A stretch of 64,000 nt of DNA. Origin: a virus. The stretch is taken from positions 62,001-126,000 of IMG/VR virus record IMGVR_UViG_3300032722_000006; one strand, given 5' to 3'. The notes beneath the pieces are model-generated. The model searched no databases. It was given only the letters and a program-made list of their open reading frames with translations, and was not told the origin of the DNA. Made by a program: the position numbers and the translations under genes. Shown here piece by piece: positions 1 to 64,000 of the stretch. The number at the start of each line of letters is the position of its first letter. The first letter of the stretch is position 1.

Positions 1-402
1 GCGGGTGATCAGACGACAGAGAGCAATTCAGCGTTCTTCGTCGCAGGGGCGAGGTCGATCGACACCACACAGTTCCCAGCCACGATGGGATCTCTCAATC
101 GTTACATGAAGTTCATCGCAACGCTTCAGAACACAGCTGGTGCGACAAAGACGAAGGTTCAGCTATACGATGTAAGAAACCTAGCTGTGATCACAAGTAG
201 CTCCATGGACAATTCAGGAGCTCCATCGCAGGTTCTACCGTATGATGTGATTAGTCCTGTCATACCTCTTGGAACGGCGACAGGAAGCATTCAGACGAGT
301 TCACCAGGAATGTATGAGGTTCAGGTTGAGATGGTTGGAGGTTCGACGACTACTGATGCATCAACGTGCTCGAACGCACGGTTGATCGTGTACTACGCTT
401 GA
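1..402 (+). CDS. virion-region protein, 5' end outside window
   Basis: The frame is open from base 1 and ends with TGA at 402; a Met at base 85 is internal, since coding sequence rich in Ser, Thr and Ala continues upstream of it. About 133 residues are visible. No family is recognised. It precedes the tandem fibre-like genes by 9 bases, so it is probably co-transcribed with them and a virion surface or neck protein; this is inference from position. Confidence 0.6.
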   Translation, partial: AGDQTTESNSAFFVAGARSIDTTQFPATMGSLNRYMKFIATLQNTAGATKTKVQLYDVRNLAVITSSSMDNSGAPSQVLPYDVISPVIPLGTATGSIQTSSPGMYEVQVEMVGGSTTTDASTCSNARLIVYYA

Positions 403-411
403 GGATGACGA

Positions 412-3288
412 ATGGCTAACGCTGTCACCACGAACTACCCTCTTTTCTCTTCGAATGACATGTTCAGTGCCATCTGGAAGCTGACGCGCACGATGTTGTC
501 TGCAGGTTGGAGGTACAAGGGCAGCGGTAACGGACAGAACTTGTACGGAACTGGCACGTCGGGCACAGGAGGCGCATACATCGCATCATCATTTAATTGC
601 GCACGAAGTGGCGGCGGTGCCAGCGTTGTTGCGTTCTCGTCAAACATCATGACGATCACAGTGCCGAACAACTATACCGGTACAGGGAACATACAAGGCA
701 CGATATCTGTCACGAACGGTTCGACAACTATCAGTTTCTCTGCGAACCAAACGCTTCCTGTGGGCGGCGCATTCGTGTTCAACACGTCGTCTCAACCTTC
801 AACATTGTACTTCAACTCAGCTGCGATCTCAAACACAAATACACTAACATTAGCAACGAACTTCACCGGCACAACGCAGTCTAGCGTTGCAGCATCATAC
901 CTGTTTGCGCTACCTGGAACAGTCACCCTATCGGGGTCAACGTCTGTCACAACGTCAAGTTCATGGGTAGGCATTGTTACGCCTGGCGAGCAGATCGTGT
1001 TCAGTCCGCAACCCGGCACAACGTACACTGTCACTGCAGTGACATCATCTACAGTCACGTTGAGCAGCTCATACACGGGGTCGACTGGTTCAGGAAAGTA
1101 CGCAGTTGTCACGTCAACGTTGAACGCAGGAATGATCGGGCAGTACGTCACGTTGTCAGGCGCGGCAAATTCATCCGGAACGATCAACGGTACATGGCGA
1201 ATCACAGGGATCAGCACAACTGCAAATTCATTCACTGTGTACAATGCCGCTGGGGCGTCTACAGACTCAAACAACGGATCGATTAACTGGGCATGCATCC
1301 TTGATGCTGCAGGTGATCAATGGGGCGCCGGCGGTGCAGTCAATCTTAGCAACGCTGGACGTATATCAAACTCTGGTGCAGGCGTCGGATTAGCAGCTGC
1401 GGGTACCGGTACGTCGGGATTGTCAGTTGTCACGGGCATCACAGGCGCCACACAGGCATCCGTGGGTGACTATCTGACGATCACGGGTTCAAGTGCAACC
1501 GGCGGTCCAAACAACTCAACAGGAACAAATAACGGCTCCTGGCGCATCGTTGCGGTGTCAACCGCCGGTACGTCATGCACGGTGTACGCGCCTGGGATGG
1601 TTGCAGAGACAGGTAATGCATCGCTAAATGTTGTCGAGCAATACGGCGGCGCCGGAGCTAGCATCACATCATTCTCGTCGACAACAAGTGGTCAGTCAAC
1701 ACTCATGACGTTGACCGGCCTCAGCGGACTGTCATCATCAGACGTCGGACGTTTCATCACGCTTATCAACCCGACCAGCGTAAGCAACATCGGCTCATTT
1801 TTGATTGTGTCAGTGCTATCATCATCGAGTTGCCTCATCTACAACCCGAACGCCACTGCAAGCGATGCTCACAACGGCAGCATTCAATGGGTCGAGTACA
1901 GCACGTTGAGCCAGACATACCCACTCTACATCCAGAGCACTACCGGAGGCAGCGCATGGATCGACCTACAAGGTCCTACGATCATGAAGATCCCTATCGG
2001 TACGAATGTACCTTCTGGCACTTTCATTCGTGGTGAGAACGTCACGCAAACGAGTTCAGGCGCGCAAGGTGAGCTTTTGGGAATCGTGCAGGACGCTACA
2101 GGTGGCGCCGGTTTCCTAGTCATCGCTCCTCGTGTTGTTGGCACAGGAAGTTACGCTAGTCCAGTCGCAACATATGGGTGGAATAACACAGCGAATGTTG
2201 ACACAGTCACCGGAAGTTGGTCAGGTGCAACGGTCAACACTCCTGCTTCAAGCGTTCCAATCGCATACGTACGTGAAACTGTCATCTGGAAGAACTACAA
2301 CAACTCTGGCATCATCTGGCACCAGTGTATCGATCAGAATTCATCAACCGAGAGTGCAATCACACCGAACACGGGTCGTCTATCGACAATGGCGAACACG
2401 CTTCCACAGATGACAGGAAACATGGCGCCGGGAGGATCCGGTGGTTCGAACAACCCAACGCTAAATGGATTTTCGAATAATTGGGTCGGGACGTACTGCG
2501 TCATGGGATACTGCGGTCAGGGTACGCCGTTTGGAAGCGCGCCTGTAAACAATGCGTGGGCGTATTGGCCCGGGTGCATAAACATCTCGCCTGGAACTGG
2601 CAAGGCACAATTGCTAGTTGCGAACTGCGTTGAACAACAAGGAATTTCCGCCGATGGAACATGGCTCTACCTTCAGGGCGTTCCATCGACGGGCTACCAG
2701 TGCTTGTCATATCTACGACTAGACAATCAGGAAGACGGTGATCTTGATCCGTACGTGCACCAAGCACATTATAACGGTTCATTGAACGGTGCTGCAACAA
2801 GAATCATCAGTACGAATGCAACCAGTGGGTCGGGGAGCACGACAGACAACATGAACACTGCAGCAGCGTGGAATAACTCCACAGCCTCGCATGGATTCAC
2901 AGGATTCCGTCGAAGAGGTTTGCTTGGCGAAACGTTCAATAATTTCAGCGTTGCTATCCTCAGAGATTATGCATCATCAAATTATCCGATAACGACAAAC
3001 ACGTCAAATCCTGACACGGTGAGTCATGCAGTGACATCAACGTGGGTGCGTGAGCCATTTTGGTTGTACTTGACACCATTTCCCAACAATCTCGCGTCAG
3101 GTCGTATGCGAAAGGGCACACCCCGTTGGTTACAGTTGGTCGAGTCCTATCAGACAAACGGCACGGCAATGGCAGTCAATTCTACGTTCGACAGTGCTGA
3201 ATGGGTAGTTCTATCACCGACTTCAAACGCATCATTCACTGTGGGTCTATTCGATGGTGGCACTAGCAACGGCGCCCCCATATTCTGA
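412..3288 (+). CDS. large virion surface protein, paralogue A (958 aa)
   Basis: Low-complexity Ser/Thr/Gly/Asn-rich protein of the kind seen in phage fibres and tail decorations. The N-terminus (about residues 14-33) carries IWKLTRTMLSAGWRYKGSG. C-terminal blocks shared with the next two genes are LDNQEDGDLDPYVHQ, GFRRRG, RMRKGTPRW and a final FDGG-type turn. A module of about 250 residues between the N-terminal block and the central domain is shared with the 991-residue paralogue but missing from the 702-residue one. The start follows a GAGG purine run. No signal peptide or membrane segment. Function as an adhesin or fibre is inferred from composition and position. Confidence 0.75.
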   Translation: MANAVTTNYPLFSSNDMFSAIWKLTRTMLSAGWRYKGSGNGQNLYGTGTSGTGGAYIASSFNCARSGGGASVVAFSSNIMTITVPNNYTGTGNIQGTISVTNGSTTISFSANQTLPVGGAFVFNTSSQPSTLYFNSAAISNTNTLTLATNFTGTTQSSVAASYLFALPGTVTLSGSTSVTTSSSWVGIVTPGEQIVFSPQPGTTYTVTAVTSSTVTLSSSYTGSTGSGKYAVVTSTLNAGMIGQYVTLSGAANSSGTINGTWRITGISTTANSFTVYNAAGASTDSNNGSINWACILDAAGDQWGAGGAVNLSNAGRISNSGAGVGLAAAGTGTSGLSVVTGITGATQASVGDYLTITGSSATGGPNNSTGTNNGSWRIVAVSTAGTSCTVYAPGMVAETGNASLNVVEQYGGAGASITSFSSTTSGQSTLMTLTGLSGLSSSDVGRFITLINPTSVSNIGSFLIVSVLSSSSCLIYNPNATASDAHNGSIQWVEYSTLSQTYPLYIQSTTGGSAWIDLQGPTIMKIPIGTNVPSGTFIRGENVTQTSSGAQGELLGIVQDATGGAGFLVIAPRVVGTGSYASPVATYGWNNTANVDTVTGSWSGATVNTPASSVPIAYVRETVIWKNYNNSGIIWHQCIDQNSSTESAITPNTGRLSTMANTLPQMTGNMAPGGSGGSNNPTLNGFSNNWVGTYCVMGYCGQGTPFGSAPVNNAWAYWPGCINISPGTGKAQLLVANCVEQQGISADGTWLYLQGVPSTGYQCLSYLRLDNQEDGDLDPYVHQAHYNGSLNGAATRIISTNATSGSGSTTDNMNTAAAWNNSTASHGFTGFRRRGLLGETFNNFSVAILRDYASSNYPITTNTSNPDTVSHAVTSTWVREPFWLYLTPFPNNLASGRMRKGTPRWLQLVESYQTNGTAMAVNSTFDSAEWVVLSPTSNASFTVGLFDGGTSNGAPIF

Positions 3289-3294
3289 AAACAC

Positions 3295-5403
3295 ATGGCA
3301 AACGCTTGCGATCCAAACTTTAGCATCCTCAACACTTCTGGCTCATCGTCAGAGTACTTCTGCGCGATGTGGAAGTTGAGCCGTACGCTCATCTCGGCCG
3401 GCTGGAGGTACAAGTCATCGGGTAACGGACAAACGTCCGGTGTCAAAGACACGTCTGCGAATGAAGCCACTGACCAGTGGGCCGTCGGCGGCGCAGTGAA
3501 TTTGACATCTGCAGGACGCATATCGAACTCCGGTTCAGGAATTTCGATCGCAGCCGCTAGCGCTAGCACAGGTCTCGCAGTAATTTCAGGCATCACGAGC
3601 GCGAACAGTTACTCTGTGGGAGACTATCTCACGATCACAGGTTCAACTTCGCAAGGTGGCGCAACAATCTCAGGCACGAGCGTCATAGGCACAAACAACG
3701 GATCGTATCGAATCACTGCACAGACAGGAACTACAGTCACAGTGTACGCTCCCGGCATGGTTGCAGAAACTGGAAATTCCGCGCTGGCTGTCGTTGAACA
3801 ATTTGGAGGAGCTAGCGCTCAGATAACGTCATTCTCGACTGTCACGACAAGTGGAGGAAATGGTCAGTCGACCCTCATGACAGTCACGGGCCTAAGCGGC
3901 CTGTCGAGTGCCGACGTTGGTCGAGTGATCACGATCATCAACGCTTCGTCTGGTGCTAACAATGGCACGTTCCTGATCGTGACTGTGTTGTCGTCATCCA
4001 GTTGCCTCATCTACAACCCAAATGCAGTTGCAAGCGATGCGCAGAACGGCGTCGGAATTCAATGGGTCGAAGTTGATCCCAATGCTATGCTGTACCCTGC
4101 ATACTTTGCCGGCAGCTCAGGGGTAGGCGCATGGATCAACCTTCAAGGCCCTACGATCTTGAAGATCCCGATCGGTACGAACCTTCCCACAGGGTCGTTC
4201 GTACGTGGTGAAAACGTCATTCAGACAGGCACCGGTGCTCAAGGTGAGATGTTGGGAATTGTCACCGACTCTTCTGGAGGCACGGGATATCTCGTCATTG
4301 CTCCAAGAACTGTTGGAACTGGTGCGTCTGCTGGTTCAATCGCGTTGTATGGTTGGAACATCTCTGGCACTGACACGATCACAGGAGGTTGGTCAGGCGC
4401 AACCGTGACGTCAACGTCCGGACCTCCAGTAGCATACGTCTCCGAGATGATCATCTGGAAAGGCAGCGCAACGACAGGACACATCTATCACCAACGTGTT
4501 GATCAGAACGCTGCGGGTGAAAGCAACACAACTTCAACGACCGGTCGTTTTTCAACGATGTCGACATTGTCGTATGCAACGTCATTGATCCCACCTGGTG
4601 GTGCAACCGGTGGATCGCCTGTCACAGGAGGTTTTGCGTCTGCATGGACGGGTACCTACGTAGTCATAGGAACGGGTGGATCAGGCGCCGGAGGTACGAG
4701 CGCTGCATTGTGGCCAGGGACGCAGACGCCAACAAATCCGGGAAAAGCGCACCTCATTGCTGCGAACTGTGTTGAACAACAGGGAGTTTCTGCGGACGGA
4801 ACGTGGTTGTACCTGCAATCATGCAATAGTGCAGGCTACCAATGCCTGTCATATCTTAGGATGGACAACCAAGAAGACGGCGATCTAGATCCGTATGTTC
4901 ATCAGTTACATGGCCTTTCAGCGATCAGCAGCACCGCGAGTCGTACAGCAGATGTAGGAAATACAAACGTCGGATCGCAAACTGACAACATGAACGCCGT
5001 GAACGCATGGTTCAACAACACAGGATATCATGGGTTCAAGGGATTTCGCCGGCGTGGATTGTCAAGCGAGACATTCAACTACTTCAGTGTTGCGTTATTG
5101 TACGATTACGCAAATGCTTCATGGCTCACAGAGAACTCAAACAGTGGGAATCCAGATCAGATAGGTTCGAACATTGCAACGACAAGTGTTAGAGACGTGT
5201 TCTGGTTGTGGCTGACACCTTTCACTGCGCAGCTAGCGTCCGGACGCATGCGAAAAGGAACTCCTCGTTGGATGCAGATCATACAATCAAACACGGGTGT
5301 ACACACAACGTTTGATTCCAAATTGTGGGTTGCACTTTCATCGTCACCCTACACTACGTTCGTAGTTGGTCCATGGGATGGAACGACAACTCCCATGTTT
5401 TGA
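3295..5403 (+). CDS. large virion surface protein, paralogue B (702 aa)
   Basis: Second tandem copy of the fibre-like family, starting 6 bases after paralogue A. It keeps the N-terminal MWKLSRTLISAGWRYKSSG block and all the C-terminal blocks (LRMDNQEDGDLDPYVHQ, GFRRRG, RMRKGTPRWMQ, VGPWDG). It lacks the N-terminal Ser/Thr-rich module found in the other two copies, which explains its shorter length. Such copies usually diverge to recognise different receptors or to build hetero-oligomeric fibres; that is inference. Confidence 0.75.
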   Translation: MANACDPNFSILNTSGSSSEYFCAMWKLSRTLISAGWRYKSSGNGQTSGVKDTSANEATDQWAVGGAVNLTSAGRISNSGSGISIAAASASTGLAVISGITSANSYSVGDYLTITGSTSQGGATISGTSVIGTNNGSYRITAQTGTTVTVYAPGMVAETGNSALAVVEQFGGASAQITSFSTVTTSGGNGQSTLMTVTGLSGLSSADVGRVITIINASSGANNGTFLIVTVLSSSSCLIYNPNAVASDAQNGVGIQWVEVDPNAMLYPAYFAGSSGVGAWINLQGPTILKIPIGTNLPTGSFVRGENVIQTGTGAQGEMLGIVTDSSGGTGYLVIAPRTVGTGASAGSIALYGWNISGTDTITGGWSGATVTSTSGPPVAYVSEMIIWKGSATTGHIYHQRVDQNAAGESNTTSTTGRFSTMSTLSYATSLIPPGGATGGSPVTGGFASAWTGTYVVIGTGGSGAGGTSAALWPGTQTPTNPGKAHLIAANCVEQQGVSADGTWLYLQSCNSAGYQCLSYLRMDNQEDGDLDPYVHQLHGLSAISSTASRTADVGNTNVGSQTDNMNAVNAWFNNTGYHGFKGFRRRGLSSETFNYFSVALLYDYANASWLTENSNSGNPDQIGSNIATTSVRDVFWLWLTPFTAQLASGRMRKGTPRWMQIIQSNTGVHTTFDSKLWVALSSSPYTTFVVGPWDGTTTPMF

Positions 5404-5423
5404 TACTTGAGAGATAGAGAATC

Positions 5424-8399
5424 ATGGCAAACGCAGCAACAGTCAACCTTGTCGAACAAAACAATGGTGAATTGTTCCACGCAATCTGGAAGTTGACGCG
5501 GACGATGCTCGCTGCTGGGTGGCAATACAAAGCAAGCAGCCTGGCGCTGACAAACACGACGTGGTGGTACAACTATTACGAAACGAGCTACTATTCTCAG
5601 AACGTATACGGCGGATCGATATCGAGCACCGTGAACGCCGCGCAACAGTACACAGGCGCTAGCGTCACTGCGTATTCATCGTCATTGATGACACTCACGA
5701 TACCTGCGATACCGTTCTGTGGAGTACCACAGCCAAATACTTGCACGTGCACCAACGGTAGCCCAAACGTTACTGGGATACCAACCAATACTGCATGTAG
5801 CGCAGGCGATATTTTTACGTTCGTTCCTAGCACGTCAACAAGAAATCCTGGTTCAACGACGTTCTACGTCTGCTCAACGAATGAAAACGGAACTACGACG
5901 ATTCCACTAACGACAAACTTCGGAGGTACGACCGGTACGTACATCTTCTCAAGGTTGTCATGTATCGGCGGCCCAAACTCTGGCGGCCCGTGCACATTCA
6001 CGCTGGCGGCGTCATCATCAGTCACGACATCAGTCAACACGATTGGGTGGATCAACGTCGGCGATCAGATCATGTTCAGTTCACAGTTGAACACGTACTA
6101 CACTGTCACGGCAGTGACCTCAAGCTCGATCACACTCAACACTTCATACACGGGAACTACAGGTTCAGGGAAGTACGGCTACCTGGTATCGAATGGGTTC
6201 AACGCATCGTGTGTTGGACAAAACGTGACGATCTCTGGTGCTGCGAACTCGTCCGGAACGATCAATGGAACGTACCTGATCATTGCGCAACCAACGTTCA
6301 ATACCATTCAAGTGTACAATCCTTCGGGTGCGTCTACCGACTCAAACAATGGTTCGATTGCGCTGACACTCGTGAAGGATGCAGCGCTTGACCTGTGGGG
6401 CGTTGGAGGTGCAGTGAACATCCAGAACGTGTCGGGTACACACGGTTCTGGGTCTGGGACAGGCGTCACGATCGTACCAGGAGGTCCGTACAACGGTACG
6501 TACGGTTACGTTCAGAATTCAGGCATCATGGGATATGTCACCATCACAGGCGTGACAGGCTTCTCACAGACTGCATCACCCGGCAGGTACGTCACCATCA
6601 CGGGTTCAACGCAATTGTATAGCGGCGGCGCAACGCTTTTTTCAAACAATGGAAGCTATCGTATCGTTTCTGCAAATTCTGCCGGAACATCCGTCGTCAT
6701 ATATGCGCCACAATTGATCCCAGAGACGGGAAATTCATCGTTGACTGTCGTTGAGCAGTATGGCGGCGCAGATGGGACACTTGGCGCATTCTCAACGCTG
6801 AGTCCTTCGGGAACCGGTCAGTCGACCCTCATCAATTTCACCACCTCAACGTTCACAGGATTCACAGCGTCTGATGTTGGCAAGAGGATCACAATTCTCA
6901 ACGCTACGAACACGCTCACGAACAGCAACACGTTCACAATCGCTCAGTACGTCTCAAGCAACAACGTGTTACTCTATGGGCCAGGGTGCACTGCAAGCGA
7001 CAGCAATACGTCATTGCAGTGGGTTGAAACTGATCCTCTTCAACAAACATACAGTTCGAACTGGTGGGGTAACGGCTGCAGCGGATCATGGATTATTCTT
7101 CAGGGACCGTCGACGATCAAGGTCCCCATCGGTAACAACACTTCGACGGGCGTGCTAATTCGTGGTGAGAATGTTGTCCAATCCTCGACGGGCGCGCAAG
7201 GTGAACTTCTAGGTTACAACTATGATCCCACGGGAGGTGGTCAGGGCTACTTGGTGATCGCGCCGAGGGTTGTTGGCACCGGGTCGAGCGGTTGGTCAGG
7301 CTGCCTGTACGGATGGAATAATTCCGGCACTGACACTGTGACGGGCGGAATTTCTGGTGCGACGGTCACAACAACGGCAGGTCCACCTGTAGTGTACGTC
7401 CGCGAGATGATGATTCAGAAATTTTCATCCTCGACGGGAAACGTCTACTACCAGTGCATCGATCAAAACCCATTGACTGAAAGCGCTACGACGCCTGTCA
7501 CCGGTAGGTTCTCTACGATGGCGAATACGCTTACACAGTCGTGGGGGTGCATAAGTCACATCGTCGCCCCGGGCGGAAGTTTCTATCAGAATGCTGGTTC
7601 ATTGCTAAATGCATTGCCGCGCTATGGCACCATGGTCATGATAGGCTGGACTGGAACGGGCGTTCCAACATACTATGCTGCAACGACGTACGGAACCTCC
7701 ACGTATGGTTATTGGACAGGTTGCTCTAACGTTGGTAGTGAATGGGGTGCTCGTGCGCATACGCTCGTTGCGAACAACATAGAGCAACAAGGAATATCGC
7801 AAGACGGATCGTGGATCTACTTGCAGTCTGCATACTACTCGGGCAACCCATCTGCGTACCTCGGAATGGCATGCCAACGTCTAGACAATCAAGAGGACGG
7901 AGATGTCGATCCGTATGCTTGTCAGGTGATGTCGAGTTACACACCGGCCACCGCAGTAGCCACTGCATGCGGCACAACTAACATAAATAATGCTGACAAT
8001 TACTCGCTACCGAACGTGATATGGTCAAGCTATTCTCAATGGCGCGGGTTTCGTCGTCGTGGCATGGGACAAGGTGACAACTTTTATGGGTTGCAAATGG
8101 CGTACCTGTACGATCCGTATCAAGGAACTTACATCATGGGAACTTCCAATGGTGGCATTCCAGATCAAGTTGCAACTGCATTCACGCCGACAAACGTACG
8201 AGAGCCGATATGGCTGTACATCGGAGGAACAGCCGGCTATCCTCGCATGCGAAAAGGAACTCCTAGGTGGATGATGCTTTCACAAGGTACATTCTCTAAC
8301 CAGACGTTTGACAGCATGAAGTGGATCAGTCTCTCAAACTCTGGGAACGCACAGTTCGTTGTGGGTCCATGGGATGGCGCGACAGTTCCTACGTTCTGA
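5424..8399 (+). CDS. large virion surface protein, paralogue C (991 aa)
   Basis: Third tandem copy. It begins with IWKLTRTMLAAGWQYKASS after a short unique leader and contains the long Ser/Thr/Gly module plus extra Cys-containing loops around residues 90-160 (CTCTNG, VCSTNENG, SCIGGPNSGGPC) that the other copies lack. The C-terminal LDNQEDGDVDPY, GFRRRGMG, RMRKGTPRW and VGPWDG blocks are conserved. Purine-rich GAGAGATAGAGA precedes the ATG. Probably a structural partner of paralogues A and B. Confidence 0.75.
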   Translation: MANAATVNLVEQNNGELFHAIWKLTRTMLAAGWQYKASSLALTNTTWWYNYYETSYYSQNVYGGSISSTVNAAQQYTGASVTAYSSSLMTLTIPAIPFCGVPQPNTCTCTNGSPNVTGIPTNTACSAGDIFTFVPSTSTRNPGSTTFYVCSTNENGTTTIPLTTNFGGTTGTYIFSRLSCIGGPNSGGPCTFTLAASSSVTTSVNTIGWINVGDQIMFSSQLNTYYTVTAVTSSSITLNTSYTGTTGSGKYGYLVSNGFNASCVGQNVTISGAANSSGTINGTYLIIAQPTFNTIQVYNPSGASTDSNNGSIALTLVKDAALDLWGVGGAVNIQNVSGTHGSGSGTGVTIVPGGPYNGTYGYVQNSGIMGYVTITGVTGFSQTASPGRYVTITGSTQLYSGGATLFSNNGSYRIVSANSAGTSVVIYAPQLIPETGNSSLTVVEQYGGADGTLGAFSTLSPSGTGQSTLINFTTSTFTGFTASDVGKRITILNATNTLTNSNTFTIAQYVSSNNVLLYGPGCTASDSNTSLQWVETDPLQQTYSSNWWGNGCSGSWIILQGPSTIKVPIGNNTSTGVLIRGENVVQSSTGAQGELLGYNYDPTGGGQGYLVIAPRVVGTGSSGWSGCLYGWNNSGTDTVTGGISGATVTTTAGPPVVYVREMMIQKFSSSTGNVYYQCIDQNPLTESATTPVTGRFSTMANTLTQSWGCISHIVAPGGSFYQNAGSLLNALPRYGTMVMIGWTGTGVPTYYAATTYGTSTYGYWTGCSNVGSEWGARAHTLVANNIEQQGISQDGSWIYLQSAYYSGNPSAYLGMACQRLDNQEDGDVDPYACQVMSSYTPATAVATACGTTNINNADNYSLPNVIWSSYSQWRGFRRRGMGQGDNFYGLQMAYLYDPYQGTYIMGTSNGGIPDQVATAFTPTNVREPIWLYIGGTAGYPRMRKGTPRWMMLSQGTFSNQTFDSMKWISLSNSGNAQFVVGPWDGATVPTF

Positions 8400-8411
8400 T
8401 CGGAGAAATTG

Positions 8412-8912
8412 ATGACTGATTATGGAAAGTCACAATGCCGTCAGACGGAGAACATAGGCAATTCGCCGTGTGGTCAGACAGGTTATCCCTTTGGTTCACG
8501 AGGAAATGCGTACCACGAGTATGGCACAGTGAAGGATGTACCGGTCCGCGCATCAAAAGACGGAAATCTATCCAGTTCGAGCGTGACGCCAGCTGGTTCA
8601 GGCTCAACGCAATCAGCCGGTGGACATCACTATTTCCGCCTTTCGACGTTGAAAGATGCTTTAAATCGTTATGGAAAATCGAACGGACTGTTCGGTGGAA
8701 AGTCAGGAACTTCAGGTGCAACGCAGGCAAACACTGGACCACTACCATTCCCACCATCGTCAGGGGGCACTGTCACGTATTACTCAATGCGCAGGACTGA
8801 CACTGCAGCAGCAAACGGTTACAGTCATTGGGTGAACACGACTGGTGACGCAACTGGGGCGCCGTCGTCTGTTGGATCGGTTGGCCCTCCTGTCATCATC
8901 ACAACGTTCTGA
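8412..8912 (+). CDS. small virion-region protein
   Basis: A 166-residue protein rich in Gly, Ser and Thr, with Cys residues near the N-terminus and a central segment LKDALNRYGKSNGLFGGKSG. The ATG at 8412 is preferred over the overlapping TTG at 8409 because GGAGA lies 5 bases upstream. It sits between the fibre paralogues and the repeat-containing fibre protein on the same strand, so a virion role is likely. No family recognised. Confidence 0.6.
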   Translation: MTDYGKSQCRQTENIGNSPCGQTGYPFGSRGNAYHEYGTVKDVPVRASKDGNLSSSSVTPAGSGSTQSAGGHHYFRLSTLKDALNRYGKSNGLFGGKSGTSGATQANTGPLPFPPSSGGTVTYYSMRRTDTAAANGYSHWVNTTGDATGAPSSVGSVGPPVIITTF

Positions 8913-8953
8913 CAGTGGATACGTATGAAACACGCTAACGTGAAGGAAGAACA

Positions 8954-11560
8954 GTGAGCTACAATGCCGTCATACAGGTGATTGGATCGCAAGGACCACA
9001 AGGCCCTGCTGGACCCAAGTCTCCCCTCGTTGACGGTGGAAATCAGGCATATGCCACGTCATCAGTCGCGTTTGATTCCCAGGGACAGTACGCCTCAGCG
9101 TTTGGAACTGACATCTTTCACTACGTCTCAGGTACACAAGGCCTAGGGCCAAATGCATCAGGAAGGCAGGTATTTGCGCTCGGCGGCGACATGTACTCCT
9201 CAGGCTCGGGCATCTTCGCCCAGGGCTTGACCGGCAGCATCACTCAACTTTCCAATGGAAATCCATTTCTTGTGGGAATGGGTAACATCACCGTCCTTAC
9301 GAATTCATTGGGTCAGATCGTTGTCAGCGGCTCGGGCGGCACGCCCACTGTCACAAACGTCACAGGCTCCGGAGGGACGAGCGTTTCAAACATCGGATCG
9401 ATCTTCACGGTTTCTTCTTCAGTCGGCGTGCTGAGCGTCATCCCGCAAGGGGGACTCGCTGCGTCGATTGCCGGATCAACGCTCACCGTCTCTGGTTCTG
9501 CGGGTGTGTTGAGCGTTGTACCGCATGGTGGAACTTCCGCGTCAATCACTGGAACTGCGTTGACTGTCTCGAGCTCTATTGTGTCGGTCAGTGGACAAGG
9601 AGGTACGTCAGTCACTAACGGTGGTGGAACAACGTTCACTGTGTCATCTTCTGCGGGAGTCTTGAGCGTAGTTCCACAAGGCGGAATTGCTGCGTCAATC
9701 ACTGGCACGGCCTTGACTGTCTCTGGATCTGCAGGCGTATTGAGTGTGGTTTCGCAAGGTGGAACATCCGCATCAATCACGGGAACTGCGCTCACGGTAT
9801 CTTCGTCAGTGGGTGTGCTCAGCGTAATCCCACAAGGAGGACTAGTTGCGTCGATCGCAGGGTCAGCACTGACGGTCTCGGGCACAGTGGGAGTGCTAGG
9901 CGTTGTCTCTCAAGGCGGAACACACGCATCGATCGCCGGCTCAATGCTCACAGTCTCTAGCTCAGTCGGTGCGAATGCATATTCATCGTACGTCGTGACC
10001 AATCCAGACGGTGAAAATCCAAATGAAAGATCGCTTGTTGGCAGAGGGTCTGTTCAAACGATCGACAATGGATCTGGCAATGCGTTCGTACTGCTTGTCA
10101 CGGGAACGTTGCAGGATACGGGAGCAGGTCAACTCTTCACAACAAGTTCGATCAGGTCAACGACAGGTCTTACAGGAAGCCTGACGCAGGTCTCTGCAGG
10201 AAATCCATTCCTGCTTCCAGGCACGAACGTCACGCTCTCCGCAAATCCTGCAGGGCAATGGACTATCTCTGCAGCTACTGGCAGCGGAGGTGGGGGTGGA
10301 GGAGGTTCCGGTGTTGACCCGTACGCTAGCTACGTCGTATTTTCGACAACAGGTTCACTAGCGAATGAAAGAACGTTGGCAGCAGGAGCAGGAATTTCGC
10401 TCACCGACGGAGGTCCTGGTGGGTTGTTGACGATCGGGAATACGGGTGGTGGTTCGTCAGGCTCGTGGACAACTTACGTTAATCTGACCGGCTACTATCA
10501 GTATGTACCGTACGATGGGCCAACAGACGTAATTCCCAGTACTGTGATCGTATCAGGCAGCGACAATAGTTTCTCTGGCGTTCAGTATTACATGCCAACA
10601 GGGACACCTTTCATCACAGTGATGTCGTCAACGTTGCCGTCTTCTGACGTAGCAGTGTTCATGACCGGAAGTTATCCTGGCGATGGTACGACCTTCAACA
10701 CTCTTAATCCCACGCTCGTGTACTCAGACGGAACGAACATGTTTTCCTCGTTTGAGTGTCCGAACGGCGAGTATGACCTATCGGTGATCAAAACCGTGGG
10801 TGGTGTCTATCCGCATGGTGGGCCGATGGCGAGGTACGTTTCATCTCTTGGCGGGATGAATCGTTATGCATACACAACAATGCCGTACATCCCAATGTAC
10901 GGATGCATGCTTAATCCTCAGGACAACGCTGCTAGCTATATTTCTTACCCAAACACCGGTGCTGGGAACACAGATGTTTTTCCGTACTATCCCACTGACA
11001 CGCTCGTCTGGCAACATAGTCCTTTGTCAACTTCACCCTACTTTCTTGTGGGTTGGATGGGCCAGACACAGACGGGAGGGTCACAGACGATCGTCCCGGA
11101 GGTCTTCTATCCTGACCCGTATTCACCTGGAAATGCGTGGATTTCACAGCAACAGAGCGAACTAATCATTAGGATCGGAGAAGCAATCGTTGGTCCCAAC
11201 GCTCTATTGACTGACTCAGTCACTCTTCCGGACACTGGGAACGGTACTACGACAACTCTAACCGTAGACATGACAGCTAAGATTAGCTACAGCGATGGAA
11301 CTGCATCGGATGTGCTCGGTGATTCGTGCTATGGTAAATTCTCAGCTACTTTCACAAGCATCGGTGGCGCTGTAACACAGTTGGGAACCACTACAACACT
11401 TGTGCCAATTGCAAACGCAGCTAGCACTTCAATGGCAGACCTGGTCTTCACCTTGAGTGCGGCCGGCACGGTCGTGTACTTACAAACAACGTCAGGTACG
11501 TTGATTGGCACTTCGTCGGTCATCGCGCTTCAATTCAAAGTCACCGCAGAGGTAAACTGA
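8954..11560 (+). CDS. fibre-like protein with collagen-like start and tandem repeats
   Basis: An 868-residue protein starting at GTG 8954 behind GAAGGAAG. Residues 12-22 read GSQGPQGPAGP, a short collagen-type Gly-X-Y run common at trimeric phage fibre heads. About eight repeats of 26 residues follow (core VLSVVPQGG, ASITGTALTVS), encoded by roughly 9346-9970, suggesting a beta-solenoid or beta-helical shaft. A Gly-rich linker near residue 450 leads to a globular C-terminal half. Inferred role: tail or whisker fibre. Confidence 0.7.
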   Translation: MSYNAVIQVIGSQGPQGPAGPKSPLVDGGNQAYATSSVAFDSQGQYASAFGTDIFHYVSGTQGLGPNASGRQVFALGGDMYSSGSGIFAQGLTGSITQLSNGNPFLVGMGNITVLTNSLGQIVVSGSGGTPTVTNVTGSGGTSVSNIGSIFTVSSSVGVLSVIPQGGLAASIAGSTLTVSGSAGVLSVVPHGGTSASITGTALTVSSSIVSVSGQGGTSVTNGGGTTFTVSSSAGVLSVVPQGGIAASITGTALTVSGSAGVLSVVSQGGTSASITGTALTVSSSVGVLSVIPQGGLVASIAGSALTVSGTVGVLGVVSQGGTHASIAGSMLTVSSSVGANAYSSYVVTNPDGENPNERSLVGRGSVQTIDNGSGNAFVLLVTGTLQDTGAGQLFTTSSIRSTTGLTGSLTQVSAGNPFLLPGTNVTLSANPAGQWTISAATGSGGGGGGGSGVDPYASYVVFSTTGSLANERTLAAGAGISLTDGGPGGLLTIGNTGGGSSGSWTTYVNLTGYYQYVPYDGPTDVIPSTVIVSGSDNSFSGVQYYMPTGTPFITVMSSTLPSSDVAVFMTGSYPGDGTTFNTLNPTLVYSDGTNMFSSFECPNGEYDLSVIKTVGGVYPHGGPMARYVSSLGGMNRYAYTTMPYIPMYGCMLNPQDNAASYISYPNTGAGNTDVFPYYPTDTLVWQHSPLSTSPYFLVGWMGQTQTGGSQTIVPEVFYPDPYSPGNAWISQQQSELIIRIGEAIVGPNALLTDSVTLPDTGNGTTTTLTVDMTAKISYSDGTASDVLGDSCYGKFSATFTSIGGAVTQLGTTTTLVPIANAASTSMADLVFTLSAAGTVVYLQTTSGTLIGTSSVIALQFKVTAEVN

Positions 11561-11561
11561 A

Positions 11562-11921
11562 ATGGCCGGAAGATTCACGCTCTCAACACCTTACGTATCA
11601 ACCGCATGGAACATCACCGTGTCAACTTGGGACTACTCTCTCAACATGTACAACGGAAAAATCCGACACGTTGACATTCACTGGTACTCTAGCGCCGGGG
11701 CCGTCGTTGGACCTCAGGTCGTCCCAGGAGGTCCCGTGTCGAGCGTTGCTGTTCCCAAAGGTACTGCTCAGGGCGTCATTGCAGGAAAGATGTCAACTGT
11801 TGATACGCACATCGCAACGCTCATGGCAACTGCGGCGCTCGCGGGTGAAACGCCGATTCAAACCCTTGATAGGGCAGTCAAGACATACGCAATTGCACTG
11901 TACCCGGCCTTGACGTTCTAA
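11562..11921 (+). CDS. small virion-region protein
   Basis: A 119-residue protein whose ATG follows the preceding TGA by one base (TGAAATG), so translation is probably coupled. No transmembrane segment. It ends the + strand structural block and its last 4 bases overlap the end of a convergent small gene. No family recognised; perhaps a chaperone or small tip protein of the fibre, which is only a positional guess. Confidence 0.55.
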   Translation: MAGRFTLSTPYVSTAWNITVSTWDYSLNMYNGKIRHVDIHWYSSAGAVVGPQVVPGGPVSSVAVPKGTAQGVIAGKMSTVDTHIATLMATAALAGETPIQTLDRAVKTYAIALYPALTF

Positions 11922-12076
11922 CGTTCAACGGGAACGATCTGAAGCATGAGAGCTCGCCTCATGAGCTCCTCCTCCCACGCGATACGTTCATCCTCCGTGG
12001 GCCCAACCTTCTCAGGCGTTGCAGGTACCATGATGACATCATTCTCGTCACCCATAAGATCAATCATGATGAACAT
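11918..12076 (-). CDS. small acidic protein (52 aa)
   Basis: A short frame with protein-like composition (MFIMIDLMGDENDVIMV..., then an acidic helix EDERIAWEEELMRRALML). It has a good GAGAGGTG ribosome site 4-5 bases upstream of the ATG and a GATACTTA element at 12093-12100, so I treat it as real despite its size. It converges on the structural block. Function unknown. Confidence 0.55.
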   Translation of the reverse strand: MFIMIDLMGDENDVIMVPATPEKVGPTEDERIAWEEELMRRALMLQIVPVER

Positions 12077-12092
12077 CTGACACCTCTCGTAT

Positions 12093-12100
12093 TAAGTATC
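12093..12100 (-). promoter_or_regulatory. class-2 element GATACTTA with leader
   Basis: Same octamer as upstream of the tagged genes, here 16 bases before the ATG of the 52-aa gene and followed by a ribosome binding site, so this copy would give a leadered message. Confidence 0.35.
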
Positions 12101-12157
12101 CCGGACACCTGCAACTGTCACCCGACCGGCCTTGTCGGCCAAACCTACGGCCCACGA

Positions 12158-12185
12158 GCGGCCCACGAAATAACTCGTGGGCCGC
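12158..12185. terminator. perfect 11-bp hairpin
   Basis: GCGGCCCACGA pairs with TCGTGGGCCGC around a 6-base loop, 10 bases beyond the stop of the RNA ligase gene at 12195. There is no U-tract on either strand, so it may terminate inefficiently or protect the mRNA 3' end. Confidence 0.5.
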
Positions 12186-12194
12186 CATTATTGG

Positions 12195-13427
12195 CTACAA
12201 GGTCAGCCGCTCGATAATTGTGTCGAGTGACCCGGGTGACAGCTTGTTCTTCTCACAGTTGGATTTGAACCACTCTCGTGCGCTCTTGGCCTTGTTCTCC
12301 CACATGTTGAAGTACGGCGCCCCCCAATCACCCGAGAGGTTGACCAACGACGCGTAGTGCTTGCGTGAGCCGTCAGCCTCCTTGCGAAATTCCGCGACAC
12401 GAGCGTCGATTTCCTTGCAGTACTTGCCGAACTCGTACTGCATGCGAAGCAACCGGTCGCCGACCTCCTTGGGAACGAGGGGCACGATGTCGTCGACCTT
12501 CTCTAGGATCACGCACTCTAGAGCGTTACGCACCGAGGACGTCACAGTGTCCTTCGAACGGTGTGCGAGCACGTACGTCTTGTTCTTGACCTTCATGCGT
12601 CGGAAGTGCGAATCACATGCGACAGCACCCTCGAGCTCTGAAGGTGACGCATTGTCGACGAACGCTGAGAGCGTGACTACGTCCCTGATGGGCCACGTCT
12701 TGGGACGGCGTACCCACTGAAGCCTGACCTTCTCGATGGGCTCTTCTTTGCCCGTCGCGGTATGACGCACAGCGAGAAGGTACACACGAGGCTGAGGATA
12801 GACCACGACGACCTGGTTGTACGGGGAAACGAGCTCGAAGACGTACGTCAGTTCCTTGTTGAGATGGATGACATTGTCAATCCCATGGACGGGCCATACA
12901 ACCTTCTCCATCTCGAGTTCCTCACGAGTCTCGACGAGTGCGCGGAGGAACAGCTCTGCGAACGTCATGTTGCCAATCTCAAGATGATCCTTGACGATGG
13001 GCAGGTCCGCTTCTGGCACGGATCGCGTGCCGGCGTACCACCTGTCGTGCAGCGGGTCCCAGTACAAGATGATGCACGTGCCGTCGACCTTCTCATAGAC
13101 GCGAAGTTCCTTGTCGGTCCAGTTGACGTCCGCAGCGTGCGTATCGCCGTAGTTGTAGAAGCGATTCATCGGCCATGCGAGGACCTCAACGTCTCCAACC
13201 GTGTGATCCTTCCACGAGTCATCGTTGCCCCGCACAGAGAAAGGTCTGGGCCGGATGACGAGCCCGCGGCACTGTTCTGAGATCGGATCTCCCGGTTTCG
13301 CATCGATCATGTCATAATTTAATGTGAATTTATCGAACATGACGTTCGGACGGGCGTTGACACCGTGCTCCTTCTCGAGTTCACGAAAGGTGTGATGACG
13401 CAGGTATTCCTTGACAAGCAGTTCCAT
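12195..13427 (-). CDS. T4 Rnl1-like RNA ligase
   Basis: A 410-residue ATP-dependent RNA ligase that would seal 5'-phosphate and 3'-OH RNA ends through a lysyl-AMP intermediate. The nucleotidyl lysine is about K113 in EKVDGT; other ligase motifs visible are CRGLVIRP upstream, AGTRS (motif III-like region), YVFELVSP (motif IIIa/IV) and EGAVACDSHFRRMKVK (motifs IV-V). Family members repair tRNA broken by host anticodon nucleases. The start at 13427 is chosen over an in-frame ATG 36 bases upstream because a TGTTATGAT promoter ends 6 bases before it. Confidence 0.85.
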   Translation of the reverse strand: MELLVKEYLRHHTFRELEKEHGVNARPNVMFDKFTLNYDMIDAKPGDPISEQCRGLVIRPRPFSVRGNDDSWKDHTVGDVEVLAWPMNRFYNYGDTHAADVNWTDKELRVYEKVDGTCIILYWDPLHDRWYAGTRSVPEADLPIVKDHLEIGNMTFAELFLRALVETREELEMEKVVWPVHGIDNVIHLNKELTYVFELVSPYNQVVVVYPQPRVYLLAVRHTATGKEEPIEKVRLQWVRRPKTWPIRDVVTLSAFVDNASPSELEGAVACDSHFRRMKVKNKTYVLAHRSKDTVTSSVRNALECVILEKVDDIVPLVPKEVGDRLLRMQYEFGKYCKEIDARVAEFRKEADGSRKHYASLVNLSGDWGAPYFNMWENKAKSAREWFKSNCEKNKLSPGSLDTIIERLTL

Positions 13428-13433
13428 GATCCT

Positions 13434-13439
13434 ATCATA
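13434..13439 (-). promoter_or_regulatory. leaderless extended -10 (TATGAT)
   Basis: TG-T-TATGAT ends exactly 6 bases before the ligase ATG at 13427; no Shine-Dalgarno sequence fits between. Confidence 0.55.
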
Positions 13440-13454
13440 ACACACCATGGCCTC

Positions 13455-13484
13455 TTGATACACTTGTTCTTGACCGGTTAGAAT
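13455..13484 (+). promoter_or_regulatory. sigma-70-like promoter, leaderless
   Basis: TTGATA (13455-13460), 18-base spacer, TAGAAT (13479-13484), then 6 bases to the ATG of the HAD gene at 13491. One of the few copies here with a recognisable -35 box. Confidence 0.55.
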
Positions 13485-13490
13485 TCTAGC

Positions 13491-14066
13491 ATGGGATCAT
13501 CGACGAGGCTCCTGAGGGAGTTAATCAGCGAGATCGTCCTCGAAGAACCGGGTATTCGTAGATTGCGCGTGTTCGACTTTGACGATACGCTCGTTAGGAC
13601 GGACGCAATGGTGCATGTCACTGACGCAAACGGCATCACGCATCATCTCACGTCACACGAGTATGCATTTTACGAGAGGAAGGAGGGTGATACGCTCGAC
13701 TATTGCGACTTCGAGCGGTTGATCAACCCTCGTCCGATCAGGTGGACGAACAAGGTGCTTCGCACAGTGCATGAGAAGTACGGACCGAGCGGCGTAGCAG
13801 TCATGTCAGCGCGTGGCAACGGTGAGCCTATCAGGCAATTCCTCTCTAACATCGGCTACAATGAGATTGAGATCATTGCAATCGGCAACTCGGATCCGCA
13901 GCTGAAGGCAAAGTGGATCGACGAGAGGATAGTGCGCGATGGCCTGGACCTCGTGGAGTTCTTTGATGACTCTCACCGGTACAACGTAGCAGTCAACTGC
14001 CTGAGGCACAAGCACCCGAACGTGAGAATCATCACGCACGAGGTGACGAACACGTACTGGCGCTAG
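13491..14066 (+). CDS. HAD-superfamily phosphatase-like protein with N-terminal tag-like peptide
   Basis: A 191-residue HAD fold. Motif I is FDFDDT (nucleophile D29, acid D31), motif II the Ser in VMSARGNG, a Lys follows in QLKAKW, and the acidic motif is EFFDDS. HAD proteins of this size hydrolyse phosphomonoesters; a polynucleotide 3'-phosphatase role beside two ligases is plausible but unproven. The first residues TRLLRELISEIVLEE resemble the LRRLIxEA tag of several other genes here and are not part of the HAD core. Leaderless promoter directly upstream. Confidence 0.75.
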   Translation: MGSSTRLLRELISEIVLEEPGIRRLRVFDFDDTLVRTDAMVHVTDANGITHHLTSHEYAFYERKEGDTLDYCDFERLINPRPIRWTNKVLRTVHEKYGPSGVAVMSARGNGEPIRQFLSNIGYNEIEIIAIGNSDPQLKAKWIDERIVRDGLDLVEFFDDSHRYNVAVNCLRHKHPNVRIITHEVTNTYWR

Positions 14067-14500
14067 GGCTCGTCGGGTTCCTCATCGTCCATGTCATCCT
14101 TCACCGTTTCGAAATCAATTTTCGATTCTTCCTCGGTGATCGGCACAATCTCAATGTCAGCGTCAGAGAAGCTCTTCAACGGAAGGAGACCTGAGTTGAC
14201 CCAGCCACCGTGTACAGTGACAACGAGTCCGGCTGCGTTCCTTGATGGCATTGCCTTGCCAATCCTCACGACGTCAAGCCTGTGAAAACGATCCTTGTCC
14301 TCGAACGCATACTCGAACCCCAACAGTTCGACCTCCATGAAACCTCCGGGCTCGAGCAAAAGCTCCTCAAGGTCAGGCATGACCACTTGCTCATCTGCCT
14401 CGAGCGACTTCAACCAGACGTACAGCGATTCAGAGTTCGAGAACATGTAGATCTTCTTACCTGAAGATCCGGGCTTGAGTGTGACACGTACTTTTTTCAT
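14063..14500 (-). CDS. hypothetical acidic-tailed protein
   Basis: A 145-residue protein ending in a strongly acidic tail (DDMDDEEPDEP), convergent with the HAD gene by 4 bases. AGGAG lies just upstream of the ATG, and TACTAT about 14 bases before it could be a -10. No recognised domain, no membrane segment. Confidence 0.6.
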   Translation of the reverse strand: MKKVRVTLKPGSSGKKIYMFSNSESLYVWLKSLEADEQVVMPDLEELLLEPGGFMEVELLGFEYAFEDKDRFHRLDVVRIGKAMPSRNAAGLVVTVHGGWVNSGLLPLKSFSDADIEIVPITEEESKIDFETVKDDMDDEEPDEP

Positions 14501-14571
14501 TGGCTCCTGTCACGATAGTACGGAGCACGTGCAGATTTGTTCGTCTGCTCACTCGGAGTTGAACTCATTTG

Positions 14572-14662
14572 GTGGACCGCCAGGGAGTCGAACCCTGCAG
14601 TTATGCCGTATCAGAGCGTCGCGGAGGTATAAAACCCGCCCGGGCAACCGACCCGCGGTCCA
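14572..14662 (-). tRNA. class II tRNA-like gene, anticodon ambiguous
   Basis: The acceptor GGACCGC/GCGGTCC and T-arm CAGGG-TTCGACT-CCCTG pair perfectly and the variable region is long. The anticodon arm can be read as TAT (Ile, one mismatch beside the loop) or TTA (a UAA reader, one internal mismatch). Confidence 0.55.
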
Positions 14663-14681
14663 AGAATGGGAACCGCAGTCC

Positions 14682-15395
14682 TCATATGAGTGCGTTGAAC
14701 AGGTCCTTGTTGTCACCACAGTAGGCACCGAGCTTGTCGAGCCAGGCTTTCGACTTCTGTTTGAACATGATGGGCATCTTCGTCTTCTTGTCGTTCGACG
14801 CCTTGCAGACAACACCCTCGAACGTCATGCCGATGATCGTACCGGTACGCACGTTCTCAATGAACTGCGGCGTGACCTGCCCTGTGTATAGAGCCCGAGC
14901 ATGATCGATTCCCGCTCTTTCGACAAGGTTCAAGTACGCACCGGGCATCATGATTCCCTGATTGAAAGGCGCGATATCGAAGAGCGTGACGGTGATGTCA
15001 TCAGTCGGGTCATGCATCCCTGCAAATGACCTAGGTCCCCACATCTCGAAGAAGCACATGGCACGGTCATATCTTGCATCTTTGAGTGCCTTTGCTAAGG
15101 AATCGCCGTACTTGTTCAGTACGAGCTCAGGAGCGCGCCCGAACATAGGATCCGTGGCATCTACGAGGCGATGACGTGTGCCAAACTTGTGCCAACCCTT
15201 CTTGCTCGTCCACTCGGCTCGGATGTTGCTTCCGTCGAGCTTGTCGAACGCGATGATGGGCATGTGACACTCTGACGCATATGCGATCGACGGATACGTT
15301 TTCACAAGGCTCTCCGGATCTCTTCGTTCGTCAAATTCATTGTCTAGACGTGTGTCACGTCGCCTGTAATGCTCTTTCAACTTGCGTTCCTTCAT
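14682..15395 (-). CDS. ligase-fold nucleotidyltransferase (putative RNA ligase)
   Basis: A 237-residue protein with the covalent nucleotidyltransferase signature DKLDGSN (lysine K52), FGTRH (motif III region), CFFEMWGP (motif IIIa), EGVVCK (motif IV) and MFKQKSKAWLDKL (motif V). It lacks an OB domain, as in many minimal RNA ligases. This is the second of three RNA-ligase-type genes in the window. AGGAAG precedes the ATG; an upstream TGCTATCCT is a possible promoter with a leader. Substrate unknown. Confidence 0.75.
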   Translation of the reverse strand: MKERKLKEHYRRRDTRLDNEFDERRDPESLVKTYPSIAYASECHMPIIAFDKLDGSNIRAEWTSKKGWHKFGTRHRLVDATDPMFGRAPELVLNKYGDSLAKALKDARYDRAMCFFEMWGPRSFAGMHDPTDDITVTLFDIAPFNQGIMMPGAYLNLVERAGIDHARALYTGQVTPQFIENVRTGTIIGMTFEGVVCKASNDKKTKMPIMFKQKSKAWLDKLGAYCGDNKDLFNALI

Positions 15396-15470
15396 TCAAA
15401 CTACTTCCTGAAGATGAAACTCCTCTCTTCAGGATAGCACTGTACCACATTACGTTGCAGGTGTTCATTG

Positions 15471-15542
15471 AGCGACCGACGGGGTTCGGACCCGTGACCT
15501 CCTGGATGGGAACCAGACGCGTTGCCACTACGCTACGGTCGC
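15471..15542 (-). tRNA. tRNA-Gly(CCC)
   Basis: Acceptor GCGACCG/CGGTCGC, anticodon loop TTCCCAT, T-loop TCCGAAC. CCA is not encoded. Confidence 0.9.
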
Positions 15543-15607
15543 AAAAACGATCTTCACCTTCTGCCTAGTTTGGATTTTGAGTGGGCCGATGGTCATCCCA
15601 CAAAGGG

Positions 15608-16021
15608 TTACTGATCGTTGGGAAAGACAAGATAATCAGAAGCATAATTCGTTGTGTTGAAATACTTTGTAGACTTCTCAAATCTAACACTCATTCCTCG
15701 AGTGTACTCTGTCAGTTTCTTCAACGTAACGTACAAAACCACGTTTCGATCGGTTACGTAAAGAGCCATCACATCAAACTCATCACCAATGTATGGTCGA
15801 GTGTGATCGTGTTGCTTACACGCTTCGAAAACAACAAGCTCATTCTTAGACGTTGAAGTCTTGACTTGAATTCTCGTGAATTTCGAGTTTTTGTATGCAA
15901 CGAGATCAATCTCGGATGAACCGGTGACCTCTTTAAAAACATCATATTCAAGACCGAGGAGCTGTTGTGTCACAGCTAGTTCACCAATCGTTCCTTTACG
16001 TGAAGTAGGTGAGGCACTCAT
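15608..16021 (-). CDS. PD-(D/E)xK homing-type endonuclease
   Basis: A 137-residue protein with an N-terminal GELAVTQQLL helix, then the catalytic spread E (in TGSSEID), D (SSEIDLVAY) and QVK, the pattern of the I-Ssp6803I-like PDDEXK family associated with introns and tRNA genes. The reading frame extends upstream through the tRNA, but the start is placed at 16021, five bases after the tRNA-Gly(TCC) 3' end. There is no Shine-Dalgarno sequence, so tRNA excision probably exposes a near-leaderless message. Confidence 0.75.
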   Translation of the reverse strand: MSASPTSRKGTIGELAVTQQLLGLEYDVFKEVTGSSEIDLVAYKNSKFTRIQVKTSTSKNELVVFEACKQHDHTRPYIGDEFDVMALYVTDRNVVLYVTLKKLTEYTRGMSVRFEKSTKYFNTTNYASDYLVFPNDQ

Positions 16022-16025
16022 CTGG

Positions 16026-16104
16026 AGCGGGTGGTGGGATTCGAACCCACGATGCTTTCGCGCCTGCTTGGAAGGCAGGTGATCTACCACTGACCGACAC
16101 CCGC
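16026..16104 (-). tRNA. tRNA-Gly(TCC)
   Basis: Anticodon loop CTTCCAA on a perfect CCTGC/GCAGG stem. The 3' end T is followed by CCA, one of the few tRNAs here where CCA happens to be present. The endonuclease start codon lies 4 bases beyond the 3' end. Confidence 0.92.
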
Positions 16105-16126
16105 GTGTCTTTTCATAATTACTCTA

Positions 16127-17005
16127 CTACGCTGCGATGTCTCCGTTCAACCCTATCGAGATTCGCAGGTACCTCGTCAATATGTCAGTCTGGTCCTCGA
16201 GCACCGCTCGTTGGTGTGAGAATGCGAAGTGTGACACCAGTGCATTGCCGACGAGGTACAAGGGCCGTTTTAGTGCTCTCGGAATGCCCTTGGTCAAATC
16301 ACTTTCATCCCTAGGACCGACTCTACCTCCAAACAGGGCAAAATTCTCTCCTGCCCATGCCATGACGCCGATGCGCTGGTGTTGAATCGGAAGTTCCGCG
16401 TTGACGAAGTACAGAGATTTTACGTTCCCGGCGTTGAGAATGTCGAGGAATTGTCTGTGAATGTATGCTGCGAACTCACCGTTTGTGCATGCGTACGGGC
16501 ACCTCGGGTCACCTGTGCAGTGTCCTAGCACATCACCGATGACGCCTTCATCCTGAAGGATCTTGGTGATATGCGGGATGTTGAAGACGTTCGTGACGCA
16601 TGCGAAGTTCGTGGGCGCTCGTTCGATGACAACCGGCATGAGGTTCTCGAAGAACTCGTCGTGTACGTAGCAGATGTCATCGTCCATCTTCACGTAGATC
16701 GTGTTCGGAGCGACGCACGCTGCGTAGAAAAGGTGGATCGAACTGCTGTACTGGAAGTGCTTTCGCCTGGCGTCGTAGAGTTCCTTCTTGAGGGGGCCCG
16801 GCGAGAAGATGCGCTTGACCTTCGGGAACGTCGCCTCGAGTCGTTCGAAGTACGCTAGGTCAGCGGGTTCGTCCGTGTTCACCCAGAGTTGAATCTCATC
16901 GATGATGCTAGCGAAGCGATCAGCAAGCAAGTACGGGAGAAGGATACGCATGTAGCGGTATCGTCCCGATGGGATACAGATGACGACTCTTTTGTCCTGA
17001 AACAT
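16127..17005 (-). CDS. GT-A-type glycosyltransferase
   Basis: A 292-residue protein with an N-terminal nucleotide-sugar fold (VVICIPSGRYRYMRILLPYLL), the DxD metal site in YVKMDDDICYV near residue 105, and a C-terminal WAGENFALFGGRVG region. No signal peptide. One of four glycosyltransferase genes here; targets could be modified DNA bases, virion proteins or host glycans. A TAGGAT box with a short leader and AAGGTC precedes the ATG. Confidence 0.75.
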   Translation of the reverse strand: MFQDKRVVICIPSGRYRYMRILLPYLLADRFASIIDEIQLWVNTDEPADLAYFERLEATFPKVKRIFSPGPLKKELYDARRKHFQYSSSIHLFYAACVAPNTIYVKMDDDICYVHDEFFENLMPVVIERAPTNFACVTNVFNIPHITKILQDEGVIGDVLGHCTGDPRCPYACTNGEFAAYIHRQFLDILNAGNVKSLYFVNAELPIQHQRIGVMAWAGENFALFGGRVGPRDESDLTKGIPRALKRPLYLVGNALVSHFAFSHQRAVLEDQTDILTRYLRISIGLNGDIAA

Positions 17006-17024
17006 GTCTAGACCTTGAACAATC

Positions 17025-17213
17025 CTATCTCATCGAGAGATGACCGCGTTCAGGCACCATGAACGTGATGACGTCGCCGCACGCCGGACATTCATGTTCA
17101 TAGACACCTGGTGTGAACACCATCATGCTTGGAGGATTGTGTTCTGGGTGTTTGCAAACAGGGCGGCGTTTGTAAGCGCTGGCAGCGTTGTCATCAATTC
17201 TTCGAGTAGGCAT
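17025..17213 (-). CDS. small putative zinc-binding protein
   Basis: A 62-residue protein with CKHPEH (about residue 20) and HECPACGD (about residue 40), giving a C-H-x-C-C zinc-knuckle arrangement. GGAGA lies 5 bases before the ATG and the gene begins 10 bases after the 3' end of tRNA-Ser(TGA). Function unknown. Confidence 0.6.
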   Translation of the reverse strand: MPTRRIDDNAASAYKRRPVCKHPEHNPPSMMVFTPGVYEHECPACGDVITFMVPERGHLSMR

Positions 17214-17223
17214 GTATTCTCCG

Positions 17224-17310
17224 AGGAAGGTGAGGGATTCGAACCCCCGGGACCCGTTAGGGTCCTTCCGCTTTCAAGGCGGACGCAATAGGCCTCTCTA
17301 CCAACCTTCC
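17224..17310 (-). tRNA. tRNA-Ser(TGA)
   Basis: Class II, acceptor GGAAGGT/ACCTTCC, anticodon loop CTTGAAA, variable stem GGACC/GGTCC. Its 5' 54 bases also encode the C-terminus of the upstream HNH gene. Confidence 0.92.
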
Positions 17311-17736
17311 AAATGTCAGTTTCTTACTGCGGTACGTCGGTGTTTGTGAGTGACAATTGGGACACAATAGTTTCAAGTTGTTCAAGATGTGATTCGTTGA
17401 ACATCCATCAATGTGATCAAGCTCAAGTGAGATTGGTTCTCCATTCCATGTGTCAATTTGACACTTTTCGCATTTGTATTCTTTCAGACCTTCTTTGACT
17501 AGTCTCTTTGAGAGATGCGCTGTTGGGTATCCTGGGTATTTTCCTTCAAGAATCTCATTGAGAGGTGTTATTGCGCTTGATCGATTACGAATTTGTCGAT
17601 AAAGACCGCAATCTCTCGCAATTCGTTCGAACGTTCGTTGACACACGCCACTTTTCGCAGCAGCTTCACGAAGATTTCTACTTGTTTCAAACAGATGAGA
17701 AATTTCCTCTCGAGTAAGCGCTGCATTATTTCCCAC
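17257..17736 (-). CDS. HNH homing endonuclease running into a tRNA
   Basis: A 159-residue protein: N-terminal helix-turn-helix-like region (NLREAAAKSGVCQRTFERIA), zinc pair CEKCQ, then the HNH core ELDHIDGCSTNHILNNLKLLCPNCHS. The last 18 codons lie inside tRNA-Ser(TGA) on the same strand. GTG 17736 is preferred over TTG 17742 because TATGAT ends 5 bases before it. Likely a free-standing homing enzyme that uses the tRNA as insertion site. Confidence 0.8.
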   Translation of the reverse strand: MGNNAALTREEISHLFETSRNLREAAAKSGVCQRTFERIARDCGLYRQIRNRSSAITPLNEILEGKYPGYPTAHLSKRLVKEGLKEYKCEKCQIDTWNGEPISLELDHIDGCSTNHILNNLKLLCPNCHSQTPTYRSKKLTFGRLVERPIASALKAEGP

Positions 17737-17741
17737 GTTCA

Positions 17742-17747
17742 ATCATA
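17742..17747 (-). promoter_or_regulatory. leaderless -10 (TATGAT)
   Basis: Ends 5 bases before the GTG start of the HNH gene at 17736. Confidence 0.45.
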
Positions 17748-17771
17748 TACTATGATGCATGAGATTGCACC

Positions 17772-17990
17772 TCAGGGAATTCTGTCGGTTGACCACTGGA
17801 CAGTGATCGCAACGTTGCCGACAGCATCGGTGTGAGGACGTATCCCAACATGATCGTGATGACAGTGCAATTTTTCTCCTTTGCACGCATCGGGAGGCGT
17901 CCTGTAGACGCTCCCTGTGTCCCACCACATGTTTGCTGTCGCGCAAGATGTGCAAAGCATCATCATGACGATCAGGAACCATCTCTTCAT
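17772..17990 (-). CDS. small lipoprotein or exported protein
   Basis: A 72-residue protein beginning MKRWFLIVMMMLCTSC, a basic start, a hydrophobic core and a Cys at a lipobox-like site (residue 16). The remainder contains several His residues (HCHHDHVG) that could bind metal. GAGGTG is 14 bases upstream. Probably modifies the infected cell surface; inference only. Confidence 0.55.
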   Translation of the reverse strand: MKRWFLIVMMMLCTSCATANMWWDTGSVYRTPPDACKGEKLHCHHDHVGIRPHTDAVGNVAITVQWSTDRIP

Positions 17991-18002
17991 CCTGATACAT
18001 AT

Positions 18003-18191
18003 TCACCTCTTTTCCTCCTTGAGGGCATACAGTTCAGGGTGTTTGAGCGTGATGTGATTGACGTAGCAATTCACACAGATGATCGCCGGACACAGTTGGC
18101 AGACCCACGCTTCGCCACCGAAAGGATTGTCTCGGGAGGGTCGTTCATGCTGCTCAACCTGGCTTGAGCATGATGGACATTTCATGTACAT
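18003..18191 (-). CDS. small zinc-ribbon protein
   Basis: A 62-residue protein with four CxxC-type pairs (KCPSCS, CQLCPAIICVNCYVNH). The ATG lies 2 bases after the 3' end of tRNA-Ser(GCT) and has no ribosome site, so tRNA processing would leave a leaderless mRNA. A second ATG two codons in is an alternative start. Function unknown. Confidence 0.6.
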   Translation of the reverse strand: MYMKCPSCSSQVEQHERPSRDNPFGGEAWVCQLCPAIICVNCYVNHITLKHPELYALKEEKR

Positions 18192-18193
18192 TG

Positions 18194-18277
18194 CGGAATC
18201 GGCAGGACTCGAACCTGCAAGACCTTGCGGCTCACGGGTTTAGCAAACCCGCTGTTTAACCATTCACACACGATTCC
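18194..18277 (-). tRNA. tRNA-Ser(GCT)
   Basis: Class II, acceptor GGAATCG/CGATTCC, loop TTGCTAA, G73 as expected for Ser. Confidence 0.92.
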
Positions 18278-18301
18278 ATGTCCCGTACGTGGGACCGACG
18301 T

Positions 18302-18499
18302 TCACCAGCAGCTGAACCCGTTTCCAGGGATACCATTGCAGTAGCAGATCACGCCTGTCGGCCCGGGCGGGATGACGCACCGACGCATTCCATTCGTGTC
18401 GCAGCAGTATGTCACGGGCTGAGCCTCAACTGGTGAAGATTGAACGCCGATGATTGCGAGTGACATGATGACGAGCAAGGTAGTGATGATCTTTTTCAT
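18302..18499 (-). CDS. small secreted Cys-rich protein
   Basis: A 65-residue protein with a clear signal peptide (KKIITTLLVIMSLAIIG, likely cleavage after VEA) and a short mature part with six Cys residues (YCCDTNGMRRC, ICYCNG, FSCW) suited to disulphides. Start 18499 is chosen because TAATAT ends 8 bases before it and no ribosome site is visible. Confidence 0.6.
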   Translation of the reverse strand: MKKIITTLLVIMSLAIIGVQSSPVEAQPVTYCCDTNGMRRCVIPPGPTGVICYCNGIPGNGFSCW

Positions 18500-18507
18500 G
18501 ATCAGAC

Positions 18508-18513
18508 ATATTA
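18508..18513 (-). promoter_or_regulatory. leaderless -10 (TAATAT)
   Basis: Ends 8 bases before ATG 18499, the longest spacing in this promoter class. Confidence 0.4.
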
Positions 18514-18533
18514 CTACGTCAGATGTCACTTGT

Positions 18534-18899
18534 TCAATCAGCCTTTAGACTACCCACGACCCTGTTGATCTCCTGGATAGAGCACGGTCCGAACGCTGCA
18601 CAGGTCGGCTCGTCCTCTTCATCGAGAAAAGGGTGCACCTCAACGTCAGCGAGCTGGGCGCGGAAGATTAGGTCCTCCAATGCTCCGAGCGATTCAACGC
18701 TCATGATGACGGGAGCGAAGGAACCTGACAACCACGTTGCCTCCGCGGGGGTCAACCTGATGTGGACCTCGTCCCCTCGTTCTGCCTCGTTATTGTCAAC
18801 AAGGAACATCATTGACGCATGCGCAATCTGAGCGGCCTGCTCGTTCTTGTGCATGTTCAGATCACGTCTTACCACGATGACTTGCTTCACGTCGTCCAT
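18534..18899 (-). CDS. peptidyl-tRNA hydrolase, Pth2 family
   Basis: A 121-residue protein matching the archaeal/eukaryal-type Pth2 fold: KQVIVVRRDLNMHKNEQAAQIAHA contains the catalytic-region Lys/Asp and the AAQ-HA motif, followed by SGSFAPVI and an acidic C-terminal half. Pth2 releases peptides from peptidyl-tRNA that dropped off ribosomes, which suits a phage with a near-full tRNA set. GGAGGA lies 4 bases before the ATG. It lies between tRNA-Val(GAC) and tRNA-Ser(GCT). Confidence 0.85.
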   Translation of the reverse strand: MDDVKQVIVVRRDLNMHKNEQAAQIAHASMMFLVDNNEAERGDEVHIRLTPAEATWLSGSFAPVIMSVESLGALEDLIFRAQLADVEVHPFLDEEDEPTCAAFGPCSIQEINRVVGSLKAD

Positions 18900-18959
18900 G
18901 GTTTCCTCCGCTTTTCAAAGATCGTACTACGACACCGGCATCCGAGGATGTTGATGTTG

Positions 18960-19031
18960 TGATCCCAGTCGGGTTCGAACCGACGTCCTCCACCGTGTCA
19001 GGGTGGCGCGCTACCGCTGTGCCATGGGATC
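18960..19031 (-). tRNA. tRNA-Val(GAC)
   Basis: Acceptor GATCCCA/TGGGATC, anticodon stem CCACC/GGTGG, loop CTGACAC. Confidence 0.9.
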
Positions 19032-19094
19032 GTAAAGGAGCATGCGAGTGCATGGTGCCTGCTCCTCTAAGTAGGAAGTTCGTCCGTCAGTGCG

Positions 19095-19433
19095 TCACTT
19101 TCCCGGACGTTTCTGCTGAGAACGCTCTCGGCGCTCCTTCGCGCGCATTCGCTTCTCGGGCTCAGCAGACGCGACGGGCGCGGTCGGTGCTCCTACAGCC
19201 TCGACCACCTTCTTCGCGTCCTCAATCTTCGCAAGGATGCGAGCTCGCTGCTTCGCAGCACCGACGCCCTTTCCCAATCGAGAATCGAGCGCATCCAGCT
19301 GTGCCTGAGGCGACAAGCCCGTCCAGTGCTTCAGACGCTCGGTGCCCTCTTCCTGCTGGATCTTCCTGTGGTCGGGTCGGGGTCCACCACCTGTGAACCT
19401 GCGATCAGTGTTCGTCCTCTTTGCTTGTCCCAT
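19095..19433 (-). CDS. basic hypothetical protein
   Basis: A 112-residue, strongly basic protein starting MGQAKRTNTDRRF and ending RAKERRERSQQKRPGK, with a central helix likely to be coiled. AGGTGAAG precedes the ATG at 19433; the longer frame upstream is rejected for lack of a ribosome site. Nucleic-acid binding is possible from charge only. Confidence 0.55.
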   Translation of the reverse strand: MGQAKRTNTDRRFTGGGPRPDHRKIQQEEGTERLKHWTGLSPQAQLDALDSRLGKGVGAAKQRARILAKIEDAKKVVEAVGAPTAPVASAEPEKRMRAKERRERSQQKRPGK

Positions 19434-19488
19434 CGTCTTCACCTGGTCCTTTCGTTCCATCAGACACACGGTGACCATCACCGTGCAG

Positions 19489-19563
19489 CACCCTCGGCAG
19501 GATTCGAACCTGCGTTACTACAGCTTAGAAGGCTGCGGCCTAATCCGTTCGAGCCACGAGGGC
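19489..19563 (-). tRNA. tRNA-Arg(TCT)
   Basis: Loop CTTCTAA on GCAGC/GCTGT; acceptor GCCCTCG/CGAGGGT with a terminal G-U; G73. Confidence 0.9.
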
Positions 19564-19567
19564 ATTG

Positions 19568-19641
19568 TCTTCACGGCAGGATTCGAACCCGCGACCTCTC
19601 GCTTCGGAGGCGAGTGTTCTGTTCCGCTGAACTACATGAAG
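19568..19641 (-). tRNA. tRNA-Arg(CCG)
   Basis: Loop CTCCGAA on CTCGC/GCGAG; acceptor CTTCATG/CGTGAAG. Confidence 0.9.
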
Positions 19642-19645
19642 ATTG

Positions 19646-19720
19646 TCTCCTCGGAGGGATTCGAACCCCCGACACCCGGTTTAGGAAACCGGAGTTCTAT
19701 CCTGGCTGAACTACGAGGAG
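19646..19720 (-). tRNA. tRNA-Arg(CCT)
   Basis: Loop TTCCTAA on CCGGT/ACCGG; acceptor CTCCTCG/CGAGGAG; third Arg tRNA in a row. Confidence 0.9.
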
Positions 19721-19813
19721 ATGAGAAAGCACTTTCACCTGCCGCCGATCCCTACGTGAGACAGCTCACGATCCGTGAACGGGACAAATTATGCTGCGGT
19801 TACTCATGCTATG

Positions 19814-19896
19814 TGCCAACGGAGGGAGTTGCACCCTCACGCTCTTTCGAACGGCGGATTCTGAGTCCGCTGTGACTGCTGTTCCACCACGTTGGC
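19814..19896 (-). tRNA. tRNA-Leu(CAG)
   Basis: Class II, loop CTCAGAA on GCGGA/TCCGC, acceptor GCCAACG/CGTTGGC, T-loop TGCAACT. Confidence 0.9.
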
Positions 19897-19897
19897 A

Positions 19898-20278
19898 TTA
19901 CGTGACCTTCTTGACCCTGCTGACCCACCACCTTCGAGCGAACCTTGAGACGAGATACGCTTCCGCGAGCCGCTTCGATCGCCACACCCTCTGTGCAAGA
20001 GCGCTGGGTGAGTACGATGACGTGACAGTGTATCCTTTCCTGAGACCGTATGCGATCGCTTCAGAATACAAGGCGAGTCCCAATCCTTTTCCTCTGTGCC
20101 CCTGATCGAGGTTTGAGTGCGTCTCGTACACCCTGACGGGATGACCCGCACAGTTTGCTGATGCTTCGACTACATTGACACTTCCGATCTCCTTGCCGTT
20201 GAACTTTAGCTTCACGGTGTAGTCAGTGAAGTTTTCCTTAGGAGTGACGCTGATTGCGTATCCGGCCGGCAGCTGCAT
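19898..20278 (-). CDS. GNAT-family acetyltransferase
   Basis: A 126-residue GNAT fold: strand pairs IGSVNVVEAS and VRVYETH, then the acetyl-CoA pyrophosphate loop GHRGKGLGLALYSEA (R/QxxGxG/A). Substrate unknown; phage GNATs may acetylate host proteins or tRNA. Start 20278 is set by TATGTT ending 6 bases upstream, immediately after the NADAR stop codon, giving it its own promoter within the cluster. The stop lies 2 bases from the 5' end of tRNA-Leu(CAG). Confidence 0.7.
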   Translation of the reverse strand: MQLPAGYAISVTPKENFTDYTVKLKFNGKEIGSVNVVEASANCAGHPVRVYETHSNLDQGHRGKGLGLALYSEAIAYGLRKGYTVTSSYSPSALAQRVWRSKRLAEAYLVSRFARRWWVSRVKKVT

Positions 20279-20284
20279 GAGACC

Positions 20285-20290
20285 AACATA
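20285..20290 (-). promoter_or_regulatory. leaderless extended -10 (TATGTT)
   Basis: GTGG-TATGTT ends 6 bases before ATG 20278; the same ten bases recur at 24991-25000 before a 32-residue gene. Confidence 0.5.
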
Positions 20291-20300
20291 CCACGTCGGT

Positions 20301-20786
20301 CTACGGATTTGCACTCTCTTCTTCGCTCCGACATTCCTCCCTAATTTCCATTAGAAGTCGCCCGAGCCAGTTCTGACCTACACCTTTGTAAACGCCCCAG
20401 AACTTGTCACCCCACGTGTTACCCTCGACCAACGGGATATCTTCTGTCGCAAGTAACATTGACCTAAGAAGGGGGTTCTTGAATTTTTCCTGCAGCAGAT
20501 TCCGCATCACTGTCACCTTCTGTAGGTCCCAGTCAGTGGGTAGCTTGACAGAGTAACCGAGCTTTTTTGCAATGCCCGGTGACGCTGCTTCGCGGATCAT
20601 CTTCTTCGTCACCGGGTCGGATGACTTCGCCGCCTGGTACGCATGCTCCACTGTTGGGTAACGATCACCGTCGACCCAAATTGATGCTGCGTAGAAATTG
20701 CTCAAGAACCCAAACTCACCTCTGAAGTGATCGATTTCTACGGGTTTCTCTGACGGAAGCTGCGGTTGGCGTGTTTCGTCGCTCAT
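20301..20786 (-). CDS. NADAR (YbiA/DUF1768) family N-glycosidase-like protein
   Basis: A 161-residue protein matching NADAR: GFLSNFYAASIWVDGDRYP, TVEHAYQAAKS, the central LGYSVKLPTDWDLQKVTVM and the terminal GNTWGDKFWGVYKGVGQNWLG. Family members cleave N-glycosidic bonds, including in riboflavin-pathway intermediates and ADP-ribosyl adducts, so it could counter ADP-ribosylation or NAD-based defence. The start overlaps the upstream stop (ATGA), coupling it to the transglycosylase-like gene. Confidence 0.85.
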   Translation of the reverse strand: MSDETRQPQLPSEKPVEIDHFRGEFGFLSNFYAASIWVDGDRYPTVEHAYQAAKSSDPVTKKMIREAASPGIAKKLGYSVKLPTDWDLQKVTVMRNLLQEKFKNPLLRSMLLATEDIPLVEGNTWGDKFWGVYKGVGQNWLGRLLMEIREECRSEEESANP

Positions 20787-21322
20787 CTGCTTCTTGTGAC
20801 CTCTTCGCAAACGCTGACGTCATCTTCTTCATCGAGTTCCGTCGCCATGAGCGCCTGGATCCTCGAACCGTCGCCCCAATGGATCTTGGCAACGTTGTCA
20901 GTCGCGTTGTGACAGTGACCGTGTGTGTAAGCAGTCAGAAGGTTGCTGTTCTTCATGCCTGCCTTCTGGCAGGCGGCAATGCTTTCGTCGAGATGGTGCA
21001 ATGCGACGGCGGCTTGCTTCGAGACGTCAGGTGAACACAAAGCTGCTTTTTCTTGATCGTTGAACGGGTGGACCTGGAATGCGCCGAGTGCCTCGCCATG
21101 ATCGCCTCTGACCTTGCATGAAACTACATCATCACGCCACCCACCGGTTTCCCATCGAGCGATCTTGATCAAGGTCTCGACCTTCTGAGGATCTGTCGTC
21201 GTTTGCACGATCGCATCGACGACATTTGTCATCGTGTGAAAATCGTAAGGACCCCAGTTAGAATTCCACGTGCTGTCTGTCAGGTTCATTGCGAAGATGA
21301 GGGCTGCCGTGGCTAGATTCAT
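20783..21322 (-). CDS. lysozyme/transglycosylase-like protein
   Basis: A 179-residue protein with a hydrophobic N-terminus (MNLATAALIFAMNL) that may export it, the catalytic-type Glu in ARWETGGW, GDHGEALGAFQVHPF (the Gly-x-Gln-Val motif of SLT enzymes) and LLTAYTHGHC. Predicted to cleave peptidoglycan. Start 21322 is chosen because the frame upstream is not protein-like; the overlapping ATGA couples it to NADAR. Confidence 0.65.
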   Translation of the reverse strand: MNLATAALIFAMNLTDSTWNSNWGPYDFHTMTNVVDAIVQTTTDPQKVETLIKIARWETGGWRDDVVSCKVRGDHGEALGAFQVHPFNDQEKAALCSPDVSKQAAVALHHLDESIAACQKAGMKNSNLLTAYTHGHCHNATDNVAKIHWGDGSRIQALMATELDEEDDVSVCEEVTRSR

Positions 21323-21427
21323 TCTTGTGTAGACTCCATGATGCCGGCGAGATAGGTGCCGACACCCCGTCATTATACTTCACCTGTAAAAAATGTTTCA
21401 CTGCCATGTGTTCATGATGAATAATTG

Positions 21428-21501
21428 TCTCCTCGGTGGGATTCGAACCCACGACCTCCGGCTTCGCAGACCGGTGCTCTAATCCGCTGAGCTACGGGGA
21501 G
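21428..21501 (-). tRNA. tRNA-Arg(GCG)
   Basis: Loop CTGCGAA on CCGGT/GCCGG, acceptor CTCCCCG/CGAGGAG. An unusual G34 Arg anticodon, present together with tRNA-Arg(ACG). The SLOG gene stop lies within its 5' 23 bases. Confidence 0.88.
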
Positions 21502-21970
21502 ATGATGTTATGAGCCTCCACGGGATATTCGCCTTGACGACGCGGTCTAGCATGTCTGCTGTTCCGCGACTGTCCTGGACGTTATTGTGAAATGCTACGC
21601 AAACATCGATGGGCTCTTCTGCCTTGTGTTCTTTGTCAAGCATCTGCTGGTTTCTGATGGGACCCGCAGCGTTCTTGAACTGAATCCAATCAGCAGGATA
21701 CGCTCTGACCTCAAAGTCCAACGCTTCTGCAACTGCAGCACAGATGATGTCCGCACCCTTGCATGCACCGTGAACTAGGATTGTGCCGGGCCTGTAGCCC
21801 TTCAGAACCTCAACGACTGAGGTGATGTCTGACCACTCCCTGTCACCGGTGACGAGAATTTTCTTGATGATCGTCTCGGAAGGTATGGTTCGACGCTCCT
21901 CATCGTCACGACGCTCGTGATAACGACGTTCGACTTTCTCACGACGAATTTTGCCTGTTCTTTGTTTCAT
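21479..21970 (-). CDS. SLOG/DUF2493-like nucleotide-binding protein
   Basis: A 163-residue protein with a basic N-terminal extension, then the Rossmann-like SLOG core: KKILVTGDREWSD, TILVHGACKGADIICAA, the AYPADW strand and AGPIRNQQMLD. SLOG-family proteins bind or cleave NAD- or nucleotide-derived ligands. The start lies 2 bases after the 3' end of tRNA-Arg(ACG) with no ribosome site; the last 23 bases overlap tRNA-Arg(GCG). Confidence 0.75.
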   Translation of the reverse strand: MKQRTGKIRREKVERRYHERRDDEERRTIPSETIIKKILVTGDREWSDITSVVEVLKGYRPGTILVHGACKGADIICAAVAEALDFEVRAYPADWIQFKNAAGPIRNQQMLDKEHKAEEPIDVCVAFHNNVQDSRGTADMLDRVVKANIPWRLITSSPRSSAD

Positions 21971-21972
21971 GG

Positions 21973-22047
21973 TCTCCCTGGAGGGATTCGAACCCCCGAC
22001 CTTCACGTTCGTAGCGTGCTGCTCTGTCCGGGCTGAGCTACAAGGAG
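21973..22047 (-). tRNA. tRNA-Arg(ACG)
   Basis: Loop CTACGAA; A34 would need deamination to inosine. Acceptor CTCCTTG/CAGGGAG. Confidence 0.88.
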
Positions 22048-22054
22048 ATGATTT

Positions 22055-22279
22055 TCAACGAATGTCGAGTTCAGAAAGTTTGACACAACTAACGTCGCCG
22101 TCGGAGTGGTACCACCCGTCTTCTGACCATTCAACGATGACGTATTCTGGGCCTTTCTTCGAAAGGGCGATGATCGTGCAACCACCGACCTGTTTAGGTC
22201 CACAGCACAAATCACGTAGGAATGCATGTTGACCGATGAGCGTCTTTTTCTTGCCTAACATGTGACGATCGTACATCAT
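22055..22279 (-). CDS. small hypothetical protein
   Basis: A 74-residue protein (MMYDRHMLGKKKTLIG, then GGCTIIALSKKGPEYVIVEW), a small beta-rich domain that could be SH3-like. It follows a partial tRNA remnant. No ribosome site; TAATTC lies about 9 bases upstream. Unknown function. Confidence 0.5.
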   Translation of the reverse strand: MMYDRHMLGKKKTLIGQHAFLRDLCCGPKQVGGCTIIALSKKGPEYVIVEWSEDGWYHSDGDVSCVKLSELDIR

Positions 22280-22305
22280 CAGACAGATGAATTACACTCT
22301 TGCGT

Positions 22306-22345
22306 CCTGGTGATGGGATTCGGACCCACTACCATTTACGTGACA
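22306..22345 (-). pseudogene. tRNA 3'-half remnant
   Basis: GTGGG-TCCGAAT-CCCAT is a good T-arm followed by a CACCAGG acceptor strand, but no matching CCTGGTG 5' half exists; the HNH gene on the other strand begins where the rest should be. Confidence 0.5.
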
Positions 22346-22352
22346 CGTGTTG

Positions 22353-22358
22353 TATATT
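22353..22358 (+). promoter_or_regulatory. leaderless -10 (TATATT)
   Basis: Ends 7 bases before the HNH start codon at 22366. Confidence 0.4.
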
Positions 22359-22365
22359 CGTATAC

Positions 22366-22926
22366 ATGAACACTTGCCTAGAATGTCACACAGATACGTA
22401 TAACGCTATGTTTTGTTCACGAAAATGTGCGGTTACGTTCAATAATCGTGGTGTTCAACACAACAAGGTCAAACCAAGAAATTGCGCAAAGTGCGGTGAC
22501 GTTTATTTCAACGTTTGCGGTCGACGTTCTCGCCTCTGCGTGAAATGCAGAGAAGAATTTGATAACAGAAGCGATGAGATTGACAATCGAACGTTGCGTT
22601 TCTATTGGGATAAGACAGGGCAAATAAGCTCTCCTGCAACGTTTCACGAGGTACGACATCACGCCAACAGGCGAAACAAACACCGTCTTCAAGCATGTCA
22701 ACGATGTGGTTATTCAAAACACATCGAGTATGCACACATCAAACCCATAATCAGCTTTGATCTTGATACACCGATCAAGATCGTCAACGCTGAATCGAAC
22801 ATTCTGCTCTTGTGTCCAAATTGTCATTGGGAATTTGATAATGGACATCTAAAACTTGTGCCGGGAATGGGACTCGAACCCACGCATGTCACTGCTTATG
22901 AAACAGCCGCTCTGCCTCTGAGCTAA
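22366..22926 (+). CDS. HNH homing endonuclease, antisense to the tRNA array
   Basis: A 186-residue protein with three Cys4-type zinc motifs (CLECHTDTYNAMFCSRKC, CAKCGDVYFNVC, CVKC), a linker, and the HNH core CQRCGYSKHIEYAHIKPI...LLCPNCHWEFDNGH. It is the only + strand gene in the first array. Its last 22 codons run antisense through tRNA-Met(CAT), and its start abuts half of a destroyed tRNA, so insertion probably broke one tRNA. Confidence 0.8.
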   Translation: MNTCLECHTDTYNAMFCSRKCAVTFNNRGVQHNKVKPRNCAKCGDVYFNVCGRRSRLCVKCREEFDNRSDEIDNRTLRFYWDKTGQISSPATFHEVRHHANRRNKHRLQACQRCGYSKHIEYAHIKPIISFDLDTPIKIVNAESNILLLCPNCHWEFDNGHLKLVPGMGLEPTHVTAYETAALPLS

Positions 22927-22932
22927 CCCGGC
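22859..22932 (-). tRNA. tRNA-Met(CAT)
   Basis: Loop TTCATAA, acceptor GCCGGGT/TCCCGGC (last pair T-T). Elongator-type D-arm; could alternatively be an Ile2 tRNA if C34 is lysidine-modified. Confidence 0.85.
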
Positions 22933-23039
22933 ATGATGGGACGTAACCACCACGCCCCCACCACATTCTCGCTTTCACCTTCAACGTTGGTGTACGTTTT
23001 CCGCATATTCAATTTGCGAATCAGACGGTTACTCGCTCG

Positions 23040-23122
23040 TACACCCAGAGGGACTCGAACCCCCACGCCCTTTCGGGCACTGCAGCCTAAGTGCAGCACG
23101 TCTACCATTCCGCCATGAGTGC
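23040..23122 (-). tRNA. tRNA-Leu(TAG)
   Basis: Class II, loop CTTAGGC on CTGCA/TGCAG, variable stem GCCC/GGGC. Confidence 0.9.
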
Positions 23123-23217
23123 ATGCAGGGGATTCTATGAACCCCTGTCAATGACGCGATCATCCGTTGTCATTAACTAGCGACGATCATTGTCGATGAT
23201 GACGATCGTCGTTATTG

Positions 23218-23290
23218 TGCCCCCGGAAGGAATTGCACCTTCGACATCCGGTTTCGAAGACCGGCGTTCTTTCTGCTGAACTACGGGGGC
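23218..23290 (-). tRNA. tRNA-Arg(TCG)
   Basis: Loop CTTCGAA on CCGGT/ACCGG, acceptor GCCCCCG/CGGGGGC. Its 5' end is within about 2 bases of the RNase P RNA 3' end. Confidence 0.9.
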
Positions 23291-23292
23291 GT

Positions 23293-23640
23293 GGGTGGTA
23301 CGTAAGCGGGATTTTGTCTAGGATGATCATTCCTCTGTGATGTGTGTCACCACACATCTATAGCAACAACCCGCATGCTCGGGCGAACAGCCCTCAAACG
23401 CACACTGTTTGTCTTGCTCCGGGAGGGACCCCTTACCGTCTGCATTGCTGCATTCGTGGTGGGCTCTTACTCCACCGTTTCACCATCACCTGATCCTCTT
23501 TTGTGAGGCCATCGGCTGTCTTTTCTCTGTTGAGTCTTCCGTCACCTTGCGATGCCCAGTCGTTAGCTGGTTCCCTGTTCTATGGAGTCCCGACTTTCCT
23601 CTGCGCGTATAGTACGCAGCGATCATCTTTCTCCACCCCT
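23293..23640 (-). ncRNA. rnpB: RNase P RNA (bacterial type)
   Basis: About 348 bases with the conserved regions in order: P1 GGGTGG/CCACCC at the two ends; P2 GATGATC/GATCATC; P3 CTGCG/CGCAG; GAGGAAAGTCGGGACTCC (CR I); GGTGAAACGGTGG and GTAAGAGCCCACC (P15 region, CR II-III); CGGTAAGGGG and CCCGGAGCAAGACAAA (CR IV); and AGACAAAATCCCGCTTA (CR V) at the 3' end. The L15 loop reads GAGTAAGAG rather than GCGGTAAGAG, so the GGU that pairs with tRNA CCA is not intact. It lies head-to-tail between tRNA-Leu(CAA) and tRNA-Arg(TCG) with 0-2 bases on each side. The protein subunit is not in the window; it may use the host one. Confidence 0.93.
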
Positions 23641-23641
23641 G

Positions 23642-23724
23642 TGCCATCGGAGGGAATTGCACCCTCACACCCTCGCGGGCGCCGGAGTTTGAAACCGGTG
23701 TGTCTGCTGTTTCACCACGATGGC
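23642..23724 (-). tRNA. tRNA-Leu(CAA)
   Basis: Class II, loop TTCAAAC with a T-T pair at 31-39, acceptor GCCATCG/CGATGGC. Its 3' end directly precedes the RNase P RNA. Confidence 0.88.
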
Positions 23725-23829
23725 ATTACTTTTTCGTTTAGATTCTGAAATTTGTTTTCGAGTTTCAATTGTATGTTTTCTTCCTCGAAATCTGTGTGTT
23801 CCGGTGATAGAGTGACAATTAGGACACAA
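23665..23829 (-). pseudogene. HNH endonuclease remnant overlapping tRNA-Leu(CAA)
   Basis: The frame reads LCPNCHSITGTHRFRGRKH followed by IETRKQISESKRKSN, the end of an HNH domain plus a NUMOD3-like motif, and then continues into the tRNA before stopping. No upstream half or start codon remains; it now abuts and slightly overlaps the gene ending at 23819. Confidence 0.6.
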
Positions 23830-24325
23830 ATATTCGAGGCTTGCCCGATCCCACCCATGCGTTGATTTTCACTTTTTCCCATTGTTCTGGTGGACTACCG
23901 TTCTTGCCTAGCTGCAGGATGTTCATTGTCCTGTGCCAACCTTCGTACAATTCGTACCCGTCCACCCTCTTGATCACGATGATCGGTTCGTTCTTTCCTG
24001 TTGAGACCGCGAGTTCCTTGTGCCTTGCCATTCGTTCTTCGTCATTGTGAACTTCGTATGGATTTATCGCACCAAATTGTCTCTCGAGGATGCGCCTGCG
24101 TGTGTCTGGAGCGAAGTCACTCAAGTTGACTATGATGACCTGTTGATGCCAATTGAGGCGATCGAATGCCTTGTACAGGGGATGTTCACCCATCCCAGTC
24201 CTATAGAAATCGTGTAGTACGTATTCAGGGATGTTTGGGTACTTCCTGCGAAGTTCCTTGTAGAGACCTTTCCATCTCATCTCAATGATCAGGCTGATCG
24301 CCTCACGAAGCAACGTCAACGACAT
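23819..24325 (-). CDS. tagged protein of unknown function
   Basis: A 168-residue protein starting MSLTLLREAISLIIEM, a variant of the N-terminal tag shared by several genes. The rest contains VIKRVDGYELYEGWHRTMNILQL, resembling ParB-like nuclease or DndB-type segments (GxHR), and APDTRRRILERQFGAINPYEV. A class-2 AATAGTTA element lies 5 bases before the ATG. The C-terminus overlaps an HNH remnant. Function unknown. Confidence 0.65.
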   Translation of the reverse strand: MSLTLLREAISLIIEMRWKGLYKELRRKYPNIPEYVLHDFYRTGMGEHPLYKAFDRLNWHQQVIIVNLSDFAPDTRRRILERQFGAINPYEVHNDEERMARHKELAVSTGKNEPIIVIKRVDGYELYEGWHRTMNILQLGKNGSPPEQWEKVKINAWVGSGKPRIFVS

Positions 24326-24330
24326 GTCAG

Positions 24331-24338
24331 TAACTATT
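24331..24338 (-). promoter_or_regulatory. class-2 element AATAGTTA
   Basis: Separated by 5 bases (CTGAC) from the ATG at 24325; no ribosome site. Confidence 0.5.
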
Positions 24339-24341
24339 CTG

Positions 24342-24425
24342 TGTCATCGAGGGGACTCGAACCCCTACGGCCTTTCGGCCACAAGCACCTCAAGCTTGCG
24401 CGGCTACCAATTACGCCACGATGAC
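24342..24425 (-). tRNA. tRNA-Leu(GAG), copy 1
   Basis: Class II, loop TTGAGGT on CAAGC/GCTTG, acceptor GTCATCG/CGATGAC. Confidence 0.88.
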
Positions 24426-24505
24426 ATTGGAGGAGGGAATCTGGTCGCCTCCCTCCGAGGGCGTTTTATGCTGATCGTCAGCAATTTCTTGCCTCCCAGG
24501 CCAGG

Positions 24506-24588
24506 TGCTATCGAGGGGAGTTGCACCCCTACGCCCTTTTGGGCACAACGTTCTCACCGTTGCGTGACTGCTGTTCCACCACGATAGC
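24506..24588 (-). tRNA. tRNA-Leu(GAG), copy 2
   Basis: Class II, loop GTGAGAA on CAACG/CGTTG; a different body from copy 1, so not a recent duplication. Confidence 0.88.
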
Positions 24589-24600
24589 GTGTGATGTCTG

Positions 24601-24675
24601 TGACCCCAACGGGATTCGAACCCGTGTTCCCTGCTTGAAAGGCAGGTCGCCTAGGCCTCTAGCATTGATGGGGCC
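24601..24675 (-). tRNA. tRNA-Glu(TTC)
   Basis: Loop CTTTCAA on CCTGC/GCAGG, acceptor GGCCCCA/TGGGGTC. Confidence 0.9.
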
Positions 24676-24802
24676 ATTTTCCACCTGCTACTGCTCAGCT
24701 TTTTTCGGCCTGCCGTAGCTTTCCGGGTGATGGAAACCGTTGATTTGGTGACAATGCGAAGTTCGTTTTCCGTTCAAATTCGGTGTCCTTTCGCATTGTC
24801 GG

Positions 24803-24877
24803 GGTGACTGACGGGATTCGAACCCGCGAATATCCGATTCACAGTCGGACGCCTTAGGCCTCTTGGCTACAGCCACC
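24803..24877 (-). tRNA. tRNA-His(GTG)
   Basis: Loop CTGTGAA; C73 with a G available at -1, the bacterial His identity pair. Confidence 0.93.
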
Positions 24878-24885
24878 ATGAAACA

Positions 24886-24984
24886 CTACTTCTTCTTGTT
24901 CTTCTTTTCGAACTGATCCTTGTAGACGTACATTGCAACGACAACGATGACGACGGCTGCAGCAATCTTGAGTTTGTTGTTCAT
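24886..24984 (-). CDS. 32-residue membrane microprotein
   Basis: MNNKLKIAAAVVIVVVAMYVYKD then a basic tail FEKKNKKK: one transmembrane helix, N-out or N-in undetermined. It has the same GTGGTATGTT promoter, ending 6 bases before the ATG, as the GNAT gene, which argues it is expressed. It sits between tRNA-Thr(TGT)/Leu tRNAs and tRNA-His. Confidence 0.55.
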   Translation of the reverse strand: MNNKLKIAAAVVIVVVAMYVYKDQFEKKNKKK

Positions 24985-24990
24985 ATAGAG

Positions 24991-24996
24991 AACATA
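24991..24996 (-). promoter_or_regulatory. leaderless extended -10 (TATGTT)
   Basis: TG-G-TATGTT, 6 bases before ATG 24984. Confidence 0.5.
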
Positions 24997-25025
24997 CCAC
25001 ACCGGCTGGTGTTAGTACACTCAGG

Positions 25026-25097
25026 AGCTGACGAAGGGATTCGAACCCTCACACGGGACTTTACAGGAGTCCAACCCGACCGTTGGGCGACATCAGC
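25026..25097 (-). tRNA. tRNA-Thr(TGT)
   Basis: Stem GGACT/AGTCC, loop CCTGTAA with C at position 33; acceptor GCTGATG/CGTCAGC. Confidence 0.8.
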
Positions 25098-25108
25098 ACG
25101 TACCTTTC

Positions 25109-25180
25109 ACTTTCGCTCAGGACTTGAACCTGATCTTAGGCTTGGACAGCCCCGTGCAACCGTTACACTAGCCTCAAGAG
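25109..25180 (-). tRNA. degenerate tRNA, anticodon unclear
   Basis: Good D-arm (GTGTAACGGTTGCAC) and T-arm TCAGG-TTCAAGT-CCTGA, but the acceptor has two mismatches and the anticodon arm (GGGCTGTCCAAGCCT) does not give a 7-base loop with T33. Confidence 0.45.
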
Positions 25181-25191
25181 TTACTCAGTCG

Positions 25192-25270
25192 TGGTCCCAG
25201 AGGGATTCGAACCCTCACGCATTCGCAGCGATTTTTAAGATCGCCGTGTCTACCGTTCCACCATGAGACC
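25192..25270 (-). tRNA. tRNA-Leu(TAA)
   Basis: Class II, loop CTTAAAA on GCGAT/ATCGC, acceptor GGTCTCA/TGGGACC. Confidence 0.9.
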
Positions 25271-25288
25271 AGGTTCATCTCTTTCACC

Positions 25289-25375
25289 TGCATTCGATGG
25301 GACTCGAACCCATAAGCCTCGTCAGAGGCGCCAGCCTTTTTGTCGGCCCGCGTATGCCATTTCCGCCACGAATAT
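25289..25375 (-). tRNA. degenerate Leu-like tRNA
   Basis: Class II outline with a fine T-arm ATGGG-TTCGAGT-CCCAT and variable stem GCCTC/GAGGC, but the anticodon region GGCCGACAAAAAGGCT lacks a regular loop and pair 1-72 is A-C. Possibly a decaying Leu(CAA). Confidence 0.4.
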
Positions 25376-25394
25376 TGATGGTTACTTGAAACGG

Positions 25395-25467
25395 AGCGGA
25401 TGACGGGATTCGAACCCGTGTGTCCAGAGTGGCGCTCTGGTGCCTGAAACCTCTCGGCCACACCCGC
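25395..25467 (-). tRNA. tRNA-Gly(GCC)
   Basis: Stem CCAGA/TCTGG, loop GCGCCAC with C33; acceptor GCGGGTG/CATCCGC. Confidence 0.82.
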
Positions 25468-25471
25468 ATGG

Positions 25472-25544
25472 AGCTGACGATGGGACTCGAACCCATGTGT
25501 TCCTCTTTACCGAAGAGGGGCGCCTGCCTCTGCGCTACGTCAGC
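25472..25544 (-). tRNA. tRNA-Thr(GGT)
   Basis: Stem CCTCT/AGAGG, loop TCGGTAA with C33, acceptor GCTGACG/CGTCAGC; TCCA follows the acceptor. Confidence 0.85.
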
Positions 25545-25549
25545 GTTGA

Positions 25550-25670
25550 GTCGAGAGAGGGAGTCGGACCCACATGCCCTTCAGATGCCTACGACATCGT
25601 CCGGGCGGCCCGTGTTGGAACACGTGCTGTGCCTGCCGGTTACACCACTGAGGATCGTGCCTCAGGCCAT
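25550..25670 (-). other. tRNA-like degenerate stretch
   Basis: A T-arm-like GTGGG-TCCGACT-CCCTC and a TCTCGAC acceptor strand (nearly that of the adjacent tRNA-Cys) end a 120-base stretch in which no complete cloverleaf can be drawn; GTGTAACCGGCAGGCAC resembles a D-arm. Confidence 0.35.
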
Positions 25671-25674
25671 GCGT

Positions 25675-26418
25675 TTACTGGGTCGGAGTCGAGAGTCGGA
25701 CTTGAACCGACATACAGCTGTTTTGCAGACAGCTCGCTGAATCATTCGCGTACCTCGACGTAAATTGTGCAATTCTTTCTTGAAGTTGATCAATCGTGAT
25801 CAATGATTTTGCATTCTTTCGTTGATTCTCTGTGTGACGAACTAGACGACAATTAGCAGGATGTGCTATCAACGTTGGATCGATCCCGAATTTGAAACCA
25901 TCAGCGATCGAAATCAGGTGATCACGTGACACTCCGTTCAAATTTCCTCCTCTGTTAGAGGCTGAATACCACCCGTATTGTTTAAGCAGATCAAGATCGA
26001 AATGCTCTGGGTAGTCATACACGTTGAACGTAAAGAGGCACAAGTACTTGTAACTCTCGCGTGAACTCCGTTGTTCGGCATGAAATCCCTTGTAGCACTC
26101 TACGTTACAAAATCGATGCTTTTGACGTCCTCGACGGCCGTACACACGATTGGGTTTCCCACACAAGTCACACTTGAAATCATGTCCGGTAAGCGATCTA
26201 CCAACGCCCATACCCTTCCTAGGAGAAGGTCGACCCTTCATTGTTTGTCGCGTTTTTTCCCTTGATTCTGCGCTTTGATGACGATGATGTGATGCGCAAC
26301 TCTGTGTGCAGTGTTTGCGTCTCTTTGGAGATTTGAACTGCTTCTCAGTGAGAAGCAGTTCAAACGAACTACCGCATGGACAGATGAACGCGTATGACTT
26401 ACGTGATACCTGATACAC
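25675..26418 (-). CDS. HNH-type homing endonuclease spanning tRNA-Cys
   Basis: A 247-residue protein: zinc pairs CPCGSSFELL and HCTQSCASHHRH, a basic linker with NUMOD3-like RPSPRKGMG, CDLCGKPNRV with RFCNVEC, then the catalytic region GVSRDHLISIADGFKFGI and HPANCRLVRHTENQRKN, ending with a helical DNA-binding segment. The frame then passes through all of tRNA-Cys before stopping. GTG start at 26418; TACAAT ends 5 bases before it, again suggesting a leaderless message. Confidence 0.75.
   Translation of the reverse strand: MYQVSRKSYAFICPCGSSFELLLTEKQFKSPKRRKHCTQSCASHHRHQSAESREKTRQTMKGRPSPRKGMGVGRSLTGHDFKCDLCGKPNRVYGRRGRQKHRFCNVECYKGFHAEQRSSRESYKYLCLFTFNVYDYPEHFDLDLLKQYGWYSASNRGGNLNGVSRDHLISIADGFKFGIDPTLIAHPANCRLVRHTENQRKNAKSLITIDQLQERIAQFTSRYANDSASCLQNSCMSVQVRLSTPTQ
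25687..25759 (-). tRNA. tRNA-Cys(GCA)
   Basis: Loop CTGCAAA on GCTGT/ACAGC; entirely contained in the 3' end of the HNH reading frame on the same strand. Confidence 0.9.
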
Positions 26419-26448
26419 GTCAAATTGTAATCTGATGTACCAGATTGT

Positions 26449-26958
26449 TCAAGAAAGCGCTTCCCATTCTTGATTGATGTCATCCCATCGCATGATGCGA
26501 TTGAGAAGCGTTATGTTTAGTCCATCAGTACGTTTGTCGTTTGGATCTGCGTACAATGTTGGGGGGTTGTCATCTTCATCAACACGAAATTGCATTGTGT
26601 TCAGAAGCTCTTTGGGAGACATTCGTTGGGGTTGACCACCCAAGCTTCTTAGCATGACGATCCATCTCCTCGCAGCGTTTGGGAACATCATCAGTACCTG
26701 TTCGGGAGTTAGGATTCCTCCGTATGCCGGTGCAGTCGAAACGTTCGGTCCAGCGCTTCTTCCTCGAGGAGCCGGTTCCTTGTATGCATCCATGAACGCC
26801 TCACTGAGGCCTTCGACGTTGATGTCTCCCACACGAGCAGGATCGTCAAGATCTCGATCGTCTGCATCATCACGGCTGTTCGCACCACGTGGCAATCTTG
26901 CATGATCCGCGACCGCCTCACGGATTAGGCGCCTGAGCTGCTTCAAGGAAATCTTCAT
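26449..26958 (-). CDS. tagged protein of unknown function
   Basis: A 169-residue protein starting MKISLKQLRRLIREAV, the clearest copy of the shared N-terminal peptide, followed by an acidic disordered region (DDADDRDLDD) and a C-terminal domain with LTPEQVLMMFPNAARRWIVML and LNRIMRWDDINQEWE. A class-2 AATACTTA element ends 4 bases before the ATG. Virion-internal location is hypothesised from the tag. Confidence 0.65.
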   Translation of the reverse strand: MKISLKQLRRLIREAVADHARLPRGANSRDDADDRDLDDPARVGDINVEGLSEAFMDAYKEPAPRGRSAGPNVSTAPAYGGILTPEQVLMMFPNAARRWIVMLRSLGGQPQRMSPKELLNTMQFRVDEDDNPPTLYADPNDKRTDGLNITLLNRIMRWDDINQEWEALS

Positions 26959-26962
26959 GTCC

Positions 26963-26970
26963 TAAGTATT
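26963..26970 (-). promoter_or_regulatory. class-2 element AATACTTA
   Basis: Four bases (GGAC) separate it from the ATG at 26958. Confidence 0.5.
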
Positions 26971-26975
26971 CGTTG

Positions 26976-27047
26976 TCCACACAGTTGGAGTTGAACCAAC
27001 ACCTCCGGGGCTTCACTCCGGCGCGCGACCACCTACGCAATGTGTGG
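26976..27047 (-). tRNA. tRNA-Phe(GAA), copy 1
   Basis: Acceptor CCACACA/TGTGTGG, loop GTGAAGC with an A-C closing mismatch; a divergent Phe-type tRNA. Confidence 0.7.
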
Positions 27048-27051
27048 ATAG

Positions 27052-27124
27052 CGGTGAAGGTCGGAATTGAACCGACGCGACCCTGCTCTTCAGGCAGGTG
27101 CTCTACCAACTGAGCTACTTCACC
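27052..27124 (-). tRNA. tRNA-Phe(GAA), copy 2
   Basis: Canonical loop CTGAAGA on CCTGC/GCAGG, acceptor GGTGAAG/CTTCACC. Confidence 0.92.
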
Positions 27125-27134
27125 ATGTTTCTGG

Positions 27135-27207
27135 AGCTAGCAGTGGGAGTCGAACCCACGTGTTCCTCTTTACGGGAGAGGGGCGCCTGCCTCTGCGCTA
27201 TGCTAGC
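27135..27207 (-). tRNA. tRNA-Thr(CGT)
   Basis: Stem CCTCT/AGAGG, loop CCCGTAA with C33; D- and anticodon arms nearly identical to tRNA-Thr(GGT), so these two are paralogues. Confidence 0.87.
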
Positions 27208-27215
27208 ATACGTTG

Positions 27216-27288
27216 TCAGGGTCGTGGGACTCGAACCCACATTCTCTCGCGTCCGAGGCGAGCGGGGCTCCATATCCCCTTCACCCTG
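27216..27288 (-). tRNA. tRNA-Pro(CGG)
   Basis: Loop CTCGGAC on CTCGC/GCGAG, acceptor CAGGGTG/GACCCTG. Confidence 0.87.
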
Positions 27289-27292
27289 ATGG

Positions 27293-27367
27293 TCGGAATG
27301 GCGGGAGTTGAACCCACGATCTCTCGTCCCCCAGACGAGCGCGATAACCAGGCTTCGCTACATTCCG
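27293..27367 (-). tRNA. tRNA-Pro(GGG)
   Basis: Loop CTGGGGG on CTCGT/ACGAG, acceptor CGGAATG/CATTCCG; the stop codon of the upstream gene lies in its acceptor strand. Confidence 0.9.
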
Positions 27368-28152
27368 ATGATTGCTTTCGGGAATCTCTTCTTGGCGTAT
27401 TCGAGCCACTCGTACCTCACCTGAACAAGTACGTTACGAATTTCGACTGCATCACAGCCTTTCTTGACCGCCGCCGTAGCGAGTTCATCAAGATGTTCAT
27501 CGATGACCTTGATGAAGGGTCTCCGCGTACGCTTGGCGAGGTGATAAAATCCTGCGACGAACGCTTCTTTTTCTGCGTCAGAGAGCATGTACCTTGCGAA
27601 AGTCCTAGGACTGTTCCATACGCTGTCTGGGATTGACATCAAGTCCTGGCTAGCTTGAATTCCTCCGAGCAATTTTTCGTCCGACTGGACAGAGTGTTCA
27701 AACTCGTGCCTGATGACCTCGTACGATTGTTGCTGGATCATCGAGAGGTGTTGAGGCTTCATGATTCCTGTCGTTGAATCGACAAAAATCTTGATGGAGA
27801 GCAGGTCCTTGATGGGAGACCATCCTCCTGATATTCCGACCTTGTCGACCGGAGCAGGCTTGTTGAGCAAGTAGATCATTAGTTGCACCGTCATCGCAGG
27901 AGGTGCGTTCGGATCGGTTCCCAAGGCCCGTGATCTTTCACGACGACCTTCGGGTGTTCCGAACCAGTCCTGCCTCTTCATGAATGCCGGCCACGACTGC
28001 AGGTACTTCATGTTGATGCCGCCTTGCTTGTTGACCTTGTCCATCACCTTCTTGCATGCACGGATCAATTTCTGCGTCACCATCCTCGTGAACGAGTCGA
28101 TCTTTGATTCTGCAAGAAGCTCAATGACGACCTGTTCGTACAACGTATGCAT
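27358..28152 (-). CDS. putative zinc metallopeptidase
   Basis: A 264-residue protein with HEFEH (H-E-x-x-H) near residue 160 in SYEVIRHEFEHSVQS, flanked by an amphipathic helix and followed by a long helical C-terminus; the layout fits a zincin, although the third ligand is not obvious. The N-terminus MHTLYEQVVIELLAES is a weak match to the shared tag. Start 28152 follows a class-2 AATAGTTA by 5 bases. Its stop codon overlaps tRNA-Pro(GGG). Confidence 0.55.
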   Translation of the reverse strand: MHTLYEQVVIELLAESKIDSFTRMVTQKLIRACKKVMDKVNKQGGINMKYLQSWPAFMKRQDWFGTPEGRRERSRALGTDPNAPPAMTVQLMIYLLNKPAPVDKVGISGGWSPIKDLLSIKIFVDSTTGIMKPQHLSMIQQQSYEVIRHEFEHSVQSDEKLLGGIQASQDLMSIPDSVWNSPRTFARYMLSDAEKEAFVAGFYHLAKRTRRPFIKVIDEHLDELATAAVKKGCDAVEIRNVLVQVRYEWLEYAKKRFPKAIIGM

Positions 28153-28157
28153 GAATG

Positions 28158-28165
28158 TAACTATT
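28158..28165 (-). promoter_or_regulatory. class-2 element AATAGTTA
   Basis: Five bases (CATTC) before ATG 28152. Confidence 0.5.
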
Positions 28166-28173
28166 CTCATCTG

Positions 28174-28246
28174 TCGGGGTGGTGGGACTCGAACCCACGG
28201 CAGCCTGCTTGTAAGGCAGGTGATCTAGCCGCTGATCTACACCCCG
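28174..28246 (-). tRNA. tRNA-Val(TAC)
   Basis: Loop CTTACAA on CCTGC/GCAGG, acceptor CGGGGTG/CACCCCG. Confidence 0.92.
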
Positions 28247-28252
28247 ATTGTG

Positions 28253-28323
28253 TCAACGCGCCGGGATTCGAACCCGGGTTTCCTGCTTGTGATGCAGGCG
28301 CTCTGCCGTTGAGCTACGCATTG
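28253..28323 (-). tRNA. tRNA-Val(CAC)
   Basis: Loop ATCACAA on CCTGC/GCAGG, acceptor CAATGCG/CGCGTTG. Confidence 0.9.
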
Positions 28324-28326
28324 AAA

Positions 28327-28349
28327 GGAACGCAAGTTGTCAATGAACG
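28327..28349. repeat. 23-bp repeat, copy 1
   Basis: Contains CGCAAGTTGTCAATG and is identical over 23 bases to 48450-48472. Both copies sit 3-5 bases upstream of a tRNA 5' end and are followed (on +) by a hairpin, here GGAACG/CGTTCC. Confidence 0.7.
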
Positions 28350-28375
28350 GGAACGTCATACTGGCGTTCCATCCG

Positions 28376-28449
28376 TCAGCGAGGGGAGATTCGAACTCCC
28401 GAAAACCTGTATCCAAAACAGGTGCCCTAGGCCTCTAGGCGACTCGCTG
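28376..28449 (-). tRNA. tRNA-Pro(TGG)
   Basis: Loop TTTGGAT on CCTGT/ACAGG, acceptor CAGCGAG/CTCGCTG. Confidence 0.9.
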
Positions 28450-28649
28450 GTCTACTTCTGTCTTCCGTCGGGAGTCTCTTCCCGGCTAGCCACTTTCAAC
28501 CCTTTAAGGGGCGTGGCAATCGAAACGGCAGTACGCCTGAGGTATGGGACGTAAGGCAACAGACGCTTCCGCGCCGTTCGCTCTCACTCGTCCTACCTGT
28601 TAGCATACTCGACATCATTTGAATGACTCGTTTCGTAATCTATCTATGG
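28450..28649. other. 200-base non-coding spacer in tRNA array
   Basis: No protein-like frame. Short pairings are visible (GGGAGTCTCTTCCC, CCCTTTAAGGGG, GCCAC with GTGGC) but no RNA family I recognise. Confidence 0.4.
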
Positions 28650-28724
28650 TGATCCCAAGGGGATTCGAACCCCTATTTCTGCGATGAGAACGCAGCTGCC
28701 TAAGCCGTTAGCAATGATGGGACC
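28650..28724 (-). tRNA. tRNA-Glu(CTC)
   Basis: Loop TTCTCAT on CTGCG/CGCAG, acceptor GGTCCCA/TGGGATC. Confidence 0.9.
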
Positions 28725-28732
28725 GTCGTGAG

Positions 28733-28765
28733 TATACATTACCCTCTTCAAGAAGAGGTGTACAC
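28733..28765 (-). terminator. hairpin after the 28.8-30.8 kb operon
   Basis: CCTCTT-CTTG-AAGAGG within an imperfect outer GTGTACA/TGTATAC pairing, 20 bases past the stop at 28784; no U-tract. Confidence 0.35.
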
Positions 28766-28783
28766 GGAAAACGCTTCACACGT

Positions 28784-29056
28784 TCACTTTGTTATGGGCT
28801 GTTTCACTATCTTCAACAATGCACCCTGTGTCCATCCACTTCCGTCAGGCCCAAGAACGTACACGTCACGGCCATCAAGTCCCTTGACGGCGATGACCAA
28901 CGCAACGTTTCCAACCTTGAGCTTTGCAATGTGACGCAGATCCTTGCCGAAATATGCGCCGCCGGGCATGTTCGTCAGTTCAATCTCTCCATTGTCAGAA
29001 GTTGCTGACCATTCATGGGGCGTGACGAGTTGACCTGCCTTGAACAGTGATGTCAT
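28784..29056 (-). CDS. small beta-rich hypothetical protein
   Basis: A 90-residue protein (GQLVTPHEWSATSDNGEIEL..., KLKVGNVALVIAVKGLDGRDVYVL) that looks like an SH3-like barrel. ATGA overlap couples it to the upstream membrane protein. Last gene of the VWA operon. Confidence 0.6.
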   Translation of the reverse strand: MTSLFKAGQLVTPHEWSATSDNGEIELTNMPGGAYFGKDLRHIAKLKVGNVALVIAVKGLDGRDVYVLGPDGSGWTQGALLKIVKQPITK

Positions 29057-29316
29057 TCTTCGTCGTTGCCGTCCTTCTCCTTCTTACTTAGGATCGTCTC
29101 CAGCGCTGCGAGACCTTCGTTGAGAATCTTCGAACACGTCCAGATCAGCGACGTAATGACGAAGATGATGACAGCCTTCTCACCCTTGCCGGCGCAGTCG
29201 ACCACCATTCCAGCAATGACGATGAGCATGAAGGCGACCTTGATGAAGACACCGAAAGTGCCTCCGAACAAAGGGTTTTCGGGATCGTGAGGGTGAGGCT
29301 TAGGCATGATGTTCAT
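29053..29316 (-). CDS. small membrane protein
   Basis: An 87-residue protein with two hydrophobic helices (GVFIKVAFMLIVIAGMVV and AVIIFVITSLIWTC) and a charged C-terminus (SKKEKDGNDEE). GGAGG lies 9 bases before the ATG. Between the VWA gene and the SH3-like gene. Function unknown. Confidence 0.65.
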   Translation of the reverse strand: MNIMPKPHPHDPENPLFGGTFGVFIKVAFMLIVIAGMVVDCAGKGEKAVIIFVITSLIWTCSKILNEGLAALETILSKKEKDGNDEE

Positions 29317-29322
29317 GATGAA

Positions 29323-30837
29323 TTACCTCCATGCGCCCGTCATGGGCCGTTCCTTGCTGAGAAAGATCTGAATCTCGTTCGACGGGAAGTGAAGATTGCA
29401 TCCTTGGCCGAGAACCCAACCCCGACGAACGCGGCTCGACTCAGGCGCAGGTGCCTGACCGTCAGTCATGATTAGCATTCCGTCCCACCGACCACGATTC
29501 TTCGTGCTGTTCACGACCTTCGTGGGAGCGTCAAAATTCGTTCCGCCGCTCTTGACGCGGGTGAGTAGCGGGTTCGTGCCCTTTTTCCATTCGAAGATGT
29601 CCTTGTCACTGCAACTGCAGTCGAACGGGAGGATCGAGATGTCGACCTTCTTCGTAAGCTGCGTCAATTCAGCAAAGAACATCTCAAGCATCTCATTGCC
29701 TACAGAACCTGACATGTCGATTGCAACGATAAGCTTTGCAACGTACCCTCTCTTGAGACCCGGGTGGATGTACGGGTAGCGCCTATTGATGCGCTTGATC
29801 GACGTTGTCCGTGTTCCGCGAACAAGCATGCCAACGAACTGCCTGAGAACTCCCCGCCAGTCGACGATGTTCGACACTGAGCGACGAATCTGCTCACGGA
29901 TGTCCATCGGAATCGATCCCCAACCTTCGGTCTGGCTGTCTGCGTGGCGCACAGCCTTCTCAACGAGCGACTTGCGCTTTCCCTCGATGTACTCACGTTC
30001 TTCTTCGGTGATGTTCTTCCACGCGCTGTGATCGTCCATCGATGGGATCGCAACGTAGATGTCACCTCCACTGCCGGCATCGCCTTCACCACCATCGTCC
30101 GATTGTTCCTCACCTCCCGGACCAGGATCGCCTTTTCCCGGATCGCCATCATTTCCGGGCGAGCCTTTTCCCTTGCCACCTTTTCCCGGTTTCTTTCCCT
30201 TCCTTTTCGACTTTGAGTTCGACTGCATCTTCAGGTACTCATTGAAGTAGTACTCTGACGACATCAAAGGAGGAAGTCCTACGATGAAGTCCGCGAGCTC
30301 ATTCGTCGCTTCCTGCTGCCACTTGGGCAACGTATCGAAGATCTCAGGATCGATCCACGGGCGTTGACCAGGGACGAGGGCACACCTCGGAAGCGGTCGT
30401 GCGACCTCGCCTGGTTTCAGGTCGCGAGGCATCTCAGCGCTCTTCACGATCAGAGAATCGATGCCGCAATCTGTGGCGATGTTCCAACCGTCGGAGGGTT
30501 CACGAACACGAGCGCTCAGGTGACCGAAGACGATGTGATCGAGCTCGTGCTCGATAACGCCCTGAATCTCCCAGTTGGTGAGTCGCTCCATCTTCCTGAC
30601 ACGCTTTTTCTTGTCGTGCGGGCTGACCCACTCACCGCCGGTCATGAACGTCGGATTCACGAACAGCACGAGCTCATCTGCAGACTTGTCGTAGCAGACA
30701 GCGGCTGTCGGAATGTCAAACGTGAAATGCTTGTGAATGTGACGCGACAACTCCGAATAGAACGGATTGTTAGCGAGGAACGGGATCAGGTGACGTGACA
30801 GGTTGAAGTCGACTTTGTCATCGCATACCGTGAACAT
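29323..30837 (-). CDS. DUF2201-type metallopeptidase-like/VWA protein
   Basis: A 504-residue protein. The N-terminal half has HELDH at about residues 97-101 (EHELDHIVFGHLS), as in the DUF2201 putative peptidase domain. A Gly/Lys-rich linker (residues 210-250) follows. The C-terminal VWA-like domain has the MIDAS-type AIDMSGSVG near residue 370, DCSCSDKDIF and GGTNFDAP. Such proteins normally work with a MoxR AAA ATPase, present here at 39796-41031. A TGGTAGGAT box ends 6 bases before the ATG. Role in metal-dependent remodelling of a host or virion target is inferred. Confidence 0.8.
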   Translation of the reverse strand: MFTVCDDKVDFNLSRHLIPFLANNPFYSELSRHIHKHFTFDIPTAAVCYDKSADELVLFVNPTFMTGGEWVSPHDKKKRVRKMERLTNWEIQGVIEHELDHIVFGHLSARVREPSDGWNIATDCGIDSLIVKSAEMPRDLKPGEVARPLPRCALVPGQRPWIDPEIFDTLPKWQQEATNELADFIVGLPPLMSSEYYFNEYLKMQSNSKSKRKGKKPGKGGKGKGSPGNDGDPGKGDPGPGGEEQSDDGGEGDAGSGGDIYVAIPSMDDHSAWKNITEEEREYIEGKRKSLVEKAVRHADSQTEGWGSIPMDIREQIRRSVSNIVDWRGVLRQFVGMLVRGTRTTSIKRINRRYPYIHPGLKRGYVAKLIVAIDMSGSVGNEMLEMFFAELTQLTKKVDISILPFDCSCSDKDIFEWKKGTNPLLTRVKSGGTNFDAPTKVVNSTKNRGRWDGMLIMTDGQAPAPESSRVRRGWVLGQGCNLHFPSNEIQIFLSKERPMTGAWR

Positions 30838-30843
30838 GATTGT

Positions 30844-30849
30844 ATCCTA
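30844..30849 (-). promoter_or_regulatory. leaderless extended -10 (TAGGAT)
   Basis: TG-G-TAGGAT, 6 bases before ATG 30837. Confidence 0.55.
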
Positions 30850-30875
30850 CCACTTTCGTTGAACGAGGTTCACTG

Positions 30876-31097
30876 TCACGCCTTCGCTGTCCAGGCGCAC
30901 CCACCGATAAAACCAACGATCCCAACGATGATCATCGACGGGAAGAAGTCAATATTCAGCAGGAACACAAGTGGGAAGCCGACGACGAAGTACGATGCAA
31001 AACAGCTCATGAGTACGTACGTTGCGTACTTGAAACCCGACGGAAACATCGAGCTCAACGCTGCACACACGAGCAAAAGTTCAAGCACGCCTGTCAT
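30876..31097 (-). CDS. small membrane protein
   Basis: A 73-residue protein with two or three hydrophobic segments (VLELLLVCAALSSMF, ATYVLMSCFASYFVVGF, MIIVGIVGFIGGCAW) and almost no soluble part; holin-like in size but with no other holin signature. A TAATAT box ends 6 bases before the ATG; a second upstream promoter would read through a structured leader. Confidence 0.6.
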   Translation of the reverse strand: MTGVLELLLVCAALSSMFPSGFKYATYVLMSCFASYFVVGFPLVFLLNIDFFPSMIIVGIVGFIGGCAWTAKA

Positions 31098-31103
31098 GGT
31101 CTG

Positions 31104-31109
31104 ATATTA
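31104..31109 (-). promoter_or_regulatory. leaderless extended -10 (TAATAT)
   Basis: TG-G-TAATAT, 6 bases before ATG 31097. Confidence 0.5.
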
Positions 31110-31133
31110 CCATGGCTGTCTAGGCATTGCACT

Positions 31134-31196
31134 GACCACTTAGGTGGTCTTGGGCGGCCCACCGTTGCCCTCACGTGGGCCTTTTGGGTCCAAGAC
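31134..31196 (-). ncRNA. structured intergenic RNA candidate
   Basis: Nested stems GTCTTGG/CCAAGAC (31147-31153 with 31190-31196) and GGCCCAC/GTGGGCC (31156-31162 with 31175-31181), plus a hairpin GACCAC-TTAG-GTGGTC (31134-31149) that shares three bases with the outer stem. A TGGTAGGAT box at 31202-31210 would transcribe it leftward into the membrane protein gene. Confidence 0.4.
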
Positions 31197-31201
31197 AGGG
31201 T

Positions 31202-31207
31202 ATCCTA
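31202..31207 (-). promoter_or_regulatory. extended -10 (TAGGAT) with long leader
   Basis: TG-G-TAGGAT about 100 bases before the next start codon, so unlike most others it would give a leadered RNA. Confidence 0.4.
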
Positions 31208-31234
31208 CCACCTGCCCGGGCAATTGTCTGTGGG

Positions 31235-31678
31235 TCAATGAAGTGTAAGAATGATCGCAATGGGCACGAGGCACACAAGATGGAAGATTTGGTCCATCGT
31301 GATGACGAGAATGGCCCCTACGGGCGTCGACATCATTGCAATCATTGCGGACTTGTCGTCAATTCTCGTATCATCGAACGCAGGGTGATGTCGCACGTGC
31401 TTCGCCCACCACATGACAGGCCTGTAACTGTCAATGAAAAAGTGCGTGAAGAACAGGATGCAGATGACTGCAACACATGCAAAGACGTTGATGTTCAGAG
31501 CGCATGCCCACGCCGGAAAGAACAGCAACGTGTACTCAGCGCAGTGCCGAGCTCGAACACGAGCGTCCTGTGACTTGGCAATTGCCATCTTGTGCGACTG
31601 AAACGTCCAATCAACAAAGAAGTGCCAGAGCATGAGAAGCGAGAACAATCCGCCTACTTCAGAGAAGTACCTGGTCAT
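31235..31678 (-). CDS. DUF3307-like membrane protein
   Basis: A 147-residue protein with about four transmembrane helices. LWHFFVDWTFQSHKMAIAKS and ARHCAEYTLLFF match the DUF3307 pattern (H-x-x-x-D-x-x-x-Q and a conserved H in the second helix). Function of the family is unknown. ATGA overlap with the upstream gene. Confidence 0.65.
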   Translation of the reverse strand: MTRYFSEVGGLFSLLMLWHFFVDWTFQSHKMAIAKSQDARVRARHCAEYTLLFFPAWACALNINVFACVAVICILFFTHFFIDSYRPVMWWAKHVRHHPAFDDTRIDDKSAMIAMMSTPVGAILVITMDQIFHLVCLVPIAIILTLH

Positions 31679-31944
31679 GTGTCCTTCTTCTTTGCAATGT
31701 TCGAACGTGGTTGACCAAGCTTGAGGTTGCCACTTTTCTGTCGTTGGAGGCGATTGACCTTGAACTTCTCGCCCTTGTAGACGATCGTCTGGTTGCCCAC
31801 GTCATCGTTCATGACAGTCCGTGTCACGCTCTCCTCAATCAGATCACCCGTCTTCAGCTCGACAACGTCAAACGTCACCTTCCAATGGTTCTCAGCGCGA
31901 GCGGTGCTCTCACCTGCCGGGCACATCTTGGGAGAGTAACCCAT
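31675..31944 (-). CDS. hypothetical protein
   Basis: An 89-residue protein, basic at the C-terminus (SNIAKKKDT), with CPAGES near the start. The ATG at 31944 overlaps the RNA ligase stop (TGATG) and has AAAGG upstream; an in-frame TTG one codon earlier is rejected. No family recognised. Confidence 0.55.
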   Translation of the reverse strand: MGYSPKMCPAGESTARAENHWKVTFDVVELKTGDLIEESVTRTVMNDDVGNQTIVYKGEKFKVNRLQRQKSGNLKLGQPRSNIAKKKDT

Positions 31945-32816
31945 CAACCGCCTTTATTCTCGTAGAGGGAAGTCTGGACATGCTTACGGAACAGATCTGA
32001 CGTCCTCTTCCCGATCGCCTTTCGCGCGTCCTTCGAGTCGACGATCTCACCTGCACCTTCACGGGTGACGTCCTCGACCATCGCGACGATGACATCCTTC
32101 ATGCGATCGAGACCGATCCCGGGATCGAGCTTGTCGAGGACGTGCTGCAACCGCGTAGGTGTGACCCACTCGTTCGCGATATCATCAGCAGCCTCGAGCA
32201 CCGCTAGCTTCGCAGGGTCGCCGACCTCGCGAGGCTTCGCTGTCTCACGTTCTTCGGCGCGCTTGTGCTTGCAGATGACGCGAGACCCGTCGTTCGTCTT
32301 GAATTCCTTCACTGGACGCAGTACGACCCCTTCACGGGGTTGATCGCCTTCGATCCCCCTGCGCTTTGCGACGATGGACGGTGCATCACGCTCAGCGTCG
32401 ATCGCCTCGAACGTGGACGGGATGCGCTTGTACGGGACGAACTCGAGACCCATGCGCTCGACAATCTGACATGCGTTGTCCTGGTCGAGCCAGCAGTCGC
32501 CCACCTTGACCTCGAACGCAATGAAACACAGCGTCTTTCCGTAGCGCCACGACTGTCCTTGCTGCTTTCCGCCGTACGCCTCACCAAAGATCACGATCTC
32601 AGGATGACCGATCGCCTCGAAGCCAGCCTTGAGCGCATCAACGTCAAAGATCTTGACGAAGTTATCGTGTTTCTCACCGCCGGCGAAAAGGTGCACGGTG
32701 CCCTCCTTCCACGAGATGTGCGCGGACGTGCCGTGCACCTTCTCAGAAGCAAAGAGTTCCTTGAAAAGGAGGAAGTCTTGTTCCTTGTATGCGTTCGCAA
32801 TGTGCATGTATCCCAT
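31944..32816 (-). CDS. Rnl2-like RNA ligase
   Basis: A 290-residue ligase with catalytic lysine K26 in SEKVHGTSAHI, motif IIIa IFGEAYGG, motif IV EGVVLRP and motif V VICKHKR, followed by a helical C-terminal domain of about 90 residues like that of T4 Rnl2. Rnl2 enzymes seal nicks in duplex RNA. GGAGA precedes the ATG and TAATAT lies further upstream, so this gene has a normal leader. Confidence 0.82.
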   Translation of the reverse strand: MGYMHIANAYKEQDFLLFKELFASEKVHGTSAHISWKEGTVHLFAGGEKHDNFVKIFDVDALKAGFEAIGHPEIVIFGEAYGGKQQGQSWRYGKTLCFIAFEVKVGDCWLDQDNACQIVERMGLEFVPYKRIPSTFEAIDAERDAPSIVAKRRGIEGDQPREGVVLRPVKEFKTNDGSRVICKHKRAEERETAKPREVGDPAKLAVLEAADDIANEWVTPTRLQHVLDKLDPGIGLDRMKDVIVAMVEDVTREGAGEIVDSKDARKAIGKRTSDLFRKHVQTSLYENKGG

Positions 32817-32836
32817 AGTGTGTCTCCGTAATGATA

Positions 32837-33091
32837 TTAGATGCCTTCTACCGTGGCTCCGACAGCTGCAAACCTCTCGTATAGTTCACACGCCTCGCGG
32901 CGAGAGACGCAGCGTAGAATGCACACGCGTTCGCCCGCCCGGACTCGATTGTAGGCCTTGATGACGTCAGCCAGAGGCCGAGGTAGTCTGTTATCACCAT
33001 GGTGAAATTCCCTGATGAGTTTTAGTATCGCAAGCTTGTCACCGTCGACGCATGTGAGGTACGTATCGAACGTAGGAACAGGATCTGGCAA
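32837..33091 (-). CDS. ribosomal protein bL12 C-terminal-domain-like protein
   Basis: An 84-residue protein that lines up with the bL12 C-terminal domain: TFDTYLTCVDGDKLAILKLIRE matches the EFDVIL...NKVAVIKAVR strand-helix (including Lys, Ile, Lys and Arg of the factor-binding helix), and VSRREACELYERFAAVGATVE matches the final helix-strand. The N-terminal dimerisation domain is absent. It could recruit translation GTPases or mimic the stalk. There is no ATG: a TTG at 33091 is the first start, and the frame overlaps the upstream gene in the -1 frame. Confidence 0.65.
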   Translation of the reverse strand: MPDPVPTFDTYLTCVDGDKLAILKLIREFHHGDNRLPRPLADVIKAYNRVRAGERVCILRCVSRREACELYERFAAVGATVEGI

Positions 33092-33294
33092 GATCTCGTA
33101 CGGACCGGCATCATACGTTCTGCATCATCGTACTCAACGATCTCGTATCGAAGATCCTCATGCGGTGACATCACGTACTTCATCGTGAGTGCTTCACACA
33201 TGACGTCAGCCTTCTCACGCTCCCTTATGCCTTCAGCGATCTTGTGATGACCTATGCGACCTACCCCTGTGCCACTTCTGGACTCGACAATCAA
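33022..33294 (-). CDS. hypothetical protein with frame problems at both ends
   Basis: Protein-like from LIVESRSGTGVGRIGHHKIA to YEIVEYDDAERMMPV. The only nearby ATG (33305, behind GAGGG) reads four codons MKLF then stops, but a -1 shift there would give MKLFLIVESRSG. At its 3' end it overlaps the bL12-like frame by 70 bases, again in the -1 direction. Either a TTG start is used or the sequence carries indels. Confidence 0.45.
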   Translation of the reverse strand: MIVESRSGTGVGRIGHHKIAEGIREREKADVMCEALTMKYVMSPHEDLRYEIVEYDDAERMMPVRTRSCQILFLRSIRTSHASTVTSLRY

Positions 33295-33312
33295 AACAGT
33301 TTCATGTGTCCC

Positions 33313-33483
33313 TCACGGATCCCACGTCATCCCGCGGGCTTTCTTTTCGTGTCGTGTGAGAAGCCACCACACGAGAGCAACCAACTGCCTGTGACTCATC
33401 TCGTCAATGTCGTGCAGCTTAAGCGACCTTGCGAGCCTCAGCAGGTTCTCGTGCTTAGCTCGCTTGAGGTCTGACTTTTTCAT
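33313..33483 (-). CDS. small SAP/Rho-N-like protein (56 aa)
   Basis: MKKSDLKRAKHENLLRLARS, then DIDEMSHRQLVALVWWLL: two short helices joined by an acidic turn as in SAP or Rho N-terminal domains that bind nucleic acid. ATGA overlap with the upstream zinc-ribbon gene. Confidence 0.6.
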   Translation of the reverse strand: MKKSDLKRAKHENLLRLARSLKLHDIDEMSHRQLVALVWWLLTRHEKKARGMTWDP

Positions 33484-33764
33484 CGTTGAGGGTTGTTGCC
33501 GTTCTTCCTACCTTGCAATGCAACACGCATGATAGCAGGAATCTCCTTGTTGGGATCCGGGATCTCATGCTTAGCATAGCACACAGCGCAGGTAAGGTAG
33601 TACGTGTAGTAGCTCTTGCCCGATTCTGGTTCTCGCATGTCACAGTATCCTTCATGGAACTGTGTCATGACATCATCAGCGTCAGCTTCAAGCTCTGACT
33701 CGCACTTGGCACATGTGAACCGGTGTCTCCAGTTCGACCAGTCAACCTTCTTGATGATCTTCAT
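33480..33764 (-). CDS. zinc-ribbon protein
   Basis: A 94-residue protein with CAKCE and, 35 residues later, CAVCYAKHE forming a probable four-Cys zinc site; CDM lies between. GAAGGTG precedes the ATG. Part of a small-gene operon with ATGA coupling to the SAP-like gene. Function unknown. Confidence 0.6.
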   Translation of the reverse strand: MKIIKKVDWSNWRHRFTCAKCESELEADADDVMTQFHEGYCDMREPESGKSYYTYYLTCAVCYAKHEIPDPNKEIPAIMRVALQGRKNGNNPQR

Positions 33765-33765
33765 C

Positions 33766-33969
33766 CTACACCTTCTTCTGTACCTCGATGTACGCCGCGA
33801 GGGCCTTGAAGAGCTTCTCTGCGTCGGACGGGATCAGAGAGAATCTGACAGTGCGTCCAGGGTTGTAGCGAGGTTGCATCTCAAAAGAGAACTCTCCCTT
33901 TGAGGTTTCCGCGCCCGGGTCGATGATGTGCATTTGTACAACTTTTTGTCCTTCATTTTCAATCATCAT
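33766..33969 (-). CDS. hypothetical protein
   Basis: A 67-residue protein; its start (ATGATG) overlaps the last 11 bases of the endonuclease gene and has AAGGAAG upstream inside that gene. GEFSFEMQPRYNPGRTVRFSL suggests a small beta sheet followed by a helix. Confidence 0.5.
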   Translation of the reverse strand: MMIENEGQKVVQMHIIDPGAETSKGEFSFEMQPRYNPGRTVRFSLIPSDAEKLFKALAAYIEVQKKV

Positions 33970-34354
33970 GAACTTCCTTTGCTAGCCAGTGTGATTTGTT
34001 TGCGTATTGTAGAACGCGCTTTAGATAATCAAAATTCTCAATGATTCCAAGATTCAAATTACAACGTGCATGCAACAAACCTCTGACCGTGTTTGTCTGA
34101 TGATCGTGATCAATGTATGGTGGCATGTTTGGCGTAAACGGTTTCAAACATATCAAACACACACCTTTACATGCAATCAACAACGCATCATACGCAGGTT
34201 TCCCAATACCATACATTTGACATAGACGAGTATCACTCGTTGGTGCACACGTATAGCAAAATGCGCGCTTGTTGCCAACAGCATAATGATCAAATTCATT
34301 ACCACATACACGACAAATTAAGCGTCTAGGAATTCGTCGAACACCTCTAGTCAT
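33959..34354 (-). CDS. endonuclease VII-like HNH nuclease
   Basis: A 131-residue protein: CRVCGNEF and CYTC zinc pair, then CLICLKPF and the His-Me core YIDHDHQTNTVRGLLHARCNLNLG, typical of the recombination endonuclease VII family (Holliday-junction-type or homing). TACAGT ends 7 bases before the ATG. AT-rich compared with its neighbours, consistent with acquisition as a mobile gene. Confidence 0.8.
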   Translation of the reverse strand: MTRGVRRIPRRLICRVCGNEFDHYAVGNKRAFCYTCAPTSDTRLCQMYGIGKPAYDALLIACKGVCLICLKPFTPNMPPYIDHDHQTNTVRGLLHARCNLNLGIIENFDYLKRVLQYANKSHWLAKEVHDD

Positions 34355-34361
34355 GGTCACC

Positions 34362-34367
34362 ACTGTA
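34362..34367 (-). promoter_or_regulatory. leaderless extended -10 (TACAGT)
   Basis: TG-G-TACAGT, 7 bases before ATG 34354. Confidence 0.4.
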
Positions 34368-34391
34368 CCACCTCGGGGCCACAAATTTCAC

Positions 34392-34607
34392 TCACCAGAG
34401 GTCCCATGTGCTCATCGTGGGGGCGTTGAAGCACTCGTCATCGAAACTCTCAGGATCGAGGACGAATCTCCGGGTAATGCGATTGAGTGCGCGCCGGTGG
34501 CGCCTGTTTGCTATCCTCTTGTGATCGCGGATACACTGTGATGAGATGCAGGCATAACGCTTGACGTGGCTGCAGTCTGCCTGGACTGCGGGCTTTGATG
34601 TGATCAT
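34392..34607 (-). CDS. small hypothetical protein
   Basis: A 71-residue protein with a basic middle (HKRIANRRHRRALNRITRR) and an acidic end. AGGAG lies 9 bases before the ATG. No recognised domain. Confidence 0.5.
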   Translation of the reverse strand: MITSKPAVQADCSHVKRYACISSQCIRDHKRIANRRHRRALNRITRRFVLDPESFDDECFNAPTMSTWDLW

Positions 34608-34673
34608 GGACAGGGTCTCCTTTCGAGCACCCTAAAGCATGTCACCCTCCATCATCATGATCGTACCTATCAC

Positions 34674-34934
34674 TCACTCGTGCGGATAGCCTTCAAACTG
34701 AGGCTCTTCGCCATGAAGAAACCAGCGTTCGGCCTCGTAGTTCCAGTGCCTGATGTCGTGAAGGTTGAATTCGAACATGTAACTTCGAAGCTGAACGCAA
34801 AACGACAACCCGGCGTGGTTGCCACGAGAATTGATGTGCAGGTAGCAATCGAATCCCTTGAACGTCGTGCCAGTCTGATAACCGACCTCGAGCGCCTTGT
34901 TGCGTCCCAACGGCCTTGAGAAGTACTTGTGCAT
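34674..34934 (-). CDS. small hypothetical protein
   Basis: An 86-residue protein starting MHKYFSRPLGRNKALEVGYQ and ending EAERWFLHGEEPQFEGYPHE. GGAGA is well placed before ATG 34934; longer upstream starts are not supported. A compact beta-sheet fold is suggested by alternating aromatic strands. Confidence 0.55.
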   Translation of the reverse strand: MHKYFSRPLGRNKALEVGYQTGTTFKGFDCYLHINSRGNHAGLSFCVQLRSYMFEFNLHDIRHWNYEAERWFLHGEEPQFEGYPHE

Positions 34935-34972
34935 TGTGTTGTCTCCGTAGCTATCGAACCGCATGAATGATC

Positions 34973-35320
34973 TCAGATGAACTGGTGCCAGACGTAGCAC
35001 ACGAGCAGGAACCACGGGTAGACGAACGCAATGTCTAAGAACTTCCAGAAGATGCTGTTCGCAATTGCCTCGTTAAGAGCGTCTTTCTTCTTGTCGTCAG
35101 ACGTCTTCGTGTCAAGATCAGGCTTCTTTGTAATGCCCGCAACGTACGAAAAGATCGAGATGAAGAGCATGAGTCCAACTGCATGCCACATGTTCACCTG
35201 CAGATCCGTGAACCTGCCGAGGATGAACCACAACCAGAGCTTAGCGATGATGAATCCCGCAAAGATGTCACGGACGATGCCGAATGCCAACGAAACAAGT
35301 CCGCCGAATAGTGTAACCAT
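34973..35320 (-). CDS. membrane protein
   Basis: A 115-residue protein with three hydrophobic helices (LFGGLVSLAFGIVRDIFAGF, WHAVGLMLFISIFSYVAGI, FLDIAFVYPWFLLVCYVW) and a charged cytoplasmic loop (DTKTSDDKKKD). TACGAT ends 6 bases before the ATG. Function unknown. Confidence 0.65.
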   Translation of the reverse strand: MVTLFGGLVSLAFGIVRDIFAGFIIAKLWLWFILGRFTDLQVNMWHAVGLMLFISIFSYVAGITKKPDLDTKTSDDKKKDALNEAIANSIFWKFLDIAFVYPWFLLVCYVWHQFI

Positions 35321-35326
35321 GCGTCA

Positions 35327-35332
35327 ATCGTA
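35327..35332 (-). promoter_or_regulatory. leaderless -10 (TACGAT)
   Basis: TG immediately precedes the hexamer; 6 bases to ATG 35320. Confidence 0.5.
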
Positions 35333-35337
35333 CATCA

Positions 35338-36189
35338 TCACGGGATGTCTTTACACCCGCGTGTACCCGTCTCATACCACGCGAATCCCTCATAGTGAGC
35401 GACAGTCATCGGTCGGGCTCGACCCCGAACCCCTTGGATGTGGCCGCCCTTGAGGCCTGAGTGGTACGGACGTCCGCTCTCGTTGACGACCCATTCGTCG
35501 ATATTTCCAACCTGATCGTGCACGCCAAATGGACTGACACACGTGTCACGTGTCCCAGACGGCTCAAGAAGGTTGTCGAGCGCTTTCGCCTCAGGCCCAT
35601 CAGATGTCGTCGCCTTGAATACGTCCAGGCCCCGGGGCAGGAAATTGTCAGTGTTGCAAGCGTTCCTGTTGCGATGGTAACCGTCGCCGTACGGGTACGG
35701 ATGCATGTCAGGACCTTCGGCGGCGAACGTCCATTCGCTGTCAGTGCACAGACGCTTTCCGATCGCCTCGAGCTCACGCTTAGCGTCGTACCACGTCATC
35801 CACGACCTCGGACGGGTACCCAAAGTGTTAGGAAATTCAAAGCGATCAATGCAGAAATGTTTGTGCAACGTGTGCTCTGACAAACACCGAGTTGGGAACT
35901 TGAATTCTCCGCATCGACCAACTTCGGGACCCATCTGATCCGGATCTTCTGTGGGTTCTCCTTTGATGTCGACCCAACGCAGGCACACCTCTTCAACCTG
36001 CGGGCAATACTCACTGTCTACCTCTACCATGTCATCCGGGCACACAGACCGACCCACGTATTCATTGACAGGCACGGATGGTGTATCTACGGTCGCTGCA
36101 ACACGCAAATTTTCAATCGGTTGGGCACCAAATCCTGGTAGCGCGACACCCGCACAGACAAAAGCCCCGACGATTACAACTCTTTTCAT
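35338..36189 (-). CDS. exported formylglycine-generating-enzyme (FGE/SUMF1) family protein
   Basis: A 283-residue protein with a signal peptide (KRVVIVGAFVCAGVALPG), a Cys-rich linker, then the FGE C-type-lectin-like fold: FCIDRFEFPN, WMTWYDAKRELEAIGKRLC, SEWTFAAEG, YPYGDG, CVSPFGVHDQVGNIDEWV and YETGTRGC. The two active-site Cys of aerobic FGE are not evident, so a carbohydrate- or protein-binding role on the cell surface is as likely as sulphatase activation. Operon end after the ligase genes. Confidence 0.75.
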   Translation of the reverse strand: MKRVVIVGAFVCAGVALPGFGAQPIENLRVAATVDTPSVPVNEYVGRSVCPDDMVEVDSEYCPQVEEVCLRWVDIKGEPTEDPDQMGPEVGRCGEFKFPTRCLSEHTLHKHFCIDRFEFPNTLGTRPRSWMTWYDAKRELEAIGKRLCTDSEWTFAAEGPDMHPYPYGDGYHRNRNACNTDNFLPRGLDVFKATTSDGPEAKALDNLLEPSGTRDTCVSPFGVHDQVGNIDEWVVNESGRPYHSGLKGGHIQGVRGRARPMTVAHYEGFAWYETGTRGCKDIP

Positions 36190-36192
36190 CTG

Positions 36193-36507
36193 TTATTCTT
36201 CACCTTCGTAACACCGGTCGCACCAGTCACCGCTCCAACAGAGGTGTACGAATCCCAGATCAAAACTGTCGTGGGGCCCATCGTAGTAACAGTGGTGACG
36301 TCCAAGCGACCAATATTTTGTGAACGTAATCAAGTAGTAACTCGACTTCATAAAGTGCCACTCGAGCGTCTTCGCATCCTGGTACTGCTGTGACCAGCCC
36401 AGACCAAAGAGTTCAGTGTGAAACACCCAACGCCAACCAAGGATGCTGGGTCGAGCGATACCGTCCGGACTGACGTTTCTGTCAGGCTTTGTGGCAAAGA
36501 AAATCAT
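36193..36507 (-). CDS. hypothetical Trp/His-rich protein
   Basis: A 104-residue protein unusually rich in Trp, His, Tyr and Phe (WRWVFHTELFGLGWSQQY, HFMKSSYYLITFTKYWSLG, HLCWSGDWCDRC), ending with a CxxC. Small globular domain with a possible metal site. ATGA overlap with the DNA ligase gene upstream. Confidence 0.55.
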   Translation of the reverse strand: MIFFATKPDRNVSPDGIARPSILGWRWVFHTELFGLGWSQQYQDAKTLEWHFMKSSYYLITFTKYWSLGRHHCYYDGPHDSFDLGFVHLCWSGDWCDRCYEGEE

Positions 36508-37862
36508 GTAGCTTCAATGTACCTCACTCCTGCCTCAATGACCTTCGGATCAACATCAGCAGCCGAGCGGAGACGCATGTACACCGGAAAGCGCATCTTG
36601 CCGTCCTTGCTCAGACCGTCAGCAGTGAGCGGATCAGGTTGCGCCTTACACTCCACGATCTTGCCGATCCATGCATCTGGAGTATCGAGTTGGATCTGAG
36701 CACGTTCTGCGTCATTGAACCCGCCTCCGCACCGGGTGACGATGCCGTTTGGAAGCACTACGTAGAAACCTCCCCACAGTCCTTCACGCTTGCTACCGCG
36801 GTGTCCCTCATAGTGACCCACGATGACGCCTTCGTACGTGACGAAAGGCTTCAGTTTGAGGATATTCTCGCTGCGCTTGAAGACGTACGGCGTATTGAGG
36901 GTCTTCAGCATGACGCCTTCGAAACCTTCGTCCATGCACTTCGCGAAGTACGCCTTGAGCTCGAGCTCATTCTTCGCCATGATGTGCGGGACCTGCCGCA
37001 CAGGAGATCCTTCAGGAAGAGCGTCCATGATGACGCCGACGTTCGCAGCTCGGAGACGATACTGTTCGTCGTCCTCCTGCGATTCCCAACTCTTGATGCT
37101 CACACAGTCGAAGACGTTGTAGATGAGGTTACTGTCATCTTTCTTCGTCTTTGACGACATCAGGACGCTGGCACTCTCGTTCCAATCAGCAGCCATGGCC
37201 TCGCCATCGAGTACGCTGTTATCGAACGGTGCAGCCTCGAGCACAGCCTTGATGCGCGGGAGCGTATCGAGCACCGTGCCGTTGCGGGTGTAGAAGGTGA
37301 CCACACCCTGCTTCTTCACTGCGATGCAGCGCAGGCCATCGAGCTTCGGCTCGACACGGACCGGGTAGCTCACGGGCTCGAGGATCTTGATGCCTTCGCC
37401 TTTGACGAACTCGCTCTTGAGGGTGCATGCGAGCGCGACAGCAAAGCTCTTGACGATGCCTGGCCACACCTTGTTGATGCTCGACTCCTGCACGCCACAA
37501 CGCAGGTTCTTCAGGAGGATGCGTAGGCACCACTTCTGGAGCGTCTCATTGGGCATTGACCTGAAGCGACTCTCCACCAGAGCCTTCGCTGCATTTCCCG
37601 TCACCTTCCGTGTGGACAGCTGCGTCTGTAGCGTATCAAGAAAATCCTCAAGAAATTCATCATCACTGATCTCATGTGAGAGCACGCCCGGCTTGGGCAT
37701 CTTGAACTTGTTGACGTAGTACACCGTGTAGGGATCCTGCGCCGCCACGAACACACGCTTCAGGAGCTCGTTTTTTCGATGAAGCTCCAGGATGTCGCGC
37801 TTCGCATTGCTTCCAGCAGTCGCCTCAAGCTCTTCGAGAATGTCAATGACCGTGTCGCTCAT
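36504..37862 (-). CDS. ATP-dependent DNA ligase
   Basis: A 452-residue ligase: helical N-terminal domain, nucleotidyl lysine K173 in VEPKLDGLR, motif III YTRNGT, motif IIIa VFDCV, motif IV EGVMLK, motif V LKLKPF and an OB domain with GGGFN. Size and motif order resemble T4 gp30 ligase. It would seal DNA nicks in replication. TAAGGT ends 6 bases before the ATG, although AAGGTGG could also serve as a ribosome site; ATGA overlap with the upstream gene. Confidence 0.88.
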   Translation of the reverse strand: MSDTVIDILEELEATAGSNAKRDILELHRKNELLKRVFVAAQDPYTVYYVNKFKMPKPGVLSHEISDDEFLEDFLDTLQTQLSTRKVTGNAAKALVESRFRSMPNETLQKWCLRILLKNLRCGVQESSINKVWPGIVKSFAVALACTLKSEFVKGEGIKILEPVSYPVRVEPKLDGLRCIAVKKQGVVTFYTRNGTVLDTLPRIKAVLEAAPFDNSVLDGEAMAADWNESASVLMSSKTKKDDSNLIYNVFDCVSIKSWESQEDDEQYRLRAANVGVIMDALPEGSPVRQVPHIMAKNELELKAYFAKCMDEGFEGVMLKTLNTPYVFKRSENILKLKPFVTYEGVIVGHYEGHRGSKREGLWGGFYVVLPNGIVTRCGGGFNDAERAQIQLDTPDAWIGKIVECKAQPDPLTADGLSKDGKMRFPVYMRLRSAADVDPKVIEAGVRYIEAT

Positions 37863-38101
37863 GGGTCCACCTTACCACAGCCGCCCGCGGGTTGCACAAG
37901 TGCCCGGGCAAGAAGACTTGCTTCGATGCTTGTCATGACAGTGCGAATCGCTTCGCCGTCGTCATTTATCTGAACGATCTCAATCTCTCCCGAACGTCGA
38001 TCGCGATAGACGTAGATCGTTGATCGATCGTCAGCATCGTCATGCTCAAAGATCTGATCGCAGGAGTCCCTATACGTGTCGAGGTTGATGATGTCTCCCA
38101 T
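37859..38101 (-). CDS. small hypothetical protein
   Basis: An 80-residue protein starting MGDIINLDTYRDSCDQIFEHDD, then a predicted beta hairpin (STIYVYRDRRSGEIEIVQIND) and a helix (SIEASLLARALVQ). AGGAGATCGAA precedes the ATG. Coupled by ATGA to the DNA ligase gene. Confidence 0.6.
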   Translation of the reverse strand: MGDIINLDTYRDSCDQIFEHDDADDRSTIYVYRDRRSGEIEIVQINDDGEAIRTVMTSIEASLLARALVQPAGGCGKVDP

Positions 38102-38110
38102 TTCGATCTC

Positions 38111-38545
38111 CTACAGAAGCTTCAACACGTTTAGATCGTGGACTATGCAGCGACCGACGGGCGTGATGAACGTGTGCTTGACAACACGTACCTCATGAGG
38201 AACACCCGAGATTACCTTGCGTTCAGAGACCCTTACCGGTCCTGAATACATCAGTAGCGATCCTTTCGGAACAGGCGCCTTTCCATCATCACCATGATAT
38301 TTTTCGAGCGGAGCGAACGGATACACACCACGCTCAGTCGAAATCTTCATGTCAAACTTTGCCATCACTGGGTGACCGGTGACAAGCGCTGAGGCGATCT
38401 CGTTGTTCTTCAACGAGACGGGTGCTTTGTAGGGTGCCGGGATCGCTCGCTTGGACGAAATCGGTCCTGTTTGCGGATCCTTCCACTCGATCGTAGTGTC
38501 CACCGCAATCTTGATGGGCTTTTTATTGTTGGTGTAGTGCCGCAT
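38111..38545 (-). CDS. hypothetical protein
   Basis: A 144-residue protein, basic at the N-terminus (HYTNNKKPIKIAVD) with many Pro and Val residues in probable beta strands. First gene of the DNA-ligase operon; TAGTAT ends 6 bases before the ATG. No family recognised. Confidence 0.6.
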   Translation of the reverse strand: MRHYTNNKKPIKIAVDTTIEWKDPQTGPISSKRAIPAPYKAPVSLKNNEIASALVTGHPVMAKFDMKISTERGVYPFAPLEKYHGDDGKAPVPKGSLLMYSGPVRVSERKVISGVPHEVRVVKHTFITPVGRCIVHDLNVLKLL

Positions 38546-38551
38546 AGAACA

Positions 38552-38557
38552 ATACTA
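38552..38557 (-). promoter_or_regulatory. leaderless extended -10 (TAGTAT)
   Basis: TG-G-TAGTAT, 6 bases before ATG 38545. Confidence 0.5.
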
Positions 38558-38559
38558 CC

Positions 38560-38776
38560 ACCCGTGGAGTGTACTTTACACAGTACGACAATGGGCCCGT
38601 GTCTCCGACGTTTGCTGTCGTATGACCGGGCCCTACGTTACTTGCGATAGGCAGTTCTCGCGTTCACATTCTCTTATCAAGTGACCCGCATGCGTGTGTT
38701 ACACGCTGCCCGGGCGCTTACTTGTGGGGGCCAAAGCACACTCCCCCAACGTTAGAACACTGTGTTTTTTCTCATG
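38560..38776. other. non-coding interval with inverted repeats
   Basis: No protein-like frame. GGGCCCG (38593-38599) pairs with CGGGCCC (38627-38633), and GCGTGT/ACACGC forms a second hairpin near 38692-38706. Probably termination or a small structured RNA between operons. Confidence 0.35.
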
Positions 38777-39217
38777 TCATGCACTTGTTCCTTTCGCCAT
38801 GCGTTCACGATCAGGGTTCTCAAATCTCTCTAGCAGAGGCACGATGTACTTTTCCCACATCATGTCACATACCATGTCCTTGCGTGCTGTCTTCTCGTCC
38901 CTAGATGGAGTCGTCTTTCCTACACCAAGCCTGTGCGTCAAACCGATCGATGCAGTTTCACTTGCGGATGTCCCCGACTGCTTCAGGACCTCATTTACCT
39001 TCGCTCGAGCTGCCTTGCGCCAAAGCTTGCGAAACTTGCGCTTGAGCGCGCGGGCTTCCTCGCGTGATAGCTGTGATAGCGCTCGACGCATGTCAAGATG
39101 AGAATTTTCCATGGGAAGGATACCGGACTCGAACATCACCGCGTTGATGAACGCACGGTCAACGTCCCTGAGTTCGCTAAGCCTCGTGCGTTTTTGCTTC
39201 TTTGTTGTCCACGCCAT
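38777..39217 (-). CDS. basic helical hypothetical protein
   Basis: A 146-residue Lys/Arg-rich protein (WTTKKQKRTRLSELRDVD, ARALKRKFRKLWRKAARAKVNEVL) predicted to be mostly helical, possibly nucleic-acid binding. Its start overlaps the end of the metallopeptidase-like gene by 41 bases. Confidence 0.55.
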   Translation of the reverse strand: MAWTTKKQKRTRLSELRDVDRAFINAVMFESGILPMENSHLDMRRALSQLSREEARALKRKFRKLWRKAARAKVNEVLKQSGTSASETASIGLTHRLGVGKTTPSRDEKTARKDMVCDMMWEKYIVPLLERFENPDRERMAKGTSA

Positions 39218-39752
39218 GTCCGTACCCGTCGACTTTCAATGCAGCTTTCAAGTGGGTCTTTATGCAGTCTGCTTTCGTACGATTGTATCTCTCCACGCTA
39301 AGATCTACATTCAAGCGTTCTGCAAGTTTGAGCCCACGTGCCCACGCTTCGAATTCTTCGTCTATGATGTCAACCTGATGAACGAACGTGCGCGTGACAT
39401 CAATGTCACTCGAGCGGTAACCGTTGCCAAACCTGTCAGTCGAATCTCGCTCCTTCGTCTCAACGAGATGGTGCCCGCATTCGTGCAAAAGCGTGTGAAG
39501 TTGCTTCTCGGGACCTAGATGACAGCTAATCTTGATACGTTTTTCATCATGAATGTAAACACCCCCGTTGGGGGTCTTCACAAACTCAACCATCACGCCA
39601 CGAGTTTTGCACCACTCGATGATGACTCCCAACCCCTCGATCGAAGGAATGTCGATCATGTACGTTGTTGACCGTCGTCCCGTTGCTACGACCTTCTGGA
39701 GTCGTTGGTACGCACGTGTCCTCCAGAGGTCCGGGTCGAAGCTTCTCGGCAC
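39177..39752 (-). CDS. zinc-metallopeptidase-like protein
   Basis: A 191-residue protein with HECGH at residues 90-94 (LLHECGHHLVETKERDS) and a later EEFEAWARGLKLAERL helix that could supply the third ligand Glu, as in ImmA/IrrE-type or anti-restriction zincins. GTG start at 39752 preceded by GGTACTTA, a variant of the class-2 element, 4 bases upstream. Target unknown. Confidence 0.65.
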   Translation of the reverse strand: MPRSFDPDLWRTRAYQRLQKVVATGRRSTTYMIDIPSIEGLGVIIEWCKTRGVMVEFVKTPNGGVYIHDEKRIKISCHLGPEKQLHTLLHECGHHLVETKERDSTDRFGNGYRSSDIDVTRTFVHQVDIIDEEFEAWARGLKLAERLNVDLSVERYNRTKADCIKTHLKAALKVDGYGHGVDNKEAKTHEA

Positions 39753-39756
39753 GATC

Positions 39757-39764
39757 TAAGTACC
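39757..39764 (-). promoter_or_regulatory. class-2 element variant GGTACTTA
   Basis: Four bases (GATC) before the GTG at 39752; differs from the consensus by G for A at the third position. Confidence 0.35.
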
Positions 39765-39795
39765 GTTGACATCGACCCGGACGCCTCTCGTTACC

Positions 39796-41031
39796 TCACT
39801 TTGCCGCCTTCGGCGGGCTGAAGACGCCTGGAACGTTCGGGATGACGCCCACGCCTTGCTCGCCCATCGGGACACCGAACACTCCCAGGACCGTCGAAGC
39901 GCAGTACTTGTGAATGCTCTTCGCGAGGTCGACCTTGTCGATTCCGGACGCAGTGAGCTTGCTCCAGAGCGAGATTTTCAGCTCGTCAGGAAGATCCTTG
40001 ATGAGCTGCGAGATGTTGTTTCCCTGCTGTTCAGTGAGCTTATTGACGCTGCCACCGGTGACGTAGTCAGCAACCTTTTCAACAATCTCGTTGAGCTGAC
40101 CTTGCTTGCGACGACCAACCTTCGTCTTCACCTTGGGATCCTGCATGTACTTGTTGACGATTTCCTCGCCTGTGACTCGATTGTCGATGCTCTTTGCGTA
40201 CGCCCTGAATGCGATCGACGCCTCGACGCCGAGGAATCCCAGGCAGATGTGATAGAAGAGCCCGTTCTCCGGCTTCTCCAGGACGTCAGCGTACACGAGT
40301 GCATTGTGCGTCATGACCCACGAGCGAGGACTCGTTGTGACCTCACCCGGATCGACCTCCTTGGGAGGATACAGCCATGATCCTCCCTTCGGACGCTTTG
40401 TCGCGGCGATGAAGTCCGGGAACAGCGGGTCGAGATTGCCTCCCTGTTCCGGAGTCTTGTCACGTGCCCACTCGCACCACTCTTCCTCATCCGGCTCGAG
40501 ATCAATGACGAAGAAGCGGTCGAGCAGCGCCGGATCCATCTCATTGACCGTATAGATCGAACCTGTGTTGATCGCGCTGTACACCCGGCTTTCGGGGTGC
40601 AGCTTCCACCCATTGAGCTCACGATCAAGGACGATCTGGAACGCTGCCTGCATGACCTCAGGCGTAGCGCGGTTCAACTCGTCTAGGAAGAGTGCAGTCG
40701 GTTCTCTGCACGCTGCCTTGTACCAGTCGGGAGGATTGAAGCGAGTGCACTCACCATCAGTGCTCGGAAGACCTACCATGTCGCCTTCAGACATCTGGCT
40801 GAGGCGCCTGTCGGTGACCTTGAAGAAGTCCTTCAGGTCTTTGTACTTCGACATGTCTACGATCTTTACCGTCGCATCGCAGTGCTTCTTGCGAAGCAAC
40901 GAAACTACCTGCCTGATCACTTGCGACTTTCCGATGCCGTGCGGCGAGCGGAGCAGAACTGACGTGCAAGGAGGAAGCGCGATAGCGACCTTCTTGAACG
41001 TCTTGATGGACATTGACGTCTTCGTACCCAT
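39796..41031 (-). CDS. MoxR-family AAA+ ATPase
   Basis: A 411-residue protein with Walker A SPHGIGKSQ (about residues 29-37), Walker B ALFLDELNRA, sensor 1 SAINTG and arginine-finger region DPALLDRFFVIDLEP, the MoxR arrangement. MoxR ATPases act with VWA proteins to remodel or insert cofactors into target complexes; the likely partner is the DUF2201/VWA protein 9 kb away. AGGAGAACGACGA precedes the ATG, with an extended -10 TACGGT about 35 bases upstream. Confidence 0.85.
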   Translation of the reverse strand: MGTKTSMSIKTFKKVAIALPPCTSVLLRSPHGIGKSQVIRQVVSLLRKKHCDATVKIVDMSKYKDLKDFFKVTDRRLSQMSEGDMVGLPSTDGECTRFNPPDWYKAACREPTALFLDELNRATPEVMQAAFQIVLDRELNGWKLHPESRVYSAINTGSIYTVNEMDPALLDRFFVIDLEPDEEEWCEWARDKTPEQGGNLDPLFPDFIAATKRPKGGSWLYPPKEVDPGEVTTSPRSWVMTHNALVYADVLEKPENGLFYHICLGFLGVEASIAFRAYAKSIDNRVTGEEIVNKYMQDPKVKTKVGRRKQGQLNEIVEKVADYVTGGSVNKLTEQQGNNISQLIKDLPDELKISLWSKLTASGIDKVDLAKSIHKYCASTVLGVFGVPMGEQGVGVIPNVPGVFSPPKAAK

Positions 41032-41146
41032 TCGTCGTTCTCCTGGTTGATGGAGCTACCGTACCACGATGGAGCGCAAACTTACACTCGCATGACCGTG
41101 CAACATGGTTCAGTGTACCACTGCGTCACGCAGCTATACACTTTTG

Positions 41147-41545
41147 TCAAATGAGGCGCATACGCACACGAGCAGCGATCGTAGGAAGTTCATCCGCTAG
41201 CTCTTCGTATACTTTCCACTTACCTTTGAGGATCCTGTGGCATGTGTAGTACGACAGGCGTCCAATCGATTCAATGACCTCACGATCGCGTTCAATGCTA
41301 GCCGGCGCAATTGCATCGATCCACAACACCCAATCACCGATTCGTTGGAATGCCGTGAAGTCACCTGCTTTGCGAGCGTCGGCGTATGCAATTACAATCG
41401 AACGGTTCACAAAGACATCTTCGTCCGTTGGGTGACTCAGCGTCTTCAACACACTCGTGACGTACGCGACTGTTTCAGGTTCGTAGTTCAATCCTGTGAG
41501 CCTGTCGGCAAACCACGTATCCAAACTCTTGATGATGTCCATCAT
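41147..41545 (-). CDS. hypothetical protein
   Basis: A 132-residue, probably all-helical protein (DIIKSLDTWFADRL, ESIGRLSYYTCHRILKGKWKVYEELADELPTIAARV). Either of two adjacent ATGs may be used. A 13-base perfect palindrome GGAGGCAGCCTCC lies just upstream. No family recognised. Confidence 0.55.
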   Translation of the reverse strand: MMDIIKSLDTWFADRLTGLNYEPETVAYVTSVLKTLSHPTDEDVFVNRSIVIAYADARKAGDFTAFQRIGDWVLWIDAIAPASIERDREVIESIGRLSYYTCHRILKGKWKVYEELADELPTIAARVRMRLI

Positions 41546-41584
41546 GGTTGCGTAACGGAGGCTGCCTCCTGGCTGTGATCCTAC

Positions 41585-42043
41585 TCAATCGTCTTGTGTA
41601 CCGCTCTTTTTATGTTCAGTGGTGGATACCACCTTCGTTGCACGAGCCTTTTTTGATGTGGCAACCGTGGGCCCGTCAATTGCCGTCAGGAACGGCACTG
41701 TGGATGTGAAAGAGACGCCTGGTTGTGACACCGGCGCGTCGGGGTCGATCGGCGTGCCTGTTGGTTCATCGATGACAGGAGGCGCTTCAAGAACGACCAC
41801 GCCTTCCCGTGCGCTGTTCACCTTTGCTGCTGCTGGAAAGGCATGAACGAACTCTTCTGCAGTAGGAGCGACCACACCCATACGATCGCACCATTGTTGC
41901 AGACCACCGTGGGTTGTCACGCCCAGTTCAGTGACAAATTTTGCAAGCGTCGTCTTCCGACGTCTGAGAAGATGTGCCAATGTCAACTTGGGCTGGTTCT
42001 TCAAGACTACCCGACCGGGCGTGCCACGTCCTTCTCTGGCCAT
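41585..42043 (-). CDS. hypothetical protein with HTH-like start
   Basis: A 152-residue protein: basic helical N-terminus (LTLAHLLRRRKTTLAKFVTELGV) followed by a Pro/Thr-rich region. Start 42043 is preferred over an upstream in-frame ATG because the class-2 element AATAGATA lies 5 bases before it. Last gene of the sigma-factor operon. Confidence 0.55.
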   Translation of the reverse strand: MAREGRGTPGRVVLKNQPKLTLAHLLRRRKTTLAKFVTELGVTTHGGLQQWCDRMGVVAPTAEEFVHAFPAAAKVNSAREGVVVLEAPPVIDEPTGTPIDPDAPVSQPGVSFTSTVPFLTAIDGPTVATSKKARATKVVSTTEHKKSGTQDD

Positions 42044-42047
42044 TGTC

Positions 42048-42356
42048 TTATCTATTCTTCCTACGCCGACGTTGCGCTTCGATGATCTGAAGAAGATCGG
42101 CCACTCCGTGTTGGAAGCCCGGATCTTTTGCGATCTCGTAGACTTTCTTTTCGTCGAAGTCAACGTCCATGTCGTCAGTGAATGCCTTCACGAACTTCTG
42201 CATGACGCGCAGGACGTAGTTACGCGCTGACGAGTGGTTCATGCTGAACCCAAGCTCTGTCATCGTGTCAGCGATCTCGCGGTAGTTGATGCCGTCGTCC
42301 TCTGTGACAGTTACGTATCCTCTGTTTACGTGTGAACCCTTGCGCAGTGTCATCAT
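42048..42356 (-). CDS. helix-turn-helix protein, possible sigma region-4-like
   Basis: A 102-residue protein with GINYREIADTMTELGFSMN and HSSARNYVLRVMQKFVKAF, the spacing of a sigma region 4.2-type HTH (LEEIA...V-R-R..I-x-x-AL-KL). It is two genes downstream of a sigma-70 factor that lacks this region. Whether it supplies the missing part is speculative. AAGAGG precedes the ATG. Confidence 0.5.
   Translation of the reverse strand: MMTLRKGSHVNRGYVTVTEDDGINYREIADTMTELGFSMNHSSARNYVLRVMQKFVKAFTDDMDVDFDEKKVYEIAKDPGFQHGVADLLQIIEAQRRRRKNR
42049..42056 (-). promoter_or_regulatory. class-2 element AATAGATA
   Basis: Five bases (AGACA) before ATG 42043; the copy closest to the T4 late motif TATAAATA. 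Confidence 0.45.
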
Positions 42357-42368
42357 AACCTCTTTCGT

Positions 42369-42800
42369 TCACTTCTCAGGCGTTGACTTCGATGATTGTT
42401 GTGCGACGGGCGTAGCCACAGGCTGACGCTCGTGACGACTTTCCTTGATGAATTGGACCCTATTGTTGGGAGGAACAGGCGCGGAACATGCGTCTCCGAC
42501 CGGCGCCTTACGTTGAGGTGGAGGTGGAGTGTCATCAGCATCGACGAAAATGCGCCTGCTAATCTGCGGTGCGAACATCGATGTTGCTTGCGTCAGTTCG
42601 CGCGTAAGCTTCTGAGCGTTTCCTTCACCTGCGTCAGCCACGATCTCTGACTGCTTAGCATACTGACTGTGCAATTGAGACTGTTGCACTGCAGGCGCAA
42701 GCGGCCTGCGAGCTGTCATGATCAGGCGGATTGATGTCGCAGTTGACAGCATCGCTAAGCTGCCAGCTGCGACATACGTGAAGAAATCCGATGGGATCAT
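42369..42800 (-). CDS. single-pass membrane protein
   Basis: A 143-residue protein with one N-terminal transmembrane helix (FFTYVAAGSLAMLSTATSIRLIM) and a long Gln/Pro-rich tail. ATGA overlap with the sigma-factor gene. A membrane-bound partner of unknown role. Confidence 0.55.
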   Translation of the reverse strand: MIPSDFFTYVAAGSLAMLSTATSIRLIMTARRPLAPAVQQSQLHSQYAKQSEIVADAGEGNAQKLTRELTQATSMFAPQISRRIFVDADDTPPPPQRKAPVGDACSAPVPPNNRVQFIKESRHERQPVATPVAQQSSKSTPEK

Positions 42801-43633
42801 GTGAGCCCGGTGCCAGCCTCGAGGACCATGCGGGCTTCCTCCTCAGTGATCGGATACTCCGCTGAGTTCGTTGCGTCCTCTACGAGACCGAAACGAAGAC
42901 GAAGGATCGCCGCTTCTTTCTGTGAGAGACCATTGAGCACCTGCTGCGTGATCTCCAGCAGTTGCTTCTCTGCAACGTTCGTGAAGGGATCGCAACCGGG
43001 ACGTTCGTCCTCAACCTTATCCTCAATGGTGTCGCCGTCACCGCTCGAGGAGAGCGGTTGCTGCAGAGAGATCGTCCCGCGGCCAGAGTGCATCGTAGCC
43101 TTGACGACTGTCTCGCTTGCACCGACGATGCCCTGGAGTTCTTCCTGCGTGGGCTCACAACCCATTGTCTCGCGAAATTCCTCCGCTGCCTGCAACATCT
43201 TACGTTGCACTGCTGCTGCATGTGCCGGGAGACGAATGATGCGCTTTCGCTTCAGGATCGCCTGACCGATCGCCTGCTTGATCCACCACGTTGCGTATGT
43301 GGAGAACCTGAAGCCTTTCTCCCACTTGAAGCGGTCGATCGACTTCATGAGGCCGATGTTGCCCTCCTGGATGATGTCCTCGATTGGGATGTTGTGTCCC
43401 TTGTACTGCTTCGCGATCGAGACGACGAGACGGAGGTTGCACTCCGTCAACTTCGCTCGGATCTTCTTGGCTTCCGAAGTACGATCGATGACTTCGTTCT
43501 CCGCGTCACGAGTGCAGCCCGCATCGTACTTCTTGAAGAGCTCTACCACCTCAGGGTGCTTGAGCTGTGGGAAGTTGTGAAGTGCGTCAAGGTACGACCT
43601 GACGATGTTGTGTTCTGTGTTATCTGCGCGCAT
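42797..43633 (-). CDS. RpoD-like sigma-70 factor lacking region 4.2
   Basis: A 278-residue sigma factor. Region 2 is well conserved: CNLRLVVSIAKQYKG, IPIEDIIQEGNIGLMKSIDRF, GFRFSTYATWWIKQAI (region 2.4 for -10 recognition). Region 3 follows (RIIRLPAHAAAVQRKML). Region 4.1 has LSQKEAAILRLRFGL, but the protein ends about 27 residues later (EEEARMVLEAGTGLT) without the region 4.2 HTH that contacts -35. This fits the -35-less extended -10 promoters found throughout the window. Start 43633 overlaps the upstream stop (TGATG) and has GGTGGAG. Confidence 0.88.
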   Translation of the reverse strand: MRADNTEHNIVRSYLDALHNFPQLKHPEVVELFKKYDAGCTRDAENEVIDRTSEAKKIRAKLTECNLRLVVSIAKQYKGHNIPIEDIIQEGNIGLMKSIDRFKWEKGFRFSTYATWWIKQAIGQAILKRKRIIRLPAHAAAVQRKMLQAAEEFRETMGCEPTQEELQGIVGASETVVKATMHSGRGTISLQQPLSSSGDGDTIEDKVEDERPGCDPFTNVAEKQLLEITQQVLNGLSQKEAAILRLRFGLVEDATNSAEYPITEEEARMVLEAGTGLT

Positions 43634-44022
43634 CAGCTCCACCTTGTGGGTCGTCCACCCGTTGCGGCGTACACGAACGCCATGTTGTCGAAGTCACCGG
43701 CGGGCAGGTGCCGCTCGTCGGACTCGAATTCTACGCCCGCAGTCCGGACGAACTCTGCATGCGTCTCGCGCCTGACTCGCCTGACCTGCTGTTCACGTCT
43801 GACGTAGGCAATCTCCTCCTGCCACACTCGAGGATCAGATCGACCGTTCGTTTCTGCACGGTCGAGCCCCTGCTCGAGGGCTCGCAGGTGGTCAATCATG
43901 TCCTCATCCGACATCGTCGCTAGCACATCGATGCTCACGACCTCAGGCGTGTTCACCGCGCTGTACGTGCGCTGCGTTGCGGTTTCAGTCGTCTCGTTGC
44001 GCTGCTTCCTATTCTTCTGCAC
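43633..44022 (-). CDS. hypothetical protein
   Basis: A 129-residue charged, helical protein (MSDEDMIDHLRALEQGLDRA, EIAYVRREQQVRRVRRETHAEFV). GTG start with AGAGGAACAC upstream; first gene of the sigma operon, so it may modulate the sigma factor. No family recognised. Confidence 0.5.
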   Translation of the reverse strand: MQKNRKQRNETTETATQRTYSAVNTPEVVSIDVLATMSDEDMIDHLRALEQGLDRAETNGRSDPRVWQEEIAYVRREQQVRRVRRETHAEFVRTAGVEFESDERHLPAGDFDNMAFVYAATGGRPTRWS

Positions 44023-44148
44023 GTGTTCCTCTTTTCGTTAGGGCCCCGTGAAGGGCATTCAACGTTTGACATCTGTGTATGCTGTGAGGCAATTTAGACG
44101 TTAGGGACGTATGGTGTTTATATTACACCTCCTTCGAGGCTTGTACAA

Positions 44149-44352
44149 TCACTTTGTTTGAGGTGGATTCTTCGTGTTTGTGTGGCCGATCCTGATTCGC
44201 TTGATGTCATCCATCGCCCTGATCGTCGCAAGCGCGAGCTTCATCTGACCCTGCGAACCCGAGATCACCGCAGTGCATAGCACGTCAGCAGCGGCGACAA
44301 GGGCAGCGACCGCGTCAAGTACTTCGGTGTCAACTGTCACAGTTTTGTTCAT
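44149..44352 (-). CDS. small helical protein
   Basis: A 67-residue protein (VDTEVLDAVAALVAAADVLCTAVISG) with an Ala-rich amphipathic helix. GGAGA precedes the ATG. Follows the next gene by 12 bases. Confidence 0.5.
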   Translation of the reverse strand: MNKTVTVDTEVLDAVAALVAAADVLCTAVISGSQGQMKLALATIRAMDDIKRIRIGHTNTKNPPQTK

Positions 44353-44364
44353 CAGGCGTCTCCT

Positions 44365-44688
44365 TCAGTTGAGGTCAGAACCAAACTTCTTCGTTGAGAT
44401 TGTTTCGACGAGCTGCTTTGTCTCATCAGCGATGCGTGTCAACTCAGTGACGTACCGGGAACAACGCTCGAACGTTTCATCATCGAGTTTCACCTTTATG
44501 TCCTCGTAGTATTCAGTCTCCAGGACAAAATTCATGATCTCGACGTATACGATGGCCGCCATCTTCATGTGCTTGCACGCCTTCGCAAGATCGGGCTTGA
44601 TGCCCAACGCTTCCTTCGAAAGGTTCAGCTGTTCATCTGCAACGTCAAGAGCCTTGTTGACAGTCTCGTTAAGCGTCAATGCGTCCAT
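44365..44688 (-). CDS. helical hypothetical protein
   Basis: A 107-residue protein predicted as a long helical bundle (LTLNETVNKALDVADEQLNL, AKACKHMKMAAIVYVEIMNF, CSRYVTELTRIADETKQLVE). Start 44688 is chosen because TGATAGGGT ends 5 bases before it. Confidence 0.55.
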   Translation of the reverse strand: MDALTLNETVNKALDVADEQLNLSKEALGIKPDLAKACKHMKMAAIVYVEIMNFVLETEYYEDIKVKLDDETFERCSRYVTELTRIADETKQLVETISTKKFGSDLN

Positions 44689-44693
44689 GGAGT

Positions 44694-44699
44694 ACCCTA
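44694..44699 (-). promoter_or_regulatory. leaderless extended -10 (TAGGGT)
   Basis: TG-A-TAGGGT, 5 bases before ATG 44688. Confidence 0.45.
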
Positions 44700-45083
44700 T
44701 CATGGTTTGTACCCACGTTGCACTGTCAGAGGAATGCCGCCGCACTTGATGGGACACAATGATTCATATATGCCCGTGCGATCTTTGATCACGTTCCAGA
44801 CGCCTGATTGCGGTTCAAAACGCCAGACGACATCCGCACCGGACATGAGGCCTGCCGGCATCCTACCACCTCTCTCGAGCATCCTCATTATCGATGCGTC
44901 CTCAATCACAACGAGATGGATCTGTCCATCATCTGGGCTGACGTACGTGTAGCTTCGCGGGATCGTCAATGCATTGATTGTTGTGACCAGGTCGTCTACC
45001 TCATCGCTGTCAGTTGTTCTCCTGATCCTGCGATAACACTCAATGAGCATTCGCGACCTTTCACCCACGAGAGGGACGTCCAT
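44700..45083 (-). CDS. hypothetical protein
   Basis: A 127-residue protein (MDVPLVGERSRMLIECYRRIRR, YTYVSPDDGQIHLVVIEDAS, SGADVVWRFEPQSGVW) of mixed alpha/beta pattern. Start 45083 rather than the GTG at 45119 because TATGAT ends 6 bases before it. Confidence 0.55.
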   Translation of the reverse strand: MDVPLVGERSRMLIECYRRIRRTTDSDEVDDLVTTINALTIPRSYTYVSPDDGQIHLVVIEDASIMRMLERGGRMPAGLMSGADVVWRFEPQSGVWNVIKDRTGIYESLCPIKCGGIPLTVQRGYKP

Positions 45084-45089
45084 GAGAAC

Positions 45090-45095
45090 ATCATA
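45090..45095 (-). promoter_or_regulatory. leaderless -10 (TATGAT)
   Basis: Six bases before ATG 45083. Confidence 0.5.
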
Positions 45096-45183
45096 CCTCT
45101 CCAGAGAAGGGACTTGCACAACTTGCGTTCCGACGAAGCGCGGGGAGAAGACGGACCAGCCGTAGTCTCCCAGGCACAGTTAT

Positions 45184-45197
45184 CCGGTGCGCACCGG
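45184..45197. repeat. 14-bp perfect palindrome
   Basis: CCGGTGCGCACCGG just beyond the end of the second tRNA array; may help terminate or fold the array transcript. Confidence 0.4.
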
Positions 45198-45233
45198 ACA
45201 CCCTTCCTTTTCAGGACGTGCTGTGGGATTTGG

Positions 45234-45305
45234 TTGAGGCAGTAGGACTTGCACCTACGTGATCAGGGTCAGAACCTGACATACTCGCTGCTGTATGATG
45301 CCTCA
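45234..45305 (-). tRNA. tRNA-Gln(CTG)
   Basis: Loop TTCTGAC on TCAGG/CCTGA, acceptor TGAGGCA/TGCCTCA. Confidence 0.9.
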
Positions 45306-45306
45306 G

Positions 45307-45379
45307 TTGAGGTGGAGGGATTCGAACCCCCGTATGTGGCTTCAAAGACCACGGTCCTGGGCCGCTGGACGACACCTCA
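45307..45379 (-). tRNA. tRNA-Gln(TTG)
   Basis: Loop CTTTGAA on GTGGT/GCCAC, acceptor TGAGGTG/CACCTCA. Confidence 0.92.
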
Positions 45380-45519
45380 ATGGTGATGCTTTTCTTTTAT
45401 CGTGCTACACACTCTTGTGCTGGTTCGACGTCGATAATTTCACTGGGAGAGCATCAACTCGCAATGAAAACAGCTAACGTTATCCACACAAGACACTGCG
45501 TCGATTTGAGCGCAGTTAG

Positions 45520-45591
45520 CAGGGGCACTCGGACTCGAACCGAGGTGATCCGTTTTGGAGACGGACATCCTAGCCGCTAAATGATACCCCT
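45520..45591 (-). tRNA. tRNA-Trp(CCA)
   Basis: Loop CTCCAAA on TCCGT/ACGGA, acceptor AGGGGTA/TGCCCCT, G73 as expected for Trp. Confidence 0.92.
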
Positions 45592-45602
45592 GTGAAACAC
45601 GC

Positions 45603-45632
45603 ATGTTCTGCCGATTGAGCTACATTCACGTT
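45603..45632 (-). pseudogene. tRNA 5'-half remnant
   Basis: GTGAATG-TA-GCTCAATCGGCAGAAC is an acceptor strand plus a complete D-arm, but the sequence then runs straight into tRNA-Trp with no anticodon or T-arm. Confidence 0.5.
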
Positions 45633-45693
45633 CCCTGCCACTGTCGAGGGATTGTGAAGACGACGTAGATAAACCGTAAAACATTGCGTGTAG

Positions 45694-45764
45694 CGGACAC
45701 GACGGGATTCGAACCCGCATGCGTTCCCTAGACAGGGGAATGGCCTCCAGTGGCCCACGTATCC
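45694..45764 (-). tRNA. tRNA-Asp(GTC)
   Basis: Stem TTCCC/GGGAA, loop CTGTCTA (T37 unusual), acceptor GGATACG/CGTGTCC, G73. Confidence 0.85.
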
Positions 45765-45774
45765 ATTTCGTATC

Positions 45775-45975
45775 AGTGCCGACTCCTGGTGTTGAGCCAG
45801 GCCAATCCTCCTGTGACCGCTTCACATCACTGATTCGCAATGATTCGAGATCTCGGTGTGAATGCCGGCTGATGTAGCCGGTGGGTTTCGTCGCTCCCTC
45901 AATCGGCGTAAGATGCTGCTGACTCCCGGGAGGCGAACGCCTCCACTCGAGAGGCGTGAATTCGTCTCTCTAGGA
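45775..45975 (-). other. tract of tRNA-like fragments
   Basis: Two pieces: one with ATCAGTG/CACTGAT ends enclosing CCTGG-CTCAACA-CCAGG, the other with GCTGA/TCAGC ends enclosing GCCTC-TCGAGTG-GAGGC; neither has a complete set of arms. No coding frame. Confidence 0.3.
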
Positions 45976-45983
45976 CTCAGCGG

Positions 45984-46056
45984 TGGAATTGAAGGGATTC
46001 GAACCCTCTACCTCCTGCATGCCGTGCAGGCGCTCTCCCAATTGAGCTACAATCCC
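45984..46056 (-). tRNA. tRNA-Ala(GGC)
   Basis: Loop ACGGCAT (C33) on CCTGC/GCAGG, acceptor GGGATTG/CAATTCC. Confidence 0.87.
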
Positions 46057-46057
46057 G

Positions 46058-46166
46058 TGGACCCGGAGGGAGTCGAACCCTCAATCACGTAGGTTCCATT
46101 GTCGGCTTTCCTATGTGACTCGCCTTTCAGGCCCTTTTACGCCGAGTGAAACACAACCGCACTGTG
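46058..46166 (-). other. degenerate tRNA-like stretch
   Basis: A T-arm GAGGG-TTCGACT-CCCTC and a CGGGTCC acceptor strand are present but no GGACCCG partner; an inverted repeat CACATAGG/CCTACGTG lies in between. Confidence 0.35.
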
Positions 46167-46178
46167 CCATGGCGTTAG

Positions 46179-46251
46179 TGGAACTCACGGGATTCGAACC
46201 CGTCGCCTCCTGCGTGCAAAGCAGGCGCTCTCCCAAATGAGCTAGAGTCCC
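46179..46251 (-). tRNA. tRNA-Ala(TGC)
   Basis: Loop TTTGCAC on CCTGC/GCAGG, acceptor GGGACTC/GAGTTCC. Confidence 0.92.
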
Positions 46252-46286
46252 AAAAGAGGCAGATTGACCGCTGCCTTCCTGGTATC

Positions 46287-47042
46287 TTACTGTAAGCCTG
46301 CCTGTTGCGTGATCGTCTGAATCGCCGCTGTTCCCCTGACATTGGACATCCCAAGGTCGATGAGTACAAGCGTGCCGTCGTCTCTTTTCATCATGTTGCC
46401 GGCATGGTAGTCGTGAAAGTCAATGCCAAGTTCCGTGAGAGTCTCGAACAATCCCTTCACACCGTACTTCTTGACTAGGAGGCTCCACTGTTCGTTTGCG
46501 TGTGCGATGAACTTCTGCGCTTCAGGTGAGGTGAAAGACTTGAACTTCTTCTTTGCAGTTTCCTTGATGTGTTCCTTCGTGAGTTCCTTGACCTTGTCCC
46601 AGGAGCCTCCTGCACGTTTGACCCAAAGCGGAAATGCTGTCGTCACAAGTGCGTCATTAAACGATTTGCCTTCTTCTGCGCTGATAGTTTGCAACTTTTC
46701 TTGCAGGATCGCGAATGTACCCGTGTCGCCTAGGCTCCATACGCCGTAAAAATTCACAACTCCGCTGACGTTCTTTCCCACGAGGATTGATGCTGCGTGC
46801 GCTTCTTTGCCGTCGTTCGTGACCTTGAGAACCTTGTCGCCTACCTCGAAAACTGTACCCCGCGTGCCCGTACCGATCGGTTGTAATGAATCAACGTCCT
46901 TGATTCCTAGTTTCGCCGCACCTTTCGGAAAGCGTTTGAGAAGTTCTTTCGCCTCATCGGGCGTCACGGGCTTGTTTTCCTTCGCCTCGAAAATGAGTGC
47001 CTCACGCACGAGTCGACGAAGACGTCCTAGCTTGATTCTCAT
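46287..47042 (-). CDS. tagged protein-kinase-like protein
   Basis: A 251-residue protein starting MRIKLGRLRRLVREALIFEA, the shared N-terminal peptide, followed by a kinase-type fold: Gly-rich loop IGTGTRGTVFEVGDKVLKV, the catalytic-loop-like DFHDYHAGNMMKRDDG (HxGN) and the metal-binding LIDLGMS. It resembles aminoglycoside-kinase/lipopolysaccharide-kinase-type folds more than Hanks kinases. If packaged in the virion by its tag it could act early on host targets. Class-2 CATACTTA lies 5 bases before the ATG. Confidence 0.75.
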   Translation of the reverse strand: MRIKLGRLRRLVREALIFEAKENKPVTPDEAKELLKRFPKGAAKLGIKDVDSLQPIGTGTRGTVFEVGDKVLKVTNDGKEAHAASILVGKNVSGVVNFYGVWSLGDTGTFAILQEKLQTISAEEGKSFNDALVTTAFPLWVKRAGGSWDKVKELTKEHIKETAKKKFKSFTSPEAQKFIAHANEQWSLLVKKYGVKGLFETLTELGIDFHDYHAGNMMKRDDGTLVLIDLGMSNVRGTAAIQTITQQAGLQ

Positions 47043-47047
47043 TGCTG

Positions 47048-47055
47048 TAAGTATG
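47048..47055 (-). promoter_or_regulatory. class-2 element CATACTTA
   Basis: Five bases (CAGCA) before ATG 47042. Confidence 0.5.
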
Positions 47056-47066
47056 CCCTTCTTTGG

Positions 47067-47140
47067 AAGCGGAGGTCGGATTTGAACCGACGACTTCGAG
47101 GTTATGGGCCTCGCGAGCTACCTGGCTGCTCTACTCCGCA
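47067..47140 (-). tRNA. initiator-like tRNA-fMet(CAT)
   Basis: D-arm GAGCAGCCAGGTAGCTC is the bacterial initiator type, 1-72 is an unpaired T-T, and the loop is CCCATAA. The anticodon stem CGAGG/CCTCG lacks the three consecutive G-C pairs of normal initiators. Confidence 0.8.
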
Positions 47141-47141
47141 G

Positions 47142-47214
47142 TGAATCCAGAGGGAGTTGAACCCTCAACCCTCGGGGTAAAAGCCCGCTGCGCTGCCAAT
47201 TGCGCCATGGATTC
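47142..47214 (-). tRNA. tRNA-Lys(TTT)
   Basis: Loop CTTTTAC, acceptor GAATCCA/TGGATTC. The HNH stop codon ends 2 bases before its 5' end. Confidence 0.9.
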
Positions 47215-47215
47215 A

Positions 47216-47593
47216 TTATCGATATTTGCCGGCATATTTCTTCATAGTCTTAGCGCGTTTACTGTTCACCACTTTACCGATATTGCGACCACGATATGTT
47301 GATGTTTGCGCATGGCAATTTGGACAGATGAGTCTGAGATTTTCTTTTGCTTGGTTCTCAGGATTCCCATCAATGTGATCAATTTCGATTGGGATGGGTC
47401 TATTCAACCAAATTGACGTGTTACACACTTCACATTTGTGTCCTCTTTCTTCAAGAAGACATCTTTTCTTAATACGGATGTCGTCTGTTCCTTCGAACGT
47501 CTTGCGATATTTCTCAGGAAAGTGTGCTCGTCGATGACCACCCAACGCCCCGGGAGTTTCAAACTCCTGTAAACATGTCTTACACACATACAT
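47216..47593 (-). CDS. C2H2 zinc finger-HNH homing endonuclease
   Basis: A 125-residue protein: residues 2-25 form a C2H2 finger (CKTCLQEFETPGALGGHRRAH), followed by KCEVCNTS, the HNH core EIDHIDGNPENQAKENLRLICPNCHA and a basic tail. It stops immediately before tRNA-Lys(TTT). TACTAT ends 5 bases before the ATG. Same CPNCH signature as the other tRNA-linked HNH genes. Confidence 0.8.
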   Translation of the reverse strand: MYVCKTCLQEFETPGALGGHRRAHFPEKYRKTFEGTDDIRIKKRCLLEERGHKCEVCNTSIWLNRPIPIEIDHIDGNPENQAKENLRLICPNCHAQTSTYRGRNIGKVVNSKRAKTMKKYAGKYR

Positions 47594-47598
47594 GCTAG

Positions 47599-47604
47599 AT
47601 AGTA
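47599..47604 (-). promoter_or_regulatory. leaderless -10 (TACTAT)
   Basis: Five bases before ATG 47593. Confidence 0.4.
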
Positions 47605-47616
47605 CCCCACCCGTTG

Positions 47617-47686
47617 AGCCCAAGGTTGGAGTTGAACCAGCGACCTCCCAGTGGATACCGGGCGCTCTGCACTGAGCTACGTGGGC
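47617..47686 (-). tRNA. degenerate tRNA, anticodon unclear
   Basis: Acceptor GCCCACG/CTTGGGC has one mismatch and the anticodon stem CCCGG/CTGGG would enclose only 6 bases (TATCCA). Confidence 0.4.
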
Positions 47687-47688
47687 AG

Positions 47689-47762
47689 TTGCAAAGGAAG
47701 GGCTTTAACCTCCGACCTCCGGGCCATTACGCCCGGCGCTCTCTCTCCTGAGCTACTTCGCA
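47689..47762 (-). tRNA. degenerate tRNA, anticodon unclear
   Basis: Acceptor TGCGAAG/CTTTGCA and D-arm are good; the anticodon arm collapses to CCGGGC-GTAATG-GCCCGG and the T-loop is TTAAAGC. Confidence 0.4.
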
Positions 47763-47763
47763 G

Positions 47764-47836
47764 TGGGAAGGGAACGGATTGAACGTCCGACCTGCGGGCT
47801 AAATGCCCGCTGCTCTTTCTCCTGAGCTACCTCCCC
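47764..47836 (-). tRNA. degenerate tRNA, possibly Lys(TTT)
   Basis: All arms pair (acceptor GGGGAGG/CCTTCCC, stem GCGGG/CCCGC) but the loop CATTTAG has A33 before TTT. Confidence 0.45.
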
Positions 47837-47914
47837 ATAATCATCGATGATTTCACCTCCGCCGGCAGCTTCAAAGGCTGACAGTGTCGCTTGCGCTGGT
47901 TACTTGATCGACTG

Positions 47915-47989
47915 TGCCTCCGGTGGGATTCGAACCCGCAACTTTCGGTGTAAGAGACCGCTACTCTAATCCAGTTGAGTTACGAAGGC
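47915..47989 (-). tRNA. tRNA-Lys(CTT)
   Basis: Loop CTCTTAC, acceptor GCCTTCG/CGGAGGC. Confidence 0.9.
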
Positions 47990-48124
47990 ATTGCGAGCGT
48001 TTTTGTCGTGGGGCGCTCGCCCACGGGTGAATTCCGCTGTGAGTTTGTTGGGTTCACCATTCCCGGTGCTCACATGCTAATGACGCTGGATGGGCCCGCG
48101 ATTGCAGACACTACCAACGTCGGC

Positions 48125-48195
48125 TGCTCATATGGGAATCGAACCCATCGTCTTCCGCTTAACAGGCGGCCGCTGCACCAAGCCAGCTAATGAGC
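48125..48195 (-). tRNA. tRNA-Asn(GTT), copy 1
   Basis: Loop CTGTTAA, acceptor GCTCATT/TATGAGC. Confidence 0.82.
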
Positions 48196-48273
48196 AATGA
48201 AAGTTTTTGGCGGGACCTCAGATCAAACGCTCAGATGAATACCACCCATGTTGCGATTCATCCTCAGTCCCTG

Positions 48274-48346
48274 CTGGCACAGTAGGTTTCGAACCTACAT
48301 CCTCTCGGTTAACAGCCGAGCGCACTGCCAATTGTGCTACATGCCA
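48274..48346 (-). tRNA. tRNA-Asn(GTT), copy 2
   Basis: Loop CTGTTAA on CTCGG/CCGAG, acceptor TGGCATG/TGTGCCA, G73 as expected for Asn. Confidence 0.9.
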
Positions 48347-48375
48347 ATGAGCCGATACGCTTTCTTGTATCGGTG

Positions 48376-48444
48376 CCCCCGGGGATGGGTTCGGGCCATC
48401 GTCTCCGCCACAAAGAGGCGGGCTCTGCACTGAGCTACCCAGGG
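48376..48444 (-). tRNA. atypical tRNA, possibly Lys(TTT)
   Basis: Stem CCGCC/GGCGG, loop TCTTTGT (C33, G37), T-loop CCCGAAC, acceptor CCCTGGG/CCCGGGG. Confidence 0.5.
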
Positions 48445-48449
48445 ATATC

Positions 48450-48472
48450 GGAACGCAAGTTGTCAATGAACG
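48450..48472. repeat. 23-bp repeat, copy 2
   Basis: Identical to 28327-28349; here 5 bases upstream of a tRNA and followed (on +) by the hairpin GAAGG-ACTAT-GCCTTC. The first 14 bases also occur inverted at 45118-45131. Confidence 0.7.
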
Positions 48473-48495
48473 TGAAGGACTATGCCTTCGCGGTG

Positions 48496-48572
48496 CAGGG
48501 GGCCGGATTCGAACCGACACAGTACTAAACGGGTGGTTTACAGCCACTTGAGCTCGCCGATGCTCAGCCCCT
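48496..48572 (-). tRNA. tRNA-Tyr(GTA)
   Basis: Loop CTGTAAA on GTGG/CCAC with a longer variable region, acceptor AGGGGCT/GCCCCCT. Confidence 0.82.
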
Positions 48573-48589
48573 ACATGTGTGTTTAAACG

Positions 48590-48621
48590 AAAAAACCGAG
48601 AGAAGATCCTTTCTTCCTCGG
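48590..48621 (-). terminator. rho-independent terminator
   Basis: CCGAGGAAGA pairs with TCTTCTCTCGG (interrupted stem) followed by TTTTTT on the minus strand, between tRNA-Ile and tRNA-Tyr; the only classical terminator with a U-run found here. Confidence 0.65.
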
Positions 48622-48685
48622 CGTCGAATTGGCTTCTATTCCCAACTCATTCGCTCCGGAAGCTCGGAGCGAGAGTGCGCTCCGT

Positions 48686-48757
48686 TCACGTATCCGTATT
48701 TGCGGCGGCATACTGCCACTGCTTTTGCTGATCCTTGTTATATGTTGAAGTTTTCAT
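48686..48757 (-). CDS. possible 23-residue peptide
   Basis: MKTSTYNKDQQKQWQYAAAN and a stop, between tRNA-Ile and the terminator at 48590. No ribosome site; may instead be part of a short untranslated RNA. Included because the interval 48573-48831 holds nothing else. Confidence 0.2.
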   Translation of the reverse strand: MKTSTYNKDQQKQWQYAAANTDT

Positions 48758-48831
48758 GACCGTGTGGTGCGTGTTGCTTACTAGTACTCTATCCAAGACC
48801 TGTGCTTTGTTTCACAGTTTTTTCAATTTTG

Positions 48832-48905
48832 TCGGTACGAGTGGAATTGAACCACCGACCTCCTGCTTATCAGGCAGGCGCTCTAGACCCCTGAGCTACG
48901 TACCG
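48832..48905 (-). tRNA. tRNA-Ile(GAT)
   Basis: Loop CTGATAA on CCTGC/GCAGG, acceptor CGGTACG/CGTACCG. First tRNA of the second array. Confidence 0.92.
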
Positions 48906-48920
48906 CTGCACTAACAAGAG

Positions 48921-48928
48921 TAACTATA
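48921..48928 (-). promoter_or_regulatory. class-2 element TATAGTTA before tRNA array
   Basis: Fifteen bases upstream of tRNA-Ile; would start transcription of the second tRNA array. Only two bases differ from the T4 late box TATAAATA. Confidence 0.45.
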
Positions 48929-49013
48929 CTGCTGTAGCCCACTCACGTACACTTTTGTTTTGCACTGTGACGTTGGTGGTTCGCGTGTATGTTACATAGT
49001 GATCAGACAACCG

Positions 49014-50288
49014 ATGAATGCGCCCGCGATCCACGTGCACACCGTGTCAGACCGTTCGACCGTCAAGTACGTACAGTTCATGTGGGATACGATGCGTAAC
49101 CTGGCGACTCGCCCTGACGATCTTAGGTTGACTGTGCATTGCCTAGGAAACATCGTCAACGCGTTCGGTGAACTGAAGAACGGACGCTGCGTCATCGTCA
49201 ACATCAACAAGGACAATGAAACAGGATCGAACGCGCATGCCGCCGGCGTTGCTGACGCGATCAGGCAAACAAACGACGGCGCGATTCACATCATAGCCGA
49301 CTCTGACACCGTCGTTGTCGTGAAAGGTTGGGACGACTACGTCAGGTGTAAGCTCATCGATGAAAAGATCGGGATTGTCGGCGTGACGTATGAGGACGTC
49401 GGCGGCTTCAGCTCGGGCGACAAGAGAACGCAAACGTACAAAGGCATACCGAACGTCGTCTGGTGCGCACTATCGCCTAGGCACAGTTGGTCAGGATTGT
49501 CCGTGATGCCTGCGAAGCACAAGACTTTCCAGATCAGCAATGATCGTATGTCAAAGATCTACAACCTACCAATCGGGTACGACCTGTTGCGCGATGTTGC
49601 ATGGCAGATCCCGCAGTACCTTGCCGACAACAACATCACGTACGTCGGCTGGAAACACCTGAAGGGATCACGCGGTGGGAAGGTCCTTGCGAAGGACATC
49701 AGCGATTACAGTGAAGAATTTCATGTCGATGATGGAATCCCGTTCGTCGTCCACCAGCGCGGAAGCCTCAGGAACGGCTACCGTGACAATGGAGTCTCCA
49801 AGAACTTTTACGATCGCGTGGATGCGCACCTGAACGTTGAAAGTGCTGCGCCACCGAGATGGACGTGGAATGGAATGTACGAGGTCGTCACGCCATCGCC
49901 TGCGATTGTGTCGGTCGATCCGATCATACCTGACGATCCCACTGCGTCGTCGGGGGACGGTGGCAATTGCCCAGCGGGCGAATGGATCAAGGCAACATTT
50001 GATGGGACTATCGTGTGGCCCAAGCAAAGGACGCCGGCCCCTAAGACGCTTGACGTCAAGTTCTTACCCGATCATGGGATCAAGAGCCTGAGGCTCGAAG
50101 GGACGACGAAAGATCTGTTCGTTGCAGTCCCTCCGCTGAACGGGTACGCTCACGCGATGACGATCAGGAACATGACAGCGGGCGTCGTGACTGTCAAAAC
50201 GTCAGAAGGCGATCGCACCGTCGCAGTGCCCAAGGACGCGTGTTGGATGTTGCTCGTTGATATTGACGGCGTCGTGCACGTTACGTAG
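49014..50288 (+). CDS. GT-A-type glycosyltransferase with C-terminal beta domain
   Basis: A 424-residue protein. Residues 1-290 form a nucleotide-sugar fold with the metal site IIADSDTVVVV near residue 100 and GWDDYVRCKLI; the last 100 residues (LDVKFLPDHGIKSLRLEGTT, VVTVKTSEGDRTVAVP) look like a beta-sandwich substrate- or surface-binding domain. Start 49014 because the longer frame upstream has no ribosome site. Transcribed away from the second tRNA array. Confidence 0.7.
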   Translation: MNAPAIHVHTVSDRSTVKYVQFMWDTMRNLATRPDDLRLTVHCLGNIVNAFGELKNGRCVIVNINKDNETGSNAHAAGVADAIRQTNDGAIHIIADSDTVVVVKGWDDYVRCKLIDEKIGIVGVTYEDVGGFSSGDKRTQTYKGIPNVVWCALSPRHSWSGLSVMPAKHKTFQISNDRMSKIYNLPIGYDLLRDVAWQIPQYLADNNITYVGWKHLKGSRGGKVLAKDISDYSEEFHVDDGIPFVVHQRGSLRNGYRDNGVSKNFYDRVDAHLNVESAAPPRWTWNGMYEVVTPSPAIVSVDPIIPDDPTASSGDGGNCPAGEWIKATFDGTIVWPKQRTPAPKTLDVKFLPDHGIKSLRLEGTTKDLFVAVPPLNGYAHAMTIRNMTAGVVTVKTSEGDRTVAVPKDACWMLLVDIDGVVHVT

Positions 50289-50640
50289 ACCTCGGACATC
50301 TCCGCATGACGATGAACGCTCCGATCGCAGCGATGAGTATGAGCGCCTGCTCGACGTACGTCACCTGCCTGTTCGATGGGATGAACCCGAAGACGTAACG
50401 AGCGAACTTGACTGTAAACCACTCGTTGTCCCACGTCCCACCGGCCCACCTCGCCATGCGTGTCAGGATGCACTCTCCCAGGATGTAGTGTGACACGCGG
50501 TTGACGACGATGAACGACACGACGTAGATCGCAGACCATGTCGAGAGAACGCGCCACCTGTGCCAGAACATGAACGGGAAGGACGCGACCCATGCGACCA
50601 TCAGCAACGCGTGGATGAACTCAATGATCGTCGTCATCAT
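50281..50640 (-). CDS. membrane protein
   Basis: A 119-residue protein with three or four helices (TIIEFIHALLMVAWVASFPF, WSAIYVVSFIVVNRVSHYIL, ALILIAAIGAFIVM) and a conserved-looking GECILTRMARW loop similar to DUF2784-type proteins. Its start overlaps the end of the upstream gene by 20 bases. Confidence 0.6.
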   Translation of the reverse strand: MMTTIIEFIHALLMVAWVASFPFMFWHRWRVLSTWSAIYVVSFIVVNRVSHYILGECILTRMARWAGGTWDNEWFTVKFARYVFGFIPSNRQVTYVEQALILIAAIGAFIVMRRCPRST

Positions 50641-50935
50641 CGAGTACAATGTGAAACAGGTCGACATGTTGATGCGTGCCGAACGTAGTAGTGGCGTCCT
50701 TCGCAGTCCACATCACGTGTACGGTTGATTTCTTCACGTCTGTACCCGGCATGAACATCTCGAACCTCTCTTCCACGCCTATGACGATGCCGATGCGTCC
50801 ACTTCTACGAACGGAGAAGTTCCTCAATTCAACGAGGTCACCAGGCGCAAAGTTCTCGTCCCATTCCTTGCTGATGCGTATGATCTGCTTTTGCGTGAGA
50901 ACAGGCTCGACGGTTGATCCGGACTTGAACATCAT
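50621..50935 (-). CDS. hypothetical beta-barrel-like protein
   Basis: A 104-residue protein; FAPGDLVELRNFSVRRSGRI and GIVIGVEERFEMFMPG suggest a KOW/SH3-like barrel, with an acidic tail DDDDDH. TGATG overlap with the upstream gene. Confidence 0.6.
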   Translation of the reverse strand: MMFKSGSTVEPVLTQKQIIRISKEWDENFAPGDLVELRNFSVRRSGRIGIVIGVEERFEMFMPGTDVKKSTVHVMWTAKDATTTFGTHQHVDLFHIVLDDDDDH

Positions 50936-51267
50936 TTCCCGACGCTACGCAGGGCCCTTGCGATCGCTCTGCACTCCGCCATCTTTGAGTACCACATATC
51001 ATCGAGCTTCTTCGTCAGTAGATGAAAGATTGATTCATCAGCGTTATCACCCCAAGCACACCAGTACCCTTCAAGAGAGCCGCAATTAACGAGGTAGGAT
51101 ACCCCACGAGCATTTTTGCAGCACTCTCCTCGGTCAGGGTGTGCCTCGCAGGAGCCTTCTACCTTACAACTGGAAACAAGCGTGTCATTCCTCGACCAGG
51201 CGCAGTCGATCTCCGTGAGCAACGTCGCGATCCTGTCAACGTAGTTCGCAGGAGGCAGTTCGTTCAT
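50932..51267 (-). CDS. Cys-rich hypothetical protein
   Basis: A 111-residue protein with seven Cys (SCKVEGSC, RGECCKNA, NCGSLEGYWCAW) in the middle, possibly a metal or Fe-S site, and helical ends. TACTGT ends 6 bases before the ATG. Confidence 0.6.
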   Translation of the reverse strand: MNELPPANYVDRIATLLTEIDCAWSRNDTLVSSCKVEGSCEAHPDRGECCKNARGVSYLVNCGSLEGYWCAWGDNADESIFHLLTKKLDDMWYSKMAECRAIARALRSVGK

Positions 51268-51273
51268 GGTCGT

Positions 51274-51279
51274 ACAGTA
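51274..51279 (-). promoter_or_regulatory. leaderless extended -10 (TACTGT)
   Basis: TG-G-TACTGT, 6 bases before ATG 51267. Confidence 0.5.
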
Positions 51280-51282
51280 CCA

Positions 51283-51684
51283 TCAGCGTGCCTGGACTTG
51301 CACCTCTCGCCAACGTGTCGACCGCTTCTCCTGAAGTGCACGTATCACTTCGTCCGCGCGACCGCCCTTCCCAGCGTGACGATCATGGCGGATGCCCTTT
51401 TCATTGTTGCACCTGCTGCAAGCCAGCGCAAGATTGTGAGGATCGGTGGGATCACCTCCGTCGCATAACGGTGCGATGTGCTCGATCGTTGACTCTGTTG
51501 AACCTTGCATCGTCACGTAGAGATGTGTCTCACAGTGGATACAGCGTCCCATCCAACCAATCTGACTTCTTAGAGACAGACGATGTGCAAACTCTTCTTG
51601 CGTCGGACGTCCGACGACGGGAGAGAATGTGTTGTCAGTGGCGACGATCGACAGGACTACCTCAGCTCTCTTGTTTTTGTTCAT
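51283..51684 (-). CDS. HNH endonuclease
   Basis: A 133-residue protein with CIHCETHLYV, the HNH core TIEHIAPLCDGGDPTDPHNLALACSRCN and a basic tail. Start 51684 overlaps the end of the GIY-YIG gene by 23 bases. Likely a free-standing homing or packaging-type HNH nuclease; homing is favoured by its nuclease neighbour. Confidence 0.75.
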   Translation of the reverse strand: MNKNKRAEVVLSIVATDNTFSPVVGRPTQEEFAHRLSLRSQIGWMGRCIHCETHLYVTMQGSTESTIEHIAPLCDGGDPTDPHNLALACSRCNNEKGIRHDRHAGKGGRADEVIRALQEKRSTRWREVQVQAR

Positions 51685-52315
51685 ACTTAATTTCACCGTT
51701 GATAACAACACGCTTACAACCTTTATTACCGGGAGAACGACCCTTACTAGCGAGCGATATCTTTGACCGTGTGACATCACTCATTCGTTTTCCCCTGTGA
51801 GAAAGGGACATTTTCATCTTTGTTTCATCTGATAATGGGTGTGCATCAAATGTAGCCTTGACCGCAGCTGACAATTTTGCTTTGTGTGTATCAGATTTTG
51901 CCTTTCCTTTGAAAGAGGCAGACATTCTTGCACGAGTTTCTATTGATAGATGACATCCTGCAGTGCCTTCGCCACCATGAGTGAAGTTACACCCGATGTC
52001 GTTGTCATCATCATGTGAATGGTTCGTCGAAAACGTCTTCATCAACGTGATATTCTCAATCTCCCAAGTACATGCCGCTACGTCAGCAGGACATCTTTCG
52101 CCAGAAAGATGTTTATGTTCATTGCACATAAATGATATGCATTCCTCAACACGAAGTCCAAGTCGTTTGACGATTGCATGCCACTTGTGATTACGTTTAT
52201 GTAAACTTCTAGAACGACCTTCAAGTCCCTTACCCACATTGAAGCAGCGAGAAGGTTCTTCAAGAGACCAATGTTTGTAACCATAGAACGTCTTTGCGCT
52301 AGCGCGTTCACTCAT
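51662..52315 (-). CDS. GIY-YIG homing endonuclease with NUMOD3 repeats
   Basis: A 217-residue protein: N-terminal nuclease region with CFNVGKGLEGRSRSLHKRNH (GIY-YIG-type core in derived form) and EIENITLMKTFSTNH, then GGEGTAGCHLS and three NUMOD3-type DNA-binding repeats (SIETRARMSASFKGK, SDTHKAKLSAA, SDETKMKMSLSHRGK). AT-rich relative to neighbours. TAGAAT ends 5 bases before the ATG. Confidence 0.78.
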   Translation of the reverse strand: MSERASAKTFYGYKHWSLEEPSRCFNVGKGLEGRSRSLHKRNHKWHAIVKRLGLRVEECISFMCNEHKHLSGERCPADVAACTWEIENITLMKTFSTNHSHDDDNDIGCNFTHGGEGTAGCHLSIETRARMSASFKGKAKSDTHKAKLSAAVKATFDAHPLSDETKMKMSLSHRGKRMSDVTRSKISLASKGRSPGNKGCKRVVINGEIKYEQKQES

Positions 52316-52320
52316 AATCA

Positions 52321-52326
52321 ATTCTA
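52321..52326 (-). promoter_or_regulatory. leaderless -10 (TAGAAT)
   Basis: TG-TAGAAT, 5 bases before ATG 52315. Confidence 0.45.
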
Positions 52327-52333
52327 CAGTTCG

Positions 52334-53218
52334 TTACAAGGATTGTTCACTTGCATCATCAGAGTTTTCTTCTCCCTCTTCTCCTTCGACGCCCTCGCCT
52401 TCTTCGCCTTCTTCCCCATCGCCCGATCCTACATCACTTGCCGGCGCCTTTGCACTTGGCCCCAACATCGTTGATGTATCGCCTCCACCAGAGAGTTGCC
52501 AAATTTCGGGCGCTCTGCGAGATGCATTTCCTTCCTCACCGTTTACCGCAGGATGCGACGTTGAATCCCTGCGATCGGGTGGGTGAAAGCCCAAGCGTGA
52601 CGCAGGATCCTCAGTGCGGAACGGATCGCCTGCCGTCCCCTTCTGTTGCCCGGGCGACTTGTACCACGTAGCGGACAAGTCGTCAGTGCCCGTGTGATCC
52701 TTGACAGGGTCATAATTCGTGTAGAAACCCTTCGGGTCCTTCGTGGGATCCACCATGCCCGCTCCGGCAGGGTATTCCTGAAGCATGTATCGTTTGATCT
52801 CACGGTTGAGCATCGTTGCTTCCTGGACGTCCTTCATCACCTCGTTGTCAGGCGGGTCGCCCAGAGACAATTTTTCATCGTCACCACGCAAGTGGGCGGA
52901 GATCCTGAAGTCATCGCTGTCTGGGTCATTGCGATCCTTCTCTCCATTGCCGAGGTTATCGCCTATGTTGAAGCCGTCAGTCTCACCGAGAGGTTCTCCC
53001 AACCTGGACGCTTCGTCGTCATCGAGGGGCTCTCCCTCGGTCGGATTCCACCTACCGGGAACCCATGCCTCTTCATCGATCGCAGCACTGTCCGGTAACT
53101 CTGATGGAAGATGACCCGGAGTCTGTGCATCATCGTCGCTGCGCGCTGAACTGCTGTTTGCACGAGCAACAAGTTCCTCATTGATGAGCCTGCGTAGGTC
53201 GCCTAGTCTGATCTTCAC
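52334..53218 (-). CDS. tagged acidic low-complexity protein
   Basis: A 294-residue protein starting (GTG) MKIRLGDLRRLINEELVARA, then largely disordered and acidic, with a Glu/Gly tract near the end (GEEGEEGEGVEGEEGEE). This composition recalls scaffold or internal head proteins of large myoviruses, consistent with a capsid-targeting tag. Class-2 AATAGTTA lies 5 bases before the GTG. Confidence 0.65.
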   Translation of the reverse strand: MKIRLGDLRRLINEELVARANSSSARSDDDAQTPGHLPSELPDSAAIDEEAWVPGRWNPTEGEPLDDDEASRLGEPLGETDGFNIGDNLGNGEKDRNDPDSDDFRISAHLRGDDEKLSLGDPPDNEVMKDVQEATMLNREIKRYMLQEYPAGAGMVDPTKDPKGFYTNYDPVKDHTGTDDLSATWYKSPGQQKGTAGDPFRTEDPASRLGFHPPDRRDSTSHPAVNGEEGNASRRAPEIWQLSGGGDTSTMLGPSAKAPASDVGSGDGEEGEEGEGVEGEEGEENSDDASEQSL

Positions 53219-53223
53219 GTGAG

Positions 53224-53231
53224 TAACTATT
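53224..53231 (-). promoter_or_regulatory. class-2 element AATAGTTA
   Basis: Five bases (CTCAC) before GTG 53218. Confidence 0.5.
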
Positions 53232-54535
53232 CACTTCCTTGGATCTGCGTTGAACACGTCGATGATGCGCATCGCAACCTTGTCCCACGTGTTCTCTGAA
53301 ATGTACTCGAGTTGACGGTCAACCTGAACTTTGCGCGCACATGGATTCGAGAACATGCAGTCAAGATTGTTCGCAATTTCCTCAGGCGTGTCAGCCTTGA
53401 TCGTTGGAACATCAGAGAAGTGATTTGCGCTCGAAGTGATGACTGGTAACGCCTTCGACATCGCGTAACGTGCAGCACCGGACGCACCGAACACCTCGTG
53501 TTCATGGTGAGTGACGTATGGAAACACGATCGCCTGGTTCGTTCTCATGTATGAGTCAAGCGCAGTGTCAGACTGATAGCCGCGAATGATCGCCACGTTG
53601 TTTGACATGTCGAGCTCGTTGACCAACCTCATAAGCTCATCGTAGTACACCTGGTGATCGACAGCATTGAACGGTGACTCGCTGAATAGGGCCGTGAAGA
53701 AGACATCACTGTATTTTTCGTGCAGCACATGTGCGGCTCGAATCGCCGTCTCCCAACCCTTGTACCTGAAACCGAACCCTGCTTGCATGAACGTGTGCTC
53801 GCTCTTGTAGAAGTTCCACAGGCGCTCAGTTTCAGTGACTGGCATGCAACCGTGCGGGATGACGTGGATCGGCGCTGTGATCCCTTTTTCATCCTGCAAC
53901 ACCTTCCTCGCGCCGTCGAGGTGAACTATGATCTCAGGCATCGCTGCCTCGACAATCGTCTTGTCACGATGATGAAAGACTGAATGCATAGTCACGATGA
54001 CACGATAGTCGCTGAGCTGGCTCATGAACGACAACCATGCCGCAGCATTGCTCCACAGGCCAAATTCGTGTTGGATCCACACGATATCGGGGTCGTACGA
54101 CTTGATCTCGCCGATCAACTCTCCCAGAGGTTGTCCTCTGTTCCAGCACGACATGACCTTGTCGGGCGGCACGGCAAGGTTTCCTATGACGTTGATCGGG
54201 CCGGTCGGACAGTCATTTCTCTCGATGAACAGTTTGAAATCGCCGACGTGCTTAGCGACCTCGGGCCACAGGTTCTCACTGTACGTCGCGATGCCGCATC
54301 GCATCTTCCAATTGCCGACGAACGCTACTTTGAGTGTGGATGCTTTGCCGCCGTACCGTCGCTTCAATCTCCCGTTGACAACGCGAAAATCTGTGAAGAC
54401 GCTTGCCTTGGAAAACTCACAACCATCAGTCGGGACGTTCAGAACCTCAATTCCTGGGTCATCGCTGACAATCGGCGAGCTTGATACGACGTAGATGCTT
54501 CCGCTACGGATCCCTGCGTACAGATTCTTCGACAC
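53231..54535 (-). CDS. GT-B glycosyltransferase (family 4-like)
   Basis: A 434-residue protein: N-terminal Rossmann half with VAFVGNWKMRCGIATYS and DIVWIQHEFGLWSN, linker HVIPHGC, C-terminal donor-binding half with FGFRYKGWETAIRAA, VAIIRGYQSD and the acceptor HEHEVFGASGAARYAMS, the E-x7-E region. Start GTG 54535 behind AGGAGATCCC, overlapping the pyruvyltransferase gene by 32 bases. Confidence 0.8.
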   Translation of the reverse strand: MSKNLYAGIRSGSIYVVSSSPIVSDDPGIEVLNVPTDGCEFSKASVFTDFRVVNGRLKRRYGGKASTLKVAFVGNWKMRCGIATYSENLWPEVAKHVGDFKLFIERNDCPTGPINVIGNLAVPPDKVMSCWNRGQPLGELIGEIKSYDPDIVWIQHEFGLWSNAAAWLSFMSQLSDYRVIVTMHSVFHHRDKTIVEAAMPEIIVHLDGARKVLQDEKGITAPIHVIPHGCMPVTETERLWNFYKSEHTFMQAGFGFRYKGWETAIRAAHVLHEKYSDVFFTALFSESPFNAVDHQVYYDELMRLVNELDMSNNVAIIRGYQSDTALDSYMRTNQAIVFPYVTHHEHEVFGASGAARYAMSKALPVITSSANHFSDVPTIKADTPEEIANNLDCMFSNPCARKVQVDRQLEYISENTWDKVAMRIIDVFNADPRK

Positions 54536-55526
54536 GGGATCTCCTTTCCTGCGTGACGATCTGCGACATGGCGGAGGCAAGACCGTCGTACACCTCCCGA
54601 GAAACACGTGATGGTTCACACTTTGACTTCATCGCAGACTTGCACGCCGAGAACAACCCATCCTTCGTTAGGCCGTGATATGGAAGATTTTCGCCGCGGC
54701 GTGGCCATGCATACTTCAACTTATCATGATGATCGATTGAGATGCATGGGACTCCCGCCATCTCCGCAAGGATGATGCCGTGATAACGCTGCGTGATGAC
54801 GACCTTGTACCTGCTGACGAGATTCGTCAGGTGTTGACTGTCAACTGGCTGGTTTGCATGCAGGTCGAAGTATGTTGAGCGATTCTTCATCCTTGCAACG
54901 ATCTCCGTTGCCACCCAGGCATCGTTCACCGAGCTGTTCTGGCACATGATCAGGAACGCCGGACACTTCGTTAGACGTTCATCGATGACCTGGTCCATGA
55001 ACTGGGCACACTCGTCCTTAAAACGCTCGAATGCGACGTGTTTCCAGTGAGGCTCGTTCCACGTGGGTAACACCTCTACGTTTGGAATGAATAGAACATC
55101 GTGCTTATCATCGTCAACGTCGCCTTGAGGCAATGCATACACGAGGTCAGGCGCTCCGTATGTTTGCTTGGGAACCCAATCGGGCCACGGTGTGGGGGAA
55201 CGTGTGATGACTACCCTTGCGATCTGCATGAGCGATCGGTGATCAGCATGAACCTCTGTTTCGATCCCGACACCCACGTAGAAGCATGGCCGCATGTTCT
55301 TCTGCAACATGTCAAACGCATCCTTGTCAATGACGGGCTTGTCATACAGCATGCTGCCGCCGCCGAAGATGACGCCATCGCTCTGGATGAGCATCGTGCC
55401 GGTTATGTAGTCAACGAACTGCAGGTCGATGCCGTGAGGATTCAGCATCGACAGCAACGCTTGCGCCATCAATTCATCGCCGAGATTCCCGCGCCCGTAC
55501 CAGCCGTACACCAAGACCTTTGCCAT
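54504..55526 (-). CDS. polysaccharide pyruvyltransferase-like protein
   Basis: A 340-residue protein with GRGNLGDELMAQALLSML, GGGSMLYDK, ITRSPTPWPDW and RYHGIILAEMAGVPCISID, the hallmarks of the pyruvyltransferase family that adds ketal-pyruvate to glycans. With the adjacent glycosyltransferase it suggests synthesis of an acidic sugar decoration. TACAAT ends 6 bases before the ATG. Confidence 0.82.
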   Translation of the reverse strand: MAKVLVYGWYGRGNLGDELMAQALLSMLNPHGIDLQFVDYITGTMLIQSDGVIFGGGSMLYDKPVIDKDAFDMLQKNMRPCFYVGVGIETEVHADHRSLMQIARVVITRSPTPWPDWVPKQTYGAPDLVYALPQGDVDDDKHDVLFIPNVEVLPTWNEPHWKHVAFERFKDECAQFMDQVIDERLTKCPAFLIMCQNSSVNDAWVATEIVARMKNRSTYFDLHANQPVDSQHLTNLVSRYKVVITQRYHGIILAEMAGVPCISIDHHDKLKYAWPRRGENLPYHGLTKDGLFSACKSAMKSKCEPSRVSREVYDGLASAMSQIVTQERRSRVEESVRRDP

Positions 55527-55532
55527 GCCTTG

Positions 55533-55538
55533 ATTGTA
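55533..55538 (-). promoter_or_regulatory. leaderless -10 (TACAAT)
   Basis: TG-TACAAT, 6 bases before ATG 55526. Confidence 0.5.
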
Positions 55539-55549
55539 CACGATCTACG

Positions 55550-55873
55550 TCACTCTGGGATGTAGATCTTCCACAAGATAGTTCGCGCTGTGCTCACCGT
55601 CCAGATGATCTTGAGCCGTAGCTCCTCTTTTTGGGTAAACTTCGCAAGTCTGGGATTTTCACTGTGCACGGTGCGCAGGAACAGCTCCCAATCAAGATCG
55701 TCAGGCGAGTCGCTGCCACACGGCGGGGGACACGGTTCGTCAGGATCAAATTCCACGCTGATGAAGATCTCCGGAGACTCGAGCACTGAACGAGGCAACA
55801 CCTCATTAACGACTGCTGAACCTGATGACGTGACGAGCAGCTCTCCTTCGGCAAAGATGTTCTTGTGTTTCAT
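55550..55873 (-). CDS. hypothetical protein
   Basis: A 107-residue protein with an acidic centre (FDPDEPCPPPCGSDSPDDLD) and a helical end. A GATACTTA element lies 15 bases upstream with AAGAGAG as ribosome site, so this class-2 copy gives a leader. No family recognised. Confidence 0.55.
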   Translation of the reverse strand: MKHKNIFAEGELLVTSSGSAVVNEVLPRSVLESPEIFISVEFDPDEPCPPPCGSDSPDDLDWELFLRTVHSENPRLAKFTQKEELRLKIIWTVSTARTILWKIYIPE

Positions 55874-55888
55874 GTCAAACTCTCTTGG

Positions 55889-55896
55889 TAAGTATC
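55889..55896 (-). promoter_or_regulatory. class-2 element GATACTTA with leader
   Basis: Fifteen bases before ATG 55873. Confidence 0.35.
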
Positions 55897-56353
55897 AAGG
55901 CAACACCCACTTCGCCTGAATAGAAATATTCTCCATCGGGAATTGAGGTTTGATCTCAACTTTCACTGTCATGACGCCGGGATCATCACCTGCTTTTGGA
56001 TCTGATAACACGACACCGTGTCCTTCACCGTCAGACGAGATGATCAACCCTTCGCACACCTCCTTGATAGTTCCCGTCCTTTCATCATCAACCTTGACGA
56101 TGAATAAATCACCGGGTAGTGCATCGACTGGGATGTCAGTCTCATACAATGCCTTATGTCCCTTGTTGTCGACGACGTCAACGTTGAAGTTCTTAATCGC
56201 GTCTTGACTTATCAAGTTCAACAATGATGCATAGATCATTGAATGAAGCTGCTGCACCGAAATGCCTTGTAACGCATTATTGACTACCTGACGGATATTG
56301 TCCTTGACGAGCTTCGTCAGACGCGCGCGATTAATTTCTGTTTCATAAGACAT
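55895..56353 (-). CDS. hypothetical protein, possibly structural
   Basis: A 152-residue protein: N-terminal helices (RARLTKLVKDNIRQVVNNAL) then beta strands (GDLFIVKVDDERTGTIKEV, VMTVKVEIKPQFPMENISIQ) ending AKWVLP, a plausible tail or baseplate accessory protein. TACGAT ends 6 bases before the ATG. Confidence 0.55.
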   Translation of the reverse strand: MSYETEINRARLTKLVKDNIRQVVNNALQGISVQQLHSMIYASLLNLISQDAIKNFNVDVVDNKGHKALYETDIPVDALPGDLFIVKVDDERTGTIKEVCEGLIISSDGEGHGVVLSDPKAGDDPGVMTVKVEIKPQFPMENISIQAKWVLP

Positions 56354-56359
56354 GTGCAG

Positions 56360-56365
56360 ATCGTA
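56360..56365 (-). promoter_or_regulatory. leaderless extended -10 (TACGAT)
   Basis: TG-A-TACGAT, 6 bases before ATG 56353. Confidence 0.55.
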
Positions 56366-56390
56366 TCATCAACACGCGCGATGTACAGAC

Positions 56391-56398
56391 GATACTTA
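56391..56398 (+). promoter_or_regulatory. class-2 element GATACTTA
   Basis: Five bases (TGCGT) before ATG 56404 of the tag reading frame. Confidence 0.5.
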
Positions 56399-56403
56399 TG
56401 CGT

Positions 56404-56484
56404 ATGAGAATGACATTGGGTGAGCTACGTTGTATGCTTTATGAAGCGATGAGTCTCAGACCAAGGGCGATGAGTGGGAAGTGA
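56404..56484 (+). CDS. isolated N-terminal tag peptide (26 aa)
   Basis: MRMTLGELRCMLYEAMSL, clearly the shared tag, ends with TGA at 56482-56484. The enzyme that should follow is in the -1 frame and begins at GTG 56481, overlapping by 4 bases (GTGA). Either the tag is joined by a -1 frameshift, or reinitiation separates them, or the sequence has an indel. Confidence 0.55.
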   Translation: MRMTLGELRCMLYEAMSLRPRAMSGK

Positions 56485-57266
56485 CAGCCGATCTGATCGC
56501 AGGTGATTATATGGGTTTCACGATAAATCGTGGAGACATAATGAAGAATAAAGAACCTGGATACACTACGAATGGAATCTGGGCGCCTATGCAAGCGTTG
56601 AAGGAAAAGAATGTCGATCTGAATTGGGTCACAGGGCACCCTGTCCCGAATGCCAATGTTACTGCGAATGAAATGTTGGACGTCTTAAAAACGGGAAGAT
56701 CACTTACGACAAAAACGGGTATTAAATTGATACCTGAGCCTGATCTGCTTGAAAAGGTCACGACAAAACTTGCAAGAATGACATTCACGCAAGTCAAGGG
56801 ATTGAAACCTGACTATGTCGTGACGCCTGAATCAAGCAGTCGTGTTGCAGAATTATTCGGTGACAAGTTAGCAGCATTGTTGGGGGCAGATCACGTCCCG
56901 GCGGGGGTAATAAAGACAAGAGACGCAAACAAGCCTCGCTTCGACGTCCCACAAAAAATGAAAGGGAAGCCGTCTGAAAAGACGGCACTCGCTTCACTTG
57001 AGCGATGGAAAAAGAAAATACGTAAGGGTGAGACGCCTAGCTTACGATCGCACTTTGATGCCCGTTCGCGTCATCATCTAAGTCATTTTATGGATCCTAG
57101 CGATAAACTTATACAACGTTGGGCCGAAGAACCCACGGGCAAGACTGTGTTACTTGCTGATGACGTCGTCACAACGGGGACAACGCAGAAGGACTCGAGG
57201 CGAGCACTAGAAGAGTTGGGTTACGTGATCGTAGGTAGCGTTGCAATGTTCAAAGAACAAAGCTAG
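56481..57266 (+). CDS. phosphoribosyltransferase-like protein
   Basis: A 261-residue protein with the PRPP-binding motif VLLADDVVTTGTTQ near residue 223 and a hood region DYVVTPESSSRVAELF; it resembles type I phosphoribosyltransferases. A GTG start is available, but in the -1 frame of the preceding tag peptide. Substrate base unknown. Convergent 4-base overlap with the ATP-grasp gene. Confidence 0.7.
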   Translation: MTADLIAGDYMGFTINRGDIMKNKEPGYTTNGIWAPMQALKEKNVDLNWVTGHPVPNANVTANEMLDVLKTGRSLTTKTGIKLIPEPDLLEKVTTKLARMTFTQVKGLKPDYVVTPESSSRVAELFGDKLAALLGADHVPAGVIKTRDANKPRFDVPQKMKGKPSEKTALASLERWKKKIRKGETPSLRSHFDARSRHHLSHFMDPSDKLIQRWAEEPTGKTVLLADDVVTTGTTQKDSRRALEELGYVIVGSVAMFKEQS

Positions 57267-58015
57267 CGCATTAGTTGGTCCCAGCGCGCCTCGAGAAACC
57301 TCGCATAGATGATGCTTGGCAACCCGTAGGAGCCGACTGCGTACCCTTCGTTCGCCTCAATGAGGACGGTCGTTTGACGATCTTCTTCGCTAAACGGCAC
57401 GATCTCGCGGACTACACCCAGGTCGAGGACGTACGCATCAGGCATCTTTCCCCTTCCTTCACGAACTGCACGCTCGAGGACGCCGAGCGTAGGTGCGTAC
57501 CCCCAGTCGCCCTTGTAGTGTTTGACACCGACGACCTTGTGGTGCCTGATGAAGCACCGCCACTCGCTGATGATGTCGATCTCGTCAGCTACGAGGCACG
57601 GCGTATCTGATTCGTAGATCGCAACGTTCAATCGCGATCGTGGATCATCAGGGTCCCAAACGAAACCGGTGAACTGCTTCTGCTGCACAGGCTTGACAAA
57701 CTTGCGGGTGATGAGACCACGCACTTCCTCAAGCGTACACTCCTTGATCTCCCGTCCCAGCATCCACCTCAGATGATCGGGATAGTCGATGTTGGGAGGG
57801 ATTGGCTTTCCACACATTGTGAGCGCGGACCTGATATCACCGATGTGACCGCAGACGATGACGTTGGGCCCGATGTCACCGAACTTCTCTAGGTCACCAA
57901 ACCCATAGTACGGAACGACAGGGATTCCCTGCTGAACAAAGCCGTCCGCCGCGGCATAGGTGTTCTGGTTGTCGGGCAGGTTCTCACGAAACCTGACGTA
58001 CGCCTTGTCGATCAT
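57263..58015 (-). CDS. ATP-grasp protein (DUF4343-like)
   Basis: A 250-residue protein with FVKPVQQKQFTGFVWD, SEWRCFIRHHKVVGVKHYKG, YVLDLGV and VLIEANEGYAVGSYG, the ATP-grasp order of nucleotide-binding Lys, Glu/metal site and Asn. Such ligases join carboxylates to amines; targets may be peptides or modified nucleosides. TGATG overlap with the HD gene. Confidence 0.75.
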   Translation of the reverse strand: MIDKAYVRFRENLPDNQNTYAAADGFVQQGIPVVPYYGFGDLEKFGDIGPNVIVCGHIGDIRSALTMCGKPIPPNIDYPDHLRWMLGREIKECTLEEVRGLITRKFVKPVQQKQFTGFVWDPDDPRSRLNVAIYESDTPCLVADEIDIISEWRCFIRHHKVVGVKHYKGDWGYAPTLGVLERAVREGRGKMPDAYVLDLGVVREIVPFSEEDRQTTVLIEANEGYAVGSYGLPSIIYARFLEARWDQLMR

Positions 58016-59001
58016 CAGTCAGTCTCCCCTCTTCTGTCGAGAACATCCTGCATGTCTGCGTGAATCTCTCTTGCGATCTCTTCCTGCAAAGCGAAGAGTG
58101 CCTTCGTTCCTTCGACGGCGTACCACTCGGCGTCCTTGTCGGTCGGGAGGTCGCCGGAAAACATCATCTGCTCGAGACCGTCGCGGATCGCGTTCAGTGC
58201 AGGGCCGATGCTACAGATCCCGCGCTGAATGATGATGCCCATTGTGTTCTTAGGAAGCCTGGGCCTTGCGTCATCGATACGAACATCGATCACGCGCTTC
58301 ACCATCGCGTCCACCCGCGCCACGTTCGCAGCACGCTTCGATACGAACTTTGACGTAGCGTCAGCTCGCCCGAGCGCAGCGAGCAGGGTGAATCCCACGC
58401 TTCCACCCATGTCAGCTACGATGCGCCTGCAGCTCGAGTCTGTCCAGTGATCGACATTGCAGTGAACGCGCATGTGATTGTACACGAGCCGATCGACAAG
58501 GTCGTAGGTCTTGTCGTCGAACAGCTTCATGCGTTCCTGCAGCTTTTCGAGCATGCGCCCGCCGACTGCATCGTGACCGTGAAACGTCACTTTCCCCTCG
58601 ATGAACCTGAGGGTGCGTGCCTTCCCAATGTCGTGGAAGAGGGCACCGTATCGTAGCGGACGAATCTTCGCTGTGTTTGCAACGACTTGCTTGGTGTGCA
58701 GCCACACGTCCTTGTGTTTCAGTCCCTTTCCGTCAGTCTCACCATCGTTCCCAAGGTCCTTCAACGCCTGAAGCTCTGGAAAGAGAGCGCGGATGATGCC
58801 GGCCTTCATCAGTAGCTCGAGGCCGTCAGCGACGTGGTCGCCCAGGATGAGTTCATCGAACAGCTGGACACAGCGGTCGTGATTGAGAGCGTACATCTGC
58901 TCGTACTCTCCCAGAGAAAAGATGTGTGGGACTACAATGTCATCAGGCGCGCCGCGGAGGGATCCTTCAACACATAGCTCAAGTACTTCGATGGGTTCCA
59001 T
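58015..59001 (-). CDS. HD-domain protein of the CCA-adding-enzyme type
   Basis: A 328-residue protein: RALFPELQALKDL, KHKDVWLHTKQVVANT and YGALFHDIGKARTLRF with GKVTFHGHDAVGGRML, the arrangement of the C-terminal HD domain of bacterial tRNA nucleotidyltransferases, but with no nucleotidyltransferase head. In E. coli that HD domain has 2',3'-cyclic phosphodiesterase and phosphatase activities, so this could trim damaged RNA ends before ligation. TGTTAGAAT ends 6 bases before the ATG. Confidence 0.78.
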   Translation of the reverse strand: MEPIEVLELCVEGSLRGAPDDIVVPHIFSLGEYEQMYALNHDRCVQLFDELILGDHVADGLELLMKAGIIRALFPELQALKDLGNDGETDGKGLKHKDVWLHTKQVVANTAKIRPLRYGALFHDIGKARTLRFIEGKVTFHGHDAVGGRMLEKLQERMKLFDDKTYDLVDRLVYNHMRVHCNVDHWTDSSCRRIVADMGGSVGFTLLAALGRADATSKFVSKRAANVARVDAMVKRVIDVRIDDARPRLPKNTMGIIIQRGICSIGPALNAIRDGLEQMMFSGDLPTDKDAEWYAVEGTKALFALQEEIAREIHADMQDVLDRRGETD

Positions 59002-59007
59002 GCTCTC

Positions 59008-59013
59008 ATTCTA
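59008..59013 (-). promoter_or_regulatory. leaderless extended -10 (TAGAAT)
   Basis: TG-T-TAGAAT, 6 bases before ATG 59001. Confidence 0.6.
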
Positions 59014-59047
59014 ACACAGGATGAGGTAAATTTGCACTGTGGTGGTG

Positions 59048-59053
59048 TAGGAT
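59048..59053 (+). promoter_or_regulatory. leaderless -10 (TAGGAT)
   Basis: TG-TAGGAT, 6 bases before ATG 59060; this spacing decides the start over the GTG at 59054. Confidence 0.5.
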
Positions 59054-59059
59054 GTGAAG

Positions 59060-60022
59060 ATGAAGGCCCAGTTATACGATCTCATCGAGAGTCACGAGTA
59101 CGATGCGAACGACCTCTACATGACGAACATCAGCGAGACGTTGGAGGAACGATTCAACATCGTGAAGGTGACGAAGAAGCAGTTGTATGCCCTAACACCT
59201 GGCGCGCTCGATTACGGGATGCAGAAGAACAACGTCCTGTGTCGATTGAAACTGCGTACTTTGTACAACGACATCGATCGTATCGCTCCGTTGCTCAAGA
59301 ACACGAATCTGATCGTCAATGACTTCGACACGACTGAGAACTTCATGCCAGACTCTCCTTACTTCGGATCATACCAGAAGATCATGGAGAAACTGCCCAA
59401 CATTCGCAGATGGCTCGTCCAGTCGTGGTGGTGGTCAGAGCAGGTGCGAATGGCTGGAATGCCTTGCGTTGCGGCAAAACAGTGGATCAATCCGAAGTAT
59501 TGCTGTCAACCCATCCCGTGGAAAGACAGACAACGTGATGTCGTTTTCAGCGGATCGATGCATGGGCACAGAAAGGTGTTCTTTGAAGAGCTTCAGAAGG
59601 CCGGGTTGAAGGTCGAGGTGAGGCAGAGGACGCCCGGGTTCATCGACTACCTCAACTACTTGTCGAACTCACGCGTCATGGTCAGGAGCGAGCGGCGCAA
59701 CCAGGTCGTGCGACTTCCTGGGACACGTTTCTTCTACGACATGGAACTTCCGATGCCAAACACGCTCTGGCAACGTGACGTGGAATGCGCAGGACGAGGT
59801 TGCTTCTCACTTCGGGAACCCGACGAAGAGATGTACAACTGGCGTGTGCACGATGTCCCATCAATCGTCACGTTTGAGACGATCGAGGAGTGCGTACGCT
59901 TGGTAAAGACGATCTTGAACAACCCGTCAGTTGAGACGCTCGTTGAGGAAGGAATCGAGGTTGTGAAGTTCGATGGGGGTCACACGTCAGTCGCGGACCT
60001 GGTCGCATCGTTCATCGAATGA
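59060..60022 (+). CDS. GT-B-type glycosyltransferase
   Basis: A 320-residue protein with an N-terminal half ending WINPKYCC, then PWKDRQRDVVFSGSMHGHRKVF (start of the donor-binding Rossmann half), a Trp-rich junction and a C-terminal GRGCFSLREPDEEMYNWR with a Glu-rich terminal helix, as in CgeB/GT1-like transferases. Nearest genes are the HD protein (divergent) and small genes (convergent). Confidence 0.7.
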   Translation: MKAQLYDLIESHEYDANDLYMTNISETLEERFNIVKVTKKQLYALTPGALDYGMQKNNVLCRLKLRTLYNDIDRIAPLLKNTNLIVNDFDTTENFMPDSPYFGSYQKIMEKLPNIRRWLVQSWWWSEQVRMAGMPCVAAKQWINPKYCCQPIPWKDRQRDVVFSGSMHGHRKVFFEELQKAGLKVEVRQRTPGFIDYLNYLSNSRVMVRSERRNQVVRLPGTRFFYDMELPMPNTLWQRDVECAGRGCFSLREPDEEMYNWRVHDVPSIVTFETIEECVRLVKTILNNPSVETLVEEGIEVVKFDGGHTSVADLVASFIE

Positions 60023-60286
60023 TCACAGGTTCTCGATCTGACTGTCAGGGAACAACACACCTAGACACCTGATCATGTCAACCAACCGCCTCTGACGCTC
60101 ACCGTAGGACATCTCGATGCCTGACCAGAACACAGCCAGGCGAGAAAGGAGCGCGTAGGCCAGGTAGGACTGTTCACCGCCGGCATCGATTATTCCTGAG
60201 AGCCTCTGTGCCGTGGCTTGGGCCGCCGGAGGGTACGCAGGGACGCGTGGTTGCCTGTTCCTCGCCTGCTCTGTTTTCTTGCTCAT
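60023..60286 (-). CDS. small hypothetical protein
   Basis: An 87-residue protein (MSKKTEQARNRQPRVPAYPP, then AQRLSGIIDAGGEQSYLAYALLSRLAVFW and RRLVDMIRCLGVLFPDSQI): disordered basic start, helical end. ATGA overlap with the peptidase-like gene. Confidence 0.55.
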   Translation of the reverse strand: MSKKTEQARNRQPRVPAYPPAAQATAQRLSGIIDAGGEQSYLAYALLSRLAVFWSGIEMSYGERQRRLVDMIRCLGVLFPDSQIENL

Positions 60287-60744
60287 GCTCGCTTCTTTCT
60301 CTTTCCGGTGAGGACGATAGAGTCGTACTTGTTGTTCTTCCACAACTCGGCGTAGTATGCGTTCGTATTGTGCTCCTGGTTTGGGCCCGGGTCAAGGAAC
60401 CTCTTCTTGAAAGGATCCCAGACGACAGCATGGCATGCGTTCGGATCGCCAGGGTACGCCCTCCCGGGTAGATGGTACGAGAGGAACGTGACGACAGGAA
60501 GGTCAACGTCGCAAGGATTCTCCTTCCGAAACTCAACCGTGAATCCCAGCCGCTGGATGACCTTGAGCATCGCCTGAGCTGAGACCCACAGTCGCTTGTC
60601 GTCCTTGATGACCTTGCGTCGAGGAAAGAACTCGTGCCGGGCCCGCTCGTACGAGACGCCGCACACTGTCGCAGTCGCACCGATGCCGCAGCCGTTCCAG
60701 TCGCCTTGCTCAACGCGCTTGATCTCAAAGAACCAACGATCCAT
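60283..60744 (-). CDS. papain-like cysteine-peptidase-like protein
   Basis: A 153-residue protein with WNGCGIGATATVCGV (candidate nucleophile Cys), NACHAVVWDPFKKRFLDPG (His and Asp) and LWVSAQAMLKVIQRLGF in between, the order of a C39/papain-like fold. Could cleave host peptides or mature virion proteins. TGATG overlap with the upstream gene. Confidence 0.6.
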   Translation of the reverse strand: MDRWFFEIKRVEQGDWNGCGIGATATVCGVSYERARHEFFPRRKVIKDDKRLWVSAQAMLKVIQRLGFTVEFRKENPCDVDLPVVTFLSYHLPGRAYPGDPNACHAVVWDPFKKRFLDPGPNQEHNTNAYYAELWKNNKYDSIVLTGKRKKRA

Positions 60745-61193
60745 CAGAACTTCACACTCTCTTCCTTGTCGTTGAACTTCAGCTCGATGTCACTGTGGTT
60801 GAGTTCGACAGCGTCGACGACCTCGAACTGTTCAATGATCTTCCACGCCTTCGCCGCAGATTCCTCATCCTTGAAGTGCACTAGCGGCGTCCTCTGCGGC
60901 TTCTCGACCAGGTCCTTTGCAAGCTTGAGGGGCATGTCCTCTAGCTGACGGATCGCCTTGATCAGGTTGATCTTGCTCACCTTGTACCAATTGACGTCCT
61001 TCCTGAGCGTGAGCACCATGGGACGCTTGAGACCCATGAACACGTGCTCGATTGCCAGGCCACAGCGTTGGAAGAAATCGTATAGGTTGAGCAGTGTGAC
61101 CTCGTCGCCCATCGTCACGAAGCGCGCCTCATCCGTGGATCCCTCGTCGAGGATCTCACTCACTCGAAAGTCAATGCGGAACTTGGCTGTCAT
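60744..61193 (-). CDS. hypothetical protein
   Basis: A 149-residue protein of mixed alpha/beta pattern (KFRIDFRVSEILDEGSTDEA, YDFFQRCGLAIEHVFMGLKR, FEVVDAVELNHSDIELKFND). TACGAT ends 6 bases before the ATG; first gene of the peptidase-like operon. Confidence 0.6.
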   Translation of the reverse strand: MTAKFRIDFRVSEILDEGSTDEARFVTMGDEVTLLNLYDFFQRCGLAIEHVFMGLKRPMVLTLRKDVNWYKVSKINLIKAIRQLEDMPLKLAKDLVEKPQRTPLVHFKDEESAAKAWKIIEQFEVVDAVELNHSDIELKFNDKEESVKF

Positions 61194-61199
61194 GCTAGC

Positions 61200-61205
61200 A
61201 TCGTA
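61200..61205 (-). promoter_or_regulatory. leaderless extended -10 (TACGAT)
   Basis: TG-G-TACGAT, 6 bases before ATG 61193. Confidence 0.6.
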
Positions 61206-61296
61206 CCACGGTCGCTAGCCCAGTTGCACTGTCCCAGGTTAAGACGCACACCGCCATTCACAGACGACGCAGGATGCGATCGCTGATGAACTTTCG

Positions 61297-61494
61297 CTAT
61301 TCTGTCAAACGCGTGAAGGACACCAAGCACGTCTCGTCGCTCTCTTCTTCTTCCACGTTTTGGGCCGCACGAAGTACGTCCTCGATCGTCAAGAAGGTGT
61401 TTGCCTCTGCACAGTCAAGAGCGTCCCCGATCGCGTAGCAACCACAGGAGGCACACTGAGGAACGAGAGAATCATCGTAGGCGTGGGCACACAT
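61297..61494 (-). CDS. small Cys/His protein
   Basis: A 65-residue protein with CAHAYDDSLVPQCASCGCY, a probable zinc site, then an acidic helix. GAGG lies 5 bases before the ATG. Separated by 2 bases from the upstream stop. Confidence 0.55.
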   Translation of the reverse strand: MCAHAYDDSLVPQCASCGCYAIGDALDCAEANTFLTIEDVLRAAQNVEEEESDETCLVSFTRLTE

Positions 61495-61496
61495 CG

Positions 61497-61874
61497 TTAC
61501 CTCGGACCGGTACGAGGGAATTCATCGTGGTACAGCGTGCTAGCCGTGTCAGGAGGGATGGGAAGCATCGAAGATGAATCCTGATCCTGAACGAGGCGAT
61601 CGATGTCAGAGTTTGACCTGAATTCCTTCTTGATCGGCTCGTGATCGAAGAAGCTCTCGTGCGTGCGATCGATGTTTTCAACAAGCTTCACTGCGTCCTC
61701 GATGAAGACTGTCACCATCACGCGGTCCGTGATGGCGTGGGGCTCTTGTTCGAGCATCTGCAACACCAACCTCGCAATGAAGTCCTTTTTTGTCATGAGC
61801 TTCTTTCTTCGCGTGAAATCATCGCCCCACATGCGTACATCACGGGATGCGATAACCCCACTTCTTGAAAACAT
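61497..61874 (-). CDS. hypothetical protein
   Basis: A 125-residue protein (FSRSGVIASRDVRMWGDD, TKKDFIARLVLQMLEQEPHA, VTVFIEDAVKLVENIDRTHE). Start 61874 has AGGAGGGG upstream; MTKKDF at 61796 is an alternative. No family recognised. Confidence 0.5.
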   Translation of the reverse strand: MFSRSGVIASRDVRMWGDDFTRRKKLMTKKDFIARLVLQMLEQEPHAITDRVMVTVFIEDAVKLVENIDRTHESFFDHEPIKKEFRSNSDIDRLVQDQDSSSMLPIPPDTASTLYHDEFPRTGPR

Positions 61875-61975
61875 ATTCACATCCCCTCCTGACGAGCCAG
61901 GAAAGTCCGCGCGCAGCAAAGTACGCGGCGATGATGAATATCGTTATTGATGCGTACAGGATGATGATCAAGCGG

Positions 61976-62170
61976 TTATTCGACCTTCTTCAAGGCAGAC
62001 ACGAGGGTTTCAAGCCTGTGAACCGCTCCGGATTCATCATACCATACGCAGCTGGCTATTGCACCGTCCGTGTAGTCGACGGTCATCCTCAGATCCGAGA
62101 GTCCCGGAGGACCGCACTTGAGCGAGACGGTGTCGCCCTCGAGGATCACCCTGTCAAAGAAGTCGTTCAT
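61976..62170 (-). CDS. DUF2158/YodC-like protein
   Basis: A 64-residue protein whose GDTVSLKCGPPGLSDLRMTV, CVWYDESGAVHRLETL pattern matches the YodC-like family (GDxVxLKSGGPxMTV...WFD). Small beta fold of unknown function. ATGA overlap with the lipoprotein gene. Confidence 0.65.
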   Translation of the reverse strand: MNDFFDRVILEGDTVSLKCGPPGLSDLRMTVDYTDGAIASCVWYDESGAVHRLETLVSALKKVE

Positions 62171-62781
62171 GGTCGATTTCCTCTACCCGTGATGATCTGC
62201 TCGGTGACCCGCGCGGCGGGCACCTCCGCAGGATCGATCGCACCCGCTAGCTTGAACGGGCTGACGATCACGCGCACCTCGAAGTACACGGGCTTCACGT
62301 CGGTGCCGTTCGGGTCCTTGCACAGGATCCACGTGCCCTCAGCGGAGGGAGGGGCGAAGAGGCCGTTCGGATCGGCCTGAGGCATGACGTCCCCGCGCCA
62401 GAGGGGCGTACCTGAGCGGACTGAATCGCGTGTGTACTGCAGCTTCTGAGGGGAGGTGTACTGCGTCGCGTACGGGAGACCGTAGCCGACAGAGCGACAC
62501 CGCATGATGAGCTGACCCGACATCGTCTCCGAGTAGGTGAACGTCGACAGGCCTGCCTGGTCCCTCAGTTCGATGATGTCCTTCATGAGCTTGCGCTCTG
62601 TGAAGTTCCTGATCGCCGGCATCCCCGTCTGGGCTGTGCCTTCCTTCAGGATCGTCTCCTGCTGCTCACGTTGAATCTCGTCGGCGGACGGGGGCGTGTT
62701 GTCGCAGGAGGCAACCCCGAGTGACAACGCAAGGCAGCACGCCGCCACCAGGAGGCACCGGTTCGATCGATCGCCGATCAC
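62167..62781 (-). CDS. lipoprotein
   Basis: A 204-residue protein with an N-terminal signal (CLLVAACCLALSLGVASC) ending in a lipobox-type Cys, then a helical segment and a beta-rich domain (LIMRCRSVGYGLPYATQYTS, VYFEVRVIVSPFKLAGAI). Probably anchored in the cell envelope of the infected host; superinfection exclusion is one possible role. Confidence 0.65.
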   Translation of the reverse strand: MIGDRSNRCLLVAACCLALSLGVASCDNTPPSADEIQREQQETILKEGTAQTGMPAIRNFTERKLMKDIIELRDQAGLSTFTYSETMSGQLIMRCRSVGYGLPYATQYTSPQKLQYTRDSVRSGTPLWRGDVMPQADPNGLFAPPSAEGTWILCKDPNGTDVKPVYFEVRVIVSPFKLAGAIDPAEVPAARVTEQIITGRGNRP

Positions 62782-62783
62782 GG

Positions 62784-62972
62784 TCAGCCTCCCGTCGCAG
62801 CGTCGAGGGTGACGACCGCGGGTGCGGACCCATCAGGCCCAACGCCTGCATCGGTGAGCGTGATCGTGGCGTCCGGACGGGACGGAAGGTTGTTGGGCGC
62901 CGAGCACAGCAGGCCGACAACGCAGACGACGAACAGGACGACGATGACGAGACCGATCTTCTTGAGATTCAT
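62784..62972 (-). CDS. small lipoprotein or membrane protein
   Basis: A 62-residue protein starting MNLKKIGLVIVVLFVVCVVGLLCS, a lipobox-like Cys at about residue 23, then a short Thr/Pro-rich tail. AAAGGAA lies upstream. Follows the next gene by 37 bases. Confidence 0.6.
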   Translation of the reverse strand: MNLKKIGLVIVVLFVVCVVGLLCSAPNNLPSRPDATITLTDAGVGPDGSAPAVVTLDAATGG

Positions 62973-63009
62973 TTTGAACAGTTTCCTTTCAATTGTTGAT
63001 GATGAGAGG

Positions 63010-63408
63010 TCAGCGGCCGAATTGCCGCGAACGTAGGTCAGAGACGAACATCTGCAGGTCAGGCGACAAACGGGACACATCAACGCTTGCGACCTCGTGG
63101 AGGACGATCGATGCGATGGCGTCCTTCTGGTCCTTGTCGCCCTTGACGAACTCGACCTGGAGCTGGTGGAGGTGCTGGTTCACGCCGTCGACGTAGGCCT
63201 GCGAATGGGTGAACGTATCGTGGCGAACCTGCTCGTAGGCAGGGTCAAAGACCTTGTGCTGGGCGAGGTCGTTCGCCTGACCGCACCATCCCAATGCAAC
63301 GCTGCTCATGACGATGCACATGCCGGCGGCGACGGTGCCCACGATACCGAGTCCCCATTTCACGAGCGACACTGATTCATCTTCTTGAAGGTTCATGTAG
63401 TGACCCAT
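63010..63408 (-). CDS. single-pass membrane protein
   Basis: A 132-residue protein with one transmembrane helix (VKWGLGIVGTVAAGMCIVM) near the N-terminus and an amphipathic helical periplasmic or cytoplasmic part with several Gln/Asp residues; spanin-like in layout but not recognisable as one. GAGGAATAC precedes the ATG. Confidence 0.55.
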   Translation of the reverse strand: MGHYMNLQEDESVSLVKWGLGIVGTVAAGMCIVMSSVALGWCGQANDLAQHKVFDPAYEQVRHDTFTHSQAYVDGVNQHLHQLQVEFVKGDKDQKDAIASIVLHEVASVDVSRLSPDLQMFVSDLRSRQFGR

Positions 63409-63419
63409 CTATGTATTCC

Positions 63420-63503
63420 TCACACGTGTTTGGTCGTCCAGCCTGCAGCTCGGAGCTTGAGAATCAGGTCAGCGCTAATGTCGTGCATGCTCGTTTCATT
63501 CAT
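63420..63503 (-). CDS. 27-residue peptide, translationally coupled
   Basis: MNETSMHDISADLILKLRAA: an acidic then amphipathic helix. Its ATG overlaps the upstream TGA (ATGA) and GAGGTGGGG lies 5 bases before it, so it is probably translated. Function unknown. Confidence 0.4.
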   Translation of the reverse strand: MNETSMHDISADLILKLRAAGWTTKHV

Positions 63504-63721
63504 AGCAACCCCACCTCGTGTTCCGCGAACTTGATGAACGCGCGTTCGTCGCCGCACGTCACCCATAGCCCTCCGCAACCCTCGGTTGCGGGTCCCAGCT
63601 TGAGGCACCAACCGGCCAAACAATCCGTACGATCATCATGCCGTTCGGAGATCGACCAACCCAGCGAGATCAGCACGTCCATCGCGTGCTGAAGCCCAAT
63701 GATCTTCGTTGAGATGCTCAT
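63500..63721 (-). CDS. small hypothetical protein
   Basis: A 73-residue protein (STKIIGLQHAMDVLISLGWS, CGDERAFIKFAEHEVGLL) with a Cys/Trp-rich middle. Starts just after the next gene. Confidence 0.5.
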   Translation of the reverse strand: MSISTKIIGLQHAMDVLISLGWSISERHDDRTDCLAGWCLKLGPATEGCGGLWVTCGDERAFIKFAEHEVGLL

Positions 63722-63725
63722 CGTT

Positions 63726-63995
63726 TCATCCGATCAGGTTGTACATGACCGTCCCGTTCGAGAGCGGGTTGAACCGGCCGAAGACGCGGGGGTGTCGCTT
63801 CAGGGCGAGGAACACTGCGGCGTACGTGACGTGCCGGGCGTTCGTCGGGTGTTCGCGTAGGGCGGCGAGGAGCTGCGGGATCGACGCGAGCTCGTGGCCG
63901 CGTCGACCCATGACCTCCTTGAGGAGGGAAGGAACGGAGCGGACGAGAAATGCGTCACTCCTCGGCATCCTGGGTTGCTTGACCCAACGCTGCAT
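63726..63995 (-). CDS. hypothetical protein, possibly partial
   Basis: At least 89 residues; helical and basic (SLLKEVMGRRGHELASIPQLL, YAAVFLALKRHPRVFGRFN), winged-helix-like. The ATG at 63995 is 5 bases from the window edge, so a longer N-terminus cannot be excluded. Confidence 0.45.
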   Translation of the reverse strand: MQRWVKQPRMPRSDAFLVRSVPSLLKEVMGRRGHELASIPQLLAALREHPTNARHVTYAAVFLALKRHPRVFGRFNPLSNGTVMYNLIG

Positions 63996-64000
63996 GGTGT

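What the first reader, a model, noticed from the sequence alone, without database searches (positions are those of the whole stretch)
23293..23640. Phage-encoded RNase P RNA wedged between two tRNAs
The - strand carries all five conserved regions of bacterial RNase P RNA in order, with matching P1 (GGGTGG/CCACCC), P2 (GATGATC/GATCATC) and P3 stems. It starts immediately after the tRNA-Leu(CAA) 3' end and ends within about 2 bases of the tRNA-Arg(TCG) 5' end. In a common transcript RNase P would therefore cut its own 3' boundary while maturing tRNA-Arg, and tRNA-Leu 3' processing would make its 5' end. A full-length RNase P RNA in a phage tRNA array is unusual as far as I know.
Basis: partly seen in the sequence, partly recalled or inferred. 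Interest (0 to 1): 0.92.

Follow-up and report, generated by a model that had tools for sequence, protein, structure and literature searches.

The report
Phage-borne RNase P RNA between tRNAs
A large virus of bacteria carries its own copy of the RNA enzyme that trims transfer RNAs, fitted almost without a gap between two transfer-RNA genes, and dozens of other uncultured phages do the same although hardly any known laboratory phage does.

Summary
Confirmed. Window 23287-23640 (-) is a full-length class A RNase P RNA (Rfam RF00010, 224 bits; cut-off 100). Only 3 nt separate it from tRNA-Leu(CAA) and 2 nt from tRNA-Arg(TCG). The window lies in a 145-kb IMG/VR virus record with T4-like genes and about 52 tRNAs. 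An identical locus occurs in a second record. A relative (82% identical RNA, same tRNA order) sits on a 340-kb contig with T4-type capsid and terminase genes. Between these two, ten helix pairs changed on both sides and stayed paired, two of them in the catalytic P4 pseudoknot, so the fold is under selection. Scans found 68 viral contigs (about 45 sequence clusters) with RNase P RNA inside tRNA clusters, always co-oriented; 28 clusters abut a tRNA within 8 nt, against 0 of 63 bacterial rnpB genes near one. None of 69 such records encodes RnpA, so the likeliest mechanism is that the phage RNA borrows host RnpA and matures phage tRNAs, its own ends being cut by tRNA processing (inferred, untested). 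Abutment largely follows tight array packing; only the 3' side shows modest excess. Curated phage genomes hold no clear case; no paper was found in the library.

The parts
23287..23640 (-). RNase P RNA gene, class A (covariance-model span; P1-to-P1 core 23293-23638)
   Evidence: RF00010 224.4 bits, full length
23633..23638 (-). P1 5' strand GGGTGG
   Evidence: sequence, model alignment
23293..23298 (-). P1 3' strand CCACCC
   Evidence: sequence, model alignment
23592..23601 (-). CR I GAGGAAAGTC; P4 5' strand 23588-23596 (AAGTCGGGA)
23303..23317 (-). CR V ACAAAATCCCGCTTA; P4 3' strand 23304-23311 (TCCCGCTT)
   Evidence: eight P4 pairs all standard, two swapped compensatorily in G110
23639..23641 (-). 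3-nt spacer CAG between the tRNA-Leu discriminator and P1; presumed 5' boundary of the mature RNA
   Evidence: processing inferred
23291..23292 (-). 2-nt spacer AC between P1 and tRNA-Arg +1; presumed 3' boundary, set by RNase P cleavage of pre-tRNA-Arg
   Evidence: processing inferred
23642..23724 (-). tRNA-Leu(CAA), immediately upstream, no encoded CCA
   Evidence: ARAGORN, RF00005 46.2 bits, tails
23218..23290 (-). tRNA-Arg(TCG), immediately downstream, no encoded CCA
   Evidence: ARAGORN, RF00005 67.8 bits, tails
14570..48905 (-). region holding about 51 predicted tRNA genes, all on the minus strand, in two main blocks
58015..59001 (-). ORF matching the C-terminal half of actinobacterial CCA tRNA nucleotidyltransferase (HD domain); possible partner in tRNA 3' maturation
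   Evidence: TIGR02692 2.5e-33 over profile 201-420/466, below curated cut-off; PF01966, PF12627

Best explanation
The element is a functional RNase P RNA encoded by a T4-like, probably jumbo phage with a large tRNA array. It is most likely transcribed within the tRNA array; the tRNA flanks are processed away (3' end of tRNA-Leu, 5' end of tRNA-Arg), which releases the RNase P RNA. The RNA then assembles with the host RnpA protein, since no phage RnpA was found, and cleaves the 5' leaders of the phage's roughly 50 pre-tRNAs, giving the phage its own supply of the catalytic subunit during infection. Shown: identity, intact conserved elements, structural selection, conserved position, recurrence in other phages, absence of a recognisable RnpA. 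Inferred: co-transcription, end formation, use of host RnpA, catalytic activity, benefit to the phage.
For: RF00010 full-length hit. T4-like genes in the same record: tail-fibre attachment/RNA ligase, late sigma factor, baseplate wedge, NAMPT. Identical locus in a second IMG/VR record, 3,354 bp at 100%. Relative G110 (340,433 bp, 82% identity) with the same order Arg-Arg-Arg-Met-Leu-Arg(TCG)-RNaseP-Leu and terminase plus gp23 capsid on the same contig. Ten double compensatory pairs between the two, against 0-3 for slid partners. 68 viral contigs with RNase P RNA in tRNA clusters, 68/68 on the strand of the nearest tRNA, against 0/63 bacterial rnpB genes within about 60 nt of a tRNA. 0/69 records with RnpA PF00825 and 0/46 with the HARP-type family TIGR03875. 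11-row phage-only clade holding the window, SH-aLRT 97.
Against: No transcript, 5' or 3' end or activity data. The minimum-free-energy fold is only moderately better than shuffles (z -2.8). Abutment on the 5' side is not more frequent than tRNA-tRNA abutment in the same arrays (17/45 clusters against 30%, p 0.17); on the 3' side the excess is modest (22/45, p 0.006). The neighbouring tRNAs lack an encoded CCA, which bacterial RNase P RNAs usually bind. RnpA could be too divergent for the profile, or lie outside incomplete records. The promoter scan around the array shows no excess over shuffles.
Confidence: 0.72

Rival explanations
1. Decoy or takeover: the phage RNA mainly captures the host RnpA protein and so weakens or redirects host RNase P, shutting down host tRNA maturation, rather than adding processing capacity.
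For: No RnpA in any of 69 records, so the phage RNA would have to compete for host RnpA.
Against: Conserved CR I and CR V motifs and compensatory changes in the catalytic P4 helix suggest a working ribozyme, which a decoy would not need; but the search patterns preselected intact motifs. Position in tRNA arrays and co-orientation point to tRNA processing.
Confidence: 0.12
2. Passenger: a bacterial rnpB copy captured together with tRNAs, transcribed or not, with no function for the phage.
For: tRNA arrays collect genes; one phage group nests among Actinomycetota rnpB, which shows that capture happens.
Against: 18% divergence between the window and G110 with 10 double compensatory pairs and the same position; window RNA in a phage-only clade.
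Confidence: 0.06
3. Assembly artefact, or a bacterial chromosome piece classed as viral.
For: Some IMG/VR and INPHARED records with rnpB are indeed bacterial or prophage flanks.
Against: Second record with an identical 3.35-kb locus; relative with capsid and terminase on the same contig; phage genes in the window's own record.
Confidence: 0.02
4. Cis-acting ribozyme: each RNase P RNA cleaves the pre-tRNA-Arg fused to its own 3' end, as a self-excising cassette, with little or no work in trans.
For: 2-nt spacer to tRNA-Arg +1; similar 3' fusions in about half of the clusters.
Against: A 2-nt linker from P1 probably cannot reach the active site (own judgement from published structures, not tested here); some relatives have no adjacent downstream tRNA; S-domain elements for trans substrate recognition are conserved in the window copy.
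Confidence: 0.08

Closest known systems
Bacterial class A RNase P RNA (rnpB, RF00010)
   Same: Full-length model match, CR I and CR V, P4 pairing, CCA-binding GGU motif and T-loop-binding elements present in the sequence
   Different: Encoded by a phage, inside a tRNA array, 2-3 nt from tRNAs; no rnpA found; closest relatives are other phages
Yeast mitochondrial RNase P RNA RPM1
   Same: RNase P RNA gene in one transcription unit with flanking tRNAs: tRNA-fMet, RPM1, tRNA-Pro (PMC3797045)
   Different: Organelle, not a virus; highly reduced AT-rich RNA; different partner protein
Phage tRNA arrays with tmRNA or GOLLD RNA
   Same: Large structured RNAs carried among phage-type tRNA clusters (GOLLD in a mycobacterial 32-tRNA cluster, PMC6582537); tmRNA lies beside RNase P RNA in some loci here
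   Different: Those are not tRNA-processing ribozymes
Extra rnpB homologues in Mycobacterium austroafricanum
   Same: Additional RNase P RNA copies thought to be horizontally acquired, altered specificity domain, beside an endonuclease gene (PMC9569102)
   Different: Reported in bacterial chromosomes; no phage origin or tRNA-array position was shown
Pyrobaculum type T RNase P RNA (lacks most of the specificity domain; own knowledge)
   Same: Some of the phage RNAs found here lack most of the S domain (L216, L217, L218, L221)
   Different: Archaeal; the window copy itself keeps its S domain

Membership tests
Bacterial class A RNase P RNA (RF00010) | Covariance-model score over the gathering cut-off, full length | tested here: met
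   224.4 against 100 bits, model 1-367
Bacterial class A RNase P RNA (RF00010) | Conserved regions I and V forming the P4 pseudoknot | tested here: met
   All eight P4 pairs standard; two compensatory swaps in relative G110
Bacterial class A RNase P RNA (RF00010) | Helices conserved by compensatory change in relatives | tested here: met
   10 double changes between window and G110, slid controls 0-3
Bacterial class A RNase P RNA (RF00010) | Partner protein RnpA | tested here: inconclusive
   No PF00825 in 69 virus records; bacterial rnpA is normally unlinked to rnpB, so the host may supply it
Bacterial class A RNase P RNA (RF00010) | Endonucleolytic 5' maturation of pre-tRNA | not testable with these tools
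   Needs biochemistry
Phage-encoded gene | On the same contig as phage hallmark genes | tested here: met
   T4-like genes in G000; terminase and gp23 capsid with RNase P RNA in G110, G059, G058, G076 and others
Protein-only RNase P (HARP) | TIGR03875 protein | tested here: not met
   0 of 46 records

The most novel reading that the evidence does not exclude
Jumbo phages maintain a phage-specific lineage of RNase P RNAs, including versions without most of the S domain, which are excised from tRNA-array transcripts by the very processing they catalyse and which reprogramme host RNase P by taking over its protein subunit during infection.
Probability: 0.3. Interest if true: 0.93.

Novelty: new variant of a known kind. 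Interest (0 to 1): 0.82.

Why it matters
RNase P is the classic trans-acting ribozyme, and phage tRNAs have been studied since T4 as clients of the host enzyme. A phage that brings its own catalytic subunit, placed so that tRNA processing would release it, suggests that tRNA maturation can limit phages with large tRNA sets or is contested between phage and host. The many phage versions, some without most of the S domain, offer natural variants of minimal RNase P for biochemistry.

Tried and rejected
Class B pattern scan of viral contigs: no hits. INPHARED searches: hits were a Salmonella chromosome, an Acinetobacter prophage flank, a Microcystis record with bacterial genes and two unverified fecal contigs. 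Cases without tRNA arrays (334-bit Acinetobacter-like loci and similar) were set aside as probable bacterial or prophage flanks. Host assignment: bacteria sharing the CR I-P4 sequence are mostly Actinomycetota, but only about 70% alike over 146 nt, and the CCA-enzyme fragment is of actinobacterial type: a hint, not a call. Tight abutment as proof of self-processing was rejected as too strong, because 30% of tRNA-tRNA gaps in these arrays are also 8 nt or less. Ten literature searches found no report of phage RNase P RNA in the open-access library; subscription papers and preprints were not searchable.

Full report
What is there. The minus strand of window 23287-23640 matches the Rfam model of bacterial class A RNase P RNA over its full length (RF00010, 224.4 bits, gathering score 100, E 7e-73). 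It is the only such hit in the window and in the whole 145,283-bp record. CR I (GAGGAAAGTC, 23601-23592) and CR V (ACAAAATCCCGCTTA, 23317-23303) form P4 with eight standard pairs. Elements that recognise the tRNA T loop (GGTGAAA...GTAAGAG) and its CCA end (GGGTT) are present in the alignment (their roles are from established knowledge of RNase P RNA).

Position. tRNA-Leu(CAA) ends with discriminator A at 23642 and P1 begins at 23638: three bases between. P1 ends at 23293 and tRNA-Arg(TCG) begins at 23290: two bases between. Neither tRNA encodes CCA. About 51 tRNA genes lie on the same strand in the window.

It is a phage. The record is virus-classed and carries a T4-type tail-fibre attachment/RNA ligase, an ATP-dependent DNA ligase, nicotinamide phosphoribosyltransferase, a late sigma factor and a baseplate wedge match. 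Terminase and T4 capsid were not found on this fragment. A second IMG/VR record, G024, is identical over the 3,354-bp locus. A relative, G110 (340,433 bp), has an RNase P RNA 82% identical over 329 nt in the same tRNA order, Arg(ccg)-Arg(cct)-Arg(acg)-Met-Leu(tag)-Arg(tcg)-RNaseP-Leu, on a contig with terminase and gp23 capsid genes. The window phage may thus be a fragment of a jumbo phage (inference).

It is under selection. Between the window and G110, of the pairs that are standard in the window, 70 are unchanged, 9 are kept through a one-sided change, 10 through changes on both sides, and 5 are broken. Sliding the partner by 1-3 bases gives 0-3 double changes. Two of the ten are in P4, the catalytic core.

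It is recurrent. Three productive pattern scans of IMG/VR, checked with RF00010, gave about 120 virus records with a match. Of the 115 tabulated, 68 have at least three tRNAs within 5 kb. They fall into about 45 clusters at 75% identity; 28 clusters have a tRNA within 8 nt on at least one side and 11 on both. All 68 lie on the strand of the nearest tRNA. In bacteria, 0 of 63 rnpB loci had a tRNA within about 60 nt. Conserved neighbour pairs recur: Leu/Arg(TCG), Thr/Gly, Cys/Gly, Gly/Thr. The records are mostly fragments, and the patterns required CR I or CR V, so the counts are lower bounds and motif conservation is partly built in.

How special is the tight fit? In the same arrays 30% of 970 tRNA-tRNA gaps are 8 nt or less. 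RNase P RNA meets that on the 3' side in 22 of 45 clusters (p 0.006) and on the 5' side in 17 of 45 (p 0.17). General packing explains much of it, with a modest excess on the side where RNase P itself would cut.

Origin. In a quick maximum-likelihood tree with bacterial references, the window RNA lies in an 11-row phage-only group (SH-aLRT 97), while another phage group nests among Actinomycetota. Labels need 5 changes, of which starred branches force 2. So more than one acquisition is likely, with one older phage lineage. Long branches and a short alignment limit this.

Mechanism. No RnpA (0/69) and no HARP-type protein (0/46) was found, so the RNA presumably uses host RnpA. The most economical reading is a tRNA-array transcript from which the RNase P RNA is released by tRNA 3' processing upstream and by RNase P cleavage downstream, after which it processes the phage tRNAs. 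The yeast mitochondrial unit tRNA-fMet, RPM1, tRNA-Pro is a precedent for the layout (PMC3797045). None of the processing steps was observed.

Variants. Some phage copies have lost most of the S domain: L216 (207 nt), L217 (236 nt), L218 (243 nt) and L221 (196 nt), while keeping CR I, CR V and P1-P4.

Novelty. Curated phage genomes (50,697 records) show no clear case, and the open-access literature searches found none. Related reports are extra, possibly transferred rnpB copies in mycobacteria (PMC9569102) and GOLLD RNA in a tRNA cluster (PMC6582537). The RNA belongs to a known family; its carrier, its setting and the shrunken versions elsewhere are what is new.

Noticed in passing
L216, L217, L218, L221 (RNase P RNA at 1501-1707, 1501-1736, 1501-1743, 1501-1696): Viral RNase P RNAs of about 196-243 nt that lack most of the S domain but keep CR I, CR V and the catalytic core.
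   Followed up: partly
L154 636-1755, L165 10778-11873, L018, L027: tmRNA genes in the same phage loci as RNase P RNA, so some phages carry tRNAs, tmRNA and RNase P RNA together.
   Followed up: no
window 58015-59001 (-): ORF matches only the C-terminal half of actinobacterial CCA-adding enzyme (TIGR02692 positions 201-420); no N-terminal catalytic part was found next to it.
   Followed up: partly
window 20301-20810 (-) and L029 12253-13689 (+): NADAR domain protein inside the tRNA array and a nicotinamide phosphoribosyltransferase elsewhere in the record: possible NAD salvage or anti-defence genes.
   Followed up: no
window 12195-13463 (-) and 31944-32816 (-): Two RNA ligase-like genes, which could repair cleaved tRNAs.
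   Followed up: no
window 14570-14661 (-): ARAGORN predicts a tRNA with anticodon TTA (would read UAA) and an encoded CCA; Rfam does not reach its cut-off there.
   Followed up: no
window 412-11560 (+): Four large ORFs (958, 702, 991, 868 aa) without any PHROGs or Pfam match, probably structural or tail genes.
   Followed up: no
L059 (MW495066.1) and L060 (CAKLQF020000022.1): Public phage records that look bacterial at the rnpB locus: 'Microcystis phage MaAM05' has fabI, engB and glyS there; the Acinetobacter record is a prophage flank with integrase, coaD, rnpB and tRNA-Met.
   Followed up: partly
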